Shown: in pieces, positions 1-64,000 of the stretch | How positions within the stretch are numbered: position 1 is the stretch's first letter | Layout of the letters: every line of letters begins with the position of its first letter | Source: Porpolomopsis calyptriformis | Lineage: Eukaryota; Basidiomycota; Agaricomycetes; Agaricales; Hygrophoraceae | Reading direction: 5' to 3' | NCBI GenBank assembly: GCA_951640195.1 | Contig: OX621168.1 | Coordinates: forward strand, 1,364,001 to 1,428,000 | Length of the DNA stretch: 64,000 nt | Made by a program: the position numbers and the translations under genes | Notes under the pieces: generated by a model | The model's input: only the letters and a program-made list of their open reading frames with translations | Databases searched by the model: none | What the model was told of the DNA's origin: nothing

Positions 1-106
1 TCTTTATAGAGGTGGCAGAAGTTTGAGTCAGAATTCTTGAGCTGATTCATCAGGAGTGCTCAGGTGGTGCACTCTTACCTGCCTCAGGGTATGTGCTGAC
101 AAACTT

Positions 107-307
107 TTAAAAGCGATTCGGCCGAGACAGACGCAACGACAGTAACCGGACACCACTCTTGAAACCAGCTGTTATGTTTGATTCTCGTTCAAGTGGGTCC
201 ACGTCAAGCAGACGACCAAGTCCGGAAACCATATTCATGCTGTCCTTATCGAGATGCAATGTGTAGAGCAGACGACGAACAGGATGATGAGCCCACAAGG
301 GGTTCAT
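107..307 (-). CDS. Possible first exon of a gene leaving the left edge
   Basis: A 66-codon open frame on the minus strand starts at an ATG 247 bp from the dehydrogenase start, in a divergent arrangement. A possible acceptor (ending gaggcag) and GT-rich donors lie just beyond its stop, so it could be the first exon of a spliced gene that continues past position 1. The peptide resembles no family I know. It may equally be a chance frame in a promoter region. Confidence 0.25.
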   Translation of the reverse strand: MNPLWAHHPVRRLLYTLHLDKDSMNMVSGLGRLLDVDPLERESNITAGFKSGVRLLSLRLSRPNRF

Positions 308-554
308 AGTTCACTCGCCTGAAATAGGTTTGTGTCGATTTTCATCGCGAAGCAGTAAATTGGCAACTCTCGTCGTCTGTAATGCATATATCAGAGGAAA
401 CGAAACGCACAGAAAGCTGGTCGGCAACCCGTCACGGTGAACGGTCTGCCGTGTGGTGGTTCGTGGCTGACACATGTCCTCTCGATCGCTTCGTGGGGTT
501 GCTCGATCTCGGCAGGTCACGTGTTGCATTATGCATTCGTCTTTGCCATGTTCT

Positions 555-1787
555 ATGTTACGCTACCTGAGGACCTACGCCAGTATTCCGAGCCTCGATG
601 TTGCGCGAGTGAAGAGTATTGGTTTTATTGGGCTGGGTCGGATGGGTTCTGAAATGGCTTTCAATCTGTTTGCCAAAAGATTCACACAAGCACAAGACTC
701 GCAATTCATCGTTTGCGACGTCGTTCCTGATAGTGCTCGATCATTCTGTGATGGGTTTCTCGCCCAGTTTCCGGCGGCACAAGTTCGCGTTGTTCTTACG
801 CCGGGAGAGTAAGTCTCGGTCTTTGGTTCAATCGTCCTAGCCGATCCCATCGAACCTCAATGCAGGGTTGTTTTAGCTTCCCAGACTGTTGTCACCATGC
901 TCCCATCTTCCCCACAAGTCCGCACTGTATATTCGGAAACTGGTGGTGTAATACCCGCGATCAAATCCCTGTCTCTACCCCTTGCCAAAGAGACACTCTG
1001 CATTGACTCGACGACATTGGACGTGGGCGTTGCACGAAGTGTAGCTCGCGAGATCAACCAAGCTGGTGCACAGATGGTCGATGCTCCCGTATCCGGAGGT
1101 CCGCTTGCTCATATCTTAACAATTGCTTCGTCGTTCAATACCATTATTCCTGCAGGTGTCATGGGCGCAAAAGCTGGCACACTATCGTTTCTTGTTGGGG
1201 GCGACGAGACGGCATTCGGCCTTTCAAAGCCAGTTCTCGAAAATATGGGGGAATGCATCATTCACTGTGGTCCCTCGGGCGCTGGACTTGGAGCGAAGAT
1301 TTGCAATAACCTTATCTTAGGCGTCGAACAGATTGTTGTAGCGGAAGCTATGCTCCTTGGTCAGAAGCTGGGCTTAGATCCGTCTGTACTTGCAGGCGTC
1401 ATAAATAATTCTACGGGAGGCTGCTGGTCATCATCCGTCAATAATCCTGTGCCATGTGCTCTTCCTGGCCGTTCACCGCCCTGTGAGAGGGATTACGAAG
1501 GTGGTTTCGCCACAGCCTTGATGTTGAAGGTGCGGAAGGCTCCTCTTCCGTGCTGGCGTTGACTGGACTGATCCAGTACTGGTTAGGACATGGGCCTAGC
1601 TAATGATATCGCGGCGAATTTCAAAATCCCTCTGCCTCTTGGGGAAGCGGCCGAGGGTATCTACGCAGACGCGATCAAGCGAGATCCAGATTCGGCACGA
1701 AAGGACTTCTCATCTGTGTATCAATACCTTCGTACGGCATCGTTAGAAGGACGAAAGGTTCCACTCGGGGAGCAAGCATCTGCGTAA
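555..1787 (+). CDS. HIBADH: 3-hydroxyisobutyrate dehydrogenase, mitochondrial
   Basis: Oxidises 3-hydroxyisobutyrate to methylmalonate semialdehyde with NAD+ in mitochondrial valine breakdown. The exons 555-808, 866-1098, 1156-1529 and 1587-1787 join in frame to 353 codons. The start at 555 gives a short basic N-terminus (MLRYLRTYAS) that fits a mitochondrial presequence. The Rossmann motif GFIGLGRMG follows at about residues 23-31. The substrate-site signature DAPVSGG is formed across the second splice. GAKICNN carries the catalytic lysine, and the late motif LMLKDMGLA is formed across the third splice. The length is close to that of animal and fungal enzymes. Intron 2 is 57 bp and contains no in-frame stop, so an unspliced message would still read through. 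No damage is seen. Confidence 0.93.
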
Positions 1788-2014
1788 CTTAATGTCACAG
1801 TATGGATATCCAGCCTTTTCGACGCCTTCAGACCCATTATTTGAATTGTTTCGCGCTCGAGCATGGGGTTATCAATAAATATTGAAATATTAAAACGTGT
1901 TTCGTCGGAAGTAATTCCGAATTCCGACAATTTCGTGAATAAATTTAATAAATACAAATATAACTCTGTCCTCCAACGGCTTGGCACTGGCACCAGTAGC
2001 CACCCCCATCACAC

Positions 2015-3840
2015 ATGGCCAGCAGCACCCAAAAGCCAAACGCCATTGTCTTCGGTCAGTACCACATCCATCCAGTTCTCAATCGCTCCTGTCGTTCACC
2101 CCAATCTGGTTGATCAGGTGGCGTGAACACATACTCAAGGGCTCTCGCTGCTTTACTCGTGCCTGTTGAGGGAGAGCGTTTAGTGTCGGTATGTCACACT
2201 GCACTAGTTCTGCTCGTTTGGAGCTAACTGCCTTTGTAGCATCTTCGGATAGTCGACAAATTTTCCGTGGACCCGCCGACCACGTACGTCGCTAATCTCG
2301 ATCCTGCGCCGCGTTTGAGCCGTCGATTAACGGAACTATTGGTTTAGCTATATTGGCGCTGAGTTTACCAAGGTTCTTCAGAAGCCTGACGTGGAATACC
2401 GACAGGCAAATTTGACGGTTGCATGTGAGCACAACTCTGTCCTTCTCGCTACGTAACTCACGAAACATTCATAGCGACAATCGCCGCAAGCTTTGATCCT
2501 CCCGAGGGGAAACCACCTTACGACTATATTTTCGACTTGACTGGCGAAGTTCGACATGATCGAAGTGAAGTGGTACGAGCCAGACACTCTTCTTGTGTTC
2601 CAAACTTGTCGATCGCCATGCTAGGTTCAAATCAAGACTACTTGCAACATTGCCCGATTAATCGGCCTTGAAGCTGCTCGTCGGAAAGTCAAGGCTTACA
2701 TCCGGTTGCAGCATCCATTTTACGAAACTCCTGAAAGAGGTTCACATGACGAGAAAGTGGATGTCATCCCTGAAGGAACCCTTGGAATTTGGTGGCATGA
2801 AACACTTCGCATGTTAGCCGCAATCGATGGGTAAGATATCCTTTTCTCTTGTGAAGATGATCATTCACGATACCTGTCCACAGCCTTAATCTAATTATAC
2901 TCCGAGTTGGTTTCGGTTACGGACCTTACATCGATTTTGGTACCAGTGCGTTGTTTGTCCAGTCATCTAGTGCGCATTTTTGACCTCCCTTCAGTTACTT
3001 CGGTCATCACAGTTGGCTCAGTATATGGGTACATGAAGAAGCCCATGAGATCTATGTAACGCAGACAATTTGTCGCCACACAGTTTCAGTTTTTCCTCAC
3101 CAACTATTCTGTTCCTTTAGTTGGGCTCCTGGCAAGAATCCTACCAACACCGTCCATGTAGACGATATCTCTGGAGGACTCTGGGCTTGTGCCGAATGGA
3201 TGGCGTTTGTTGGGCGAAAGGAGGCCGACTCACTCGCAGGAGAAGAAATTCTTTTCCACAACGACAAAAAGAAGATCGCTGAAGTAACAGGGATGCCTCC
3301 TCACGATGCGAAACTCATCGCTCCACTATTCAATCTTGTAGGTTTTCCTTCTTCCATTAATCCTTCCCTTTTGCACGCGCTTACAAACATTCTTGTAGGT
3401 AGATGACTCCCGCAGTACGCTGCTCAGCTGCGGGAACGTCGTCACGTCGTTCTTCGGCACTACCTTTGAATTTTTCAACTTTGTAACGAGCACGGTAGCA
3501 AAGGTACACGTTACAACTCCTCTCCTTTGTCACCCCACCACCCTAAAACCACATTTCACAGTTCAACTTGGATGATGCCGTTGAAGATATCAATGAGCAT
3601 CACGTCAGCGGATGGACCGAAATGATCACCAACTCGAAGCCTCCCATACCCAACACGCCGTTATCTGCTTATATGGATAACTACTCCCTGGCAAAACATG
3701 TTGTCGCCCTCAATAATGGGAAAATCAAGGGTGTTCTGGGTTACAAGCTTAAGAAACCAGAATTCAATCACGACAACCTAAAGGAGATCGTCGACAAATG
3801 GAAGGCTGAGGGAAGTTGGCCAAATTTAGAGGAGAAATAG
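2015..3840 (+). CDS. NAD(P)-binding extended-SDR-like protein
   Basis: Eleven exons join in frame to 419 codons: 2015-2054, 2118-2188, 2240-2283, 2348-2424, 2475-2572, 2625-2830, 2884-2945, 2995-3055, 3121-3337, 3399-3503 and 3562-3840. The N-terminus (AIVFGG, formed across the first splice) fits a Rossmann-type strand and glycine turn, though it is not a textbook GxxGxxG. Later motifs are ILRVGFGYGP, NPTNTVHVDDISGGLWA and, near the C-terminus, SLAKHVVALNNGKIKGVLGY. These match fungal proteins usually labelled NAD(P)-binding or nucleoside-sugar epimerase/3-beta-HSD-like. The substrate cannot be inferred. It lies in tandem, same strand, 227 bp after the dehydrogenase. Introns are 50-65 bp. The family level is solid; the reaction is unknown. 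Confidence 0.85.
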
Positions 3841-4338
3841 GAGGGAAGCGGTGATTCTTGATTCTAACCTTAGTTCCTTCTTTATTGCTCTCTTGCTAAC
3901 GAAAGGTGTCCCCAAGTCGAATATTCTCTTCTCGTCATCCTTTATTCCTAATTCCGTCGATCGTGACCGTGTCTCGTGCTCTAGTCTTATATTTTGTCCT
4001 GGCCGTCTTTATTGGTATCCTACCATTGTGATTTATACAGATCATTTACAGTCTGCTCGCCGAGTCGATGTGATCCATGGCCATTCGCAATCGATCCGAA
4101 AACCAGCTCACAGGGTGTATAAAGGAACCTCCGTAGTTCTATAAACGGGCTCCCCTTCTAAGATGCAGGTGCAATGTCAACACGCAAGCGGACATTTGCG
4201 TATTTATTCGTCTCCTGCATATGTACTCGGGCAGGTATAGTAAGGGAGAGGCAACCTTAGGACCCTAGGTCTCATACATCTCGTCACAAAGATTACCTTG
4301 AGTCTTCTTGTTGCCGTCCCACTCGTGGTCCTCATGTG
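3841..4338 (+). other. Intergenic, convergent 3' ends
   Basis: About 500 bp between the SDR-like gene and the first, broken arrestin copy, which run towards each other. It should hold the 3' UTRs of both. At 4315-4365 is the 'gtggtcctc..gtgcccagtatggact' stretch that recurs downstream of every arrestin copy. No other feature is supported. Confidence 0.5.
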
Positions 4339-4339
4339 C

Positions 4340-5370
4340 CCAGTATGGACTACGGGAAATTTAAATCAACATTGCGACGAGCAAGGCGCAAGTCGATCTG
4401 CGAGGGTGTAGTCGGAGGGACAGGGAACAAAGGTTCTTTGTTAGCGGGGGAAGGTGAAGGGACCTCAGACCGCTTTAATGGTTTGGTCTCGGTGGAAATG
4501 GTAAGGCGGAATGGGATGGGAGTGAAATTTGGGAAAGATGGGAAAGCTGGTGTGGAGAACTGTGACTATCAATATTGCATCACCACGAAAACACTAAACC
4601 TACCTCAGCTTGTACGTGCGAGTAGTCGCCCCAAGGCCACCTGCTAATATGACTTTCAAGGTTGTATGATTTCCAGTCTTGGTTCTGTCCACCGATCAAT
4701 AGTACCTTATTGTTAATATCATATGGTGATGCCGCAGGCACCACAAGAAAGACTTGGTGGATAAGAAGATCCTTCTCGAGGAGACTAAGGCGCTCCCAGA
4801 TGACTTTGACAAGGTACTTGACAACACTGCGAGCAGTGTTGGTCGCTGAATAAAAGGAAGGCGGCAGTTCAGACGGAAGGTTGAATTGAAAAGGAAATCG
4901 GGGGGCCGGAAAGGTAGAGGAAGTGGGGTAACTTCCTTGGGTCCAAAGAGTTTTGTCAAAATTTACGAGCGGGACTTTGTCGTTGTATGTTCCACCAGAA
5001 CTGTCTCGGGGACTATCTGTGACGGTACTAACCAGAGGGATACGGATTGGCAAACCGCATTATGACAGTAATGGTCGACATACGGTTATATAAAGCACCC
5101 ACGCACGGCTTTACCAAGTTGGATCATTCCCAGGCGCTCTGATAGTAGTGCTGGGTGGGTGCAGCCTGAGTCGGTACTTTGCCATCAACTGAATTGGTCT
5201 GGCGGTGTGTCCATATGTACACTAGCGGAACGAGGCGGAAAAGCGCGGTGGTGAGGATCCGGACTTGCTCCTCCTGGGCGAGGGCAAGGTTGATGTCGAC
5301 ATAGCCATTGAGTATTTCACCCGCAACACTGGTTTGCGTCTCAAAATGAAGGCTGGGAATTGCTATCCAT
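4340..5370 (-). pseudogene. Arrestin-domain gene copy 1, broken
   Basis: Same family and order as the four intact copies to the right. The ATG equivalent to theirs is at 5370, but an 8-bp deletion just after it shifts the frame, so the conserved LHFETQTSVAGE block is read only in another frame. Exon 1 also loses the DKI of the AQEDKIEQVRV motif. Exon 2 is recognisable (ELPPSFYSATNTARSVVKYL, WPWGDYSHVQAEV). The C-terminal exon runs only to QIDLRLAR before joining sequence that in other copies lies beyond the stop codon, so roughly 350 bp including exon 4 are deleted. Three independent lesions make it a pseudogene. Confidence 0.85.
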
Positions 5371-5625
5371 TCATTAGCTCTGCAAATATAAAGCGGGACG
5401 GGGGAATCACCGATGCACAGCTTGAAGACACTTTGCCAAAGAGTCACGGTGTTGCAGTCCGATCAACACAAGTAAACCTACAAAGGGTAATTCATCCGGG
5501 TGTCTTTCTACATTGTACAGATTGCACTAGTTCTTCTCATCCTCATCCAACTCATGGTCCTCGTGTGCCCAGTATGGACTAGGAAATGTCAATCAGTATA
5601 TGTATGAGCCAAGCGAGTGGGGTAA
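5371..5625. other. Intergenic between arrestin copies 1 and 2
   Basis: Holds the promoter side of copy 1 and the 3' flank of copy 2. Positions 5515-5615 carry the flank shared by the array, containing 'ttcttctcatcctcatccaa' followed by a gtgcccagtatggact box. Confidence 0.5.
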
Positions 5626-6963
5626 TTACGGAGGAAGGTCCAACTCCAGAGGTATATCGGGTGGGGGTATATCCGCGTAACTGGCACTGGAACTAGACGG
5701 GCCCACAAGTCTACGTGGTCCAACGCCGGAGTTGATGACAACAAAAAAGTCGCCCTCAAGATCGTTTCCCATTCCGGGGAAAGGAATCTTGAGACGGATG
5801 CGATACTGCGGATTAAATAAGTGTCGCGCTTCTGTGTTAGGAGAGATTGAAGTGAACCTGGTTGCCCAGCGTGCGGGTTTCAAATGAAGGGGGACATGTG
5901 AAGATCATGAACGACTCAAAATGCACTTTACGTTTCCACGTCCCTCTGTCTTTATCATCCTTCTCTCCTGGTTGAGGTACCCATTCCGGCTCCTCCGCCC
6001 ATGTTTTGAATTTGTCACCGAGTTTAGTCAAAGCTAGTTGGTCATGCATACCACCAAGATACGCGACATGTCTTTTAAAAGACCTGTTATGCCTTGAGGC
6101 TTGAACATGCACTTTGGAATCAAGCCGCAAGTTAATCTGTGAGGGTGAAGTTGGGGGGGCAGGGAACAGGGGTTCATTTTCGGACGTGAAAGGAGAAGGG
6201 ACCGCAGAGCGTTTTAATGGCTTAGTCTCGGTGATAACCATAAGGCGGAATGGGATGGAAGTGAAGATGGGGAAAGAAGAAAGAGCTGGAATAGTGAACT
6301 ATGGTATGAAATGGCCATGAGTACTGGATGACCACAAGGGTGCCAAACGTACCTCTGCATGTACATATGAGTAGTCTCCCCATGGCCACTTCCTTATGCG
6401 ACTTTCAAGGTTGCAGGGTTTCCACTCTTGGTTCCACCCACCCACTAACGATGCCTTATTGCTGATATTGGCCTGAGATGCTGCGGGTAGAACAGGAAAA
6501 ACTTGATGGATACGACGGTTCCTCCTGAAGAAACCAGGGCGCTCCCCAACGACTTTGATGAGATATTTGATGACACCAGAGGTAGACCCAGTTGATGAGT
6601 AATAGGAGGGTGGCAGTCCAGATGGAAGGTTGAATTGGAATGGAAGTGGGAGGGTACCAAGGAGAGAGGTACTTTGTCCTTGGGTCCAAATGGTTTCGCC
6701 CGTCTTTATGAGCATAATCTTTTCTCTGCATGTCCGGCGTGAATTGCCAGAACCAACGGTGATAGAACTAATCACAAATTAGCAAGACGGACACATCCAT
6801 AATGATAATGGTCAACACACGTCTGTATAAAGCCAATTAGCTTGACCCGGACTTGCTCGATCTTGTCCTCTTGAGCGAGGGCGAGATTGATGTCGACATG
6901 GCCGTTGAGTGTTTCACCAGCAACACGGGATTGTGTCTCGAAATGAAGAGTGAGTGCTTCCAT
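5626..6963 (-). CDS. Arrestin-domain protein, copy 2
   Basis: Exons on the minus strand are 6963-6821, 6767-6353, 6298-5858 and 5805-5626. They join in frame to 392 residues with no internal stop. The arrestin N-like first exon reads LTLHFETQSRVAGETLNGHV followed by DINLALAQEDKIEQVRVKLIG. Exon 2 carries PLPFQFNLPSGLPPSYYSS and IKYLIKVVGERPGFFRRNRR. Exon 3 starts the C-terminal lobe. Exon 4 ends in a proline-rich tail (YADIPPPDIPLELDLPP) without a PPxY site. Arrestin-fold adaptors of fungi (ART/alpha-arrestin) couple membrane cargo to ubiquitin ligases, but the missing PPxY makes that role uncertain. It is most similar to copy 3, including flanking DNA. Confidence 0.85.
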
Positions 6964-7066
6964 GCATGCGATATGGGTTGGCTCTGCACTCCTATGTAAA
7001 TGGGACTGAGGACTGAGGAATTGCCGATCCGCAATACATAGGCGCTCCGCCGGCAGTGCGTTAGTT

Positions 7067-7130
7067 GGGCAGATAGTGTAATGGTAACATACCTGACTGG
7101 GTGCACTGGGTTCAATTCCCAGTCTGTCCA
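7067..7130 (+). tRNA. tRNA-like sequence, probably a tRNA pseudogene
   Basis: A 7-bp acceptor stem (gggcaga / tctgtcc, one G-U pair), a D-arm with an A-box-like tagtgtaatgg, and a perfect T-arm (ctggg / cccag) with the B-box ggttcaattcc all fold. Only about 15 nt lie between the D- and T-arms, where about 22 are needed for a normal anticodon arm plus variable loop. No standard anticodon loop can be drawn. It is either a tRNA that lost about 7 nt or the head of a tRNA-derived repeat. It sits about 100 bp upstream of the copy 2 start codon. Confidence 0.5.
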
Positions 7131-7689
7131 CTTACTTTTCCCAAATATATTCATCAAGGTCATCAAGCAGGTCTATGGGCTGATCACTCGTCAACCATAC
7201 GAGAAGGTAGGTTTACTCGGGACATTGATACTTTCCATCCATTGTGTTTGAGCTCGTCAAGGAACAAACTTTACATCAAGTCGGAGCCATGCATGTCATC
7301 GTTAGTCTGGTTTTATCACCTAGAAGTGCAACGTTCTCTGACAATCTCGTTGACCTTTTGTTTGAAATATCCCCTGTACCCTCGGTCTGATGGAAGATGT
7401 TCGAAATGGTCTGCTCGCATTTGATGTGGTACAAAAGACGATTTGCTGTATGTTATCCTCTCGCTCTCCAATGAACCAGCGCTCATCTCATTCCGCAGAA
7501 AAGCGGACAGAGGCATGACTGATGCAATGATTTACTTCATCATTGCGAGCGGATTATCCGGTACTTCTTCTGGGTCATCATTTAGCTTTTCGCTTCACTC
7601 TACGTTACCGTTTACTCCTTGGGGACGAGACCTGGACATTCCGGTGACAATATTGGACGAGACGTGGCATGCATATGAAAAACAGAAGG
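7131..7689. other. Intergenic, no gene seen
   Basis: Open frames here are short and unrelated to any family I recognise. The right part may be older, unreadable remains of the WD40 gene that follows. Confidence 0.4.
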
Positions 7690-8000
7690 ATGGTCGCATT
7701 CTCTCAGGTGGCACATCTGTTGTGTCCAGATCCGGCGACGATAGTATTCGACTGTGGGCAGAGGCGCACATCTGAACACCCTCGAGGGACATTTTAGATG
7801 GGTAGGATCGGTCGCATTCTCCTCAGATGGCACGCGTATCGTATCTGCACCCAACAACAAAACCGTTTGGTTGTGGGACAGTCAGCGGTTTACATCCGAA
7901 CACCCTCGACTGACATTCTGGCCCATTCACGCCACAGCAACAAAACTCTTCAGCTGTAGGATGTATTCAGCAGTGCACATGTAAACACCCTTAAGGGTCA
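7690..8000 (+). pseudogene. WD40-repeat gene fragment
   Basis: Three decayed WD40 units follow one another. The first ends SGDDSIRLW near 7755. A frame change leads into GAHLNTLEGHFRWVGSVAFS, ending TVWLWDS near 7880. The third begins again with a GAH-like and TL-like start at about 7970 after another break. The wording is typical of the WD40 tails of fungal STAND/NACHT proteins, but no NACHT part is present. Frameshifts between units and no start codon mark it as a relic. Confidence 0.65.
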
Positions 8001-8436
8001 GTAAGATCGTCTTCTGACTTTACTACTTAATAATAATAAAATCACTTCGCAAGTTCAGTACTAGGCGAATGAGTGCTCTTATAGAGCAAATCTCCGACAG
8101 AAGATGTAGATGGTTTCGCAGACGAAGGATGGTCCTCTCATTCTCTGCGACCTCTGTCTAACTTAGTTGATGATGCACTCTATGTGTAAGTTCCAAACTG
8201 TCATAATGAATAGTGTTGTTCCCTACCTGCTAGCCATGCGTTACTAGTAACGCACAGTACTGTGCGTTATCAGAGAAGACCCCCAGCAAATGTCAAGCCA
8301 AACTAGATAGCGGCAGGTGTCTTCCTACAGATTGCACTAGTTCTTCTCATCCTCATCCAACTCATGATCCTCGTGTGCCCAGTATGGACTAGGAAATTTC
8401 AATCAGTATATGTGTGAGCCAAGTGACTGAGGATAA
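8001..8436. other. Intergenic, array 3' flank repeat
   Basis: No coding evidence. Positions 8325-8430 repeat, nearly base for base, the flank downstream of arrestin copy 2 (5515-5620), so the duplicated unit includes this 3' region. Confidence 0.5.
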
Positions 8437-9788
8437 TTACGGAGGAAGGTCCAACTCGAGAGGTATATCAGGTGGGGGTATATCTGCGTAATTGGCACTG
8501 GAACTAGACGGGCCTACAAGTCTACGTGGTTCGACGCCGGAGTTGATGGTAATGAAAAACTCGCTCTCAAGATCGTTTCCCATTCCGGGGAAAGGAATCT
8601 TGAGAAGGATGCGATACTGCATAAATAAAATAAGTGTCGTACTTGCATGTTAGAAGAGATTGAAGTGAACCTGGTTGCCCAGCGTGCGGGTTTCAAATGA
8701 AGGCGGACACGTGAAGATCATGAATGACTCGAAATGCGTTTTACGTTTCCACATCCCTCTGTCTTTATCATCCTTCTCTCCTGGTTGCGGCACCCATTCC
8801 GGCTCCCCCGACCACGTTTTGAATTTGTCACCCAGTCTAGCCAAGACTGGTTGGTCGTCCATACCACCAAGATGCGCGACACGTGTTGTATAAGACCTGT
8901 TACAGTTTGAGGCTTGAACACGCAGTTGGGAATAAAGGCGCAAGTTAATCTGTGAGGGTGAAGTTGGGGGAGCAGGGAACAGAGGTTCGTTTTTGGATGT
9001 GAAAGGAGAAGGAGCCTCAGATCGCTTTAATGGTTTAGTCTCAGTGATAACCATAAGGCGGAATGGGATGAAAGTGAAGATCGGAAAAGAAGAAAGAGCT
9101 GGAATAGTGAGCTATGGTATGAAATGGCCATTAGTACCGACTCACCACGAAAAAGCCAAACATACCTCTGCATATACATATGAGTAGTCTCCCCATGGCC
9201 ACTTCCTTATGCGACTTTCAAGGTTGTATAGTTTCCACTCTTGGTTCCACCCACCCACTAACGATGCCTTATTGATGATATTGGCCTGAGATGCTGCGGG
9301 TAGAACAGGAAACAGTTGATGGATACGACGGTTCCTCCTGAAGAAACCAGGCCGCTCCCCAACGACTTTGATGAGATATTTGATGACACCAGAGGTAGAC
9401 CCAGTTGATGAGTAATAGGAGGGTGGCAGTCCAGACGGAAGGTTGAATTGGAATAGAAGCCGGAGGGTACCAAGGAGAGAGACATTTTGTCCTTGGATCC
9501 AAAGGGGTCCATCCAACTTTATGAGCATGACCTTTTCTCTGTATGTCCGGCGTGAATCGCCAGAACCAACGGTGATAGAACTAATCACAAATCAGCAAGA
9601 CGCACACATCCATGGTGGTAATGGTCAACACACGTCTGTATAAAGCCAATTAGCTCGACCCGCACTTGCTCGATCTTGTCCTCTTGAGCGAGGGTGAGAT
9701 TGATGTCGACATGGCCATTGAGTGCTTCACCCGCAATACGGGTTTTCGTCTCAAAATGAAGAGTGAGTGCTTGAGAATTGCTATCCAT
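8437..9788 (-). CDS. Arrestin-domain protein, copy 3
   Basis: Exons on the minus strand are 9788-9634, 9580-9166, 9111-8671 and 8616-8437, giving 396 residues in frame with no stop. It has the same domain order and intron positions and phases as copy 2: LHFETKTRIAGEALNGHVDI in exon 1, PSGLPPSYYSSTGSTSGV and GERPGFFRRNRR in exon 2, and an IPFPGMGNDLESEFFITI block plus a proline-rich tail in exon 4. Exons 2-4 have exactly the same lengths as in copy 2 (415, 441 and 180 bp). This points to the most recent duplication in the array. The start ATGGATAGC is conserved with the broken copy 1. Confidence 0.86.
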
Positions 9789-10090
9789 ACATGCGATATG
9801 GGTTGGCTCTGCAAATTCCTATATAAACGGGATGCGCAGCTTGGCCGAAGCACAGGCGCTCCGCTGGCAGTGTTACTGCGATCCAGTCTATAGGTCGTCA
9901 GGCTGACATGTGAGAGTAGTGGATGTTTGTCCTAAGTGTACAATCAAAGCAAAACGAGAGAGAATGGTTCAACTCTTCTACACCTTCATTAGCTCTTCTC
10001 GTCCTCATCCCACGCGTGGTCCTCGTGTGACCAGTATCGACTATAGGAAATTTCAATCAGTATACTTATGGGCCGAGCGAGTGAGGATAG
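9789..10090. other. Intergenic between arrestin copies 3 and 4
   Basis: About 300 bp with the copy 3 promoter side and the copy 4 3' flank. Positions 9985-10085 are a diverged form of the array's shared flank. Nothing else is seen. Confidence 0.5.
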
Positions 10091-11431
10091 TTACGGAGGC
10101 AGGTCCAAAGGTATATCCGGTGGGGGCACATCTGCATAACTGGTATCAGAACTAGATTGGGGTGCAAGGCCAACACCTGAAGTGATGGCAATGGAATTTT
10201 CCGACTTGAGATCATTGTGAAGGCCGGGAAAAGGAATCCTGAGCTTGATGGTATACTGGATGATCGTGTCAGTGTTGTTAGCTAAAGCAAATTGAAAACA
10301 AACCCGATTGCCCAGTGTAGGAGTACTAAATGAAGGTGGACATGCGAATTCCATAAACGACTCGAAATGCACTCTGCGTTGCCACACACCCCTATGCTTA
10401 TCGTCCTTCTCTCCGGGTTGTGGTATCCATTCTGGCTCCTCCGACCATGTTTTGAATTTGTCGCCAAGTTTAGCTAGGGCGGATTTGTCGCGCATGCCAC
10501 CGAGATATGCGCCGTTGCGAGAAGAAGACTGGCTTTGACCTTCTGCCTGAATATGGACATGCCGAGCAAGACGCAAGTCAATCCGCAAGGGTGAAGTTGG
10601 AGGGGTAGGGAACGGGTATTGCTTGGCGGTGGAATGGGTAGGAGCCTCGGAACGCTTCAATGGCTTGGTCTTAGTGACAATGAGAAGGCGGAATGGGATC
10701 GGAGTGGAGATTGGGAAGGACGGAAGGGCAGGAATGGTAAACTGTGGAATGAAATATCATTAATCTCGCATCATCGTAAAATACCAGGCATACCTCTGCA
10801 GATACATGTGAGTAGTCTCCCCAAGGCCACTCCCTTATATGTCTTTCGCTGTTGAACGATTTCCATTCTTGGTTCCATCCGCTCACCAACAGCACCTTGT
10901 TGTTGAGATCGGTTGGCAATGATGCAGACACAACTGGGAAGACTTTGGTTATACGTCGATTCCTCCTGAAGAAACCAGGGCGCTCTCCGACAACTTTGAC
11001 AATGTACTTGACAGCGCCGTGGGAAGACCCAGCTATCGAATAAAAGGAAGGTGGCAGTTGAAGTGGAAGCTTGAATTCGAAATGGAACCGAGGGGTAAGA
11101 GAGCCAGGGGAAGAGACGCTGCTGTCTTTGCTCCAAAGAATTTCGTTAAATTTAAAGAGTGAGACCTTTTCCCTGTATGCTTGGCTTGTCTCCCCGTCAG
11201 AGAGCGTGATGGACCTGACGCGAAAGAAAAAGTCAGCAAGGCACAGACATACGCGTGGAAATGGACAACACACGTCTCTACCAACCCAAATAGCTTGACC
11301 CGAACTTGCTCGATCTTGTCCTCTTGAGCGAGGGCAAGATTGATGTCGACATCGCCATGGAGTGTTTCACCCGACAGGCGTGTGTGCGTCTCAAAATGAA
11401 GAGTGAGGGCTTTGGAATGGCTGCTACCCAT
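10091..11431 (-). CDS. Arrestin-domain protein, copy 4
   Basis: Exons on the minus strand are 11431-11274, 11214-10794, 10741-10304 and 10255-10091, joining to 393 residues in frame. The first exon reads ALTLHFETHTRLSGETLHGD. Exon 2 contains LQLPPSFYSIAGSSHGAVKY and GERPGFFRRNRR. Exon 3 has KFKTWSEEPEWIPQPGEKDD. Exon 4 has RIPFPGLHNDLKSE and the tail YADVPPPDIPLDLPP. The last intron (48 bp) has no stop and a length divisible by three, so a retained form would add 16 residues. Clearly more diverged from copies 2 and 3 than they are from each other. Confidence 0.86.
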
Positions 11432-11686
11432 GCGTGCAACGTGGGTTAGTCCTGAGAAAGGTGGTCAGGCGCCCAAGCACAGCTTCACCCGCTCAGACAA
11501 TGCACAGGCGCGTTACTGCGGTCTGGTCTATTGATCGAGGGGGGCATGTGAGTACAAGCAAAACTAGCATGCAGTACTGTAGTTCAACACCCATTTCATT
11601 CGTGGCCCTCGCGTGTCCAGCATGGACTGTAGAGAATTTCAGTTCGTATATGTATGGCCGAGAGGACGATGCTTACGGTATCTCCA

Positions 11687-13008
11687 TTATCTATTGTAGG
11701 GAACATTCGCATAACTGACAGCGGAACTTATCGGCGGGGGCGCATAGTTGTATGGACCAACACCAGAGTTGATGTCGATAAGAAAGTCGGCCCCGAGGGA
11801 ATTGAAAAGCCCAGGGAAAGGGATCTTGAGTTTGAGGATATACTGAACGATAGTATCAGCGTTATGTTTTCACATCAGCAAATCGAATGCAAACCTGGTT
11901 GCTTAGTGTGTGAGTCTCGAATGAAGGTGGACATATGAATTCCATAAACGACTCGAAATGCACTCTGCGTTTCCACACACCCCTGTGCTTATCGTCCTCT
12001 CTGGGTTGTGGTATCCATTCTGGCTCCTCCGACCATGTTCTGAATTTGCCACCGAGTTTAGCCAGGGTAGATTTGTCGCGCATGCCACCGAGATATGCGA
12101 TGTGGCTAAAAACGGAGTTACTTTTTGTTTTTGCATGAACACGGACACGGCGAGCAAGACGCAATTCAATCTTTGAGGGTGAAGTTGGGGCAGGGAACGG
12201 ATATTGCTTGGTGAGGGAAGGCCTAGGAGCTTCGGAATGCCTCAATGGCTTAGTCTCAGTAACAACGAGAAGGCCAAATGGGATCGGAGTGAAGACTGGG
12301 AAGGATGAAAGGGTAGGAATGGTGAACTATGGAATGAAATCGCCATTAATCTCGCATCATCATAAAATACCGGGCATACCTCGGCCTGTACGTGTGAATA
12401 GTCTCCCCAAGGCCACTCTCTTATGGACCTTTCGGTTTTGAATGATTTCCATTCTTGGTTCCATCCCCTCACCAACAGCGCTTTGTTATGGACATCGGCT
12501 AGCGATGATGCAGGCACAACAAGGAAGCTTTTGTTTATATGGAGATTCCTTCGGAAGCGACCAGGGCGCTCCCCGACAACTTTGACCACGTACTTGACAA
12601 CACCGCGAGCAGACGGAGTGACCGAATCAAAGGAAGGTGGGAGTTGAGACGGAAGATTGAACTGAAAATGGAATCGAGGAACAAGAGAACGAGGGGAAGA
12701 GTCGCTGAATTCTCTGCTCCAAAGAATTCTGTCAAACTCGAAGAGTTGAACATTGTCGGTGTATGTCCCGGCATCCCTAGCATCGAACGTGATGGACCTA
12801 ACGCGAAAGAAAAGAGTCAGCAAGGCACAGACATATAATTAGTGTCGTCGCACGTCTGTATCAGACCAACCAGCTTGATCCGAACTCGTTCAATCTTATC
12901 CTCTCGAGCCAAGGCCAGATTGATGTCGACACTGCCATCGAGTGTTTCGCCTGCAACACGGGTGTGTGTCTCGAAGTGAAGAGTGAGGGCTCTGGGGTTG
13001 CTATTCAT
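11687..13008 (-). CDS. Arrestin-domain protein, copy 5
   Basis: Exons on the minus strand are 13008-12854, 12797-12380, 12326-11895 and 11842-11687, joining to 386 residues without a stop. The order matches the other copies: ALTLHFETHTRVAGETLDGS, then NLPSQLPPSFDSVTPSARGV, then GERPGRFRRNLHI, then LGGMRDKSTLAKLGGKFRTW, then IPFPGLFNSLGADFLIDINS. The C-terminal tail differs: it ends SYANVPYNR and lacks the proline-rich end of the other copies. ATG 13008 is chosen over the one 69 bp upstream because it aligns with copies 1 and 3. This is the outermost copy, head-to-head with cytochrome b561. Confidence 0.84.
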
Positions 13009-13101
13009 GCGGGTTAGCGTTGAAAACCGGGTCGTATGAAGATAATCAAATACCGTACGCACAGCTTCGGTGGGCAATGGTGACGCCCTGACTCCCCGGC
13101 T

Positions 13102-13108
13102 TATATAA
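13102..13108 (+). promoter_or_regulatory. TATA box of the cytochrome b561 gene
   Basis: TATATAA lies 68 bp upstream of the b561 ATG in the 167-bp divergent spacer with arrestin copy 5. Position and sequence fit a fungal core promoter; there is no experimental support. Confidence 0.5.
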
Positions 13109-13175
13109 GGAGCTCCGCATTACCCTGGACTCCTACCAACTTGTGCCGTCTGATCCTCACCAGGCTGAAGTCACC

Positions 13176-14167
13176 ATGGGCATCGAGGAACAAAAGCTGA
13201 AACCAGAAGGACGCAAGGGTGATCTCACAGCACAGCGCTTTGCTTTCGTGCGTTCTGGTGCTCGGCGATGTCAGATTCTGGACTGACGTATTTACCCTTG
13301 ATAAGACTGCAGCTGCCGTACGACCGTTAATGTTTTCTCCGTAGATAATACTGGCTCATAGGGTTTCTCAGGCGATCCTTGCAACCACTTGGTCGCTCGT
13401 TCTCAAAGATGGTCCAGCTTCCTACAGCTGGTTTACCTTTCATCCGCTGCTAATGACCCTAGGCGCCTTACTTGTCACCTACGGTATGCCATTCGGGTCT
13501 CCGCAGAGTGATTGATATCAACAACCATAACAACAGCCATACAGACCCTCCAGCCCACCTCACAGCCCCAGACTAAAGCCGCCGGTTTGGAGCGTCATCA
13601 ACTCGTCATCCTTTACTCCGCTCTCCCATCCATCGCACTCGGAGCGCTCGCGATTTTTTACCAAAAACATCTCCATTCGGCCGATCACTTCACGACATGG
13701 CACGGGGTATATGCTGTCCATTTCTCGCCCGTTCTTGTCGCTCATTATTAGGTAGACTTTCGGTCTCACCACCGTGCTTTATGCCGTGATCCAGATATTG
13801 GTGGGAGGCTCATCCGTTTGGTTTGACGGTTATCTCCTCGGCGGTGGGGCCAAAGCCAAGGCTATTTGGAAGTATCACCGGTAAGGCATGGATCTCAAGT
13901 TATAATTCCTCACGCTCAACACTGTTCCAAGACTTTCTGGTTATATCTTGATCACCATCTTGTTTTCGACCGTCCACTTAGGAGGAGGCTGGTCATCTTG
14001 GTCTCTGAGCAACAGCCCTCCTCTCGTTCGTCTGGTTGCATATACTATCGCTCCGATTGTCCTTCTAGGAGCTATCTTTTCCCGCATAAGGTTAGATCAA
14101 CATTCTCTCTCACGCGATTTTGTATCTGACGGTCAAGATCAGGTTGTCCAAAATGAAGTTCTACTGA
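13176..14167 (+). CDS. Cytochrome b561-type transmembrane protein
   Basis: Exons 13176-13247, 13345-13483, 13537-13706, 13756-13880, 13932-14090 and 14143-14167 join to 229 codons. The product is a small membrane protein of the eukaryotic b561 family, which passes electrons across a membrane through two b hemes, classically from ascorbate or to ferric iron. Histidines in the expected helices are visible: FTFHPLLM, LERHQ, TWHG and KYHR. The last three helices are ILITILFSTVHLGG, then LVRLVAYTIAPIVLLGAIF, then a short cytosolic end. Exon 1 is the least certain: the donor GTGCGT at 13248 is chosen because it keeps the frame and leads directly into the first helix (IILAHRVSQAIL). The acceptor molecule is unknown. 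Confidence 0.85.
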
Positions 14168-14240
14168 ATGCTGCCTCGTTTAAAAGATAACGACATCTCA
14201 CAGGACAAGCGCCTGCGCAAATAAAAATATGTAATTCTAG

Positions 14241-17200
14241 TTATGAACCTGAACTTGCACTTGATGCCATTAGTACTTGAGGTGATACTGGTACCATGAC
14301 AAGGTCTGCAAGGAAACCGGGCAAGAATCGTTCCATTCGTTCATGTGTTGCCGTCCATAACGTGCGCTGTCGCTCATCACGATGGTCCTCAGTCGAAGGA
14401 GGCACCAGTATCCCAGCGGCATTCATAACCAGAATCACATTCTTCAACGACTCCGGTACCGCCTCGTACTAAGACAATGTCAGCGTTCTGGTCCAAGTCG
14501 AGCCAAACAGGACACATACCAATTGGTCACCTTTGTTGATGTTCATCAGACGGTCAAGCAGATCTAAAATTTGTATCCATATAATTCTGATATCCGCTTC
14601 CGAACTTTCGCGAACCTCGAAGTGCATGAATACTTTGCATAGGAGCGCAGAAGCACGCAGCCGCGTTTCTGGCATGCCCTGGGGGTCACGTTGGAAAACT
14701 TGCGGCTTGAGCAACTCATCCAAAAGCGGGAAGATAACGCGGTTGAAAATTTCCTCTACTTGAACGTGGCCACCAGTTAAAATAATGTGTGGGCCCAAGA
14801 GCATCCGCTGAAGCTGGCTTATTGCAGCTTGACGGACTTCACGCGCAGCATTGCTTGATTGGCGACCGAGGGATACCAGGAGTGGTAAACATAGCTGTCG
14901 CCAAGCTGAGGCGGTATCAGCCAATTTATCAACGCCGACGGATGCGTTACCGCACCTTGGATGCTCTGTAGTTGTGAGGTTTCCACAAATAAAGAGAGGA
15001 ACTTTTTCAGGTCAACTAGCATGTCAATGGCCTTCCGACCCCGATCAATTGTTGGGGAGCTGGGCCAGCATAAACAACAGGGATAAATGGACTAGTGATC
15101 GGACGTACTTTGATGAGGTCAAAGGCTGACTACGACTCCCTTGGTGTTGCTGACCTTCCGTCGCGGTTCCCGCAATGGTTGCAAAGTCGTCCAGAAGGGT
15201 TACCAAGCCAAGGAAGTTATCCACAGTAACGAGCTGCTCGGGTCCATCGCGACATAGGCCTGCAATTAGAGCGAATGATAAGCGAGTAGCCTCCGGCTGA
15301 GATATTGTAGAGCGGAGGAGTGCGAAAACTAGATTCCATTCAGTCTGAGACCTAACACGGTACCCACCTGCTCAGCGAAACTGGCCTCGATAGAGTGGGC
15401 ATGAAACCAAACCTTATGATGTCTCTGTGCTTTTGGACAATCAAGATCACACCAGCTACTACTTGCTCTGAAACCGAACTTGCAACAATCGGAGGAAGAC
15501 CGGAAAGAAGATCAAAAGAGACGTAGATCTGGTCTCGCGATGATGGCTGGAGCAGGGATTTCCATTAGCTCCACCTATATCCTGATACGATCTAGAACCT
15601 TACCCTCTGTGCAAGAATCAAACATAGCCGCAACAGACTTACTACAGCGCGCTCAATAAGCAGGACGCTGTACTGTGTTGGAGCGGAAAGTAAAGCAGAT
15701 AGGTGTTCGAATACAATCGGCCTGATCGGAGCAGATGTCAGACCACACTTGGAGATCTTTTGTTGGCCTGTCGGTAACGTACCACAGATCCTCGATATGT
15801 TGAGGTGTGTGACAGGCAATGCTAACCATAGTTTCCAGAAGGAAAACCGAAGCGGGATCATAGGGTAACGAGTAAAGGTCATCTGCCGAGGATGGTGCAT
15901 CGTCAGATTCTTGTTTTAGCTTTGCAACGGTTCGCTCGTGAGCGAGAGCTTCAAGGGCTCGAACGGCCGCAATCAGCGCTTCAAGGTCTAGTTGCCTTTC
16001 AAAGAATCTCAGCAAAAAATGTGAGGTCTAAACGGGTATAAGTCACATAATCTGGGCGTAGAGCTCATCTAGCCTGCAGGATGTGATGCAATCGATGGTG
16101 CAGAGTGTGTTTTCCACATCAGCTTCCGTCGCATCTGGGACCAACGTTTCCGCACTTGACCCATAGGGTGTCATTAGGTAGGAAGACAAGGCTGAGAGCA
16201 AACCGCCGTCACTCCTCGCTGTGGGACGAGGTGGCTGGCTTCCCCGCAAGGGAATCATAGATACCCCTCCGAGAAAGTCCTCCATCTGCAACATACGCGT
16301 TGGGAGAAGGGAGTGCAAGAATAAGTTTTGGAACATCTCGAAAATCTAGCTCAACGTCGTCAAAACATGCTCTGGCAGCGTAAGTGAAACAGAGACCCCG
16401 TTACCTGTGTCCAACCTTCACGAAGTGCATTTCCGTTGCCGTTGACAATATTGAATAAAACAACGGCCGCTAGTTGGCCTTTGAAATTGGTTCCAAACTT
16501 CACCGACAACGAGGACACTGTGATGGACTGTTTCTCTACCTCGACAACGGGATAGTTGGGCACCCGAGCGGGGAGAGAGTCCGAAAGCAAACTGGTCGCC
16601 TGCGAAAGAGAGACGACGACGAAATCGAATACGTCTGGCAAGTCGAACCGGCCCGCCAACGTTGCGCATTGCCTAAAGCCAGCAATGGCACGCTGTATGA
16701 TATAATCGTCGTCGAAACTGGTGAAAGCATAGGCGATCGCGGAAATGAGAGGTTTCCAGACTGATTTGAACATGTCAAAATCAAACAGGGAGGTATTACA
16801 TATCATAAAATCCCCTGAAAGTTAAGAAGCAAGGGTAAGAGGAAAAACCAAGATTGGGTTTCTGATCCTACCAGACTGTCGTGAGCGGGCCAAGAGCTCT
16901 TTCCATGCATATTCAAAACCAAGTTGTCCAGTGTGTTCCTCGGGCATAACAATTTCCCGCTTGCGAATAGAGTCGTAAATACTTTGCTGTTTGACGGTGA
17001 GATAAGTAGAAAACTGGAATTACAATATTCTTACGAGGTATTCGGGAGAAAAGTCAGAATTATTATTGACCCCTCTCAAATTCTTTTGGTATTCTTCGAT
17101 TGACATTCTTTTCTACCCGATAATTAAAAAGTCAGGCATCATAAACATTAAAGCCTGGTAGACTTACTCGTATTTGGGGGTTATGAAGGTCCGTATTGAG

Positions 17201-19758
17201 CATGATAACGGAATAAGCTAAGATGTAGACGGCATCTTGACTATTGATTTCCGCTATTGAAAATCGATAAGTATAGAGGCCAGTCAATCGACTAATGAAA
17301 AAAATCACCAGGTTCAGATGCAAAGTAACTCGCAGCGAATATTTCTGTGATGCGTGCTATTTGCTGTGCTTCCCCTGGAAGACGGAAACTCTCGAGGAGT
17401 TCCCGCATCGCGTCGGCAATATGTTTCTTATATGATTTTCGATCAGAGAATTAACGCCGGTAGGTTGATTAGAAACTTACATCCTTAAAATCGAATAGAT
17501 CAATGAAGGCCTTCAGGATATCGATGTTCTCGGGTTTTGAGATGAAATCGCCGAGCAATCGCTTATCGAGACGAGCGCAACTTTTCAGAAACATGGCAAG
17601 ACTGGTCTCGCGTGAGACCTCTGGGGCCCGGTCTGGATAAATGATCTTATTTTCTTCCAGAAAAGCGATTCCGGCCTTGGGTTTGGCGTTGAAGCGGGCC
17701 GCCCCGGTCAGCACGATTTTTTTCCTGGACTTTGCCTGCATGAGTTCTCCTGGCTGTCTGAATTCCTGTCCGCATCAACAGTGAGCTCGTCAATGCTTCT
17801 AACCGAGGATAAACCTACAGGAGGCCAAGGTTCACTAGTCTGTGGGAAAGAGGTAATCAGTTAAGGGTATGATACTACGAAAAAAGAGTACAGACGCCTT
17901 CGGCGCGGGTAGCCATGTCGTTAACAAACGCCAAGAGTAAGTCCAGGCAGTGGTATTGAATGTTGCGTTGGGCAGGCTCGTGACCGGGTCCAGGATGCGA
18001 GGGATAAACACCCTAATCAATGGTGAGCGCAACGTATTCAGACGCGAACAACATTCGTGCCTTGGTCAGAAAATCGATGAGACGTTCGAACAAATTCTCG
18101 CAGTTGATGTCACAATCATAATTGGTATAGAGATCGACCATGAAACTGGGGTGAGAGGTGACTTGAGTCAATGACTCGAGAATCAAGTCGCGGGTTTCCC
18201 CCCGAGCGGGCGACACCAAGAGTCGAGGTGGGGTAGCGGTCCCCTTTTCATATTCAGGCTCTAGATCAATGGGTACAAGGTTTGGGGTGACTGGAGTGCC
18301 AGGGCGTGGTGAAGCAGATGGCCCTCTTTTGCTCGATAGTACCATCGAATTCTGAGCTTTGGTTTGGTTCTGCGGCGCAAGACGGTCGATAGTGAAGGCC
18401 AAGAACAGTTCCTGTTGCAATTTGAGGTGTTTGCGCAGAGTGTTGAAAACGGTTGATATAGTTCTGAGAGCCCAATGAAGGACATTTGTGTTTTCTGATC
18501 GAGCGAGTTGAAATAGAAATTTGCAGCCAGAGTCGAGAACGAGAGCTTCCAGCGAGGGAAAATCAGCAAGCCGAGAACCGGATACTTCGAATGCTGTGTT
18601 GAGGATGCCTAGAGCGACTAGGCGTGTGGAGTCCGTGTGTTGTTGGTCGGTGGGGTCCAAGACGTTGATCAGCACGCGTAATAATTCAAGAATTGAGGGA
18701 AGGCCGTCTGAAGCATCCGTTTATTCAGTTGTGATCCCAATGAATGGTTGAAGAACACACATTGAGGTCTGGGACTGGGAGCAGTTGTACTGCCATGAGA
18801 TGCAGGGCTGGTAACAGGTTCTTCGGCATTGGCAACTTGCGAGCGCTCTTCAACAGGGGTATGATCGGAAACAGACATTTTTATTTCCCCGTCTTGCGCT
18901 TCTTCTTCCACCGTCTGAAGCTTCTTCTCTTCGATAATAGGATCCAAAGTGTGCAACCGTGCGAACACCGTCCTGACAAGGGCTTGCATGGTGGTTTCTG
19001 CAGACCGTCTGAGGGTTTCTAGTGTGCGCATTAAAGACGCGACGACAATACAAAGATGAAGCCTACCGCCGAGTCTCATCTGACAGCAAGTGGTTAAGAC
19101 TGTCTCAAGCATCTCGCATACCTCGATATCTCCCAGAAGTGCGCCGGCACTGCTGCCACACATACAGTCATGGATGACAGTCATGATTTTGAGCAAGACC
19201 ACTTCATCACCAGAAGAATCGCTGGCTTCAAACTTGCAGTGAGAGACGGTACTGCTCAGTTCGATGAGTGCACTTTCTAGAGACAAAGAGTTGGCGGAGA
19301 TGAGCCCGGAGACGAAAAGACTATGTAGAGCGGAAAGGGCTGCAGAGGTGATCGGTCCTGTTGACAGCGGAGAGCGAACGATTGCGAAGAATGGAGCAAG
19401 GAGAACGGGCAACGGCAAGGTTTCGATATCTGGATGATAACACGTCGATATGTTATGGTGTGAAGAGAGGACGGGAATGACACGTACCCTTGACGTCTCT
19501 TATCGAGCGTTTGAGATCTTGGAAGCCAGCCATAAGGTCAGCTTCTTTGACCCTATTCCCTGAGACCTGGGAATGGTGAGAGGGAGTTGATATCCTGAGG
19601 CCGAGATTACTGCCCAGAGCTGAATCTCTGGAGTTGATGAAATGTGTGGAGGATGCCCATCGCGAATTCCTGCGCATGACGGATGTGACGTGCAAGATTT
19701 CAGACGAGAGGACATGTTTTTTAGAGACGGCACTACAGGGAGTGTTTGAAGATTCCAT
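14241..19758 (-). CDS. gea2: Sec7-domain Arf guanine-nucleotide exchange factor, GBF1/Gea type
   Basis: A large spliced gene (ATG at 19758, stop at 14241-14243) that activates Arf GTPases for COPI vesicle formation at the early Golgi. The N-terminal exon has [12 protein letters not shown], and the next has [17 protein letters not shown], the DCB region of GBF1/Gea proteins. The Sec7 domain lies at about 17.1-17.75 kb: [20 protein letters not shown] contains the catalytic glutamate (codon near 17370-17372), followed by [22 protein letters not shown]-type helical repeats fill 14.4-16.8 kb (for example [20 protein letters not shown]). The C-terminus ends [15 protein letters not shown]...FLADLV. 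At least fifteen short introns are implied; not every junction was resolved, but the fragments occur in the order expected and no disabling change was found. Confidence 0.9.
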
Positions 19759-20314
19759 GCGAGTGCCAGCTAAAGTGATCGTCGAGGTTGACCACGTGGT
19801 CTGTCGTGGCTAGTCATGGTGCTGAGCGCTGGGTTGAAACTAGGCTGGTCGCCTGCTCCAAATATCAGGGAGACTAACAGGTCACTACATAGTAGTCATA
19901 GAACACCATGTGTACAGCAATACACAGCAGACCAATATGGGTCGCAGCAGGGCGTAGTCGCGAATATATCCTTACGGTATCATTCTTCGGAAAGGTGTTT
20001 CGTGTCTATTGATCTTGTTTCTTGGTTTCCAATAGTTGGACACCTTGAATGTGATACTGATTGGCTTGCTTGCTGCTTTGAGTAGTATTTCTGATGATGA
20101 TATATGTACCGCTGCCCGATTTCGTAGAGAAATAAATGGTGAGTACTGAATGATGATACAAATGTGCCTTGATGATGGTGCAGGGTACCTGATCTTCCGT
20201 ACTCGTCACGTTCCATATCAGATTCTGCCGAGTATAATAAGTTAACTATGTGGGACTTAGGGGTTCAAGTGTGATGGAGGGTGAAATTACAGAGAACGAA
20301 GTGCGGTATAGACG
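19759..20314. other. Intergenic, no gene seen
   Basis: About 555 bp upstream of the Arf-GEF and downstream of the small hypothetical gene (both on -). It should contain the GEF promoter. No repeat, RNA gene or coding frame is supported. Confidence 0.5.
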
Positions 20315-20849
20315 TCATCGCTGTGATGGGTGGACCTGTCGCGGGCCCACACAGCAGTGACGACGAGCGGATATAGAGATGCGTGGCGAGAAGAGGTTTG
20401 GGGCGGTGAAGGGAGAGGATGGAATGTGCGTGCGTCGTTTGGTGGAGCGATGCAGGTCTCGCTCGTCGTCGTCGGCGGCACGCTTTCGCTTGGCTGGGTG
20501 CCGGTGTGTGTATGGAGGATGGGAGAGGTCGTCGTCGATATCGGGGAGGAGGTCGAACTGGAGGAAGGAGGGAGAATGGTAGGGAAGGGGGATTGGGGCG
20601 ACGAGAGGGGCATTGCAGACTACATGCACAAAATCTGGAAGGGGCGGAGAGGGCGATGTGTCTGTTGAGGAAGACGAGTCTGAGGGAGAGGGCGGATCTG
20701 GGCGGGGGGGGTTAGGAAGAGTGGAAGGGCAAACGGATAGACTCACAATCGAATTCTGGAGGGAGATAGAAGGCGTCAGAGAAGTCGTTGAGGAGGAGTG
20801 AGGTGCGAGAGTCGAGCCAGCAACTGTCGAAGGAGGGAAAGGGCGACAT
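20315..20849 (-). CDS. Hypothetical 140-residue protein with a basic segment
   Basis: Two exons on the minus strand (20849-20747 and 20634-20315) are joined by a clean GTGAGT donor and a TTCCAG acceptor and stay in frame for 140 codons. The N-terminus starts MSPFPSFDSCWLDSRTSLLL. The middle has FLQFDLLPDIDDDLSHPP, followed by a lysine/arginine-rich stretch AKRKRAADDDERDLHRSTKR that looks like a bipartite nuclear signal. No known domain is recognised. The surrounding DNA is pyrimidine-rich and yields several overlapping frames. This model is chosen for its splice signals and acidic-then-basic composition. Confidence 0.5.
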
Positions 20850-21653
20850 GTGGAAGAGGAGGAGAGGGGGGGAATGGAAAGAGGGTATATGAAGGGAAAG
20901 GACAGCCCTGGGTACGTAAATGTAATAAAAAACCGCTGACGCCGCATGATTGCATGATATTGGAGAAAACCGGGTTTACAACCGCGCGAATGCGATTCTA
21001 CCTAGATCATTGGTTGAACGGTGGTTAGCTCGTCCGATGAAGATGATGATCAGAGGAAAGGATCAACGCAGGCTTGAAAGCCCCGTTTAAGCACTCACCG
21101 CCGCAGAGAATTTTAAATAACGAATGTTGGCCGTTTACCGACAGGTTTTGATTCGGTATCATTCCACAGCAGGTCGACAGCGATATCCTTTCTGTCTGCC
21201 TCGAAACTCCCGAGGTTGCCTGCCCGTATACACCGACGTTCGTAACGCGGGCACGAGACATCTTGTTCTGATCCGAAACGTGCAAGGCGATGTGAATGTG
21301 AGCACGACCGCTGTCCATTCCTTTCGCATCACAAATGTGCTGATGATATTGCATAAATCAGGCGTTTGCTCAGCATCTCTCTGCCTCCTTATTCCAACCA
21401 GCGACCCCTGAGGCGAGCCGTTTGAAAATCACCGTTGTCAAGTCAAGACACCTCATTCTCGCTGGTGGACGGTGGAAAAAGAACGTGATAGAATGGCTGA
21501 CAAGCAGGGGTTTCTAACCGGCCAGTATTTACCATAAAAACAGCCTCGAACGTATAAATTGCTATGCAACCCGCCTTTGCATGATATGACTGCACGCGGT
21601 AACTCACTTATGTCATCAGCTCTCGCCAAGCGACGATCCTCACCGATCTGAAC
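20850..21653. other. Divergent intergenic region, PDX1 promoter side
   Basis: About 800 bp between the small minus-strand gene and PDX1. A weak TATA-like gtataaat lies about 100 bp upstream of the PDX1 ATG. Open frames up to about 109 codons occur on both strands without family resemblance. Nothing else is supported. Confidence 0.45.
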
Positions 21654-23216
21654 ATGACCACTCCCATCCCAGTCTCAACTGCCAACACAGCCCCCGCCCC
21701 TAATGCGCATACAGCCGCACCAGCCGCGCCAGTTCGCTCAGCCCAGAGAGACGGGGGGAGTAGCACGGTCGGCACCTTCGGGGTAACGCCTTCATTTACC
21801 CCCCTAATTGTGCCAGTTCACATCTTTGCTATAGGTCAAGTGGGGCCTTGCCCAGATGCTCAAGGTCCGTGTTCATATCCACTCACTCAAACATGCATTT
21901 ACCTCACCTAGGGAGGCGTGATCATGGACGTCGTCAATGCGGAACAGGTACCATTAACCGATACCTTGTGCCACACGGATGATAATACCACTCCAGGCAC
22001 GCATTGCAGAGGAAGCTGGCGCATGCGCCGTAATGGCCCTCGAACGGGTGCCTGCTGATATTCGAGCAGAGGGTGGCGTTGCAAGAATGGTATGCAGCCT
22101 GCACACAAAATGCCCTCTCTCAACCTAACACGTGAAAATAATTTCAAAGAGTGACCCTCACTTGATCAAGCAAATTGTGGATGCTGTTACTATTCCTGTC
22201 ATGGCCAAAGTCCGCATCGGACACTTTGTCGAAGCACAGGTCTGTGTCCACCCAAATCTCCATATCACCTTCTCTCATTTGACACCACCAGATTCTCCAA
22301 GTCATCGGCATAGATTACATCGACGAATCCGAGGTGCTCACCCCAGCAGACGAGCAATACCACATCAATAAGCACAACTTCAAGGTCCCCTTTGTTTGTG
22401 GCGCACGCAACCTTGGCGAGGCCCTCCGCCGTATATCCGAAGGCGCCGCGTTCATCCGCACCAAGGGCGAAGCTGGCACTGGCAACGTCGTCGAAGCCGT
22501 CCGGCACGAGCGTGCCGTGATGAACGACATCCGCCGTGCCAGTGTCATGAACGAGGAGGAGCTCCACGCCTTTTCAAAAGACATACAGGCTCCCTTCCAT
22601 CTTCTCAAGGAGACCTCGAGGCTGAAGCGATTGCCCGTCGTCCACTTCGCCGCTGGCGGAATTGCTACGCCTGGTACGTCCACTTCCTCCCCGTAGCCCA
22701 CAGAGCAACTCACGATCCCGTTTGTATGTAGCCGATGCTGCGCTGATGATGCAGCTCGGCTGCGATGGAGGTATGTAAAACACCCTAGGCATTCTATCTT
22801 TATTTAATACACTATCCTTTCAGTCTTTGTCGGCTCGGGCATTTTCCACGTTTGTGTTTAAGAAAAATGTTGGTTGATGGCTAAACTCCTTCCGCAGTCG
22901 GCTGATCCCGCAAAACGTGCCCGGGCCATCGTTCAAGCTGTAAGCCTTAAATCCATCCCCTTATGCATCTCTACTCATTCCCCATACAGGTAACGCATTA
23001 CAACAACCCAAAAATTCTTGCCGAGGTAACACGATCCGTCTTCTCTTTCACGCTCTCCGCTCAACCGTGCCAATCAGGTGTCCGAGAATCTAGGTCCCGC
23101 CATGGTCGGCTTAACGATGTAAGTTTCCCACCCACATGGACAGATCCGACACCCGGCTGACATGCTGCAGCAATCCGGAGATGAGAGGAGGATTGCTAGC
23201 TGAGCGAGGTATCTAG
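21654..23216 (+). CDS. pdx1: Pyridoxal 5'-phosphate synthase, PdxS/PDX1/SNZ subunit
   Basis: Makes the vitamin B6 cofactor PLP from ribose 5-phosphate, glyceraldehyde 3-phosphate and ammonia supplied by the PDX2/SNO glutaminase. Twelve exons join in frame to 329 codons: 21654-21782, 21835-21864, 21912-21947, 21997-22089, 22150-22239, 22292-22673, 22732-22770, 22824-22849, 22898-22939, 22990-23025, 23078-23118 and 23171-23216. Motifs include [34 protein letters not shown] (first catalytic lysine region), [20 protein letters not shown] (second lysine), [20 protein letters not shown] and a C-terminal [13 protein letters not shown]. Several exons are tiny (26-46 bp). The N-terminal about 30 residues are Ala/Pro-rich, as in fungal homologues. 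The PDX2 partner is not in the window. Confidence 0.96.
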
Positions 23217-24327
23217 GTAAACAAGATCGGATTCCTCATCGTAAAATCATAACCGTCGCAAATAAACTCTCACGGCCAGTTCGGCCCTCCCGTTCCTTAT
23301 CAACGAAAGTCAAGGATGAGCGATTCCCCAACATGATCTGTCATGGGTCCCTGAAACCATTGCTCACACCTGATTGTAACCCCACAAGCTGAACACCTTC
23401 GACCGTACGTCTGCCCACCCGGCTTCACCACTTGTGATACATATTCGTCGGCTCCGGTATATCTTATTAGTGTTCCTGCGTTCAGTATGTACCTCTAGGA
23501 GACACGCGATCCACCAGATGCTCATTGGCACGTGCCGGGACACTACGACCACACGAGCTGAGCCGGAAATTCTTTTCTGCAATGTACCCTCAAGCCTACC
23601 GCCGGGGGGATATCATTCCACCTACCAACGCAACGGAACCACCTTCGAGTGTCGCATGTCTCAGTGTCCATCAGTGTTGCAACGTGATAATGTTCCCTCT
23701 CGGAACACCTTTCGACCATCTTCAAATGCCAGAAAAGGCTAGCGTCCGTTCGTTCAGCCAATGCGAGGCCTTGACTGTACGTACAATAGGATACACGTAA
23801 CATAAACGAAACAGCGTCAGCGAGAACAACGGAGAGGAGGTGATCACATATCCAATGGTCGGTTCCCGACAACACCAGGCAAAGGCGATTTTTCAATTCT
23901 CCTCTCGTTTCCGTCTCCTCTCGTCTTCATCTCACACGGCATCGTGTTCTGCAGCCCACGATGTCAAACAAAACACCTTCCAAACGTCACCTTGCGTCTT
24001 TCGTAGCATCATCGCAGGCTTGAAGTCTGCAACCTGACCCCATCCAAACAACAGATCTTACCTAGCATCCAGTTTGAACACGGCCTTCCAATTGGATCCC
24101 TGTGAACAAAAATTAATCATTGTTTTTAGAAGACGGGCTGGCAATGCCCGTGTGGCATTGTCTTCCGTTGGCTCTCTCAACCGTCGGGCAGGACCTGGTT
24201 GGTTGGAAAATGAGATAAGGAACGATGATGGTTTGTTGTCTGCTTTAACGCTTACTTTATAGAACACCGACCACGGACTAGGCTATCGTACACAAAGCGC
24301 ACAGCCTCGAGCGCCCTCAGGTAAACG
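23217..24327. other. Intergenic before the F-box array
   Basis: About 1.1 kb. The left part shows no recognisable gene. The right part (from about 23.9 kb) contains 'caggcttgaagtctgcaacc' and neighbouring blocks that recur before other F-box members (for example at 27.83 kb), so it belongs to the duplicated F-box unit and probably holds its promoter. Confidence 0.5.
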
Positions 24328-25818
24328 ATGAGCAAGCTCCCAACACTTCCCAACGAGCTTGCCTTCCTTATATTCGATCACTTGGATAAAGCAACGCTCC
24401 TGGCTCTGGCTAAATGCTGCAGTCATCTGAACATCATTGTGATTTCATACTACCTTTCCTGCCATCATATACTCAACCCAAGCGTCCTCATAAATCTTGA
24501 CGAAAATACTTTTCACGCCCTCCCCTTTCTCCGGATCTCCACTTTGATCACTTCATCTCATCATCTCACCAGTCGTTTCACTGACCGCCATTATTTGCGC
24601 GAGATCCGTGGACTGGAGCGCTTAGTTGACAAGTTATCATACGTGAGGATCGCATCGCTTTCCCTTCCATCGATCAGCGCATTCGCCCACCAGGATGACG
24701 AACTTTATTTTGTCGAGACTCTTTATGGCCTTCTCACCAGCATCATTGCCAGATCCTGCGAATCGTTGTCCATTGGCGGCGGTCCCAACTTTAGATATTC
24801 ACCTTGTGGCATTGGACAGAAATTACAACCAATCCGCCCGTCGACACTCTACCGCGGGTTTACCGCACCATTACAGCGGATTTTGCGAAAATCCAGAGCG
24901 AGAAAAGATAGTCTCTCGCTAGACATCCCGGAGTCCAAATTGAGATGGCTTCAGATAGCTTCGGGTACCTTTTTCAAAGGCTCACTTGTCCACTGGATGG
25001 TCAATCTTATCAATGCCTCTCTTATCACCCATCTTACCCTCATAAACTTCCACCACTTGAGAACTTACGATTGGGACAACCTCCTTTCAGCTATCCAATG
25101 CGACACCCTCTCCGAATTTTGCATCCGAGACGAATCATGTCGGCTCGAATTCCCCTGTATTGCTGCATTTCTTGCCCGCCACAAAACTATCACTTCTTTC
25201 GAATGCGGAGGTTTCTCGCGAAAAGACCTTGAATACCCAACTTTTTCTCTTCCCCGGCTCACCAGGCTTGGTTCGAGCTACGAAACCATCGTATACCTTC
25301 TAGAAGACTTCACTGTATTCCCCTCTCTCCATAATATCACCCTCGATGCATCTCGAAGTAAACCCCCCTACCCATTCGACCCTTATATTATGAAGAATGC
25401 TCTGAAATGTGTCAAGCGCTGTCCAAAAGAGGTTCGACTGTCTCTCAGATTCGATCAAGAAAACGAATTTCTCATCGAGTGGCTTGACGTGGACGTCAAT
25501 GACAACAGCCGGGTTGAGCGGTTGTTACATCCCGTCACTAGCTTGGAGTTGCCCGTCGGCGAATTTAGCGCCAGGACATTTTTACTTCTCCCGAAATGGC
25601 TGGCATTGTTCCCCGCATTATCCCTCTTTAGATTTCAGTCTTATGCGTGTACCGAAATGGACCGACAGAATTTTGCTCGTTCGGTCATCCACGCTTGCTC
25701 GCGACTAAGGACGCTAACAATTAACGAGGAGACCCATGCGGTCGCCACTTGGCTTGCCATGAAGACGAGCTATAACATTCCACCACCCCCTGAATATGCT
25801 CAAGTCGAGTCGCCTTGA
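24328..25818 (+). CDS. F-box-like protein, subfamily A, member 1
   Basis: A single uninterrupted frame of 496 residues. The first 45 residues form an F-box-like motif (LPTLPNELAFLIFDHLDKAT then LLALAKCCSHLN), which in SCF ubiquitin ligases binds Skp1. The rest is a leucine-rich repetitive region with recurrent units such as DTLSEFCIRDES, KTITSFECGGFS and LLPKWLALFPALSLFRFQS, and ends LRTLTINEETHAVATWLAM, shared by all members. Such single-exon F-box families are heavily expanded in mushroom genomes. The target is unknown. It forms a pair with the B-type gene 254 bp downstream, and that pair is duplicated at 28.2-31.4 kb. Confidence 0.82.
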   Translation: MSKLPTLPNELAFLIFDHLDKATLLALAKCCSHLNIIVISYYLSCHHILNPSVLINLDENTFHALPFLRISTLITSSHHLTSRFTDRHYLREIRGLERLVDKLSYVRIASLSLPSISAFAHQDDELYFVETLYGLLTSIIARSCESLSIGGGPNFRYSPCGIGQKLQPIRPSTLYRGFTAPLQRILRKSRARKDSLSLDIPESKLRWLQIASGTFFKGSLVHWMVNLINASLITHLTLINFHHLRTYDWDNLLSAIQCDTLSEFCIRDESCRLEFPCIAAFLARHKTITSFECGGFSRKDLEYPTFSLPRLTRLGSSYETIVYLLEDFTVFPSLHNITLDASRSKPPYPFDPYIMKNALKCVKRCPKEVRLSLRFDQENEFLIEWLDVDVNDNSRVERLLHPVTSLELPVGEFSARTFLLLPKWLALFPALSLFRFQSYACTEMDRQNFARSVIHACSRLRTLTINEETHAVATWLAMKTSYNIPPPPEYAQVESP

Positions 25819-26071
25819 TAATCTCTTCAGTGCTCCGAATTTAGCTATGCTTAACGATTCACGCACACTGTCGGAGAAATCTACCTCCTCCATTAATAGC
25901 CTGTGTATGAATACAGTAGACGAGTTTGTGGTTGACTTTTGAGTGACTCAGCTGGACGACTTTTGATCGGTCTGTTACCTAACCCTCAACCATCAACACT
26001 TGAGTACTTATCGAGTGGTGAGTGATATGCCCGTAAGATCGCGATAAATAACTAATGTGCCAGAGCAGACG

Positions 26072-27529
26072 ATGGGCAGTCTCCTCAAGCTTCCCAATGA
26101 GCTGGCCTTCCAAATATTCGATGGCTTGGATAATGCAGCGCTCTTTGCTCTAGCTAAATCCTGCAGGCACCTGAACACCATTGCGACCTCACACTGTCTT
26201 TCCCGACATCATATACTCGACCCATCCCTCAAGATTGAGCTTCGCTCGGAAAAAGCTCTCGATGCCCTTCCCTTTCTCAGGATATCCACCTTGCTCACTT
26301 CATCTCAGTATATCTGCAGCCACTTCACTGCGAGAAATTATTTGGATGAAATTCGTGGACTGGAAGGCTTAATTGCCAAGTTATCATCCGTGAGGACCGT
26401 AGAGCTTTCCCTTTTATTCCTCCGAGATTTCGATAACCAAGAGGATGAAGCTTGTTTCGTCAAGGCTATCCATGGCCTTCTCACCACCATCATTTCCAAA
26501 TCCTGCGAAACATTGTTTATTGACAATGGTCCCTCCTTGATGTATTCGCATTACACCCATAAACAGAAAAACCAACCTACCCGCCAATCGAAACTCTCCC
26601 ATAACTTCAGCTCACCCTTTCGACAGATCTTCCAAATTTCCTTAGCGACAGAAAATATCAGTCATATTTTCTCACCAGACACCCTTCCTGTCTCCAAGTT
26701 GACAAACCTGCAGATATGTTGGCGTACACTTTTCGATCCCTCGTTTCATCATTGGACTATCAAACTCATTAATACTTCTCCTATCACCAATCTTTCCATT
26801 GGAAACGCACCGCCGACACATTACTGCTGGGACACCGTCCTTTCAGCCATCCATTCCCCCACTCTGTCGGATATTTGCCTCGTGGACACTTTTCAGCACC
26901 TCTGCTGCTCTTCTCTCGCTGCATTTCTTGCTCGCCACCAGACTATCAGCTCTCTCACATGTGAGGGTATATCGCCACATGACCATGACCACCACATTAT
27001 TCCTCTTCCACGGCTTGCTAGCTTGGCTTCATCCTGCGAATCAGTTATGCACATTTTGGAAGATACCAATGCATTCCCCTCCCTTCGTGATATCTCCCTT
27101 GATGCACATGGATTTACAGGTATTCGCCCTAACCCATTCAACCCTTCTATTGTGAGCGGTGCACTCGAACGTGTCAGGCGCTGCCCCAACATATTCAAGC
27201 TGTCCCTCAGGTTTTCCCATGAGGACGAGGCTCTCATTACATGGCTTGACGTGGATGTCAATGACAACAATCGGGTTGAGCGCTTATTGCATCACGTTGA
27301 CTGTTTGGAGTTGCTCTTTGTCCACTTCAACACCAAGATGCTTTTGGTTCTCCCGAAATGGCTAGCACTGTTCCCTGCACTGCGCTTCTTAACGTTCCAA
27401 TCTGCTCAGCGTTTCCCCCGGAACGTTGCTCGTTCCGCCATCCACGCTTGCTCGCAATTAGAGACACTAACGATTAACGAGGAGAGCCATACTGTTTCCA
27501 CTTGGCTTGCAATGGAGGAGTCCTGTTGA
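26072..27529 (+). CDS. F-box-like protein, subfamily B, member 1
   Basis: An intact single exon of 485 residues from ATG 26072 (the upstream in-frame codon at 26057 is GTG). The F-box-like start is KLPNELAFQIFDGLDNAALF followed by ALAKSCRHLN. The body shares LIAKLSSVRTVELSLLFLRD, then NQEDEACF, with the other B member. The C-terminal half carries WLDVDVNDNNRVERLLHHVD and LPKWLALFPALRFLTFQS. Compared with subfamily A it has a longer linker in the middle (residues about 165-210). A role as an SCF substrate adaptor is inferred from the F-box only. Confidence 0.82.
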   Translation: MGSLLKLPNELAFQIFDGLDNAALFALAKSCRHLNTIATSHCLSRHHILDPSLKIELRSEKALDALPFLRISTLLTSSQYICSHFTARNYLDEIRGLEGLIAKLSSVRTVELSLLFLRDFDNQEDEACFVKAIHGLLTTIISKSCETLFIDNGPSLMYSHYTHKQKNQPTRQSKLSHNFSSPFRQIFQISLATENISHIFSPDTLPVSKLTNLQICWRTLFDPSFHHWTIKLINTSPITNLSIGNAPPTHYCWDTVLSAIHSPTLSDICLVDTFQHLCCSSLAAFLARHQTISSLTCEGISPHDHDHHIIPLPRLASLASSCESVMHILEDTNAFPSLRDISLDAHGFTGIRPNPFNPSIVSGALERVRRCPNIFKLSLRFSHEDEALITWLDVDVNDNNRVERLLHHVDCLELLFVHFNTKMLLVLPKWLALFPALRFLTFQSAQRFPRNVARSAIHACSQLETLTINEESHTVSTWLAMEESC

Positions 27530-28210
27530 TGATGCATTTTTGGACACAAAATAGATTGACCTTGTCGGCTGCCTCAAAGCAGGGTGAACGCTCTGCCCGC
27601 TGGCATGCAGGTACCATCGCCAGGAAGCTGACAGCAAAGAGTCATATACCTCTGTCCCCATTGTAAAATTCCCATTTGCATCTGCTGGACCCTCTGCCTT
27701 ATTCACATCTTGCAGTTTCTCCCACTCTGGGCGACTGTAGCCCTAGGGTATCATATTCTGCTGGGCACAATGTCAACAAAACCATTAATGTCCCGCCTCC
27801 TCGATGTCACCTCGTGTTTCTCGTAGCTCGTTGCAGGCTTGAAGTCTGCAACCTGCTTATTTAGCGTTCGGCTTGGGCACGGCCTCGGAAAGTGATTTGT
27901 TAGGTCCCGATTAATTATTTTTCCTCTTAAAAGACAGGTTGGCGATACAGGCGTGGGACGGAAAGGAAGCTCAATTGGTTGTAAACGGTTGTCTCAGAGA
28001 GATTTCTTTCGCTCTCTGAGTCATCACGCTGAACCTAATTGGTTGGAAATGGGCCCGATTTTTAGTGGACAATGACGGTTTGCTGTTTGCTTAACGCTTA
28101 CTTTATAAAACATCGACCACCCGCAAGGCTTGTGCAAGAGCGCTCAACCATTTGATCAAAAGGTTTAGGTTCCCAGAGCGCACAGCCTCGAACCGACTCC
28201 AAGGTAGACG
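27530..28210. other. Intergenic F-box unit spacer
   Basis: About 680 bp of promoter and 3' flank. The block around 27,740-27,860 is related to 23,930-24,035, including the exact 'caggcttgaagtctgcaacc', which marks the boundary of the duplicated A-B unit. No other gene is seen. Confidence 0.55.
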
Positions 28211-29654
28211 ATGAGCAAGCTCCTGGCACTTCCCATCGAGCTTGGCTTCCTTATATTCAATCACTCGGATAAACCAACGCTCCTGGCTCTGGCTAAATGC
28301 TGCAGCCATCTGAACATCGCTGTGATTTCGTACTACCTTTCCTGCCATCGTATACTCAACCCAAGCGTCCTCATAAATCTTGACGAAAATACTTTTCACG
28401 CCCTCCCCTTTCTTTGGACCTCCATGTTGATCACTTCATCTCAGAAACTCGCCAGTCGTTTCACTGACGGCCATTATTTGCGCGAGATCTGTGGACTGGA
28501 GTGCTTAGTTGATAAGTTATCGTATCGCTTTCCCTTCCATCGATCAGTGTATTCGACTGCCGAGATGATGAACTTCGCTTCGTCGAGGTTCTTTATGGCC
28601 TTCTCACTAGCATCATTGCCAGATCCTGCGAATCGTTGTCCATTGGTGGTGGTCCCAACTTTAGAAATTCGCCTTACGGCTATAGGCAGAGAATGCAACC
28701 AATCCGCTCGCACGGTTTTACCCCACCATTTCAGCGGATTATGCGAAGACCCTCAGCGAGAAAAGACATTTGGTTAAACACCTTTCCTGCGTCCAAGTTG
28801 AGATGGCTTCAGATAGATTCGGGTACCTTTTTCAATGGCTTACTTGTCCACTGGATGGCCAATCTCATCAATCTCTCTCCTATCATCCATCTTACCCTTA
28901 CGAATGACCACCACTGTATGACTTACGATTGGGACAACCTCCTTTCAGCTATCCAATGCGACACCCTCTCCGAATTTTGCATTCGAGACAAATCACGTCA
29001 GCTCGAATTCACCTGTATCGCTGCATTTCTTGATCGCCACCAAACTATCACTTCCCTCGAATGTGAAGGTTTCTCGCGAAAAGGCCCTGTATACTTGACC
29101 TTTTTTCTCCCCCGGCTTACGAGACTTGTTTCAAACTACAAATCCATCGCATACCTTCTAGAAGACTTCACTGCATTCCCCTCTCTCTACAATATCTCCC
29201 TCAATGCATCCCAAAGTTCATCCCTCTACCCATTCGACCCCAATATTATGAACAGTGCGCTGAAATGTGTCAAGCGCTGTCCCTCAGGTTCGACTGCGAA
29301 AAGCCGTTCCTCGTTGAATGGCCTGATGTGGACGTCCGTGACAACAGCCGGGTTGAGCGCTTGTTGTATCCCGTCATTGGCTTGGAGTTGGTCATGAGCA
29401 AACTCAGCGCGAGGACGCTTTTACTCCTCCCGACATGGCTGGCGCTGTTCCCTTCATTACGCCTCTTAACATTTCAATCTTATGCGTGTAACGAAATGGA
29501 CCCACGGAATTTTGCTCGTTCAGTCATCCAAGCGTGCCCGCAACTAGAGACGCTGACGATCAACGAAGAGACTCACATGGTTGCCGCTTGGCTTTCCACG
29601 GAAACGAACTACCAGCCCCTTGATATCCCAGATTGTATTCCGACTCAAGTCTGA
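28211..29654 (+). pseudogene. F-box-like gene, subfamily A, member 2, frameshifted
   Basis: Close relative of member A1 (same opening, SKLLALPIELGFLIFNHSDK). It is disabled twice. Near 28,520 about 13 bp are missing where A1 reads YVRIASLSL, shifting the frame and leading to a stop at 28,775. Near 29,280-29,290 a second small deletion removes the residues between KRCP and LSLRFD. Between the lesions the correct frame is well preserved (GGGPNFRNSPYGYRQRMQPI, LRWLQIDSGTFFNGLLVHW), so loss of function is recent. The final segment ends in the normal LETLTINEETH block. Confidence 0.85.
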
Positions 29655-29939
29655 CAATTTCTTCGATGTCGTCGGAGGGTTTCACCACCTATGCTAACTA
29701 TTCACCCACACTATCAGAAAACCCGCCTCCATCATGACCTGCGTATCAGTACAGTAAATAAGGGTGTACCAAGCAGAATTTGGATAAATATATAATGATG
29801 GCTTTGATTCATCTTTCCTCAATTGAACCGATCTGTCAACTTCTCCCTCACCCTCGACCATCAATACTGGTGTATTTCTTTACTGAGTGGTGAGTGATAT
29901 GCTTTAAGGTCACGATGAATAATTAATGTGCCAGGGCAG

Positions 29940-31409
29940 ATGATGGGCACGCTCTTCAAGCTTCCCAACGAGCTTCTTTTCCAGATATTTGATGACTCGG
30001 AGAACACAGCACTCCTCGTGTTAGCTAAATCCTGCAGGCACCTGAACGTCATTGCGACCTCACACTACCTCTCTCGTCATCATATGCGCGACCCATCCCA
30101 CGAGATTGGCCTTCACTTAGAAGAGGATTTTGACGTCCTTCCCTTTCTCAGGATATCCCCCCTGCTCACTTCATCTCAGTATATCCACAGCCGCTTCACT
30201 GCGGTCAATTATCTGGATGAAATTCGTGGACTGGAAGGCTTAATTGCCAAGTTATCATCTGTGAGGACCGTAGAGCTTTCCTTTTTATTCCTCCGAGATT
30301 TCGATAACCAGGAGGATGAAGCTTGTTTCATCAAGGCTATCCATGGCCTTCTCACCACCATCATTTCCAAATCCTGCGAAACATTGTCCATTGACGATGG
30401 TCCCTGCTTGAGGTATTCACATTACATCCACGAAGAGAAAGGTCAATCTACCCAAAGTCAACCTACGCGCCGATCGAAATTCTCTCATGACTTCATCTCA
30501 CCCCTTCGGCAGATTTTTCAAAATTCCTCAGTGACAAAACCCATTGGCGATGTTCCCTCACTGGACACTCTTCCTGTCTCCAAGTTGACAAAGCTCCAGA
30601 TATGGTCGCGTACACTTTTCGATCGCGCATTTCTCCATTGGACCATCAAACTCATCAACACTTCTCCTATCACTAGTCTTTCCATTAGAAACACATCGCC
30701 GACACTTTACTCTGGGGATATCCTTCTTTCAGGCATCCATTCCCCCACTCTATCAGAAATTTGCATCGTGGATCGTTTCCAGCAGCTTTGTTGCTCTTCT
30801 ATCACTGCATTTCTCACTCGCCACCAGACTCTCAGCTCTCTCACATACAAGGGTATATCGCAACACGACCATAACCACTCTATCATTTCTCTTCCGCGGC
30901 TTGCCAGCTTGGTTTCATCCTGCGAATCCGTTGTACACCTTTTGGAAGATACCAATGCATTCCCTTCTCTTCGTAATATCTCCCTCGATGCATATGAATT
31001 CATAGGTACCCATCCCCACCCATTCGACCCTTCTATTGTGAGCCATGCACTAGAATGTCTCCGGTTCTATCCCAACATAGTTGGTCTATTCCTCAGGTTC
31101 TTCCATGACGATGAGGCCCTCATTGGATGGCTTGATGTGGACGCCAATGACAACAGTCGGGTCGAGCGCTTATTACATCACATCAATTGCTTGAAGTTGC
31201 TCTTTATCCGATTCAACACCAAGATACTTTCAGTCCTCCCGAAATGGCTGGCACTGTTCCCTGCACTACGCTTCTTAACATTCCGATCTTTTCAGCGTTT
31301 CCCCCGGAACTTTGCTCGTTCCGTCATCCACACTTGCTCGCAACTAGAGACACTAACGATTAACAAGGAGACTCACCCGGTTTCCACTTGGCTTGCGATG
31401 GGAGACTGA
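29940..31409 (+). CDS. F-box-like protein, subfamily B, member 2
   Basis: An intact single exon of 489 residues from ATG 29940 (ATG 29943 aligns equally well with B1; upstream 29928 is GTG). The F-box-like start is KLPNELLFQIFDDSENTALL then VLAKSCRHLN. It is very similar to B1 across LIAKLSSVRTVELSFLFLRD and the region after it, with a small insertion in the linker (GQSTQSQPTRRSK). The end is LETLTINKETHPVSTWLAM. It lies about 3.87 kb downstream of B1, the same spacing as between the two A genes. Confidence 0.82.
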   Translation: MMGTLFKLPNELLFQIFDDSENTALLVLAKSCRHLNVIATSHYLSRHHMRDPSHEIGLHLEEDFDVLPFLRISPLLTSSQYIHSRFTAVNYLDEIRGLEGLIAKLSSVRTVELSFLFLRDFDNQEDEACFIKAIHGLLTTIISKSCETLSIDDGPCLRYSHYIHEEKGQSTQSQPTRRSKFSHDFISPLRQIFQNSSVTKPIGDVPSLDTLPVSKLTKLQIWSRTLFDRAFLHWTIKLINTSPITSLSIRNTSPTLYSGDILLSGIHSPTLSEICIVDRFQQLCCSSITAFLTRHQTLSSLTYKGISQHDHNHSIISLPRLASLVSSCESVVHLLEDTNAFPSLRNISLDAYEFIGTHPHPFDPSIVSHALECLRFYPNIVGLFLRFFHDDEALIGWLDVDANDNSRVERLLHHINCLKLLFIRFNTKILSVLPKWLALFPALRFLTFRSFQRFPRNFARSVIHTCSQLETLTINKETHPVSTWLAMGD

Positions 31410-31798
31410 TTCTGGCCTACCGGAGGTGCTACGCCTTCATCATACGACTCTATCACGCGGAGAGGTATGAGTGGAGCCTTAGAGCACGGTCTTTGCGCAA
31501 GTGATGGAGTACTCCATCCCTCGATCGATTCTCACTCACTCTTCCCACCCACCACTCCCTAAGTCCTCGCGAACAAGGATCACACCTCAGAAGACCGGCT
31601 GGCGATGAAATGGATAGATGTTGAAGGAGAGTGGGTCTAACCTCATTGGTTGCAAGCGGTCGTCCCGGAGAGATTTCCATTTGCTCTCCGAGTCATTGGG
31701 CTGAACTTGGTTGGCATTAATTTTTGGAGGATGATTACAGTTTTTTGGCGAACGTGTTTACTATCTCAGCCTCCAGCGGAATCGAACCAAAGTAGACG
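31410..31798. other. Intergenic before F-box member C1
   Basis: About 390 bp. It should hold the promoter of the C1 gene: 'ggtctaacctcattggttgc..' and 'cgaaccaaagtagacgatga' resemble the lead-in of the other members. No coding evidence. Confidence 0.45.
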
Positions 31799-33270
31799 AT
31801 GAATACCTCCTAAAGCTGCCCAACGAGCTTGCTTTCCAAGTGTTCAATGAGTTGGATACAGCAGATCTCTTCACTTTGGCCAAATCTTGCATGCACCTGA
31901 ACATCATCGCGATCTCGTACCACCTCTCCCACCATGGCATATCCAACCCACGTCTAAGCATAGATCTTAATGGCAGTAATTTTCACGTTCTCCCCTTTCT
32001 CAGGATCTCAGTCCAGCTCACTTCAGCTGACAGCATTCATGGCATCTTCTCTCCTTGCCGTTATTTGGATGAAATCCGTGGACTGGATCGTTTGGTTGTC
32101 AAATTGTCGTCTGTGAGAACCATACGACTTTCTCTGTACTGGCTTGGAAGATTTAAAAGCCAAGAAGCTGGAGAGGACTTTGTCCAAGCCATTCACGGTC
32201 TCCTCGCCAGCATTGCTGAATCCTGTGTATCACTTGCCATTCGCGGTCCTGACTCGATGTGTTTACATTATGTTCCTCGCGAGGAACCGAAAGTGCCAAA
32301 TAGCCGCTCATCAAAGCTTTCCTCCAGTTTCATCGCGCCATTGGTTCGGATATTGCGGAGGTCCTCAAAACAAAATGTTCATGAAAGCCCCTTGTTGGAC
32401 ACCTTCCATATCCATGCGTCTAAATTGGCTAAATTTCAAATAGATTCATCGATGCCTTTCCATCCCTCATTTCTTCAGTTGACCACCAAACTCATCGACA
32501 CCCCTATCATCAGTCTTTTCCTCATAAACTCATCACGGAGACCTCCCCTCTGGAATGACTTTCTTTCTGCTATCTATTGCCCCACTCTCTCAGAATTTTG
32601 CATCACCGATGGTTTTCAGCACATCTCCTTTCCCTCTGTCAACGCTTTTCTTGCCCGCCATCAAACTATCACGTCGCTGGAGTGCAAAGTTTTATTTCAA
32701 CATGACCATGGACACCCTAGGATCTCTCTTCCGCGACTTACAAAGCTGGTTTCAACCTACGAGTTCTTTGTACACCTTTTGAAACATGCTACTGCATTCC
32801 CCCCTCTTCGTGACATCACCCTCAAGTCATTTCCACGAGAACCCTCCAATCCATTCAGCCCGTCCGTTGTCGTCAATGCACTGGAATGTGTCAGGCACTG
32901 CACCAACGAGCTCGAGCTATCCCTTATGTTTGAGCGGGAGAAGGAGGATCTGACTTCATGGCTTGACGTAGACCCCGATGATGATAGCAGGGTTGAGCGC
33001 TCATTGCATAATGTCATTTCCCTGACGTTGCTTATTGGGGCTCTGGGTGGCCGATTCAGCAACAAGATACTCTTAGTCTTTCCGAAATGGCTAGCACTGT
33101 TCCCCGCATTGCGCATTGTCACCTTTCAATCCCGTCTACCCGATGAAAGGGCCTCCCGGCTGAATTTTGTCTATTCAGTCATCCAAGCTTGTTCGCAGCT
33201 AGAGATGCTGACGCTTAACCTGGAGAGTCATACGGTTGCCGCTTGGCTTGCGATGGAGAATCTCCAATGA
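31799..33270 (+). pseudogene. F-box-like gene, subfamily C, member 1, start codon out of frame
   Basis: The body is open to 33270 and matches subfamily C (FQHDHGHPRISLPRLTKLVS, LELSLMFEREKEDLTSWLDV). The ATG at the family position (31799) reads only MNTS before a stop, because one base is missing compared with ATGAGC-starting relatives. The F-box start LLKLPNELAFQVFNELDTAD lies in the frame without an ATG, and going upstream that frame meets a stop at 31732 before any Met. The gene is therefore a very young pseudogene, or it uses an internal Met and lacks the first part of the F-box. Confidence 0.65.
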
Positions 33271-33750
33271 AGGTACGATGTTGCCCGTTTTTGGACACAT
33301 AAATAGATTAACTTGTCGGCTAGCTAAGAGGCAGAGTAGATTGGATGGGAATGCTCTGGCCATTGGCATGCAGGTGTCACTACCAGCAAGATTGCCGCAA
33401 ATGGTGACATGGTCCTGTCCAGGTTTTAAAATGTCTCGCGCTTTCCATCTTTTTCATTCGCATCTTGCAGTCCCGCCATAGCATTGTGTCCTGCAACACG
33501 ACATCAAACCAAACTATCATGTCGGTAGAACGTACACAACATTTGAGTAGGCTTTCCTCTCGGAAGACTGGCTGGCTGATGTTGCCTGTACGGATACATG
33601 TTAAAGGAGAGGGGATCTAACCTCATCAGTTGTAAGCGATGGAGAGCTTTCCGTTTACGTTCACACCCGGCTGGTGGGAAATTATAGATACAGCGCATTC
33701 AGTGACCCTTAGGTAAGTTGAACCCGAGTCATAGCCCACAGCCAACCAAT
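33271..33750 (+). promoter_or_regulatory. Spacer and displaced promoter of F-box member C2
   Basis: About 480 bp. The right end (33,690-33,750) contains gaccctta, then gtaagttgaaccc, then cacagccaacca. This matches the region just before the C3 start codon (56,328-56,370: gaccttaagttgatccgg, then cagcctcgcaaccaaagg). It therefore appears to be the original promoter of member C2, now separated from its ATG at 54,351 by the inserted 20.6 kb segment. Confidence 0.6.
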
Positions 33751-33756
33751 GTCGAC
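33751..33756 (+). repeat. Target-site duplication, left copy (GTCGAC)
   Basis: A six-base palindrome that also follows the right terminus at 54,344-54,349. Because it is palindromic, the duplicated length could be read as 6, 4 (TCGA) or 2 bp. Six is preferred because F-box relatives have similar sequence (gtagac, gtcaac) at this place before the ATG. Confidence 0.65.
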
Positions 33757-33782
33757 TACGGTCGGCGGGGGGGGTCAGGATT
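33757..33782 (+). repeat. Left terminal inverted repeat
   Basis: 26 bp beginning TACGGTCGGC, followed by eight G and TCAGGATT. It is the exact reverse complement of 54,318-54,343. The run of eight G is conserved in length at both ends. Confidence 0.85.
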
Positions 33783-35160
33783 GGGTTTGTCAGCCACTTG
33801 CCCCAAACGATACTTGCTCGTGGGGTCCTGGAACTCCGTGACGAGTGATATCCTTCTAGAGGTTAACATAGGCAAGCCAATTTGGGACTTATCAGATGCC
33901 CCTCAACGAACAAGTTGTTCATGAGTTACCAAGAGCTACCAAAAGTTACTCATGCTTTGACCAGAAAAGATGAAGCAACAAGAAACACCACCCAGCAACT
34001 TGCGGCTTATGGGAGACATCATGAATCACCTCAATGACAAAAGGTGTGGGCATATCGTGAATTGATTTATTAGATTTATAGTAAGAGTCCCAACAGGACT
34101 ATGTTGTGTCATACATACCAACAAACCCAGAATCCATGTTTGTTGGGCATGACTATTCTGCGCGGTATGTCGATGGCCATCTTTTGAAATTGGCTGAATG
34201 AGAATGGAATCTGCGAACAGGGGTAGCCCCAAAACCGTCCGTCATTTCCTCTAAGTGATTCAGCAAGCGCGAACAAACTCACAACTAGAGACGTAGCGGG
34301 TGGGAAATGGAACCCTTGACTACCTTGCGAACATGTACAACAATGTCAATTGACACATGTGTCACATTTGCGAGGTAATGGGGGTTTCTACCACCCTTAC
34401 ACAAATTACCAGCTATCTGGAATAGTGGATGAGTGTGATGTCCTATGCTTGAGACGAAGAGCTTGGGCGGAGGTGTAAACCTGGTCTTCTGTGAAACGGA
34501 AGCAATACGACTGGGACCCGCTCCCATGTCAAGTCACCTGGTTCTGATTGATTTGATAACGATAACACCTTGCGTGAAGGACAACTTTCTTCCCAATAAC
34601 TCATACTGTGAGTACATATCCCCTCAATCTGAATAAGATTTCAACACTAACCTTTCTCGCAAGTACTACCTGTCTCCTTTGGCCGCTAAACAGTTCTGGG
34701 GCACACCTACAATTCCATTTCAGCTATGGAAGTGTCCCTTCTTGGATCGGTCGGCACTGGCCAAGGCCTAAAGTGATTCAACAATCCTACATTTACATTG
34801 AGACAATCTTCAACATATGGTATAGCAGACACACCTTGGCATATGTACTATCATTGTTCTTCAAGGGCAAGCATGAGTGAGTACCCTCCAGAGTGCCTGA
34901 TTGTGGCGAAATGCCCACCAAGCATGTGTCTAAGGTAGGATGACTGCAAATTTTTTTCTTGAAGGCGTTGATTGGCATGCCAGGTTTGAATGTGGAGCCG
35001 TAGTTATCGAAGGACACTTGTGGGGAGGAAGCTGCGTGAAGATTTCCGGACTTATATTTTTCACCCCTCCAGGTTTGTGTTTGTGTTTGCACAGCACCCT
35101 AAGGCTTAGAACATACCACTTTTTCCAGAATTTTCGGTCCGACAATTTTTACCTGAACCC
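33783..35160. other. Left subterminal region of the DNA transposon
   Basis: About 1.4 kb with only short frames (up to 99 codons) and no recognised family. It presumably includes the promoter and 5' UTR of the alpha-kinase gene and the transposase binding sites. No claim beyond that. Confidence 0.4.
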
Positions 35161-35483
35161 ATGACTCAGTGCTCTGTCTGTCAATTTCACTTTTACTTAC
35201 TCCCGGCTGGCCAAGATGCCAAGTGTTCCAAATGCTTGGAAATTAGTCGGGTCTCTGAAGTTGAGGGTTTGGCCATCTTGGTTTGTGCGCGTCAGGTCTT
35301 ACTGAAAGGATCCACTAATTTCTTATCTTTTTCAGTGCAAGCCGCAATGCCTTATATGTGGAAACATGTCAGAACAACTAAAACAACCACTCTGTCCATC
35401 GTGCACTCACGCTCTCGGTAGGTTCCTCATTTTATCATATGGAAACAATACATTAGTAAATTGTTACCAGAATGTGGCGATTC

Positions 35484-35488
35484 GTTAA
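35484..35488 (+). repeat. TSD of the older chromovirus, left copy (GTTAA)
   Basis: GTTAA directly precedes the LTR start at 35489 and is repeated at 49445-49449 directly after the other LTR. Removing the element and one copy rejoins the alpha-kinase exon in frame. Confidence 0.9.
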
Positions 35489-35603
35489 TGTTATGTCGGC
35501 AGTCGAAACTCAGGTCGCTAGACGTGAAGCACGAAGAGCCCAGCGCATAAGCTGGGGGTGACAACGTTAAAGAACAAGTCTAAGGGAGATACAAGCGTTC
35601 TGT

Positions 35604-35608
35604 GCTCT
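35604..35608 (+). repeat. TSD of the younger chromovirus, left copy (GCTCT)
   Basis: GCTCT precedes the LTR at 35609 and is repeated at 42290-42294 after the second LTR. The intact right LTR of the older element has a single GCTCT at the same place, confirming the empty site. Confidence 0.93.
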
Positions 35609-35977
35609 TGTCACGGACATCTTTTTCCTTTTCCTCTTAGTCATACTTGATTAGTCTCTGTTCCGTCTATCCTTCCGTTTTACCATTCTATACATAGAGA
35701 CTGATCACATGTACCTTCCTTCCGACTCTTCACGAGTCACATTCCGTTTCCGATATTCTTTTCGTGACTCTTCACCAGTCACATTCCGGATTCCGCTTTG
35801 TAATCGTACATACGACTGACTCATGGCGACTCAGGTAGTTAGTATATAAAGCCTGATTTCTAGTCAGTAGGTTAAGTTCGATTCCTAGTTAGCTCCCCCA
35901 CTCTTTAGTCGAATTCCATTTCCTCATCAGCCCCTCCAACGCGAGAAGTAAAACCCTTCGACTACCGAATCATAACA
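35609..35977 (+). repeat. 5' LTR of the younger chromovirus
   Basis: Begins TGTCACGGACATC and ends ACCGAATCATAACA. It carries a TATATAAA box and a directly repeated motif (gactcttcac, then agtcacattcc), present twice about 50 bp apart. Confidence 0.94.
35843..35850 (+). promoter_or_regulatory. TATA box in the younger LTR
   Basis: TATATAAA, 234 bp into the LTR. The same box is at 42155 in the 3' LTR. It is the likely core promoter for the genomic transcript. Confidence 0.55.
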
Positions 35978-36152
35978 AGAATCGAACTTCCTTCTTGCGC
36001 ATCAAACCACTTCCACTCTGGATCCTGCTGAAGACTTAACAAGGTCAATCTTCTCATCTGCAGATTCAGATACTCCCTTTCAACCAATAGTATTCCAAAC
36101 CCCCGCACAATCCATCATCCCCCTTTCCCCCTCATCATCATCACTGACATCA

Positions 36153-37577
36153 ATGTCTCAACAAGAGTACGAAGCCGATCAATCCGTTCCCGCACCAGGA
36201 CCCAGTAACATCCCCCCTACCATTCAAGAAGAAGAAGAAGACGTCGTCCCATTTAACATGGAACAAGAGCTCAGAGATTTGAGAGCACAAATCGACCAGT
36301 TCCGCGGTTGGTACTACAACGAAGTCGACGTCAATGACGAGCTCCGAAAGGAGCTGAAAGCTCTCAAAGAAAGTCGACACGAAGAATCTGAACCAACCAC
36401 CCCTCCCCCACGACGACGATCTGTACTTCGGGGACCTGGACTTTCCCCCTCGAATCCTTTCGTTTATCCCACAAGAAGAACCCAATCCGTCCAACCTCCA
36501 TCCCAACCAACCTTTCCCACTCAACTACCCACCCAGACGACTGCTCCCCCCACACTTCCAGCCCCCACCAAAATCAAAATCGCCGATCCGACCGAGTATG
36601 ATGGAACCTCCGAGAAGCTTGAAGACTTCATTCATCAATGTCGACTCAACTTTGTGGTCAAAGACTACAACGATAAACAGAAGATCATCTATATGCTCTC
36701 CTACCTCGGTGACGGCAATCCACGGGCCTGGGGACGACTGTTCACAGAAGGAGCTGACAGGACGAGGAATTTCGTATGGGACTATGCAACATTTTTGGAC
36801 GATTTCAGGGAAGCTTTCGGAAGGATCAACCCAGCGGCGAAGGCGCGGATCGAGCTAGAGAAAGTGAAGATGACAGGAACGATAGAAGACTACAACCTTC
36901 GGTTCATGCAACACGCAGCAAGAACTGAGTACAACGAGACCGCTCTACTTCGGTTTTACAAAGCCGGACTTCCCCAGCCGATCCGAACGCGGATCTACTC
37001 GATGGATAATATGCCGTCGACTTTGCTGGACTGGACGACGAAAGCGGCCCAGTTCGAGGAACAGTACCAGGAACAACGAGCCGAACAAGCATTGTGGTCA
37101 AGTCGAGACCAAAAAGGAAAGAAGTCCGAAGCCAAATCGAGTCCACGAGGAAACCCTTCCCGCTCCATCACCACCACCACCACTTCATCCCCGATCAAAC
37201 AAGAATCGAGAGAAGCCTCTCTCAAGACAGCGAAACGAGACAACTCCTCCATCACTTGCTACAATTGTGGCAAAAAGGGACACTACGCCAACGAATGTCG
37301 AAGCCCACGTGCTGAAGACGTTCCGGCACGTCAAGAATCCTCAAACTCTACTCGAGGAAAAGGAGGAAATCGCGGTCGAGGCAAAGGACGGAATGTCCGA
37401 ACGATCAATCGGGTCGATACAGAAGAATCAGAAGCGCGGATAGAAGAAGTACCAGAGGACGACGAAAAGGAAAAAAGGATGGCAAAGGACGACTTAAAGG
37501 ATATGGGAATCGCAAATTGGAACAAGGAGAGACGGGCTGCGCTAGCTCGAGCGTTAAAAGAGCAAAAGGATTTTTAG
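36153..37577 (+). CDS. gag: Gag of the younger chromovirus
   Basis: A 474-residue capsid/nucleocapsid protein. Residues about 35-75 are acidic and helical. The capsid-like core (residues about 150-310) includes ADPTEYDGTSEKLEDFIHQC and RNFVWDYATFLDDFREAFGR. A CCHC zinc knuckle (CYNCGKKGHYANEC, about residues 365-380) binds RNA. The tail is charged and glycine/arginine-rich. The stop at 37575 lies inside the start of pol, which is in the -1 frame, so pol is probably made by -1 frameshifting or reinitiation. Confidence 0.92.
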   Translation: MSQQEYEADQSVPAPGPSNIPPTIQEEEEDVVPFNMEQELRDLRAQIDQFRGWYYNEVDVNDELRKELKALKESRHEESEPTTPPPRRRSVLRGPGLSPSNPFVYPTRRTQSVQPPSQPTFPTQLPTQTTAPPTLPAPTKIKIADPTEYDGTSEKLEDFIHQCRLNFVVKDYNDKQKIIYMLSYLGDGNPRAWGRLFTEGADRTRNFVWDYATFLDDFREAFGRINPAAKARIELEKVKMTGTIEDYNLRFMQHAARTEYNETALLRFYKAGLPQPIRTRIYSMDNMPSTLLDWTTKAAQFEEQYQEQRAEQALWSSRDQKGKKSEAKSSPRGNPSRSITTTTTSSPIKQESREASLKTAKRDNSSITCYNCGKKGHYANECRSPRAEDVPARQESSNSTRGKGGNRGRGKGRNVRTINRVDTEESEARIEEVPEDDEKEKRMAKDDLKDMGIANWNKERRAALARALKEQKDF

Positions 37578-40500
37578 TCCGGCCAAGTGCTAAAAGCCCG
37601 AGCACTTTGGCTGTGTCCCATGTATGTGTACCACCATCTATGAGAAGTTTTCGTTTTCTTGGCACACTTGAACAGGGCAAAGGCGCTCTCGAATTCTATC
37701 TTTGGATCACGAGTGCCGACAATCTTCGACGAGTGGCTATCATAGCACTCATTGACTCTGGCGCCTCAGGGAATTTTATTGACGAAGCATTCGTTCGTCA
37801 AATGGAGATATCGACCTATCTGTTGGATGAGGTTATACCGGTACGAAACGCTGATGGTTCCGAGAACCGAGGAGGTCCCATCACGCACGATACAGACCTG
37901 TTTATTGAGGCACCAGATCTATCCTTTCGAGAACGAATCCGGTTGGAGGTCACCAACTTAGGAAAAAAGCAACAGGTCATCCTCGGCTTCCCATGGCTCT
38001 TGCGACACAACCCCACCATCAATTGGACAAAAGGCACCTTAACCTTTGCGTCTGGTGACACGCTGTTCAGTAGTATGCGAGTCGGAGTGTTGCCCCCACA
38101 GGAAGAACTCTACGTCTTCGATTCGAGTCTGAAACATGACTCCTTTATCCGTTTGGTCGGAGTTGACCACTCCCGACCAGTTTCCATCGAGGAGGATATC
38201 AAATCCTTTATTCCCAGTCGTTATCACAATTTCTGGCGTGTTTTTCATACCGCAGAATTCGACAAGCTTCCTCCTCGACGTTCTTTTGATCATGCGATCA
38301 ACCTCTATCCGAACACCAAATTTCAAGTCGGAAAACTCTATCCCCTTTCCCCCTATGAACAGGTGGAACTTAATAAGTTTGTTGACGAAAATCTCAGAAC
38401 AGGTCGGATACGTCCATCGAAATCACCGCAAGCTGCTCCCTTCTTCTTTGCGAAAAAGGCTGAAGAGATCAATGCTAAAGGTCTCAGTGCTGGTCTACGT
38501 CCCATCCAGGACTATCGCTACATCAACTCAAAAACCATTCCTGATCGTTACCCCCTTCCCCTTCTATCGGAAATCCTCCAAGTACCGAAGCTTGCTACTG
38601 CTTCACTCTTTACAGTCATCGATATTCGATGGGGATTTAACAACGTACGACTCAAGGAAGGTGACGAATGGAAAGCAGCTTTCATCACCAACCGAGGACT
38701 CTTCGAACCGACCGTTATGTTCTTTGGACTACGGAACTCCCCAGCATCTTTCCAACGAATGATAGACGTTCTCTTTAAAACCGTTCTGGACTCTGGCTGT
38801 GTCCACATTTATATTGACGACATTCTCATCATGGGCGACACCCCCGAGGAAATCCGCCACTGGACTGACGAAACCCTCAAGCTTATGGAGAAGAATCAAC
38901 TATCCGCCAAACCCGTCAAATGCCAAATGGAGAAGACCTCTGTTACATACCTTGGTACAATCATCAGTAAAGGTCAACTCGCTATCAATCCAAAAAAGGT
39001 AGACGCCATCATCAATTGGCCGACACCCCAAAAGCTGCGAGACCTCCAGTCCTTCCTTGGCACCACCAACTTCTGGCGTCGTTACATCAAAAGTTTCTCC
39101 TCAGTCGTTCGTCCCCTCTGTGGCCTTTTGCGGAAAGACCAACCTTGGGATTGGTCTCCCTTGTGTCAAAAAGCCTTTGAGCAACTCAAACATCTCGTCA
39201 CTACAGCCCCTGTCCTTCTTACCCCGCGGCCAGACCTTCCTTACCTCTTGGAGACTGATGCCTCAGATTTCGGTATTGGCGCAGTCTTATCTCAGAAACA
39301 CGACAACGGTTGGCACCCCGTTGGCTTTTTCTCAAAGTCTCTACTCCCTGCCGAGTACAACTATCCTACCCATGATCTGGAGATGCTTGCAATCGTCACT
39401 TCCCTCAAATATTGGCGTTATCTTTTAGAGGGCGCAAGGGATACTGTGTTGATAAAGACGGACAATTTAGCGCTCAAGTATTTTATGCAGAACAGATCCC
39501 TCTCCAGACGACAAGCACGTTGGATGGAATTCTTAGGCAGATTCGACTTCAAAATCGAGTATTCCCCTGGAGTCAAAAACAAAGCCGATGGACTCTCCCG
39601 CCGACCCGACCACCGTCATACAGAAAAAGAAGAATTAGAAGGCCAAGCCCTCCTCCCTCCCGAACGTTTCATCAATGCTATCATTTCCATGTCCGAACCT
39701 TCCTTTATGTCAAGACTTCGCTTCCCCGACTTCAACGAAATCCCAGAGGACATTCGCATCAAGTTATCCGATCCCTCTTCCGGCTACTCCTTCACTGACG
39801 GAATTGTGAGAGATGCAGGAGATCGTATTGTCGTGCCAGCAGACGTATTGCTACGCACAGAGATAATTCGATTGACCCACTCCCTGCCCCATGGAGGCCA
39901 TCCCGGAATCGAGAAGACACGTGAGCTTGTGTTGCGGAACTACACCTGGAGTAGTGCTGCCCCTGACATCCGTGTATTCGTATCATCCTGTCCGACCTGC
40001 CAACAAGTCAAGCTCTATCCTTCAAAGCCTGCAGGTCTCCTGGAACCCATTCCCCCTTCGTCTCGACCTTGGAAAGAAATCACCGCCGATCTAATCGTGG
40101 AACTCCCCCAATCATCTGGCTACGATGCTGTCTTAGTCGTTGTCGACCGCTTCACCAAGCGCGCTCACTTTATTCCGACGACATCAAATATTTCTGCAGA
40201 AGGAGTCGCAAAACTCTTCAGGGACAATGTATGGAAACACCACGGCTGGCCAAAGAAGATCATAACCGATCGAGGAACTCAGTTCGCTTCCAAATTTGCG
40301 AAAGCTCTCAACACTCATTTGGGAATCATCTCCGGTCTATCTACCGCTTATCACCCCCAAACTGATGGTCAAACGGAACGTACCAATCAAGAACTCGAAT
40401 AATACCTTCGTTTGTATACAAACTTTATGCAAGACGATTGGTCCAACTGGCTATCCCCAGCTGAATTCGCTTACAATAACCGACAGCACTCCTCGACGAA

Positions 40501-41137
40501 ACACACTCCCTTTTACCTTGATACTGGCCAACATCCCTTCGTCCCACCTGTCCCTACGGCCCCTACTTCCAACCCCGCAGCAGATACCTTCCACGATCAT
40601 CTCACAGAAGCCCGTGAAGAAGCCACAAAAGCTCTAGAAACAGCGGCCGAAACCATGAAACGCTTCGCAGATCGCAAACGGAAAGATACCCAACTCCAAA
40701 TAGGTCAATTTGTTTATCTTGATACTCGTAACTTAAAAACAGGTCGTCCAACCCTCAAACTTGATGTCCGACGCACCGGACCGTTCAAAATTCTAGAAAA
40801 GATCGGAAAAGTCTCTTATCGCCTGGCCCTCCCCTTATCATGGAAAATACACGACGTCTTTCACGTTTCACTCCTGAGACCCGCTAACATTAACTCCGAT
40901 CTCCACCTAGAGGAAGTAGATGATAATCTCCGTCCACCTCCGGATGTCATTCAAGAGAAAGAAGAATATGAGGTCGAACAAATTCTCCAACATCACGGGT
41001 CCACCCGACGCCGTACGTATTTGGTCAAATGGGTCGGCTATCCCATTGAAGAAGCAACCTGGGAACCGAAGAAGAACCTCCTCCATGCGAAAGAACGAAT
41101 TCTAGAATACGAACAATCAATTCAAACGGCGACCTGA
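37517..41137 (+). pseudogene. pol: Pol of the younger chromovirus, one nonsense codon
   Basis: The frame covers about 1,200 codons. In order: aspartic protease (ALIDSGASGNFID), reverse transcriptase (YPLPLLSEI, then the catalytic YIDDILI), RNase H (LETDASDFGIGAVLSQ), integrase zinc-binding HHCC (ending CPTCQQV), and integrase core (ADLIVELPQSSGYDAVLVVV, TDRGTQF, YHPQTDGQTER). After the TAA at 40400-40402 come the rest of the integrase and a chromodomain (YEVEQILQHHGS then RTYLVKWVGYPIEEATWEP). The stop follows NQELE, where relatives have Gln, so one C-to-T change (CAA to TAA) explains it. The rest is open. Confidence 0.93.
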
Positions 41138-41261
41138 TCACTCTTTCACGGTATCAACTCCCCTCGTTTATATTTTCACTTTTGTCACCTTTTCCAAACT
41201 CCGACTCTTCCTTATAATCTCTTTCGTCTCCGTCTTTCACTCTCAAGAAATCGATCTCGCT

Positions 41262-41840
41262 ATGCCCGCCGAACGCTCACATCAAACTGCCCGCAAGTCT
41301 ACTGGTGGTCGTCCACCCCGCACTCCTCGCATGTCCACTGGAGGGCAACCCCCTCGTCGCGCCCCCCCTCCGCTCGCTTCCACCTCCTCCGCTTACGGTG
41401 AAGCCGAGCTCGCCGGACAACTCTGGCAGCACAACCGTCGCGCACGAAATCGAGACCTTCCCATATGGCCAGAGGAAATCGTCGCTCCACCTATCCCGCC
41501 CGAGCAGATCATCGAGTCGCTGCAGAAAGATATCGATTATTACAAGAACGAGATCGCAAGACTAAACGAAGAATTGTACAACCAAGGAATGAGTTTGGAC
41601 GGAAAGAGAAGAGCGAGTGAGTACTGGCGGGAGCAGGCCAAACACTGGGAGGCGAAGTACGAGGAAGTCACAAAGGTACTTCCCCATCTTGATTCTCCAG
41701 TTCCCCCTGTTTTCCCGGGTCCACTCATCGTCCCCCCCGGTTCGTCGTCGAACCCCATCACCATCCCCGACGACGGCGATATTTCCCCGGTCGACATTAT
41801 TTCCCTGTCGACCATCGCCTCCAACAAGGACTCAATCTAG
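41262..41840 (+). CDS. Third ORF of the younger chromovirus, unknown function
   Basis: 192 codons between pol and the 3' LTR, starting MPAERSHQTARKSTGGRP. The first 60 residues are basic and proline-rich. Residues about 85-140 form a likely coiled coil (SLQKDIDYYKNEIARLNEEL, then RASEYWREQAKHWEAKYEEV). The C-terminus is proline- and serine-rich. No signal peptide or membrane segment is seen, so it is not an envelope. Its place after pol and its intact frame suggest a functional accessory protein. I do not recognise the family. Confidence 0.65.
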   Translation: MPAERSHQTARKSTGGRPPRTPRMSTGGQPPRRAPPPLASTSSAYGEAELAGQLWQHNRRARNRDLPIWPEEIVAPPIPPEQIIESLQKDIDYYKNEIARLNEELYNQGMSLDGKRRASEYWREQAKHWEAKYEEVTKVLPHLDSPVPPVFPGPLIVPPGSSSNPITIPDDGDISPVDIISLSTIASNKDSI

Positions 41841-41920
41841 TCCTTCCCCTCCTCCACACCCTTCAACACTCTCGAAGCCGCCTCGAATTTCGGGACGAAA
41901 TTCCTTTTAGTGTGGGTGTA

Positions 41921-42289
41921 TGTCACGGACATCTTTTTCCTTTTCCTCTTAGTCATACTTGATTAGTCTCTGTTCCGTCTATCCTTCCGTTTTACCATTC
42001 TATACATAGAGACTGATCACATGTACCTTCCTTCCGACTCTTCACGAGTCACATTCCGTTTCCGATATTCTTTTCGTGACTCTTCACCAGTCACATTCCG
42101 GATTCCGCTTTGTAATCGTACATACGACTGACTCATGGCGACTCAGGTAGTTAGTATATAAAGCCTGATTTCTAGTCAGTAGGTTAAGTTCGATTCCTAG
42201 TTAGCTCCCCCACTCTTTAGTCGAATTCCATTTCCTCATCAGCCCCTCCAACGCGAGAAGTAAAACCCTTCGACTACCGAATCATAACA
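41921..42289 (+). repeat. 3' LTR of the younger chromovirus
   Basis: Matches the 5' LTR over its full 369 bp by eye. The preceding 'cttttagtgtgggtgta' is in the position of a polypurine tract. Confidence 0.94.
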
Positions 42290-42444
42290 GCTCTACTTAT
42301 ATCTACCTGGGCCTGGGCTGTGATTGTGATAACCACGGCGACGATCCATGAAACGGCTGACTAATGTGCAGCACTGTATGGCTTTGCGCAGCTACTGCGG
42401 AGCACGTCTTTATCGACCAATGGCGTTATCACCTCTAATCTATG

Positions 42445-42520
42445 AGAAGATAAGATAAGAGATTAGATAAGATGAGATAAGATAAGATCAAATCAAAGAT
42501 AAGATTAGATAAGATGAAAA
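42445..42520. promoter_or_regulatory. GATAAG cluster in the older LTR, left copy
   Basis: Seven GATAAG hexamers plus related gattag and gatgag units in about 75 bp, all on the same strand. They fit binding sites of fungal GATA factors. The same tract is at 49,330-49,405 in the other LTR. Confidence 0.5.
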
Positions 42521-42806
42521 AGGAAAGTTGTTGGGGTGACAAAATGAAGTGACCGTAACATCACCCTCTCTTCAAATTTGCGTCTGCGCGACATTAGAAT
42601 AGGCATTGGAGATGTCTTGAACAATCTCACAATAACCACCGAGGCGCATAACAGGGAGAGGTTGGGAGATGGTATTGATACCGTTGACGAATTTCCAGAG
42701 CGGACAAGGGAGAGACTAGTTGGTACATCCAGAGCATTTGACCTTAGCCGTTCAGCCGTAGAACAGTAGTTACAGCATTGACAGGACTGGACTTGTAGAT
42801 CCATGC

Positions 42807-45800
42807 TCAATGAGCGGATGAAGGTAGGCGGGGGAGGAAGATGGAACCATCGAAATCGCGTTCGAGTAGTTGGTCGACTTCTGTTGGGTGGAGCGGGATG
42901 AGAACGTCGATGTTGTCATTGACCTTAGGTGGCTTGTAGTTCTCGCCGGTGGAGTCCGTGATCGGATCGTAAAGACGTTCATCAATCCCGAAGAAGTCGT
43001 CCATACAGATGACGCGTAGTCGGAGTTGAGGAGCTGGTTGATCGGAGTGGAGAGTATGGAACTCATCAACTAATTCCCGAGCATTCCTGATGTTTGATTC
43101 GGGTTCCCAGGTGTTTTCCTCACTGGTGTAGCCTTCCCAGTGTACCAGGTATTGAAGTTTTCCTCGTCGCAGATGAGAATCCAGAATTTCATTGACGACG
43201 TATTCGGAGTCATCTTCTAGTTGGATTGGGGGAGGAGGGGCAGGTTTTTTCTGATTGGGAAACGAAGGGGAGCGATAGGGGGAGAGGTAAGATTCGTTGA
43301 AGACTGGGTGGAGTCCTAACCATTCGTGGGGGAGATCGAGTCTGTAGGCGGAGCAACCAACCTTTTCAATGACCTTGAAGGGACCAAAGCGTTTGCTTCG
43401 AGCTTCTTCATTGGTCATTTGGTCTTGATGTTGGTGGCAGCCAACCACACTTTATCTCCTGGTGAGTATTCTTGTATGGTTCGGACATGTTTATCGTGGG
43501 CAGTCTTTATGGTCTCATTCGCTCTCTTGAGGGCGGACTCGGCTTCTTGGTGGACGTTTTTCATTCAGTTGGCGAATTGAGTCGCAGATTCATTTCGGAC
43601 TTCTCTTTGGGTGTCGTTTCCTTTCCAGGGATTCTGGCCATAATTAACGTAGAAGGGAGTCTGTTTCGTGGCTGTGTGAACTGAGTTGTTGTACGAAAAC
43701 TCAGCTAATGCAAGCCATTCCTTCCAATTATCCTGACGATGATTGACGAAGACGCGAAGATACTGTTCGAGCGTCTGGTTCATTCGTTCAGATTGGCTAT
43801 CAGTCTGGGGGTGATAAGCTGTGGAAACATTCTGGGAAGTGCCCAGAAGGCGGAAGAGATCGGTCATATATTTGGAAACGAATCGCAGATCGCGATCATG
43901 GATGATGCGTCGGGGGACACCATGGTCTCGAATGACACGGTCCCGGATAATCTTGGCGAACCCTTCGGAGTTTAGTTCGATGTGGGTAGCTTCGAACTTA
44001 ACAGCCTTTGAGAAGTGATTGACGATCGTAAGGATCGCGTTGTAGCCCTGACATTCGGGTATGGGGCCTACGAGATCGACTGTGATCGTATCCCAGGGTC
44101 GAGGAGGAGGATCGAAGGGGTGCAACGGGGTCTTCGCGGGCAATCGAGATGCCTTGGTGCGTTGACATGTTTCACAACCACGGACATAGGTTTCAACATC
44201 TCTCCTGATGGTGGGCCACCAGTAGTCGCGACATACGGCTTCGGAGGTCTTGAAGGAGCCATAGTGTCCAGAGAGAGGATTGTCGTGGCATTGAGCGATG
44301 ATTTCGCCACGGAGTGGGGTGTCCTTTGAGACGTAAGTTCGGCCCAAGAAGGTTTTGACACCATTGTCCCAGGTTTTCCAATCAGTTTTACGTTTTTCTT
44401 GAAGGAGTGTAACTTGTTTTTCAGAGTTTCGGTATGAGTTCCGAATGCGAGAGTGGAAATTAGTGGGTTCAATCTCATGTTGAACCTGACGGAGATCTAC
44501 AATAGGGTGATCCGAGGCGGGGAAGAGATTAGGTGGGAGTAAAATAACATCGTCATTGTCATCCACCCCCCTCTCAAAACCCGGTCGTCTCGACAGGATA
44601 TTGGCCTTGGAATTGGCCCTGCCGGCGACATGGTGGAGAGTGAAGTGATAGTCCTGAAGCTCCGTGAGCCACCTAGCTTGGCGCCTGTTCAGCTTCTGAG
44701 GCAACTTGAAATACTGGAGGTTGGCGTGATCCGTCCAAACCTCAAAGATTTGCTTGGCTGACAGTAGCCATTTGCGGAACTCCTGGAATGCAGTCATGAT
44801 TGCGAGCAACTCGCGGTCGTAAATTTGGTAATTTCATTCTGTGGGGGTGAAAGCCTTGGAGACGTAGGCGATGGGCTTCCAAACATTGTCTTGTTTTTGT
44901 GATAATATAGCACCCAAGGCATAGTCTGAAGCATCAGTTTCCACACGGAGTAAGTCGTCATCGTTAGTGATAGAAAGAATAGGAGAAGTGGTAATGATTG
45001 TTTTCAGGGCGTCGAAGGCATCCTGGCATTCAGTGGTCCAGTCGAAAGGAGTGTTTCCAGTTAACGTATTGAGAGGTCAAGCAATTCCGGCGAAGTGATG
45101 GATGAATCGACGATAGAAATTGCAGAATCCAAGGAAAGCTTGGACGTCTCGCTTGCATTCGGGGGTTGGCCAGTCAGTGATCCCTTGGACCTTGACAGGG
45201 TCCATCTTGACGTGGCCTTCTGACACGATGACACTGAGGTATTCCACTTGGCGTTGATCGAAGTCACACTTCTCTGGCTTGAGGTAGAGTTTATGTTCGC
45301 GAAGTGTGGTCATAACTTCGTAAACATGTTGGTGGTGCGTTTCGAGATCCTTGTCGAAGATGAGGATGTCGTCTATATAGACCAAGACGTGTCCTTCAAT
45401 GATTTGGATGTGGAAGATGTCGTTCATCATGTTTTGGAATGTCGCGGGCGAGTTAGTGAGACCGAAGAACATGACAAGGGGTTTGAATAGGCCGCGGTTG
45501 GTTCGGAATGCAGCCTTGTGTTCATCTCCTTCCTTGATCCTCACATTGTTGTATCCCCATCGAACATCTAGCTTAGTGAAATAGCGAGCGTTCTGTAGGG
45601 TATCAATCAGTTTGTTGATCAAAGGGAGGGGATATCTGTTCTTGACAGTCATATCATTGAGCTTTCTGTAGTCCTGGATAGGGCGTAGTCAACCATCCTT
45701 CTTCTTAATGAAGAAGAACGGGGAGGCAATGGGGGAAATTGATTTTCGAATTCGTCCAGTGTGAAGGTTCTCTTCCAAGAACTCATCCAATTGAGCATGT

Positions 45801-46975
45801 TCGTCCATGGAGAGTGGGTAAACCTTGCAGTCAAGCTTCTCTTCGGTTCCGGGGAGAAGTTCAATTGCGTGGTCCCAGGGACGACTTGGGGGGAGTTCAT
45901 CAAAGTCTTCCTTGGTGAAGATGTCTTGGAATTCGTGGAGGTATTCGGGGACAATTTCCTTCCAGGTGCGGTCCTTCTTCTGGGCTTCCCAAGCCTTGAT
46001 TGCGAGATCCTGTGACTTTGTTCCTATTAAACGAATCTGGATGGCGGGGTTAAAATCAACCATGAGTAGTTGATCGCCATCCTCAAGAGTGAGTTCGTTG
46101 GTGTTGACGGAGTCAGGGAGGGGAGAAGGATGACAGTCCGGGGGGCATCAATCGAGAACAAGGGAGTTGGCCTTCCAATCAATGGAGGGGTTGTGAATCT
46201 TCAACCAGTCATGACCGAGGAAAATTTGGGATTTGCTGAGGTTCGTGATACCAAAGTTAATCCGTTCAATGTGGGTGCCAACCTTGAGCTCAAGCGTGAC
46301 CATTTCGGAGATGGGTCCCTCCGAGTTGGGTTGTCCATTGGCATTGTGTACCGGAATGGGTCGAGCGAGTTTGGTAGTGTGAAGGTCATTCTCGCGAACG
46401 TATTTGATGTCAATACATGAACCTTCGCAGCCGCTGTCGACAAGAGCAGTTGCGATATGTTCGGCACGATTGTCCAAGGTAGTGATGATAGTCTTGAGGG
46501 TTAATTGATTCCTGGAGCCTGAGCCTCGAATGAATACGTGGGGTTCTTTGAGTTCGTTGAGGGCTTGAATGGCATTCTCCGTTGAGAGGGCATTGATCTG
46601 ATCGATCGTGGTCTGAGTCATTTCTAGCGATCAGGCGGGGTGAGACCATTTTGAAAGAATTGGGATTGCAAAATTAGCCTGTTCTTTGATAGCGTTAACA
46701 ATTTCTAAGGGGGAAGAAAGAGAGTCAATGTCGATTGAGTCGACAGAAGATTCGGGAATGGGGGAGTCGGGGAATTCAGGGCACTCGGTGCTTTCATCTG
46801 GCATAGACAGTGGGGGATGAATTTCATTGACGGGCTTGTTGGTATCTAATATTGTACATGCCGTCGTACTAGTACAAAGAATGGAAAGGGGGGAAGAGGT
46901 AACAAATGGGGTGTCCGATACTGTCTGTTCACAATGCCAGAGTAGGCATGATTCCATCGAATAGAGTGAGCGCAT
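42807..46975 (-). pseudogene. pol: Pol of the older chromovirus, multiple TGA codons
   Basis: One frame runs from 46975 to about 43,420. It holds protease (ATALVDSGCEGSCID), reverse transcriptase (YPLPLINKLIDTLQNARYF, VYIDDILIF), RNase H (ETDASDYALGAILSQ) and integrase (CETCQRTKA, VDLVGPIPECQGYNAILTIV, YHPQTDSQSERMNQ). It is interrupted by TGA at about 46629, 46149, 45690, 45078, 44836, 43566 and 43407. Each stands where Arg (CGA) is plausible. A one-base deletion near 43,395 then changes the frame, and a chromodomain follows (SEYVVNEILDSHLRRG, HWEGYTSEENTWEPES). No TAA or TAG interrupts the frame. Confidence 0.9.
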
Positions 46976-46977
46976 CT

Positions 46978-48132
46978 CTATCGACCGTTGCCAAAATCCT
47001 GTTCGTTGTTGTCGGGGGCGGGCTCAGTGGAGTTGTGTTCCTCTGCGGAAAGGAAATTCATTAACTCGGTGATCTCGTCGACGGTCAGTTCATGCTGGAG
47101 GGCGCGAATGTTGACCTTCTTGAGTTCTTGTGGGCATTCCTGATGGAAATGTCCAGTTTGACCACAGTTGTAGCACCTGTTGGTTTGGTGCATTTTGCTC
47201 AGGTCCATCGGCAGACCCTGTCCTCTGTGGATGGTGCCAGATGGCACTTGCTTGTCCTGGGGAAGAGGGGCGTGGAATCGTGGAGCGGAGGGACGAAAGG
47301 CCGGGCGAGAAGGAGGGGCAGATGGACGTTGGCGGCGTTCCTGATCATGGAAACGCTCTAGTAGCTGTCCAATAGCCACAACCTTGTCGTGGTACCTAGG
47401 GTATGTGGTGGGGAGCGGGGGTGACATGTAAATTTGACGAATAATGCCTTGGTTGACATTTTTCTCAAGGATCCGGATGCATTCTTTATCCTGGCCGACA
47501 AGGCCAGCTTGGCAGAACAAGAGTTCCAACTTAACGAAATAGTCTATAATACCTAAATGTCCTTGTGAAAAGTGTTCGACTTCCTCACGGGCACGTTGCT
47601 CTGTGGCATGGTTGGTGAAAACAACATTCAAAACATCTACGAAATCCTTCCAGGGGCCGAGGGGGAGGAGGTTGCCGGTGACGGGGTCCGTTCGGCCAAA
47701 GAAGGCATCCACGTATTGCTGGGCCCATTCGGCGGCGATGCCTTCCTTCATGTACGACAAGGTGACAAGAATCATCTTCTCGGGGTCCGTGACTTCGCTG
47801 CCCCGAAGGAAGATGATGACCTGGCGGAACCAGTTCTTGTACAGTTTTTTGTCGCCATTGAAGATGTCGGGCTGAGCAAGTTTGATTGTTTTTGAGATGG
47901 AAGCCATGGGAGCTGTTGGTTGCATGGGGGGAAGTGGGTTCGGGTTCGAAGGCGGTGGGGGAGATGAAGAAGGGGAAGGAGCTGGGGAGAAATGAGGGGA
48001 AGGATTCTGTTCAGGGGAGGGAGAGGACTCCTTTGGTGGAGGAGAGTCTTTCGGTTTCCGGGGGGTTTCCGGAAGTGGTCGTTGCGGGGTGGCGGAGGTG
48101 GTTGCCTTCGAGGGAGAAGGAGAAGATGACAA
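46978..48132 (-). CDS. gag: Gag of the older chromovirus
   Basis: 384 residues with a proline/serine-rich start, a capsid-like core (DIFNGDKKLYKNWFRQVIIF, then AEWAQQYVDAFFGRTDPVTG) and a CCHC knuckle, CYNCGQTGHFHQEC, near residue 320. It is open throughout, unlike the neighbouring pol. Upstream (48,140-49,050, same strand) further proline-rich coding-like sequence with stops may be an extended N-terminus. Confidence 0.8.
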   Translation of the reverse strand: MSSSPSPSKATTSATPQRPLPETPRKPKDSPPPKESSPSPEQNPSPHFSPAPSPSSSPPPPSNPNPLPPMQPTAPMASISKTIKLAQPDIFNGDKKLYKNWFRQVIIFLRGSEVTDPEKMILVTLSYMKEGIAAEWAQQYVDAFFGRTDPVTGNLLPLGPWKDFVDVLNVVFTNHATEQRAREEVEHFSQGHLGIIDYFVKLELLFCQAGLVGQDKECIRILEKNVNQGIIRQIYMSPPLPTTYPRYHDKVVAIGQLLERFHDQERRQRPSAPPSRPAFRPSAPRFHAPLPQDKQVPSGTIHRGQGLPMDLSKMHQTNRCYNCGQTGHFHQECPQELKKVNIRALQHELTVDEITELMNFLSAEEHNSTEPAPDNNEQDFGNGR

Positions 48133-49058
48133 GCGAGATAGGGGTTGGGGTGGTGTTCAGAGAAAACAGGGATGTCCAAACACGTAGGGCGAGGATGTAT
48201 CTGTGGGTCGCGGAGAAGGGGCAGGGAGAGTGGTAGGTCCGAGAATAGAGAAGACGGAAGGAGTCGAGGGGTCGAGGATCTGAGATGATAAGGGTGAGAA
48301 TACCCCTTCAGATGTGTCGACGGCGTCCTGGAACTCTAATTCGTCGTCTGTGAGCCTGTAGCTTGGTCGACGGGAACCTGCACGGGGAGGCGTGGTCGCA
48401 GGTTATCTCGGATGTGGATCTCTCAGATGCGAGAAGATCCGCGACGGTAGAAAACACAGATAGAGGAGGCGAGAAAGTTGGCAATGAGAGCCGGGGAACG
48501 ATAAACTCTGATTTGAACGCGATTGAACGTTCGCGGTTCGATTTCGACGAAGGGGTCTAATCCGTCGTCCGAAGAATCCGGGGGGGAGGGGGCAGTGTAA
48601 TACGAGTCCAAAGAAGAATGAGACGAGGCAGGGGAAAGGTTGGCGGAAACGGGAGGAGTGATATTGAAAGCGAGGTGGGAGAACTCGAGCGTAAGAGCTT
48701 CAAGCTGTTCTCATTCAATGTCTAATGCATCGACGGCCTGTTGTTCCGAGTAGCTAATGAGCTGACTGGACGAGGTCTGAGGAGATTGGTGTGGTGGGGA
48801 ATAGGATGGGGGCGGAGTGGGGGAAGAACGATCCAGGGTGGTGATCACTCTTGATACTGTGCGAGGATGTGCCTAAGCGTCTCTTGTGGTTCTCAAGGCG
48901 AGAGAGGATGGGTCGGTCGGGGGAGCCTGGTTGGGATTCCGGGGAGGCAACAGTGATGGCGTTGTTTGGTAACCCAAAACAATGCGGTCGGTGTCAGATG
49001 AATCTTGACCAGCGACTCTTGCGGAGAAAAGCGAGGTGAGTGGAGAGACTTGTTCTTC
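48133..49058 (-). other. Leader region of the older chromovirus
   Basis: Lies between the 5' LTR and gag. It contains decayed coding-like sequence on the minus strand (SPPDSSDDGLDPFVEIEPRT, then RVQIRVYRSPALIANF) interrupted by stops. It is either an extended gag or an untranslated leader. Confidence 0.45.
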
Positions 49059-49444
49059 TGTTATGTCGGCAGTCGAAACTCAGGTTGCTAGACGTGAAGC
49101 ACGAAGAGCCCAGCGCATAAGCTGGGGGTGACAACGTTAAAGAACAAGTCTAAGGGAGATACAAGCGTTCTGTGCTCTACTTATATCTACCTGGGCCTGG
49201 GCTGTGATTGTGATAACCACGGCGACGATCCATGGAATGGCTGACTAATGCGCAGCACTGTATGGCTTTGCGCAGCTACTGTGGAGCATGTCTTTATCGA
49301 CCAATGGCGTTATCACCTCTAATCTATGAGAAGATAAGATAAGAGATTAGATAAGATGAGATAAGATAAGATCAAATCAAAGATAAGATTAGATAAGACG
49401 AAAAAGGAAAGTTGTTGGGGCGACAAAATGAAGTGACCGTAACA
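49059..49444 (-). repeat. Right (5') LTR of the older chromovirus
   Basis: 386 bp, uninterrupted, the reference for the split left copy. It has the same TGTTA...TAACA ends and the same GATAAG tract (49,330-49,405). It is followed by the TSD GTTAA at 49445-49449. Confidence 0.93.
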
Positions 49445-51681
49445 GTTAATCCCGCTTGACCTCCTCAAAAACAGAGCCATTCGTGCTCAATTGATTGGTG
49501 AAACCACCACTAACGCCCCTTCACACAGTGACACTATATCTGTCTTTGACTGGGCAGCTCAGTTTCAGTGACAGGCAGTAAACTTGCATTCCGGAAACAT
49601 AGTGTGTACTAGTTGGAATACAAGCACCAACCGAAACCTCAAGCGTGCAAACACTACTCAGAAATTCCTTCGAGAGAGGCAAGACAAGAAGGACCAGTAC
49701 ACACGCGCCGTCGCTGGATATATAAAGGTCCATGTTCATATGTACAAGTGGCCATACCGTGGTGAAAAAACTCAAAAAGAGAAGATGCAAAAGGTGAGTA
49801 ATGTTAGAACTATCCGAAAATCCAACACTTACATCTATTACAACAAGATTGCGGACATTACTATGAAACATGCGTTTTCTCCTGATGACAAGGCAGAGAA
49901 AGCCCTGGATCAGCTCTTAACTATCGTCAACACAGAGCATGTTAAAAGTTATCCTGGCGCAGAGTCTTTCAACTAGTAATGTCAACAATTTTGCTTCTAC
50001 AACGAACGCTCATATCTTGTCATTCATAGGGAAAATGTTTCTATGTATTTTCATGGATCCAATGAGGGCTGTTTTGCAAAATTTTCCATTGACGATATCA
50101 GCGAAATATCAATGGCTGGATTCTTTCAATATTTTATCTGGCTTGGCTTCGGGACCAAAAAATCGTTGTCCGATCGCAATGTTGACCTTAGGTTTGTCTA
50201 CGACGAATCTACTATCATCCGTATTTCCACTGTCTCTTAATTTATGTGTGCTAAATCCTGGCCAGTTTCCTTTCTTACAAGACAACTATTGCAAGGATCT
50301 TCAATCGGCTGCCCAACTTTTGGGCAAGAAGCAAAAGAGAAATATTCATCTAGGATCGCGTGTGTCTTCATCTGTTGCTCCTCTGCACATACCTTTGCGC
50401 AGTGCCTTTGTGGTTCCTCAAGACCCTCTGCAAGAATCAGCTGATCCATTGCCACTCTACTGTCATTCCCCCCCCTTGAAAACTATCGAATTTATAAAAT
50501 GCATTGCTGATTGCGAGGAGACCCTCAAAGTTTATGTTTATGCTGACTTGCGTGAGAAGATTGAAATCGCAATGGATTGGAAGGAAGGAAAAGAACTTGC
50601 TGAGAATGGGGAGCTGGCGATGGCGGCCAAGACAGGGTATATTGCAACCAGATACAATAAAACTGCGATCTATGTATGTGTTTCTCTACTGCCCTTCGTT
50701 TGGTGTCTCTCAATACTGGCAGGCTCACTATCGTGGCGAGGAATATGCATTCCTTACAGTTGCAGATCCTGATCAGGCATTCCAGGAATTATACCTAACC
50801 AGTGAATTGAAGCTATTAGCGATCAGCAGCAAGTTGAAAGTTGAGTTTGATAACTACACCCAGAAGTGTGGGGTGACACTGCCACGTATGTCTAACAGCC
50901 AATTTGGATTCTCTACTTACCAAACTTGGTTGCAGGGTTTCATGTTAATTTTGACGGCGCATTCATGGGAAAGGTCCTCGAACTAGACAAAACTCTCCCA
51001 TACTATTTTCTTGCTACTCCCCTGCTCCCAGCCAGCTTTGACAAATGAATCATCAAGTTCACTGGGAATGATAACGTTGGCCCAGCCCTGGACCCTCTGA
51101 CAAAGGTCATGCACGCATTCGCGCACTTCTCGGTAAGGTATATGAAAGGTCATTTGCTGCTTTGCGACTTGCAGGGTATGTTCCCCACATTCTAGTCTAC
51201 TACATCATTGTTAGTGCTGATAATATCTCAAGGACTTTACAATCGTAATCAAGTAATGACCCTTATTGATCTGCAGGCTCACATGTACGTACCGGTTCAC
51301 TCTTACATGCCTTGATTAACTAGCATTGTTTAGGGTCAAAAAGGACTATAAAATCTACTGGGATCTCAGTCAACCTGCCATAGTGAGATTTACAAATGAG
51401 CACGGAAAAGCTTGCAAGACAAACGAATTTTGCAATCATCTTAACAATCAGGTGAAGGTTGATGAGGATGAACAGCTCGAGGATTGCGAACGCGAATCGT
51501 CGGTGGAATACTCTGCCCCGAGAAAGCAGCGTAGGGGAAGAGCAAGGCCAATCCGAATTGGTATGCAAATACCCCATTTCTCATGCTTCCGCAACCTCAT
51601 TAAAACTTATGCAGGGTTCCCAAATGAGTCGGGTTAATTACCACAATGAACCGGACTGATATTACACTTGTACAATTATGC

Positions 51682-53316
51682 CTACTGATACATCTGAGTG
51701 TACATCATCATGAAAATGTCCCAAATATTATCGTATGAAAGTTTGACTACATGAAGGGTATCATAGATTGATTGAGCCTGTTGTGAAAACTCAAGTGATG
51801 CAAATTGAATCAAGTGTTCGCCTCCAAGCTCCTCCTTTATAGCTCTGATCAATGACACGTCAACCAGGATCAGGCAATCTCGTCCACCCCATTTCTCTGG
51901 GAGGCTGTATGCTTGGTTCCGCGACATCCCTAAGGGGCCAGGTTTGTCACGCATCTTTCGAATTCGTATGCCATTGCGCAACTCTACAAACTTCTTGGAC
52001 TCTTGACAGAGTAAAATCGCCCACAACCACTGGCAGAGTTCTCTGATAAAATGTAATCAGACACAAAGATGGACGTAAAGGTGGGGACGTACACTTGATC
52101 TGGATTACTTAGGTCACACTTCCCATCATCAATTCCAGCCCTGTAGAAGACAATGGCATTGTCTGAAAAGTAAAAGCGCATTCAGACCCAGCTACGTTCA
52201 ACACTGATGTTGTGAATGCTACGTATGTGGACATGTGTTGGGAGGATGGTATTGTCAAGTTCAGGGGCAAAATGCTCTCTGTATTGGTAGCATAAATTGG
52301 TTATAACAACCTAAGAGTCAAAGAAAAACAAACTGTAGGCTATTAACGACTCCAAAAAGCTTGCCTGTCTCGGTCCCACAATCTGTTGAGAGCTGTATTG
52401 GAATACCTGGAATCAGATATCAGATATCGAAGGGGGGGACATCTGAATGTCATACCACCATGCCTCTCAACCACATCAAGGAAACAGTATGTAACGATAT
52501 TTGCATCCTGGTTATTTGGCACAATGTAGGTGCCAAGAAATTTGCCTGTCGCATCATCTATGAATGAGTAAATGGGAAAACCAATCGCATTCATCTTGTC
52601 ATGGCCATCCGCAGCCCAGCGCTCATTAGGCCCAACAGGATACTTCGGAAACCTCAAGACCTTTTGGGCACACGGCTGACAAAACAAGAACCCTTCTGGG
52701 TTAGATCAGTGCATTACCTCTGATACAAAATCTCTATATAACAATATCAGTTATCTCAGAGTGTAAACTTAACATGAGGGGTTACCGGCTGAGATGGATG
52801 CCAGAGTGATAAGCAATGTTATGCATGACCATCGTAATACCCTAGCGATTGGCTGGGTCTTTGTCTAACTAGGCAAGGACAAGTTGTTCTTTCTCATTTT
52901 GTGACATATCTTCTTCTTTGGAGCGGCTCCCTCGCAATCGAAGTGCTTCCGACGGCGCTTGACTGTTGATGCACTGCTGTTGTTAATCACAGCCAGGTTA
53001 GTTGTTTACCAGTTAATACGTGACATACGGACCTCATCTCAATGTTGTATTCAACTTTAAGACATTCCGATATGGTCTTGTTGCTGGTGAGCTTCTCTTG
53101 GTGGTAATTTGCTAAGGCAATTTGAAGCGTTTCATCATCTTCCTTCACTGGATGAAGATGTTTAGTCAGCTTCAGATATGCATGGTGTAATCCTACATGT
53201 TGGAGCGTATTGATTGTGCCCATTTGGGTTATGCAAAGACATTCGACGCAGGTGTTTGTGGGGATCAGACATTTAAGATTACATAGGACGAATTGGATAC
53301 ATCCGATTTTTCTCAT
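51682..53316 (-). pseudogene. Integrase-core (DDE) transposase-like gene of the DNA transposon
   Basis: A spliced minus-strand gene. The N-terminal exon has a helix-turn-helix-like ALANYHQEKLTSNKTISECL then VEYNIEM, spliced to STVKRRRKHF. The catalytic part starts GPNERWAADGHDKMNAIGFP then IYSFIDDATGKFLGTYIVP (first Asp). After an intron comes IPIQLSTDCGTETGKLFGVV (second Asp), then RSIHNISVERSW (Glu). The C-terminal exon has SRNQAYSLPEKWGGRDCLIL. This matches the repeated 'integrase core domain' proteins of mushroom genomes. Two TAG codons (near 52,874 and 52,847, within LVLA*LDKDPANR*G), both where Gln is expected, and an apparent frameshift near 52,915 show it is inactive. Convergent with the alpha-kinase gene, 45 bp apart. 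Confidence 0.72.
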
Positions 53317-54317
53317 CAGTCCTACTTGGACGAAGCCCAGTTGCGCCAGTTAGAGAAACACAAAATCAGCCAAAGCTCATTATCTGTCCAGCCAAGGCCC
53401 ATTATCCATCCTGCAGCAAGCCATCCACAATCATATACAAGTCCTTATTTCAACAAGAAGCTTCCAGTTCCGGTGAAGGCATTTGATAGACATAGTAAGC
53501 TAGTAATCTTTGCGTCGTCTACGTCTTTCTCATTTTGATGACCGACATATATTCAGTATCTCTTATGACTTAGTCTGGCTAGAGCTATCTTACTCTAGAA
53601 TTCGTCCGATGTGGACAGGAGTACCAATGTGAAAGAATAAAAAGCCAGTAAACAGGGACCGTTTCATCAGTAAAATGTTTTTGAGGTATGTGTACGTATC
53701 TTCAGGCCTTATCAGTCACTGAAGGGTGTCTTTCAAAGGGTGATTCAGTGATTTTGGGTAACATCTAATTCCCTTGCGACGCTCCATTGCTAACAATGTT
53801 ATGCCAGTCTTGCGCGATCAAGCGTGATCCCAGGGGTCACCAGTACAACATGAAATACAAGCTTGTTCACCCCGCTATCTAACTCTTACTGCATTTTCAA
53901 AATCTTTTATGGCCTCAAAAATGACGCCCAGGGCAATCCAACCGAAACTTTGGGTTCTGAAAACTCCTCCAAAATGGACAAGTGCCAAGCACTCTGGGCT
54001 ATTCTAACCAACCCTTCAATGAGCGTCATTGAATGATCATAAGTTGCGCAAATCATCTGCAACTCGGAGGTGTATCGACCAACGAGTTAACAAGTGCCTT
54101 GAATTAATGCGATTAGTGTCAGTTGGAAAGAATTCAGAAACGCAAGCCTCCACCTCCATGGCCATCAGGATTGGGTTGCCATTATCATATGGTAGTGGGT
54201 TTCGATACCGATGCGTATAATTATTATTTACAATGTGTATTTAATTATTATTTTCTTCAATCACGCATAACGCTTAGAGACCCCAGTACATTCGGCAGAG
54301 GGTGCCGAGCTAAAGTT
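53317..54317. other. Right subterminal region of the DNA transposon
   Basis: 1 kb between the transposase-like gene and the right TIR. One 81-codon frame on + starts at 53,293, overlapping and divergent from the transposase N-terminus. It matches no family I know. Otherwise AT-rich, with no feature I can support. Confidence 0.4.
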
Positions 54318-54343
54318 AATCCTGACCCCCCCCGCCGACCGTA
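54318..54343 (-). repeat. Right terminal inverted repeat
   Basis: Exact reverse complement of the left TIR (AATCCTGA, then eight C, then GCCGACCGTA). It is followed by GTCGAC at 54344-54349, a single G, and the ATG of F-box member C2. Confidence 0.85.
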
Positions 54344-54350
54344 GTCGACG

Positions 54351-55805
54351 ATGAGCACGTTCCTATCACTTCCCAACGAGCTTTCTTTCCAAATATTCCA
54401 TGACTTGGATGGAGAAGATCTGCTTGCTCTAGCCAAGTCTTGCAGGCACCTGAACATTATCGTGATCCCATACTACCTCTCCCGCCACAACATAACCAAC
54501 CCACCCCTGAGCATAACTCTGGACAGCAGAAATTCTCGTATTTTCGCCTTTCTCGTTATCTCAGTCCAGCTCACTTCCATTGACACGATTGACGCCACCT
54601 TCTCCCCTTACCGTTATTCAGATATAATCCGGCTGGAATATCTGATTAACAAATTGACGTCTGTGGGAAGCGTGCAACTTTCCTTGTGCAACTTTGGGCC
54701 ATTTCGAAACCAGACGGATGGAGATCATTTCATTCAAGCCATGCATAGTCTACTCACCAGCATCATTGCTAGATCCTGCGTATCGCTGACCGCTCATGGC
54801 CCTGACGTGTATCTACCCTTTGCCGAGGAACAACATAACACCACCCAAAAACCTTCCTCCCGTTTCATCGCATCATTGGTCCAGATGTTGCAGAGGTCAC
54901 CACCGAAACAAGATGTTTGTGATGGCCTCGTGTTGGACGCCTCCCATGCATCCAAGTTGGTGGAATTTCGAATAGATTCATCAATGCTTTTCCATCCATT
55001 ATTTCTCTATTGGGCCATCAAACACATTAATGCCTCACCTATCACCACTCTTTCTTTCACGAACTCATCACTGAGATCTCCCCTCTGGGATGATCTTCTT
55101 TCAACGATCGTATGCCCTACTCTCTCAGAATTTTGCATCACAGACCATTTTCGGAAGATTCCCTTCTCCTCTCTTGACGCATTTCTTGCTCGCCATCAAA
55201 CTATCACATCGCTGGAGTGCAAAGGTTTATTTCAACATGACCATGGACACCCTAGGATCTCTCTTCCGCGACTTACAAAGCTGGTTTCAACCTACGAGTT
55301 CTTTGTACACCTTTTGAAACATGCTACTGCATTCCCTTCTCTTCGTGATATTACCCTCAAGTCATTTCCACGAGAACGCTCCCAATCATTCAGCCCGTCT
55401 GTTGTGATCAAAGCATTGGAAGGTGTCAGGCGCTGCCCCAACGAGCTTGAGCTATCCCTTATGTTTGAGCGGGAGAAGGGGGATCTGACTTCATGGCTTG
55501 ACGTAGATCCCAATGACGATAGCAGGGTTGAGCGCTCACTGCGTAACGTTGTTTCCTTGAACTTGCTTATTGGGACTCGAGGCCGAGGATTCAGCGACGA
55601 CATGCTCCGAGTTCTCCCAAAATGGCTAAGACTGTTTCCCGCCTTGCGTATCGTAACCTTTCAGTGCTATCTACCTAAAAAAAGGGCCTCCCTGTTGAAC
55701 TTTGCTCATTCGATCATCCAAGCTTGTTCGCAGCTTGACACGCTGACAATCAACGAGGAATGTCATACAGCCGTTACTTGGCTTGCGATGGAAGACTTCC
55801 ATTGA
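54351..55805 (+). CDS. F-box-like protein, subfamily C, member 2
   Basis: An intact single exon of 484 residues. The F-box-like start is LSLPNELSFQIFHDLDGEDL then LALAKSCRHLN. The leucine-rich body contains FQHDHGHPRISLPRLTKLVS and LELSLMFEREKGDLTSWLDV, as in C1. A 111-bp stretch (55,226-55,336) is identical to C1 at 32,691-32,801 although the rest has diverged. The DNA transposon ends 8 bp before the ATG, so this gene has lost its native upstream region and must use transposon sequence as promoter if expressed. Confidence 0.8.
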   Translation: MSTFLSLPNELSFQIFHDLDGEDLLALAKSCRHLNIIVIPYYLSRHNITNPPLSITLDSRNSRIFAFLVISVQLTSIDTIDATFSPYRYSDIIRLEYLINKLTSVGSVQLSLCNFGPFRNQTDGDHFIQAMHSLLTSIIARSCVSLTAHGPDVYLPFAEEQHNTTQKPSSRFIASLVQMLQRSPPKQDVCDGLVLDASHASKLVEFRIDSSMLFHPLFLYWAIKHINASPITTLSFTNSSLRSPLWDDLLSTIVCPTLSEFCITDHFRKIPFSSLDAFLARHQTITSLECKGLFQHDHGHPRISLPRLTKLVSTYEFFVHLLKHATAFPSLRDITLKSFPRERSQSFSPSVVIKALEGVRRCPNELELSLMFEREKGDLTSWLDVDPNDDSRVERSLRNVVSLNLLIGTRGRGFSDDMLRVLPKWLRLFPALRIVTFQCYLPKKRASLLNFAHSIIQACSQLDTLTINEECHTAVTWLAMEDFH

Positions 55806-56370
55806 TGACGCTATATTGCTTCATTTTTGGACACAGCTGGCTACAGAGCAGGGTGACTTGGTATAGGAATGCTCTGGCCACCGGCATGCGAGTGTCAGTA
55901 CACTGCCCGCGAATGGTGACACGTTCGGTCCCCGTTCAGTAACTTGGTTTTTTGGCGCTAAGCTAGCGGAGTTTGCTACACTGCTAGGCTGTCAGACTTA
56001 GCTGCACGTTACTGTCCAGGCCCTTTGTGTCAACGTTTGTAATGTTTGCATTGCCGCACTCTCCATCTTTCTCATTTGCATCTTGCAGTTTTACCATGCC
56101 ATCGGTGTTCTGCAGCGCACGACATCCATCAAAACCATTACACCATAAGAATATACACCATATCCTACCGAAATTCACATCGCAGAGTCTGCAACCTGGC
56201 TTTCCTCTCGGAGGACTGGCTGGTGTTGCCTTATGGAAGGAGAAGGATCTAACCTTATTGATCATCCTGGAGAGTACCTCAGAGTGGTTTTCTGTCTGTT
56301 TTAATAATCGATCGATCAATTATCTATGACCTTAAGTTGATCCGGACAGCCTCGCAACCAAAGGTCAACA
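55806..56370. other. Intergenic before F-box member C3
   Basis: About 565 bp. It includes the recurring flank 'catttgcatcttgcagt', 'gagtctgcaacctggctttcc' and the promoter-like lead-in gaccttaagttgatccgg before the C3 ATG. No gene. Confidence 0.5.
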
Positions 56371-57867
56371 ATGAGCACGCTCCTATCACTTCCCAACGAG
56401 CTTTCTTTCCAAATATTCGATGACTTGGATGGAGCTGATCTGCTTGTTCTGGCTCAGTCTTGCAGGCGCCTGAACACCATCGTCATCCCGTATTACCTCT
56501 CCCGCCACAAGATAACTGACCCACACACGAGCATAACCTTCAACGGGAGAAATTCTCGCATTTTCCCTTTTCTCGTTATCTCAGTCCACCTCACTTCGGT
56601 TGACAAGATCCACGCCAACTTCTCTATTCACACTGATTTGGATAAAATCCGTTGGCTGAAACGTCTGGTTAACAAATTGACATCTGTGGGCAGCGTGCAA
56701 CTTTCCTTGCACAGCTTTGGACCTTTTCGAAACCAGAAGGATGGAGATCGTTTCATCGAAGCCATTCATGGTCTATTCACCAGCATCATTACTAGATCCT
56801 GCATATCGCTGACCGTTCGTGGTCCCGATATGTATCTACCCTTTGCCGAGGAACAGAAAGTATCACATAGTCCCATCCCACCGTTGGTTCGGATGTTACG
56901 AAAGTCACCACCCAAACAAGATGTTCGTGATAGCAAGCCCCCACCGAAACAAGATGTTCACGATAGCCTCGTGTTGGACATCTCGCATGCGTCCAAGTTG
57001 GCGGAACTTCGAATACATTCATCGATGCTTTTCCATCCTTTATTTCTTCGTGGGCCAATCAAACTCATTAACGCCTCACCTATGACCACTCTTTCCCTTA
57101 CCAACTCGTCAAGGACAACGCCCCTTTGGGATGACCTCCTTTTAGTTCATTGCCCCAGTCTCTCAGAATTTTATATCGCAGACCATTTTTGGCAGATCCC
57201 CTTCTCCTCTCTTGCCGCATTTCTTGTTCGCCACCAAACTATCACGTTGCTGGAGTGCAAAGGTTTATTTCAACTTGACCATGAACACTCTATGGTCTCT
57301 CTTCCGCGACTTACGAAGTTGGTTTCAACCTATGAGTTCTTTGTACACCTTTTGGAACATGCTACTGCATTCCCTTCCCTTCGTGATATCACCCTCAAAT
57401 CATATCCGCGTCAATACACCGAGCTCTCCAGCCCCTCTGTCGTGAACAATGCACTGGAATGTGTCGGGACCTGTTCCAACGAGCTTGAGCTGTCCCTCAT
57501 GTTTGACCGGGACAAGGACGATCTCGATCTCACTTCATGGTTCGACGTAGATGTCAATGATACCAGGGTTGAGCGCTCGTTGCATAACGTCGTTTCCTTG
57601 AAGTTGCTTGTTGGGATTCGAGGCCAACGATTCAGCAACAAGATGCTCCGAGTTTTCCCGAAATGGCTAGGATTGTTCCCCGCTTTGCGCATCGTAACCT
57701 TTCACTCTAGTTTACCCCCCAAGAGGGACACCCGGCTGAACATTGCCCGTTCAGTCATCCACGCTTGTTCGCGGCTAGACACGCTGAGAATCAACCAGGA
57801 GACTCATACGGTTGCTGCTTGGCTTGCGATGGAGAACGGATTTATTTATTGCCCACCGAGAATCTGA
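56371..57867 (+). CDS. F-box-like protein, subfamily C, member 3
   Basis: An intact single exon of 498 residues, starting MSTLLSLPNELSFQIFDDLD. It carries an in-frame 33-bp tandem duplication (PPKQDVRDSK / PPKQDVHDS, about residues 180-205) not present in C1 or C2. The C-terminal block DTLRINQETHTVAAWLAMEN is followed by a private tail, GFIYCPPRI. Sequence after the stop turns at once into an arrestin relic on the opposite strand, so the native 3' end may have been replaced. Confidence 0.82.
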   Translation: MSTLLSLPNELSFQIFDDLDGADLLVLAQSCRRLNTIVIPYYLSRHKITDPHTSITFNGRNSRIFPFLVISVHLTSVDKIHANFSIHTDLDKIRWLKRLVNKLTSVGSVQLSLHSFGPFRNQKDGDRFIEAIHGLFTSIITRSCISLTVRGPDMYLPFAEEQKVSHSPIPPLVRMLRKSPPKQDVRDSKPPPKQDVHDSLVLDISHASKLAELRIHSSMLFHPLFLRGPIKLINASPMTTLSLTNSSRTTPLWDDLLLVHCPSLSEFYIADHFWQIPFSSLAAFLVRHQTITLLECKGLFQLDHEHSMVSLPRLTKLVSTYEFFVHLLEHATAFPSLRDITLKSYPRQYTELSSPSVVNNALECVGTCSNELELSLMFDRDKDDLDLTSWFDVDVNDTRVERSLHNVVSLKLLVGIRGQRFSNKMLRVFPKWLGLFPALRIVTFHSSLPPKRDTRLNIARSVIHACSRLDTLRINQETHTVAAWLAMENGFIYCPPRI

Positions 57868-57949
57868 ATCAACACGAAGTATTTATGGCGGCAGACATTG
57901 TTCATCGTGCATGGCGGAGGTATTCACGTCACCGTGGATCAGCACATGG

Positions 57950-58430
57950 TGGGCGACATCCTTCCCTGGCTTTGATGGTAATGAAAAACTCGGACTTGAG
58001 ATCGCTTCCAAGTCCGAGGAAAGGAAGCTTGAGGCGGACGGTATACCTCATAACGATTTTAGACGTTGGGTTTCCATGTGGGATGTCGATTGGAAGAATA
58101 CGAATGCGGATGCCGTTGCGTGGGTACGAGAATATTATGAACAATTCGAAATACGCTTTGCGTTTCCGCATCTCAAACCTCGTTCCCAGCGATACTGCGG
58201 GTAGAATAGGGAAAAGGTGGTAGATAGGAGGTTCTTGAGGAAACCGTGATTTCGGATATAAGGAAGGTGCTATTAGTAGAGAAAGATACAGAATAAATAT
58301 TCAACTGGGAAGTGAAGGGTGATAGAACGAAGAGGCTGTTCTCTTGGGTCTGAAGGAAACCTTCACGAGTAGCTTGTCGGAACCAACTTAGGTACCGGTC
58401 CGGACCTCGTCATGAAGGCAATCAAACTTA
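57950..58430 (-). pseudogene. Arrestin-domain gene relic, isolated copy
   Basis: On the minus strand, reading leftwards from about 58,360: sequence like the exon 2 block before NLPSGLPPSYYS (TQENSLFVLSPFTSQLNIYS), then a ...LPAVSLG remnant of the LPAAS motif. This is joined directly to the exon 3 end (RKRKAYFELFIIFSYP, compare WKRKTHFESFMIFTCPP), and then exon 4 (YTVRLKLPFLGLGSDLKSEF then FITI). The middle of exons 2-3 is deleted and no frame is continuous. It lies about 45 kb from the arrestin array. Confidence 0.75.
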
Positions 58431-59070
58431 CCTTTGTCGACATGACCATAGGAACAAGGTGCGAGGCCCTTCGGTAGTCCGAGTGTTGCGAGTGTTAGTG
58501 GCTACTAACATAGTAACACTGTAGAGTGCCTTTGAATTTATAACGATGAGGATTTGACAGTTACTTTGGCGAATCCGGCATGCCAGCCGAAGGAAGGAAA
58601 ACGTGCAACGGTCACCCGAGCGACAGCGTAGGCTTTCTGCGAAAAGGAACCGTCCATTTAAGGGATTGGTGCCGAAGGACAGGATTCTCATACTGACAGC
58701 GTTGATTTCGGCATGGACGGGTATTCTGGACGCCAGGATGCATGCTGGCAAGAGAATTAATTTAGCATGCAATATTACGGCGAGGAACTGAGCAAAAGAA
58801 AGACTATCGATCAGCTATGTCCAACCATCAAGTGTCGTTCAGTTGAAGAGAGACGATCGATCAGCGATCGTTTGACAGATGATCAGTATAAACACGTGAC
58901 CTGCTAGAATTCAGTAAAGAACAAAGGTACTGGGAACGTATCCATGTACGATTGTCTTCAAACCATTCCTCGCCGTGCCACCCGTCGCGGGATGAAGTGC
59001 CTTAAATAAGTTCTTTTCTTCCAACAACCTTCACGATACGCCCATTCTTCCTCTTTCCATCGCTGGAACG
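58431..59070. other. Intergenic, receptor promoter
   Basis: About 640 bp. No coding frame with family resemblance and no CaaX-ending pheromone precursor was found here. It presumably contains the promoter of the receptor gene that follows. Confidence 0.45.
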
Positions 59071-60421
59071 ATGGGCTACTCCGATTTCCCTGTTTTCGGC
59101 TTCCTCGCGGCAGTCCTCGTCCTTGTTCCTTTGCCTCGGCTAGTCCGAGCCCGTAATATTGCCGGCATAGCACTCGTTTATTGGATTTTTCAAGCCTCCA
59201 TCATCATCGCCGTCAATGCTCTTATTTTCAACGGAAACGTGCGCAATTCAGCACCCGTCTGGTGCAGGATAGGTCACTCCTTATTCTCATTCTCCATTTC
59301 CCCTTCTCATTTTTTTTCTGCCAGTGAGCAAGTTAAAAGACGGTGCACCGATGGCAGTCGCCTCCTCAACCCTCTGCATAAGCAGACACCTCGAATTTAT
59401 TGCCTCTGGAAGCGAGCTTAATTCGGATTTCCTGCAGCGTCGTCGAAGATCCTTCGAGTTGGTGATGTGCTTCGCAGTCCCTTGTCTATGGATGTTTATC
59501 TGTCAGTGAGCCATTCTTCCTCTGATCGCCTCGCCTAACCTTTTTTTGCAGTCTATTGTTTTCAAAAAGATGACTTTCTTATCGTCGAAGACTTTGGGTG
59601 CTGCGATCAATATTTTCCATCATTTATCTCTTTTGTTATTCTCTTCGTCCCACCATTGCTGTTATCGGGCGCAGCTGTTATCTACGGATGTGTGCAACTT
59701 TCCCTCTTTTTTTTTTCGTTCTATTCTTACTCACATGTCCTCCAGCTGTTACCCTCCTCCACATCCTCTCCCGCAGAAGTACCCCTAGCCCCTTGACATC
59801 CTATCTCAAGAGCCGCGATCCTGCTTTGTCAAGCTCGCAGACCCTTCGCCTGGTTGCGTTAAGCATACTTCTGGCCATCCCTGGTACGGTCTGGATTTCC
59901 GGCATGTACCAGGAACTCACCTTTGTCGGTTTGGTACCCCTACCCGACTGGGATACCATTCACCTGCACCGTCACGTCATTGCCACTCTTCCCGCGAGCA
60001 AGATAACGGCGTCGCACCGGAGATCTTTGACCATACGCTGGTGGTCTCTTTTGACAGAAGCATTCATCGTCTTCCTGCTTTTTGCCACCAGTCATGACGT
60101 CTTGTACGAGTACCAGAGACTGTGGGGTTGGTTCAAAATCACCGTGCTCCGACGGCCTCCTCCGGAAATGGGTGAATGGAATGAGGTGAAAACGAATCTT
60201 AGCATAGAGTATGTCACATATAACTCGTCTCGCTATTCATAAACTCATTCTCGCCTTCTAGTTCTGTTCAAAGCGAGGTACCCCCGTCGATGTTGGCTAC
60301 CAGCAATGACCTGGAAGCCAATTCTAAAGTTCTCGGCATCCCTATTCCCACTCGCATCTTCCAGGGTGTGCAAGACGGTTGGACGAAAGCGAGTTCAAAG
60401 TTCCCCGTCTTCCGGCAATGA
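59071..60421 (+). CDS. STE3-type pheromone receptor-like GPCR
   Basis: Exons 59071-59272, 59325-59501, 59552-59689, 59746-60208 and 60262-60421 join in frame to 379 codons. The product fits the seven-helix STE3 family of basidiomycete B mating-type pheromone receptors. Visible signatures are an N-terminal helix FGFLAAVLVLVPLPRLVRAR, then NSAPVWC at the end of helix 2, an intracellular SSTLCISRHLEF-like loop before helix 4, VMCFAVPCLWMF, a helix 5 VILFVPPLLLSGAAVIYG, helix 6 LRLVALSILLAIPGTVWIS and helix 7 LTEAFIVFLLFATS. The cytosolic tail is about 100 residues. No pheromone precursor gene is visible nearby, so it may be a non-mating-type STE3 paralogue. All splice phases agree. Confidence 0.85.
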
Positions 60422-60713
60422 GACTGACTCCATCGTGCGTGTCTTGTACTTTTATTCTAATCCACGATGTACAGAGTACTGTATTACGGTGTGGTCTGCA
60501 CGATGGGCTTTCTTTCTTTCTTTTTCAATACCATCCCCTCCACTCTTTTTTCATGTACGGGTAATTTTTTGTAGCTTACTCCCGGATAGAGCGACGGAGT
60601 TCATTGACAATCCGGACACTCATTTTTGCGATGTTTAAAATTTACGATCGAAACAATGGTCATTTAGTTACATCAGTGAACCTCACCTCGAACTGTCCCC
60701 GCTAGCTCACCAC

Positions 60714-61246
60714 ATGCCTGAAAACGCCAAAGACGACTCAGATGCAATCCTAGATGCTTTCATATCCGTTCGTACCTACACATAATAGCATCTATACACC
60801 GTAACCCCTCGACAGCGAAATCCAAAGGCTCATTATACATTCGACAGCGAACGGAACGCAGCCCAATCAGAGCTCTGTCGTGAAGCCTCCGATGGGAACC
60901 CGACACGGGAATGTATAACGGTAAGTATCAGTTTGATGCCATCATATCTCTCATACTCAAGTCGGTGGTGTGATTGCGCCGTTTATCAAGCTGCAAATGC
61001 ACTCCATCAGATTGTTTCAGGCCATGCAGGTATGTAACACCTTCCGGCGAGCAATATGCATCCCGGACACTTGGAACGCGAGTTGACTATCGAGTGTCTC
61101 GCAGGCAAAGGGTTTCTTTTGTGCTCTCCCGATGGATCCCAGGCAGACACACATGGATTGTAAACCAATACCAGACACAGTATGATATACTCGCGCCGCA
61201 CGAACTACAATTGCTTAGACTTGACCGCGATGCGAGTGCCGACTAG
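60714..61246 (+). CDS. Small hypothetical protein, spliced
   Basis: Starts MPENAKDDSDAILDAF at 60714. A 50-bp intron with a cgacag acceptor leads to RNPKAHYTFDSERNAAQSEL and ends at a clean GTAAGT donor near 60,920. The downstream end is likely the frame closing at 61246 (WIVNQYQTQYDILAPHELQL then LRLDRDASAD). The exons between are not resolved. I do not recognise the protein. It is convergent with the SR-rich gene, 34 bp apart. Confidence 0.45.
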
Positions 61247-61280
61247 ATGTATGTACCTACATGAGATCTTCATGTGTCCG

Positions 61281-62842
61281 TCAAGTAACTTGTATAGCGT
61301 CGATGCCTAGCACTCCCGCACGTGCCCTGTCTAACTGATCGTCTGCCAGCTTCCGTCGGTTCTCTGCCGCCCTCAGGTCGATCGTGGACATCTCGAGCTC
61401 ATGCATCGCACGGCGCAGGTCCGACGCGTTACGCCTGTACTCTGATGTCAGGTGAGCTCGATGTGCTTGCAGTCGCAAGATCTTTGTGTGGAAGTGTCAG
61501 CAACAAGCGCCGAAACCAATTTGTATTATATATTGTGTTGCTTACCTCTGAGTATAGTGTCTGGTAGCGGTCGTTGGGCTTGACTTTGTAAACAGGTATG
61601 GGAGGTAATTGGGATGTATCCGGCGGCCATGGCGAGTCAGCAGCATGATTTGACGTTTCAAGAGGAGAATAAGTAGACATGGACGATTTGTTGCTGCGTC
61701 GGGTCCAGTCTGGTCTCATGGAGGTGTCGTCACGGAACGCTGCCGACGAGGCAGGTCCAGTGGGTATGTTCAAGTGGCTTCGCGGAGCCCTCGGAGGAGA
61801 GCGATGGTGAAAGTCTCCTCGCGGGTGTCTGGGTGGCGAATGAGAGCAACGGCGGATTTTGGTGTCAAGGTCCTCCTGTGGCTCTTTAACTTTCTTTTCT
61901 TGTGAATCCGGTTCCTCGCCATGCACGACGCCATTCCCGGGGGGCGCAGACTGGTCAGGTGTTGAGTGGCGGCTTTTTGCTTGAGGTTTTGCTTCTTTGT
62001 CTACGGGTAAGTCCGGAATGGCTAGGGGCGGTTCTTGCTGATGCCTCTCAAAAGAGAGGTGTTGAGAGGGGGTATGACTCCGGCCGTCACGATGCGGCTT
62101 CCCATCTCGTGGTAGGGGAAGGTCATCATGATGCCGCATCGGGGAGCGGGGGCTTCGAGGACTGCGAGAGTTTGAATCTTTACCAAGTCTACGACGTTTG
62201 GGAGATGGGGAACGGCTTCGAGGTGGACTACGGGAGGGAGAACGGCGCTGCTGTCGGCGGCGCGGGGACATGGAATGCGGCGCAGGAGGTCCGAATGGAC
62301 GTTCGGAACGTCCGTGTTCTGAGACAAAGATTATCAGTCGAGTAATGAATTATGAACGGTGATGCATCCACACCCGTTCGGCCTGGTGACCTTGGCTGCC
62401 TCGAACGAGGCGGTGAATCCCGTCTGGATCGTTCGGGCCATCCATCCCGTTTTCTGTCGTAGTCTCGCGAGGACCTGTCGTAAGCATGACGGCGGTCTCT
62501 TTCACGCTCATCCCAACCTCCCCGAGGTTCTCTGTCACGGTATTCCCACTCTTGTTCTCGATCTCTTTTGCGGTCACTTTCCCTATCTCTTCCTCTGTCA
62601 CGATCCCGATAATTCCAGTCTCTCCGTCGCTCTTCATCCCTCCGGTTGAACGAAGAGGGAACATACGAGCTGCCCCGGGGTGGTGATCTCCCACTATAAG
62701 CATCCCTATCTGACCGTCCACGGTCGTGTCTGTCTTCGTACCGTTCGTGTTGGTGGTAGCGCATGGGTGCTACTGAAAGTGGCTTGCAGTCGTTAGGTTG
62801 TGTTGGAGGATGGCATTCCGGTTTTGAAGGAAGATTGGCCAT
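61281..62842 (-). CDS. Arg/Ser- and Arg/Asp-rich nuclear protein (SR-like)
   Basis: Three exons on the minus strand: from 62842 to about 62,374, then about 62,320 to 61,552, then about 61,450 to 61281. The frame is kept through a GGTGTG..CTCAG intron and a GTAAGC intron. The N-terminal third is rich in RD/RE pairs (RDRDRGRDRESDRKRDREQE). The middle is RS-rich (SPSRSPPRSRSPSPKRRR). The C-terminus is a charged helix (RRAMHELEMSTIDLRAAENR), likely a coiled coil. No RRM is present. The composition fits a splicing- or transcription-associated nuclear protein. ATG 62764 (MRYHQHERYED) is a possible alternative start. Confidence 0.7.
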
Positions 62843-62887
62843 GCACGAAGGCTATTGTGTCGTGTTTGGCAAAAGCCTCTTGAAAAA

Positions 62888-63913
62888 ATGTCGCTGTATT
62901 CATTGGCGTCTTCGTCGCAAATCGAGACGACGCCGTCCCGGGAAGATGGGATACCTTACGACCTGGAGGAGGACCTGAGAGCCCATGGGTGTAAACTCAT
63001 CCATCAAGCTGGCATCTTACTCAAGCAGTATGTTCTCGAATGCTTGCCAGACTTTGCCAACCAACCTTTGGTCGGGGAACAGGAAGCAAGTGGCCGTTGC
63101 CACAGCTCAAATATTATTCCACCGCTTCTGGTTCGTTTCATCCATGAAGCAGTTCGGAATTGGGGTCAGCAACACCATGTACTTCTCTCCTCTCCCTTGA
63201 TCCACTACATCTGCTGCAGGATATTGGAATGGGCGCGTTGTACTTGGCTTCTAAGCTGGAAGAATGTCCTCTCCGGATGCGCGACCTCATTAATGTTTAT
63301 GACCTCCTCCTCCAGCGGGCGTTCCATTTGCTGTCGTCTACTTCGGCCAAAACAAAGTTTGACTTCAAATACTCACCGATGTCCTATTTCGGCACTACGT
63401 TTTATGATCTAAAGGATGCGCTCGTCGTGGCGGAGATGCAGATACTAAAACGGCTTGGCTTCAACGTGCATGTCGCTCTCCCCTACGGAACATTGGTCAA
63501 TTATCTGCGAGTACTGGGCTTGACGAGTCGCGACGATGCCTGCACAAAAGCCTGGGGCTATCTAAACGACGCGTAAGTGATTTAACATTCTTGCGTATAT
63601 TTCCACCTACACCTGCCAACATGTCAGTCTTCAAACGCCCGTATACGCCCTTTATCCAGTGCCAACCATCGTCAGCGCTGCCATCCTCCTGACAACGCGA
63701 CACCTCGACATTTCGCTGCCATCAACGCCGCCAGATTGTTGGTGGGAGCTATTTGATGCATCCTGGGAAGACATCTGGAGTGTGTGCGGCTATGTTATGC
63801 GTCTCTACCGAGTGAGAGATGAGCATGAAAGGGCAAGGGTTCTTGGGATGGTTCGTAAGAAAGATGTGCGTAGATGGTTGGAGGAGCACACAGCCAAACA
63901 GTCGTTGCCGTGA
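62888..63913 (+). CDS. Cyclin L-type cyclin
   Basis: Exons 62888-63027, 63083-63164, 63220-63572 and 63628-63913 join in frame to 286 codons. Cyclin L pairs with CDK11-type kinases and acts in pre-mRNA splicing and transcription. The cyclin box starts at about residue 45: QVAVATAQILFHRFWFVSSM, then DIGMGALYLASKLEECPLRM, then DLINVYDLLLQR. The second fold has YFGTTFYDLKDALVVAEMQI then LKRLGFNVHVALPYGTLVNY. The end is VRRWLEEHTAKQSLP. The long RS domain of animal cyclin L is absent, as in many fungal forms. Its ATG is 45 bp from that of the divergent RS-rich gene, so they share a promoter. Confidence 0.92.
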
Positions 63914-64000
63914 CTGGCTGTGGTTTACATGCCCTCGTACGAATCGAACATCTCAACGCCGACACCAGGATCGCACTCCTAACGCTCCAACAGGCTTGCT

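Follow-up and report, generated by a model that had tools for sequence, protein, structure and literature searches.

Immediately ahead of an F-box gene, the 64,000-nt stretch of Porpolomopsis calyptriformis DNA analysed here (the window) carries a 20.6-kb segment with inverted-repeat ends. What is this segment, how did it come to lie there, and what did it displace? The exact 32-bp reverse complements claimed at 33,751-33,782 and 54,318-54,349 were both confirmed on re-reading the sequence and constitute the only inverted pair in the window (16-base seed, at least 24 bp). By rough arithmetic that assumes equal base use, an exact pair of 32-mers is expected by chance about 1e-10 times in 64 kb. 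When the entire genome (33.5 Mb) was searched with up to three mismatches, the 32-mer was recovered at two places, namely the two ends themselves, and a reversed control pattern at none.

The limits of the element within these repeats are revealed by a related end elsewhere in the genome. The 400-bp right end, used as a query, matched contig C13 over 39 bases (95%), up to window position 54,343, just inside the GTCGAC of the window element; the C13 TIR, TACGGTCGGCGGGGGTGATCAGGATT, is followed on its outer side by TCCGCC. Because this copy stops at CCGTA amid other flanking DNA, CCGTA is the end of the element, the terminal inverted repeats (TIRs) measure 26 bp (TACGG..CCGTA), and the outer GTCGAC represents a 6-bp target duplication, as the original prediction had proposed and as is also supported by a paralogous empty site (see below). 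The left duplication (33,751-33,756) lies directly outside the position at which the C13 copy ends, and its right counterpart (54,344-54,349) was read directly from the sequence; the left TIR (5'-TACGG..., 33,757-33,782, plus strand) and the right TIR (...CCGTA-3', 54,318-54,343, minus strand) are those found in the inverted-repeat search of the window. A looser TIR pattern (three free bases, 3 mismatches) returned the same three places, and its reversed control also returned one. The C13 TIR is a lone end, and no corresponding duplication was apparent to the eye on the far side of it. The probability that the inverted repeats are a product of chance or an assembly artefact is practically nil: no supporting point was found, and the exact 32-bp match, the third TIR copy on C13, and the empty-site alignment all stand against it.

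The interior of the segment was resolved by sequence self-comparison. The 20.6 kb do not form one element: within the limits set by the TIRs and the target duplication, what would have moved is a DNA transposon of 6.6 kb, which was enlarged by two nested Gypsy elements. The outer of these, Gypsy-2 (35,489-49,444, minus strand, including Gypsy-1), has 386-bp LTRs with TG..CA ends, of which the right one is continuous (49,059-49,444) and the left one split (35,489-35,608 and 42,295-42,560). The LTRs differ at 8 of 386 positions, all eight being transitions, and the element is flanked by the 5-bp duplication GTTAA (35,484-35,488 and 49,445-49,449). The one minus-strand ORF of Gypsy-2 that was scanned encodes RNase H and integrase zinc-binding (H2C2) domains above the cut-off and an integrase core (rve) below it. 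Gypsy-1 (35,609-42,289, plus strand), identified by its LTR pair and domains, is inserted into the left LTR of Gypsy-2 between copies of GCTCT (35,604-35,608 and 42,290-42,294). Its LTRs (35,609-35,977 and 41,921-42,289; 369 bp each, TG..CA) are identical at all 369 positions, and its single long ORF encodes protease, RVT_1, RNase H, H2C2, and rve in this order, all above the cut-off. With their TG..CA LTRs, 5-bp duplications, and the protease-RT-RNase H-integrase order of Gypsy-1, the two elements agree with Gypsy LTR retrotransposons; apart from the position of one within the LTR of the other, they are ordinary.

Without the nested unit, the DNA transposon comprises 6,626 bp in two arms. The left arm (33,757-35,488) carries no recognised protein domain, as none of the eight ORFs scanned exceeded a Pfam cut-off. 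The right arm (49,450-54,343) contains a decayed DDE transposase of several exons (51,688-53,230, minus strand), whose sequence from 53,230 to 51,688 aligns piecewise to residues 6-415 of an agaricomycete protein of 420 aa (P0001); the gap at residues 55-65 is filled by a second relative (P0004). The pieces from the window alone matched no Pfam family, and the domain context comes from the relatives, which comprise 27 agaricomycete proteins (E ≤ 0.001) among 739 candidates; 12 of them carry a PF24764 annotation and one a PF00665 annotation. In hmmscan, P0004 matched rva_4 above the cut-off (31.6 bits), and P0001 matched both rve (26.9 bits) and rva_4 below it. At the D, D, and E positions, the relic still reads DGHD, TDCGTE, and SVER (the catalytic D within DGHD is an assumed choice); its aligned frames contain four or more stops, excluding one in a probable intron. 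All three motifs were found in 12 of the 27 relatives (D, D, E in 11; N in first place in P0005), with a D1-D2 spacing of 58 throughout and a D2-E spacing of 42 (11 proteins) or 45 (one protein). Each of the remaining 15, several of which are short, lacked a match to at least one motif.

Convergent to the transposase gene lies the remnant of an alpha-kinase domain (51,049-51,192, plus strand; PF02816, 31.9 bits versus a cut-off of 21.3), which was also recovered in a genome-wide alpha-kinase search (C6:1415034-1415180, with one TGA inside). The alpha-kinase gene probably once ran upstream towards about 49.6 kb. With the joined alpha-kinase ORFs of the window as query, none of 133 candidates was related, and the first part of this query is probably in the wrong frame. 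The hallmark of Starships is a captain, a tyrosine recombinase with DUF3435; this domain was not seen in the 17 longer ORFs of the arms that were scanned.

The genome-wide alpha-kinase search yielded 36 family matches, including that of the window, and 23 of them share the same span and score. The latter constitute a second alpha-kinase type, with L041-L060 among its loci. Five loci were compared with locus L056; four are 99.9-100% identical to it over 3,348 bases, and the fifth is 96.6% identical over about 2,100 bases. Two loci of this type had no tblastx match to the alpha-kinase stretch of the window. Five copies on contig C16 are spaced exactly 49,281 bases; at other sites, neighbouring copies are frequently separated by 44-53 kb and many lie near contig ends, so these loci are perhaps part of large tandem units at chromosome ends.

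The combination of termini and genes points to the IS3EU superfamily. In the available excerpts of the published accounts, the TET+ IS3EU elements of rusts are described as having 6-bp duplications, TIRs of more than 30 bp, and TAYGG..CCRTA ends, and all TET+ IS3EU elements as carrying a TET/JBP gene between oppositely oriented transposase and alpha-kinase genes (Kojima 2025, PMC12730594); complete IS3EU elements are said to end in TA..TA and, as a rule, to duplicate 6 bp (PMC10045372). IS3EU is also named among the repeats annotated in Ganoderma (PMC8955403) and in Phlebopus (PMC12411881). Like the fungal elements described by Kojima, the window element has a 6-bp duplication (GTCGAC), its TACGG..CCGTA ends fit the TAYGG..CCRTA pattern, and its alpha-kinase (plus strand) is opposed to the transposase (minus strand), as stated for the TET+ families; the domains of the relatives and the D, D, E positions are those of an integrase-like DDE transposase. 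It differs in the length of its TIRs (26 bp versus more than 30 bp), although the latter value is stated for the TET+ subset of rusts and not for the superfamily, and in that the window ORFs scanned revealed no recognisable TET/JBP gene, this gene likewise being a feature of the subset in those excerpts. Moreover, its genes are decayed and the element is interrupted by two LTR retrotransposons, which is not the case for the elements in these accounts.

Membership in another DDE superfamily with 6-bp duplications, such as GingerRoot, hAT6, or another integrase-like group, is unlikely. GingerRoot forms one lineage with IS3EU and shares the 6-bp duplications and mostly TA..TA ends with it and with the window element (PMC10045372), and hAT families with 6-bp duplications exist (PMC12730594), but the excerpt that describes GingerRoot does not mention an alpha-kinase companion, the TACGG..CCGTA ends together with the opposed alpha-kinase fit the excerpted description of fungal IS3EU elements (PMC12730594), and the relatives of the transposase are integrase-like (the rve match of P0001 being below and the rva_4 match of P0004 above the cut-off). 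The case for an IS3EU element, which is made by comparison with published descriptions, is strong but not proven.

The family is sparsely represented in the assembly; all copy counts from genome searches with arm, right-end, relic, and transposase queries are lower bounds. The left arm returned only itself. Searching with the right end recovered, besides the query itself, three places: a relic on contig C10 (69%), the single TIR on C13, and the element's own left TIR. Hence, other copies that end at the same TIR with duplications of their own, which had been suggested as proof of mobility, did not come to light in the same genome, as the searches recovered no second full copy and C13 is a lone end. 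In the C10 relic (C10:1037480-1037720, locus L013), left-end and right-end sequence lie close together and the middle is missing, as would be the case in an internally deleted, non-autonomous copy, which it resembles; it shares a 31-base piece with the left arm, and as a query it recovered only itself and the window element. A query of 120 aa of the transposase recovered at least two places, the window and a relic on contig C12 (73%; locus L012, C12:1294000-1303900). In the C12 relic, the E of the relatives is replaced by K, and there are two stops, one within the aligned exons and one in a probable intron; with this substitution and at least one stop in that copy, no intact source of the family was seen in the assembly. 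A search of the 9.9-kb C12 locus for TAYGG..CCRTA ends gave nothing convincing (best candidate, 13/26 with 3/6). The relic is flanked by what we take to be a NACHT/WD40-like gene on one side and a TFIIB-related factor on the other.

A genome search for PF24764 yielded 38 matches, from which the window and C12 copies are absent. Among eight stretches compared, the PF24764 elements on contigs C4, C11, and C13 (L061, L062, and L063) share 99.9% identity across 6.6 kb or more and have a common border, ...CCCCTCAAA, the compared stretches covering one border. This border shows that the domain does not imply TAYGG ends; it marks another family, and the elements were rejected as a reference for the termini of the window element. 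Judged by their sequences, they probably represent a recently active family distinct from that in the window. Between contigs C1 and C9, two stretches of almost 10 kb each (L064/L065 and L066/L067) correspond in opposite orientation, with identities of 99.4% and 99.5%; since the two stretches are about 64 kb apart on either contig, a duplication of tens of kb between the contigs is likely.

The F-box gene next to the right end (54,351-55,805, plus strand, from the ORF list) encodes 484 aa in one open frame, with PF12937 and PF00646 above the cut-off, and only a single base separates its ATG from the right GTCGAC. It belongs to a tandem array of F-box-like genes and fragments on the plus strand (24,325-33,270 and 54,345-57,867), of which five were recognised by Pfam and two more (at 26 and 28.5 kb) by DNA similarity. 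With the F-box protein as query, 2 relatives were found among 7,995 sequences scored.

The array provides a paralogous reference for the site before insertion. When the flanks are joined, the predicted lead-in ...CAACCAATGTCGAC-G-ATG is present, as is the lead-in quoted for the next paralog (C3; ATG at 56,371), GACCTTAAGTTGATCCGG..GGTCAAC-A-ATG. The reconstructed empty site was put to the proof in a global alignment, in which positions 33,271-33,756, joined to 54,350 onward, were compared with the sequence from 55,806 to the ATG at 56,371; with one GTCGAC retained, the joined flanks and the stretch ahead of the paralog form a single alignment that crosses the junction. The left flank (33,271-33,756) against the whole intergenic region before C3 reached a score of 219, with identity at 329 of 409 aligned positions. 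The highest score among 200 single-base shuffles was 19.5 (mean -16.6), and the element's own right end (486 bp) scored -17.5, the 280/391 identical positions in this control being due to low gap costs. At the junction, the joined site is GTCGAC-G-ATG, and its counterparts in the paralogs are GTCAAC-A-ATG at 56 kb, GTAAAC-G-ATG at 24 kb, GCAGAC-G-ATG at 26 kb, and GTAGAC-G-ATG at 31.8 kb, a pattern that fits a single copy of the hexamer. Short extensions across the junction are weak when taken alone, as the joined sequence also ran 16 bases into the transposon end (585-957 versus 54,328-54,700); the empty-site reading relies on the global alignment and on local matches, in collinear order, between the left flank and 55,848-56,223.

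The displaced upstream region of the F-box gene (33,271-33,750, plus strand), which aligns to 55,806-56,371 ahead of the next paralog with collinear local matches, comprises about 480 bp of conserved DNA that now lies 20.6 kb from the coding sequence. A relative of this DNA is located about 6.6 kb past the end of the window. Of the 'split promoter' in the original prediction, the displacement of conserved upstream DNA is borne out by the alignment, and loss or replacement of the promoter of the F-box gene would be the natural inference from sequence beyond that. It is unlikely that the gene now takes its promoter and leader from the transposon's right end; in that case, the insertion would have re-wired and not silenced this member of the array, and the frame would have stayed open for this reason. 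A literature search found no report of transposon insertion at basidiomycete F-box promoters, which is no proof of its absence in print.

The two arms have observed over expected CpG ratios of 0.56 and 0.65, against 0.91 for Gypsy-2, 1.05 for Gypsy-1, and 0.85, 0.85, and 0.90 for three flanking stretches, figures that compare stretches of differing content without a statistical test. CpG depletion follows the same order as the nesting, i.e., arms, Gypsy-2, Gypsy-1. The sequence itself shows the termini, the duplications, the nesting, and the fact that upstream DNA was displaced, and it is highly probable that an IS3EU-type transposon entered GTCGAC by the F-box ATG and decayed before Gypsy-2 and then Gypsy-1 brought the segment to 20.6 kb. 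In this history, the 6,626-bp DDE transposon would have inserted one base ahead of the ATG of a gene in the tandem array and duplicated 6 bp, presumably by cut-and-paste catalysis, bringing along genes for a transposase and an alpha-kinase, encoded on opposite strands. After its decay, Gypsy-2 would have entered it at GTTAA, and last of all, Gypsy-1 would have entered the left LTR of Gypsy-2 at GCTCT. It is very unlikely that the 20.6-kb segment was mobilised in its entirety, both retrotransposons included, as the enclosing TIR pair would allow: each Gypsy element has its own 5-bp duplication and a complete LTR pair, LTR identity and CpG content suggest that the two are progressively younger than the arms, and the transposase relic has stops, although all these points are compatible with a later move in trans.

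The probable IS3EU-type transposon and the two Gypsy elements form a clean three-layer stratigraphy, in which target duplications, LTR identity, and CpG depletion agree on the order of events. The element adds a well-preserved example to known kinds of mobile DNA. The pair of transposase and alpha-kinase genes, which the available excerpts describe for IS3EU elements of rusts and one truffle, is seen here in an agaricomycete. Although the element is otherwise ordinary, the paralogous empty site reveals what its insertion displaced.
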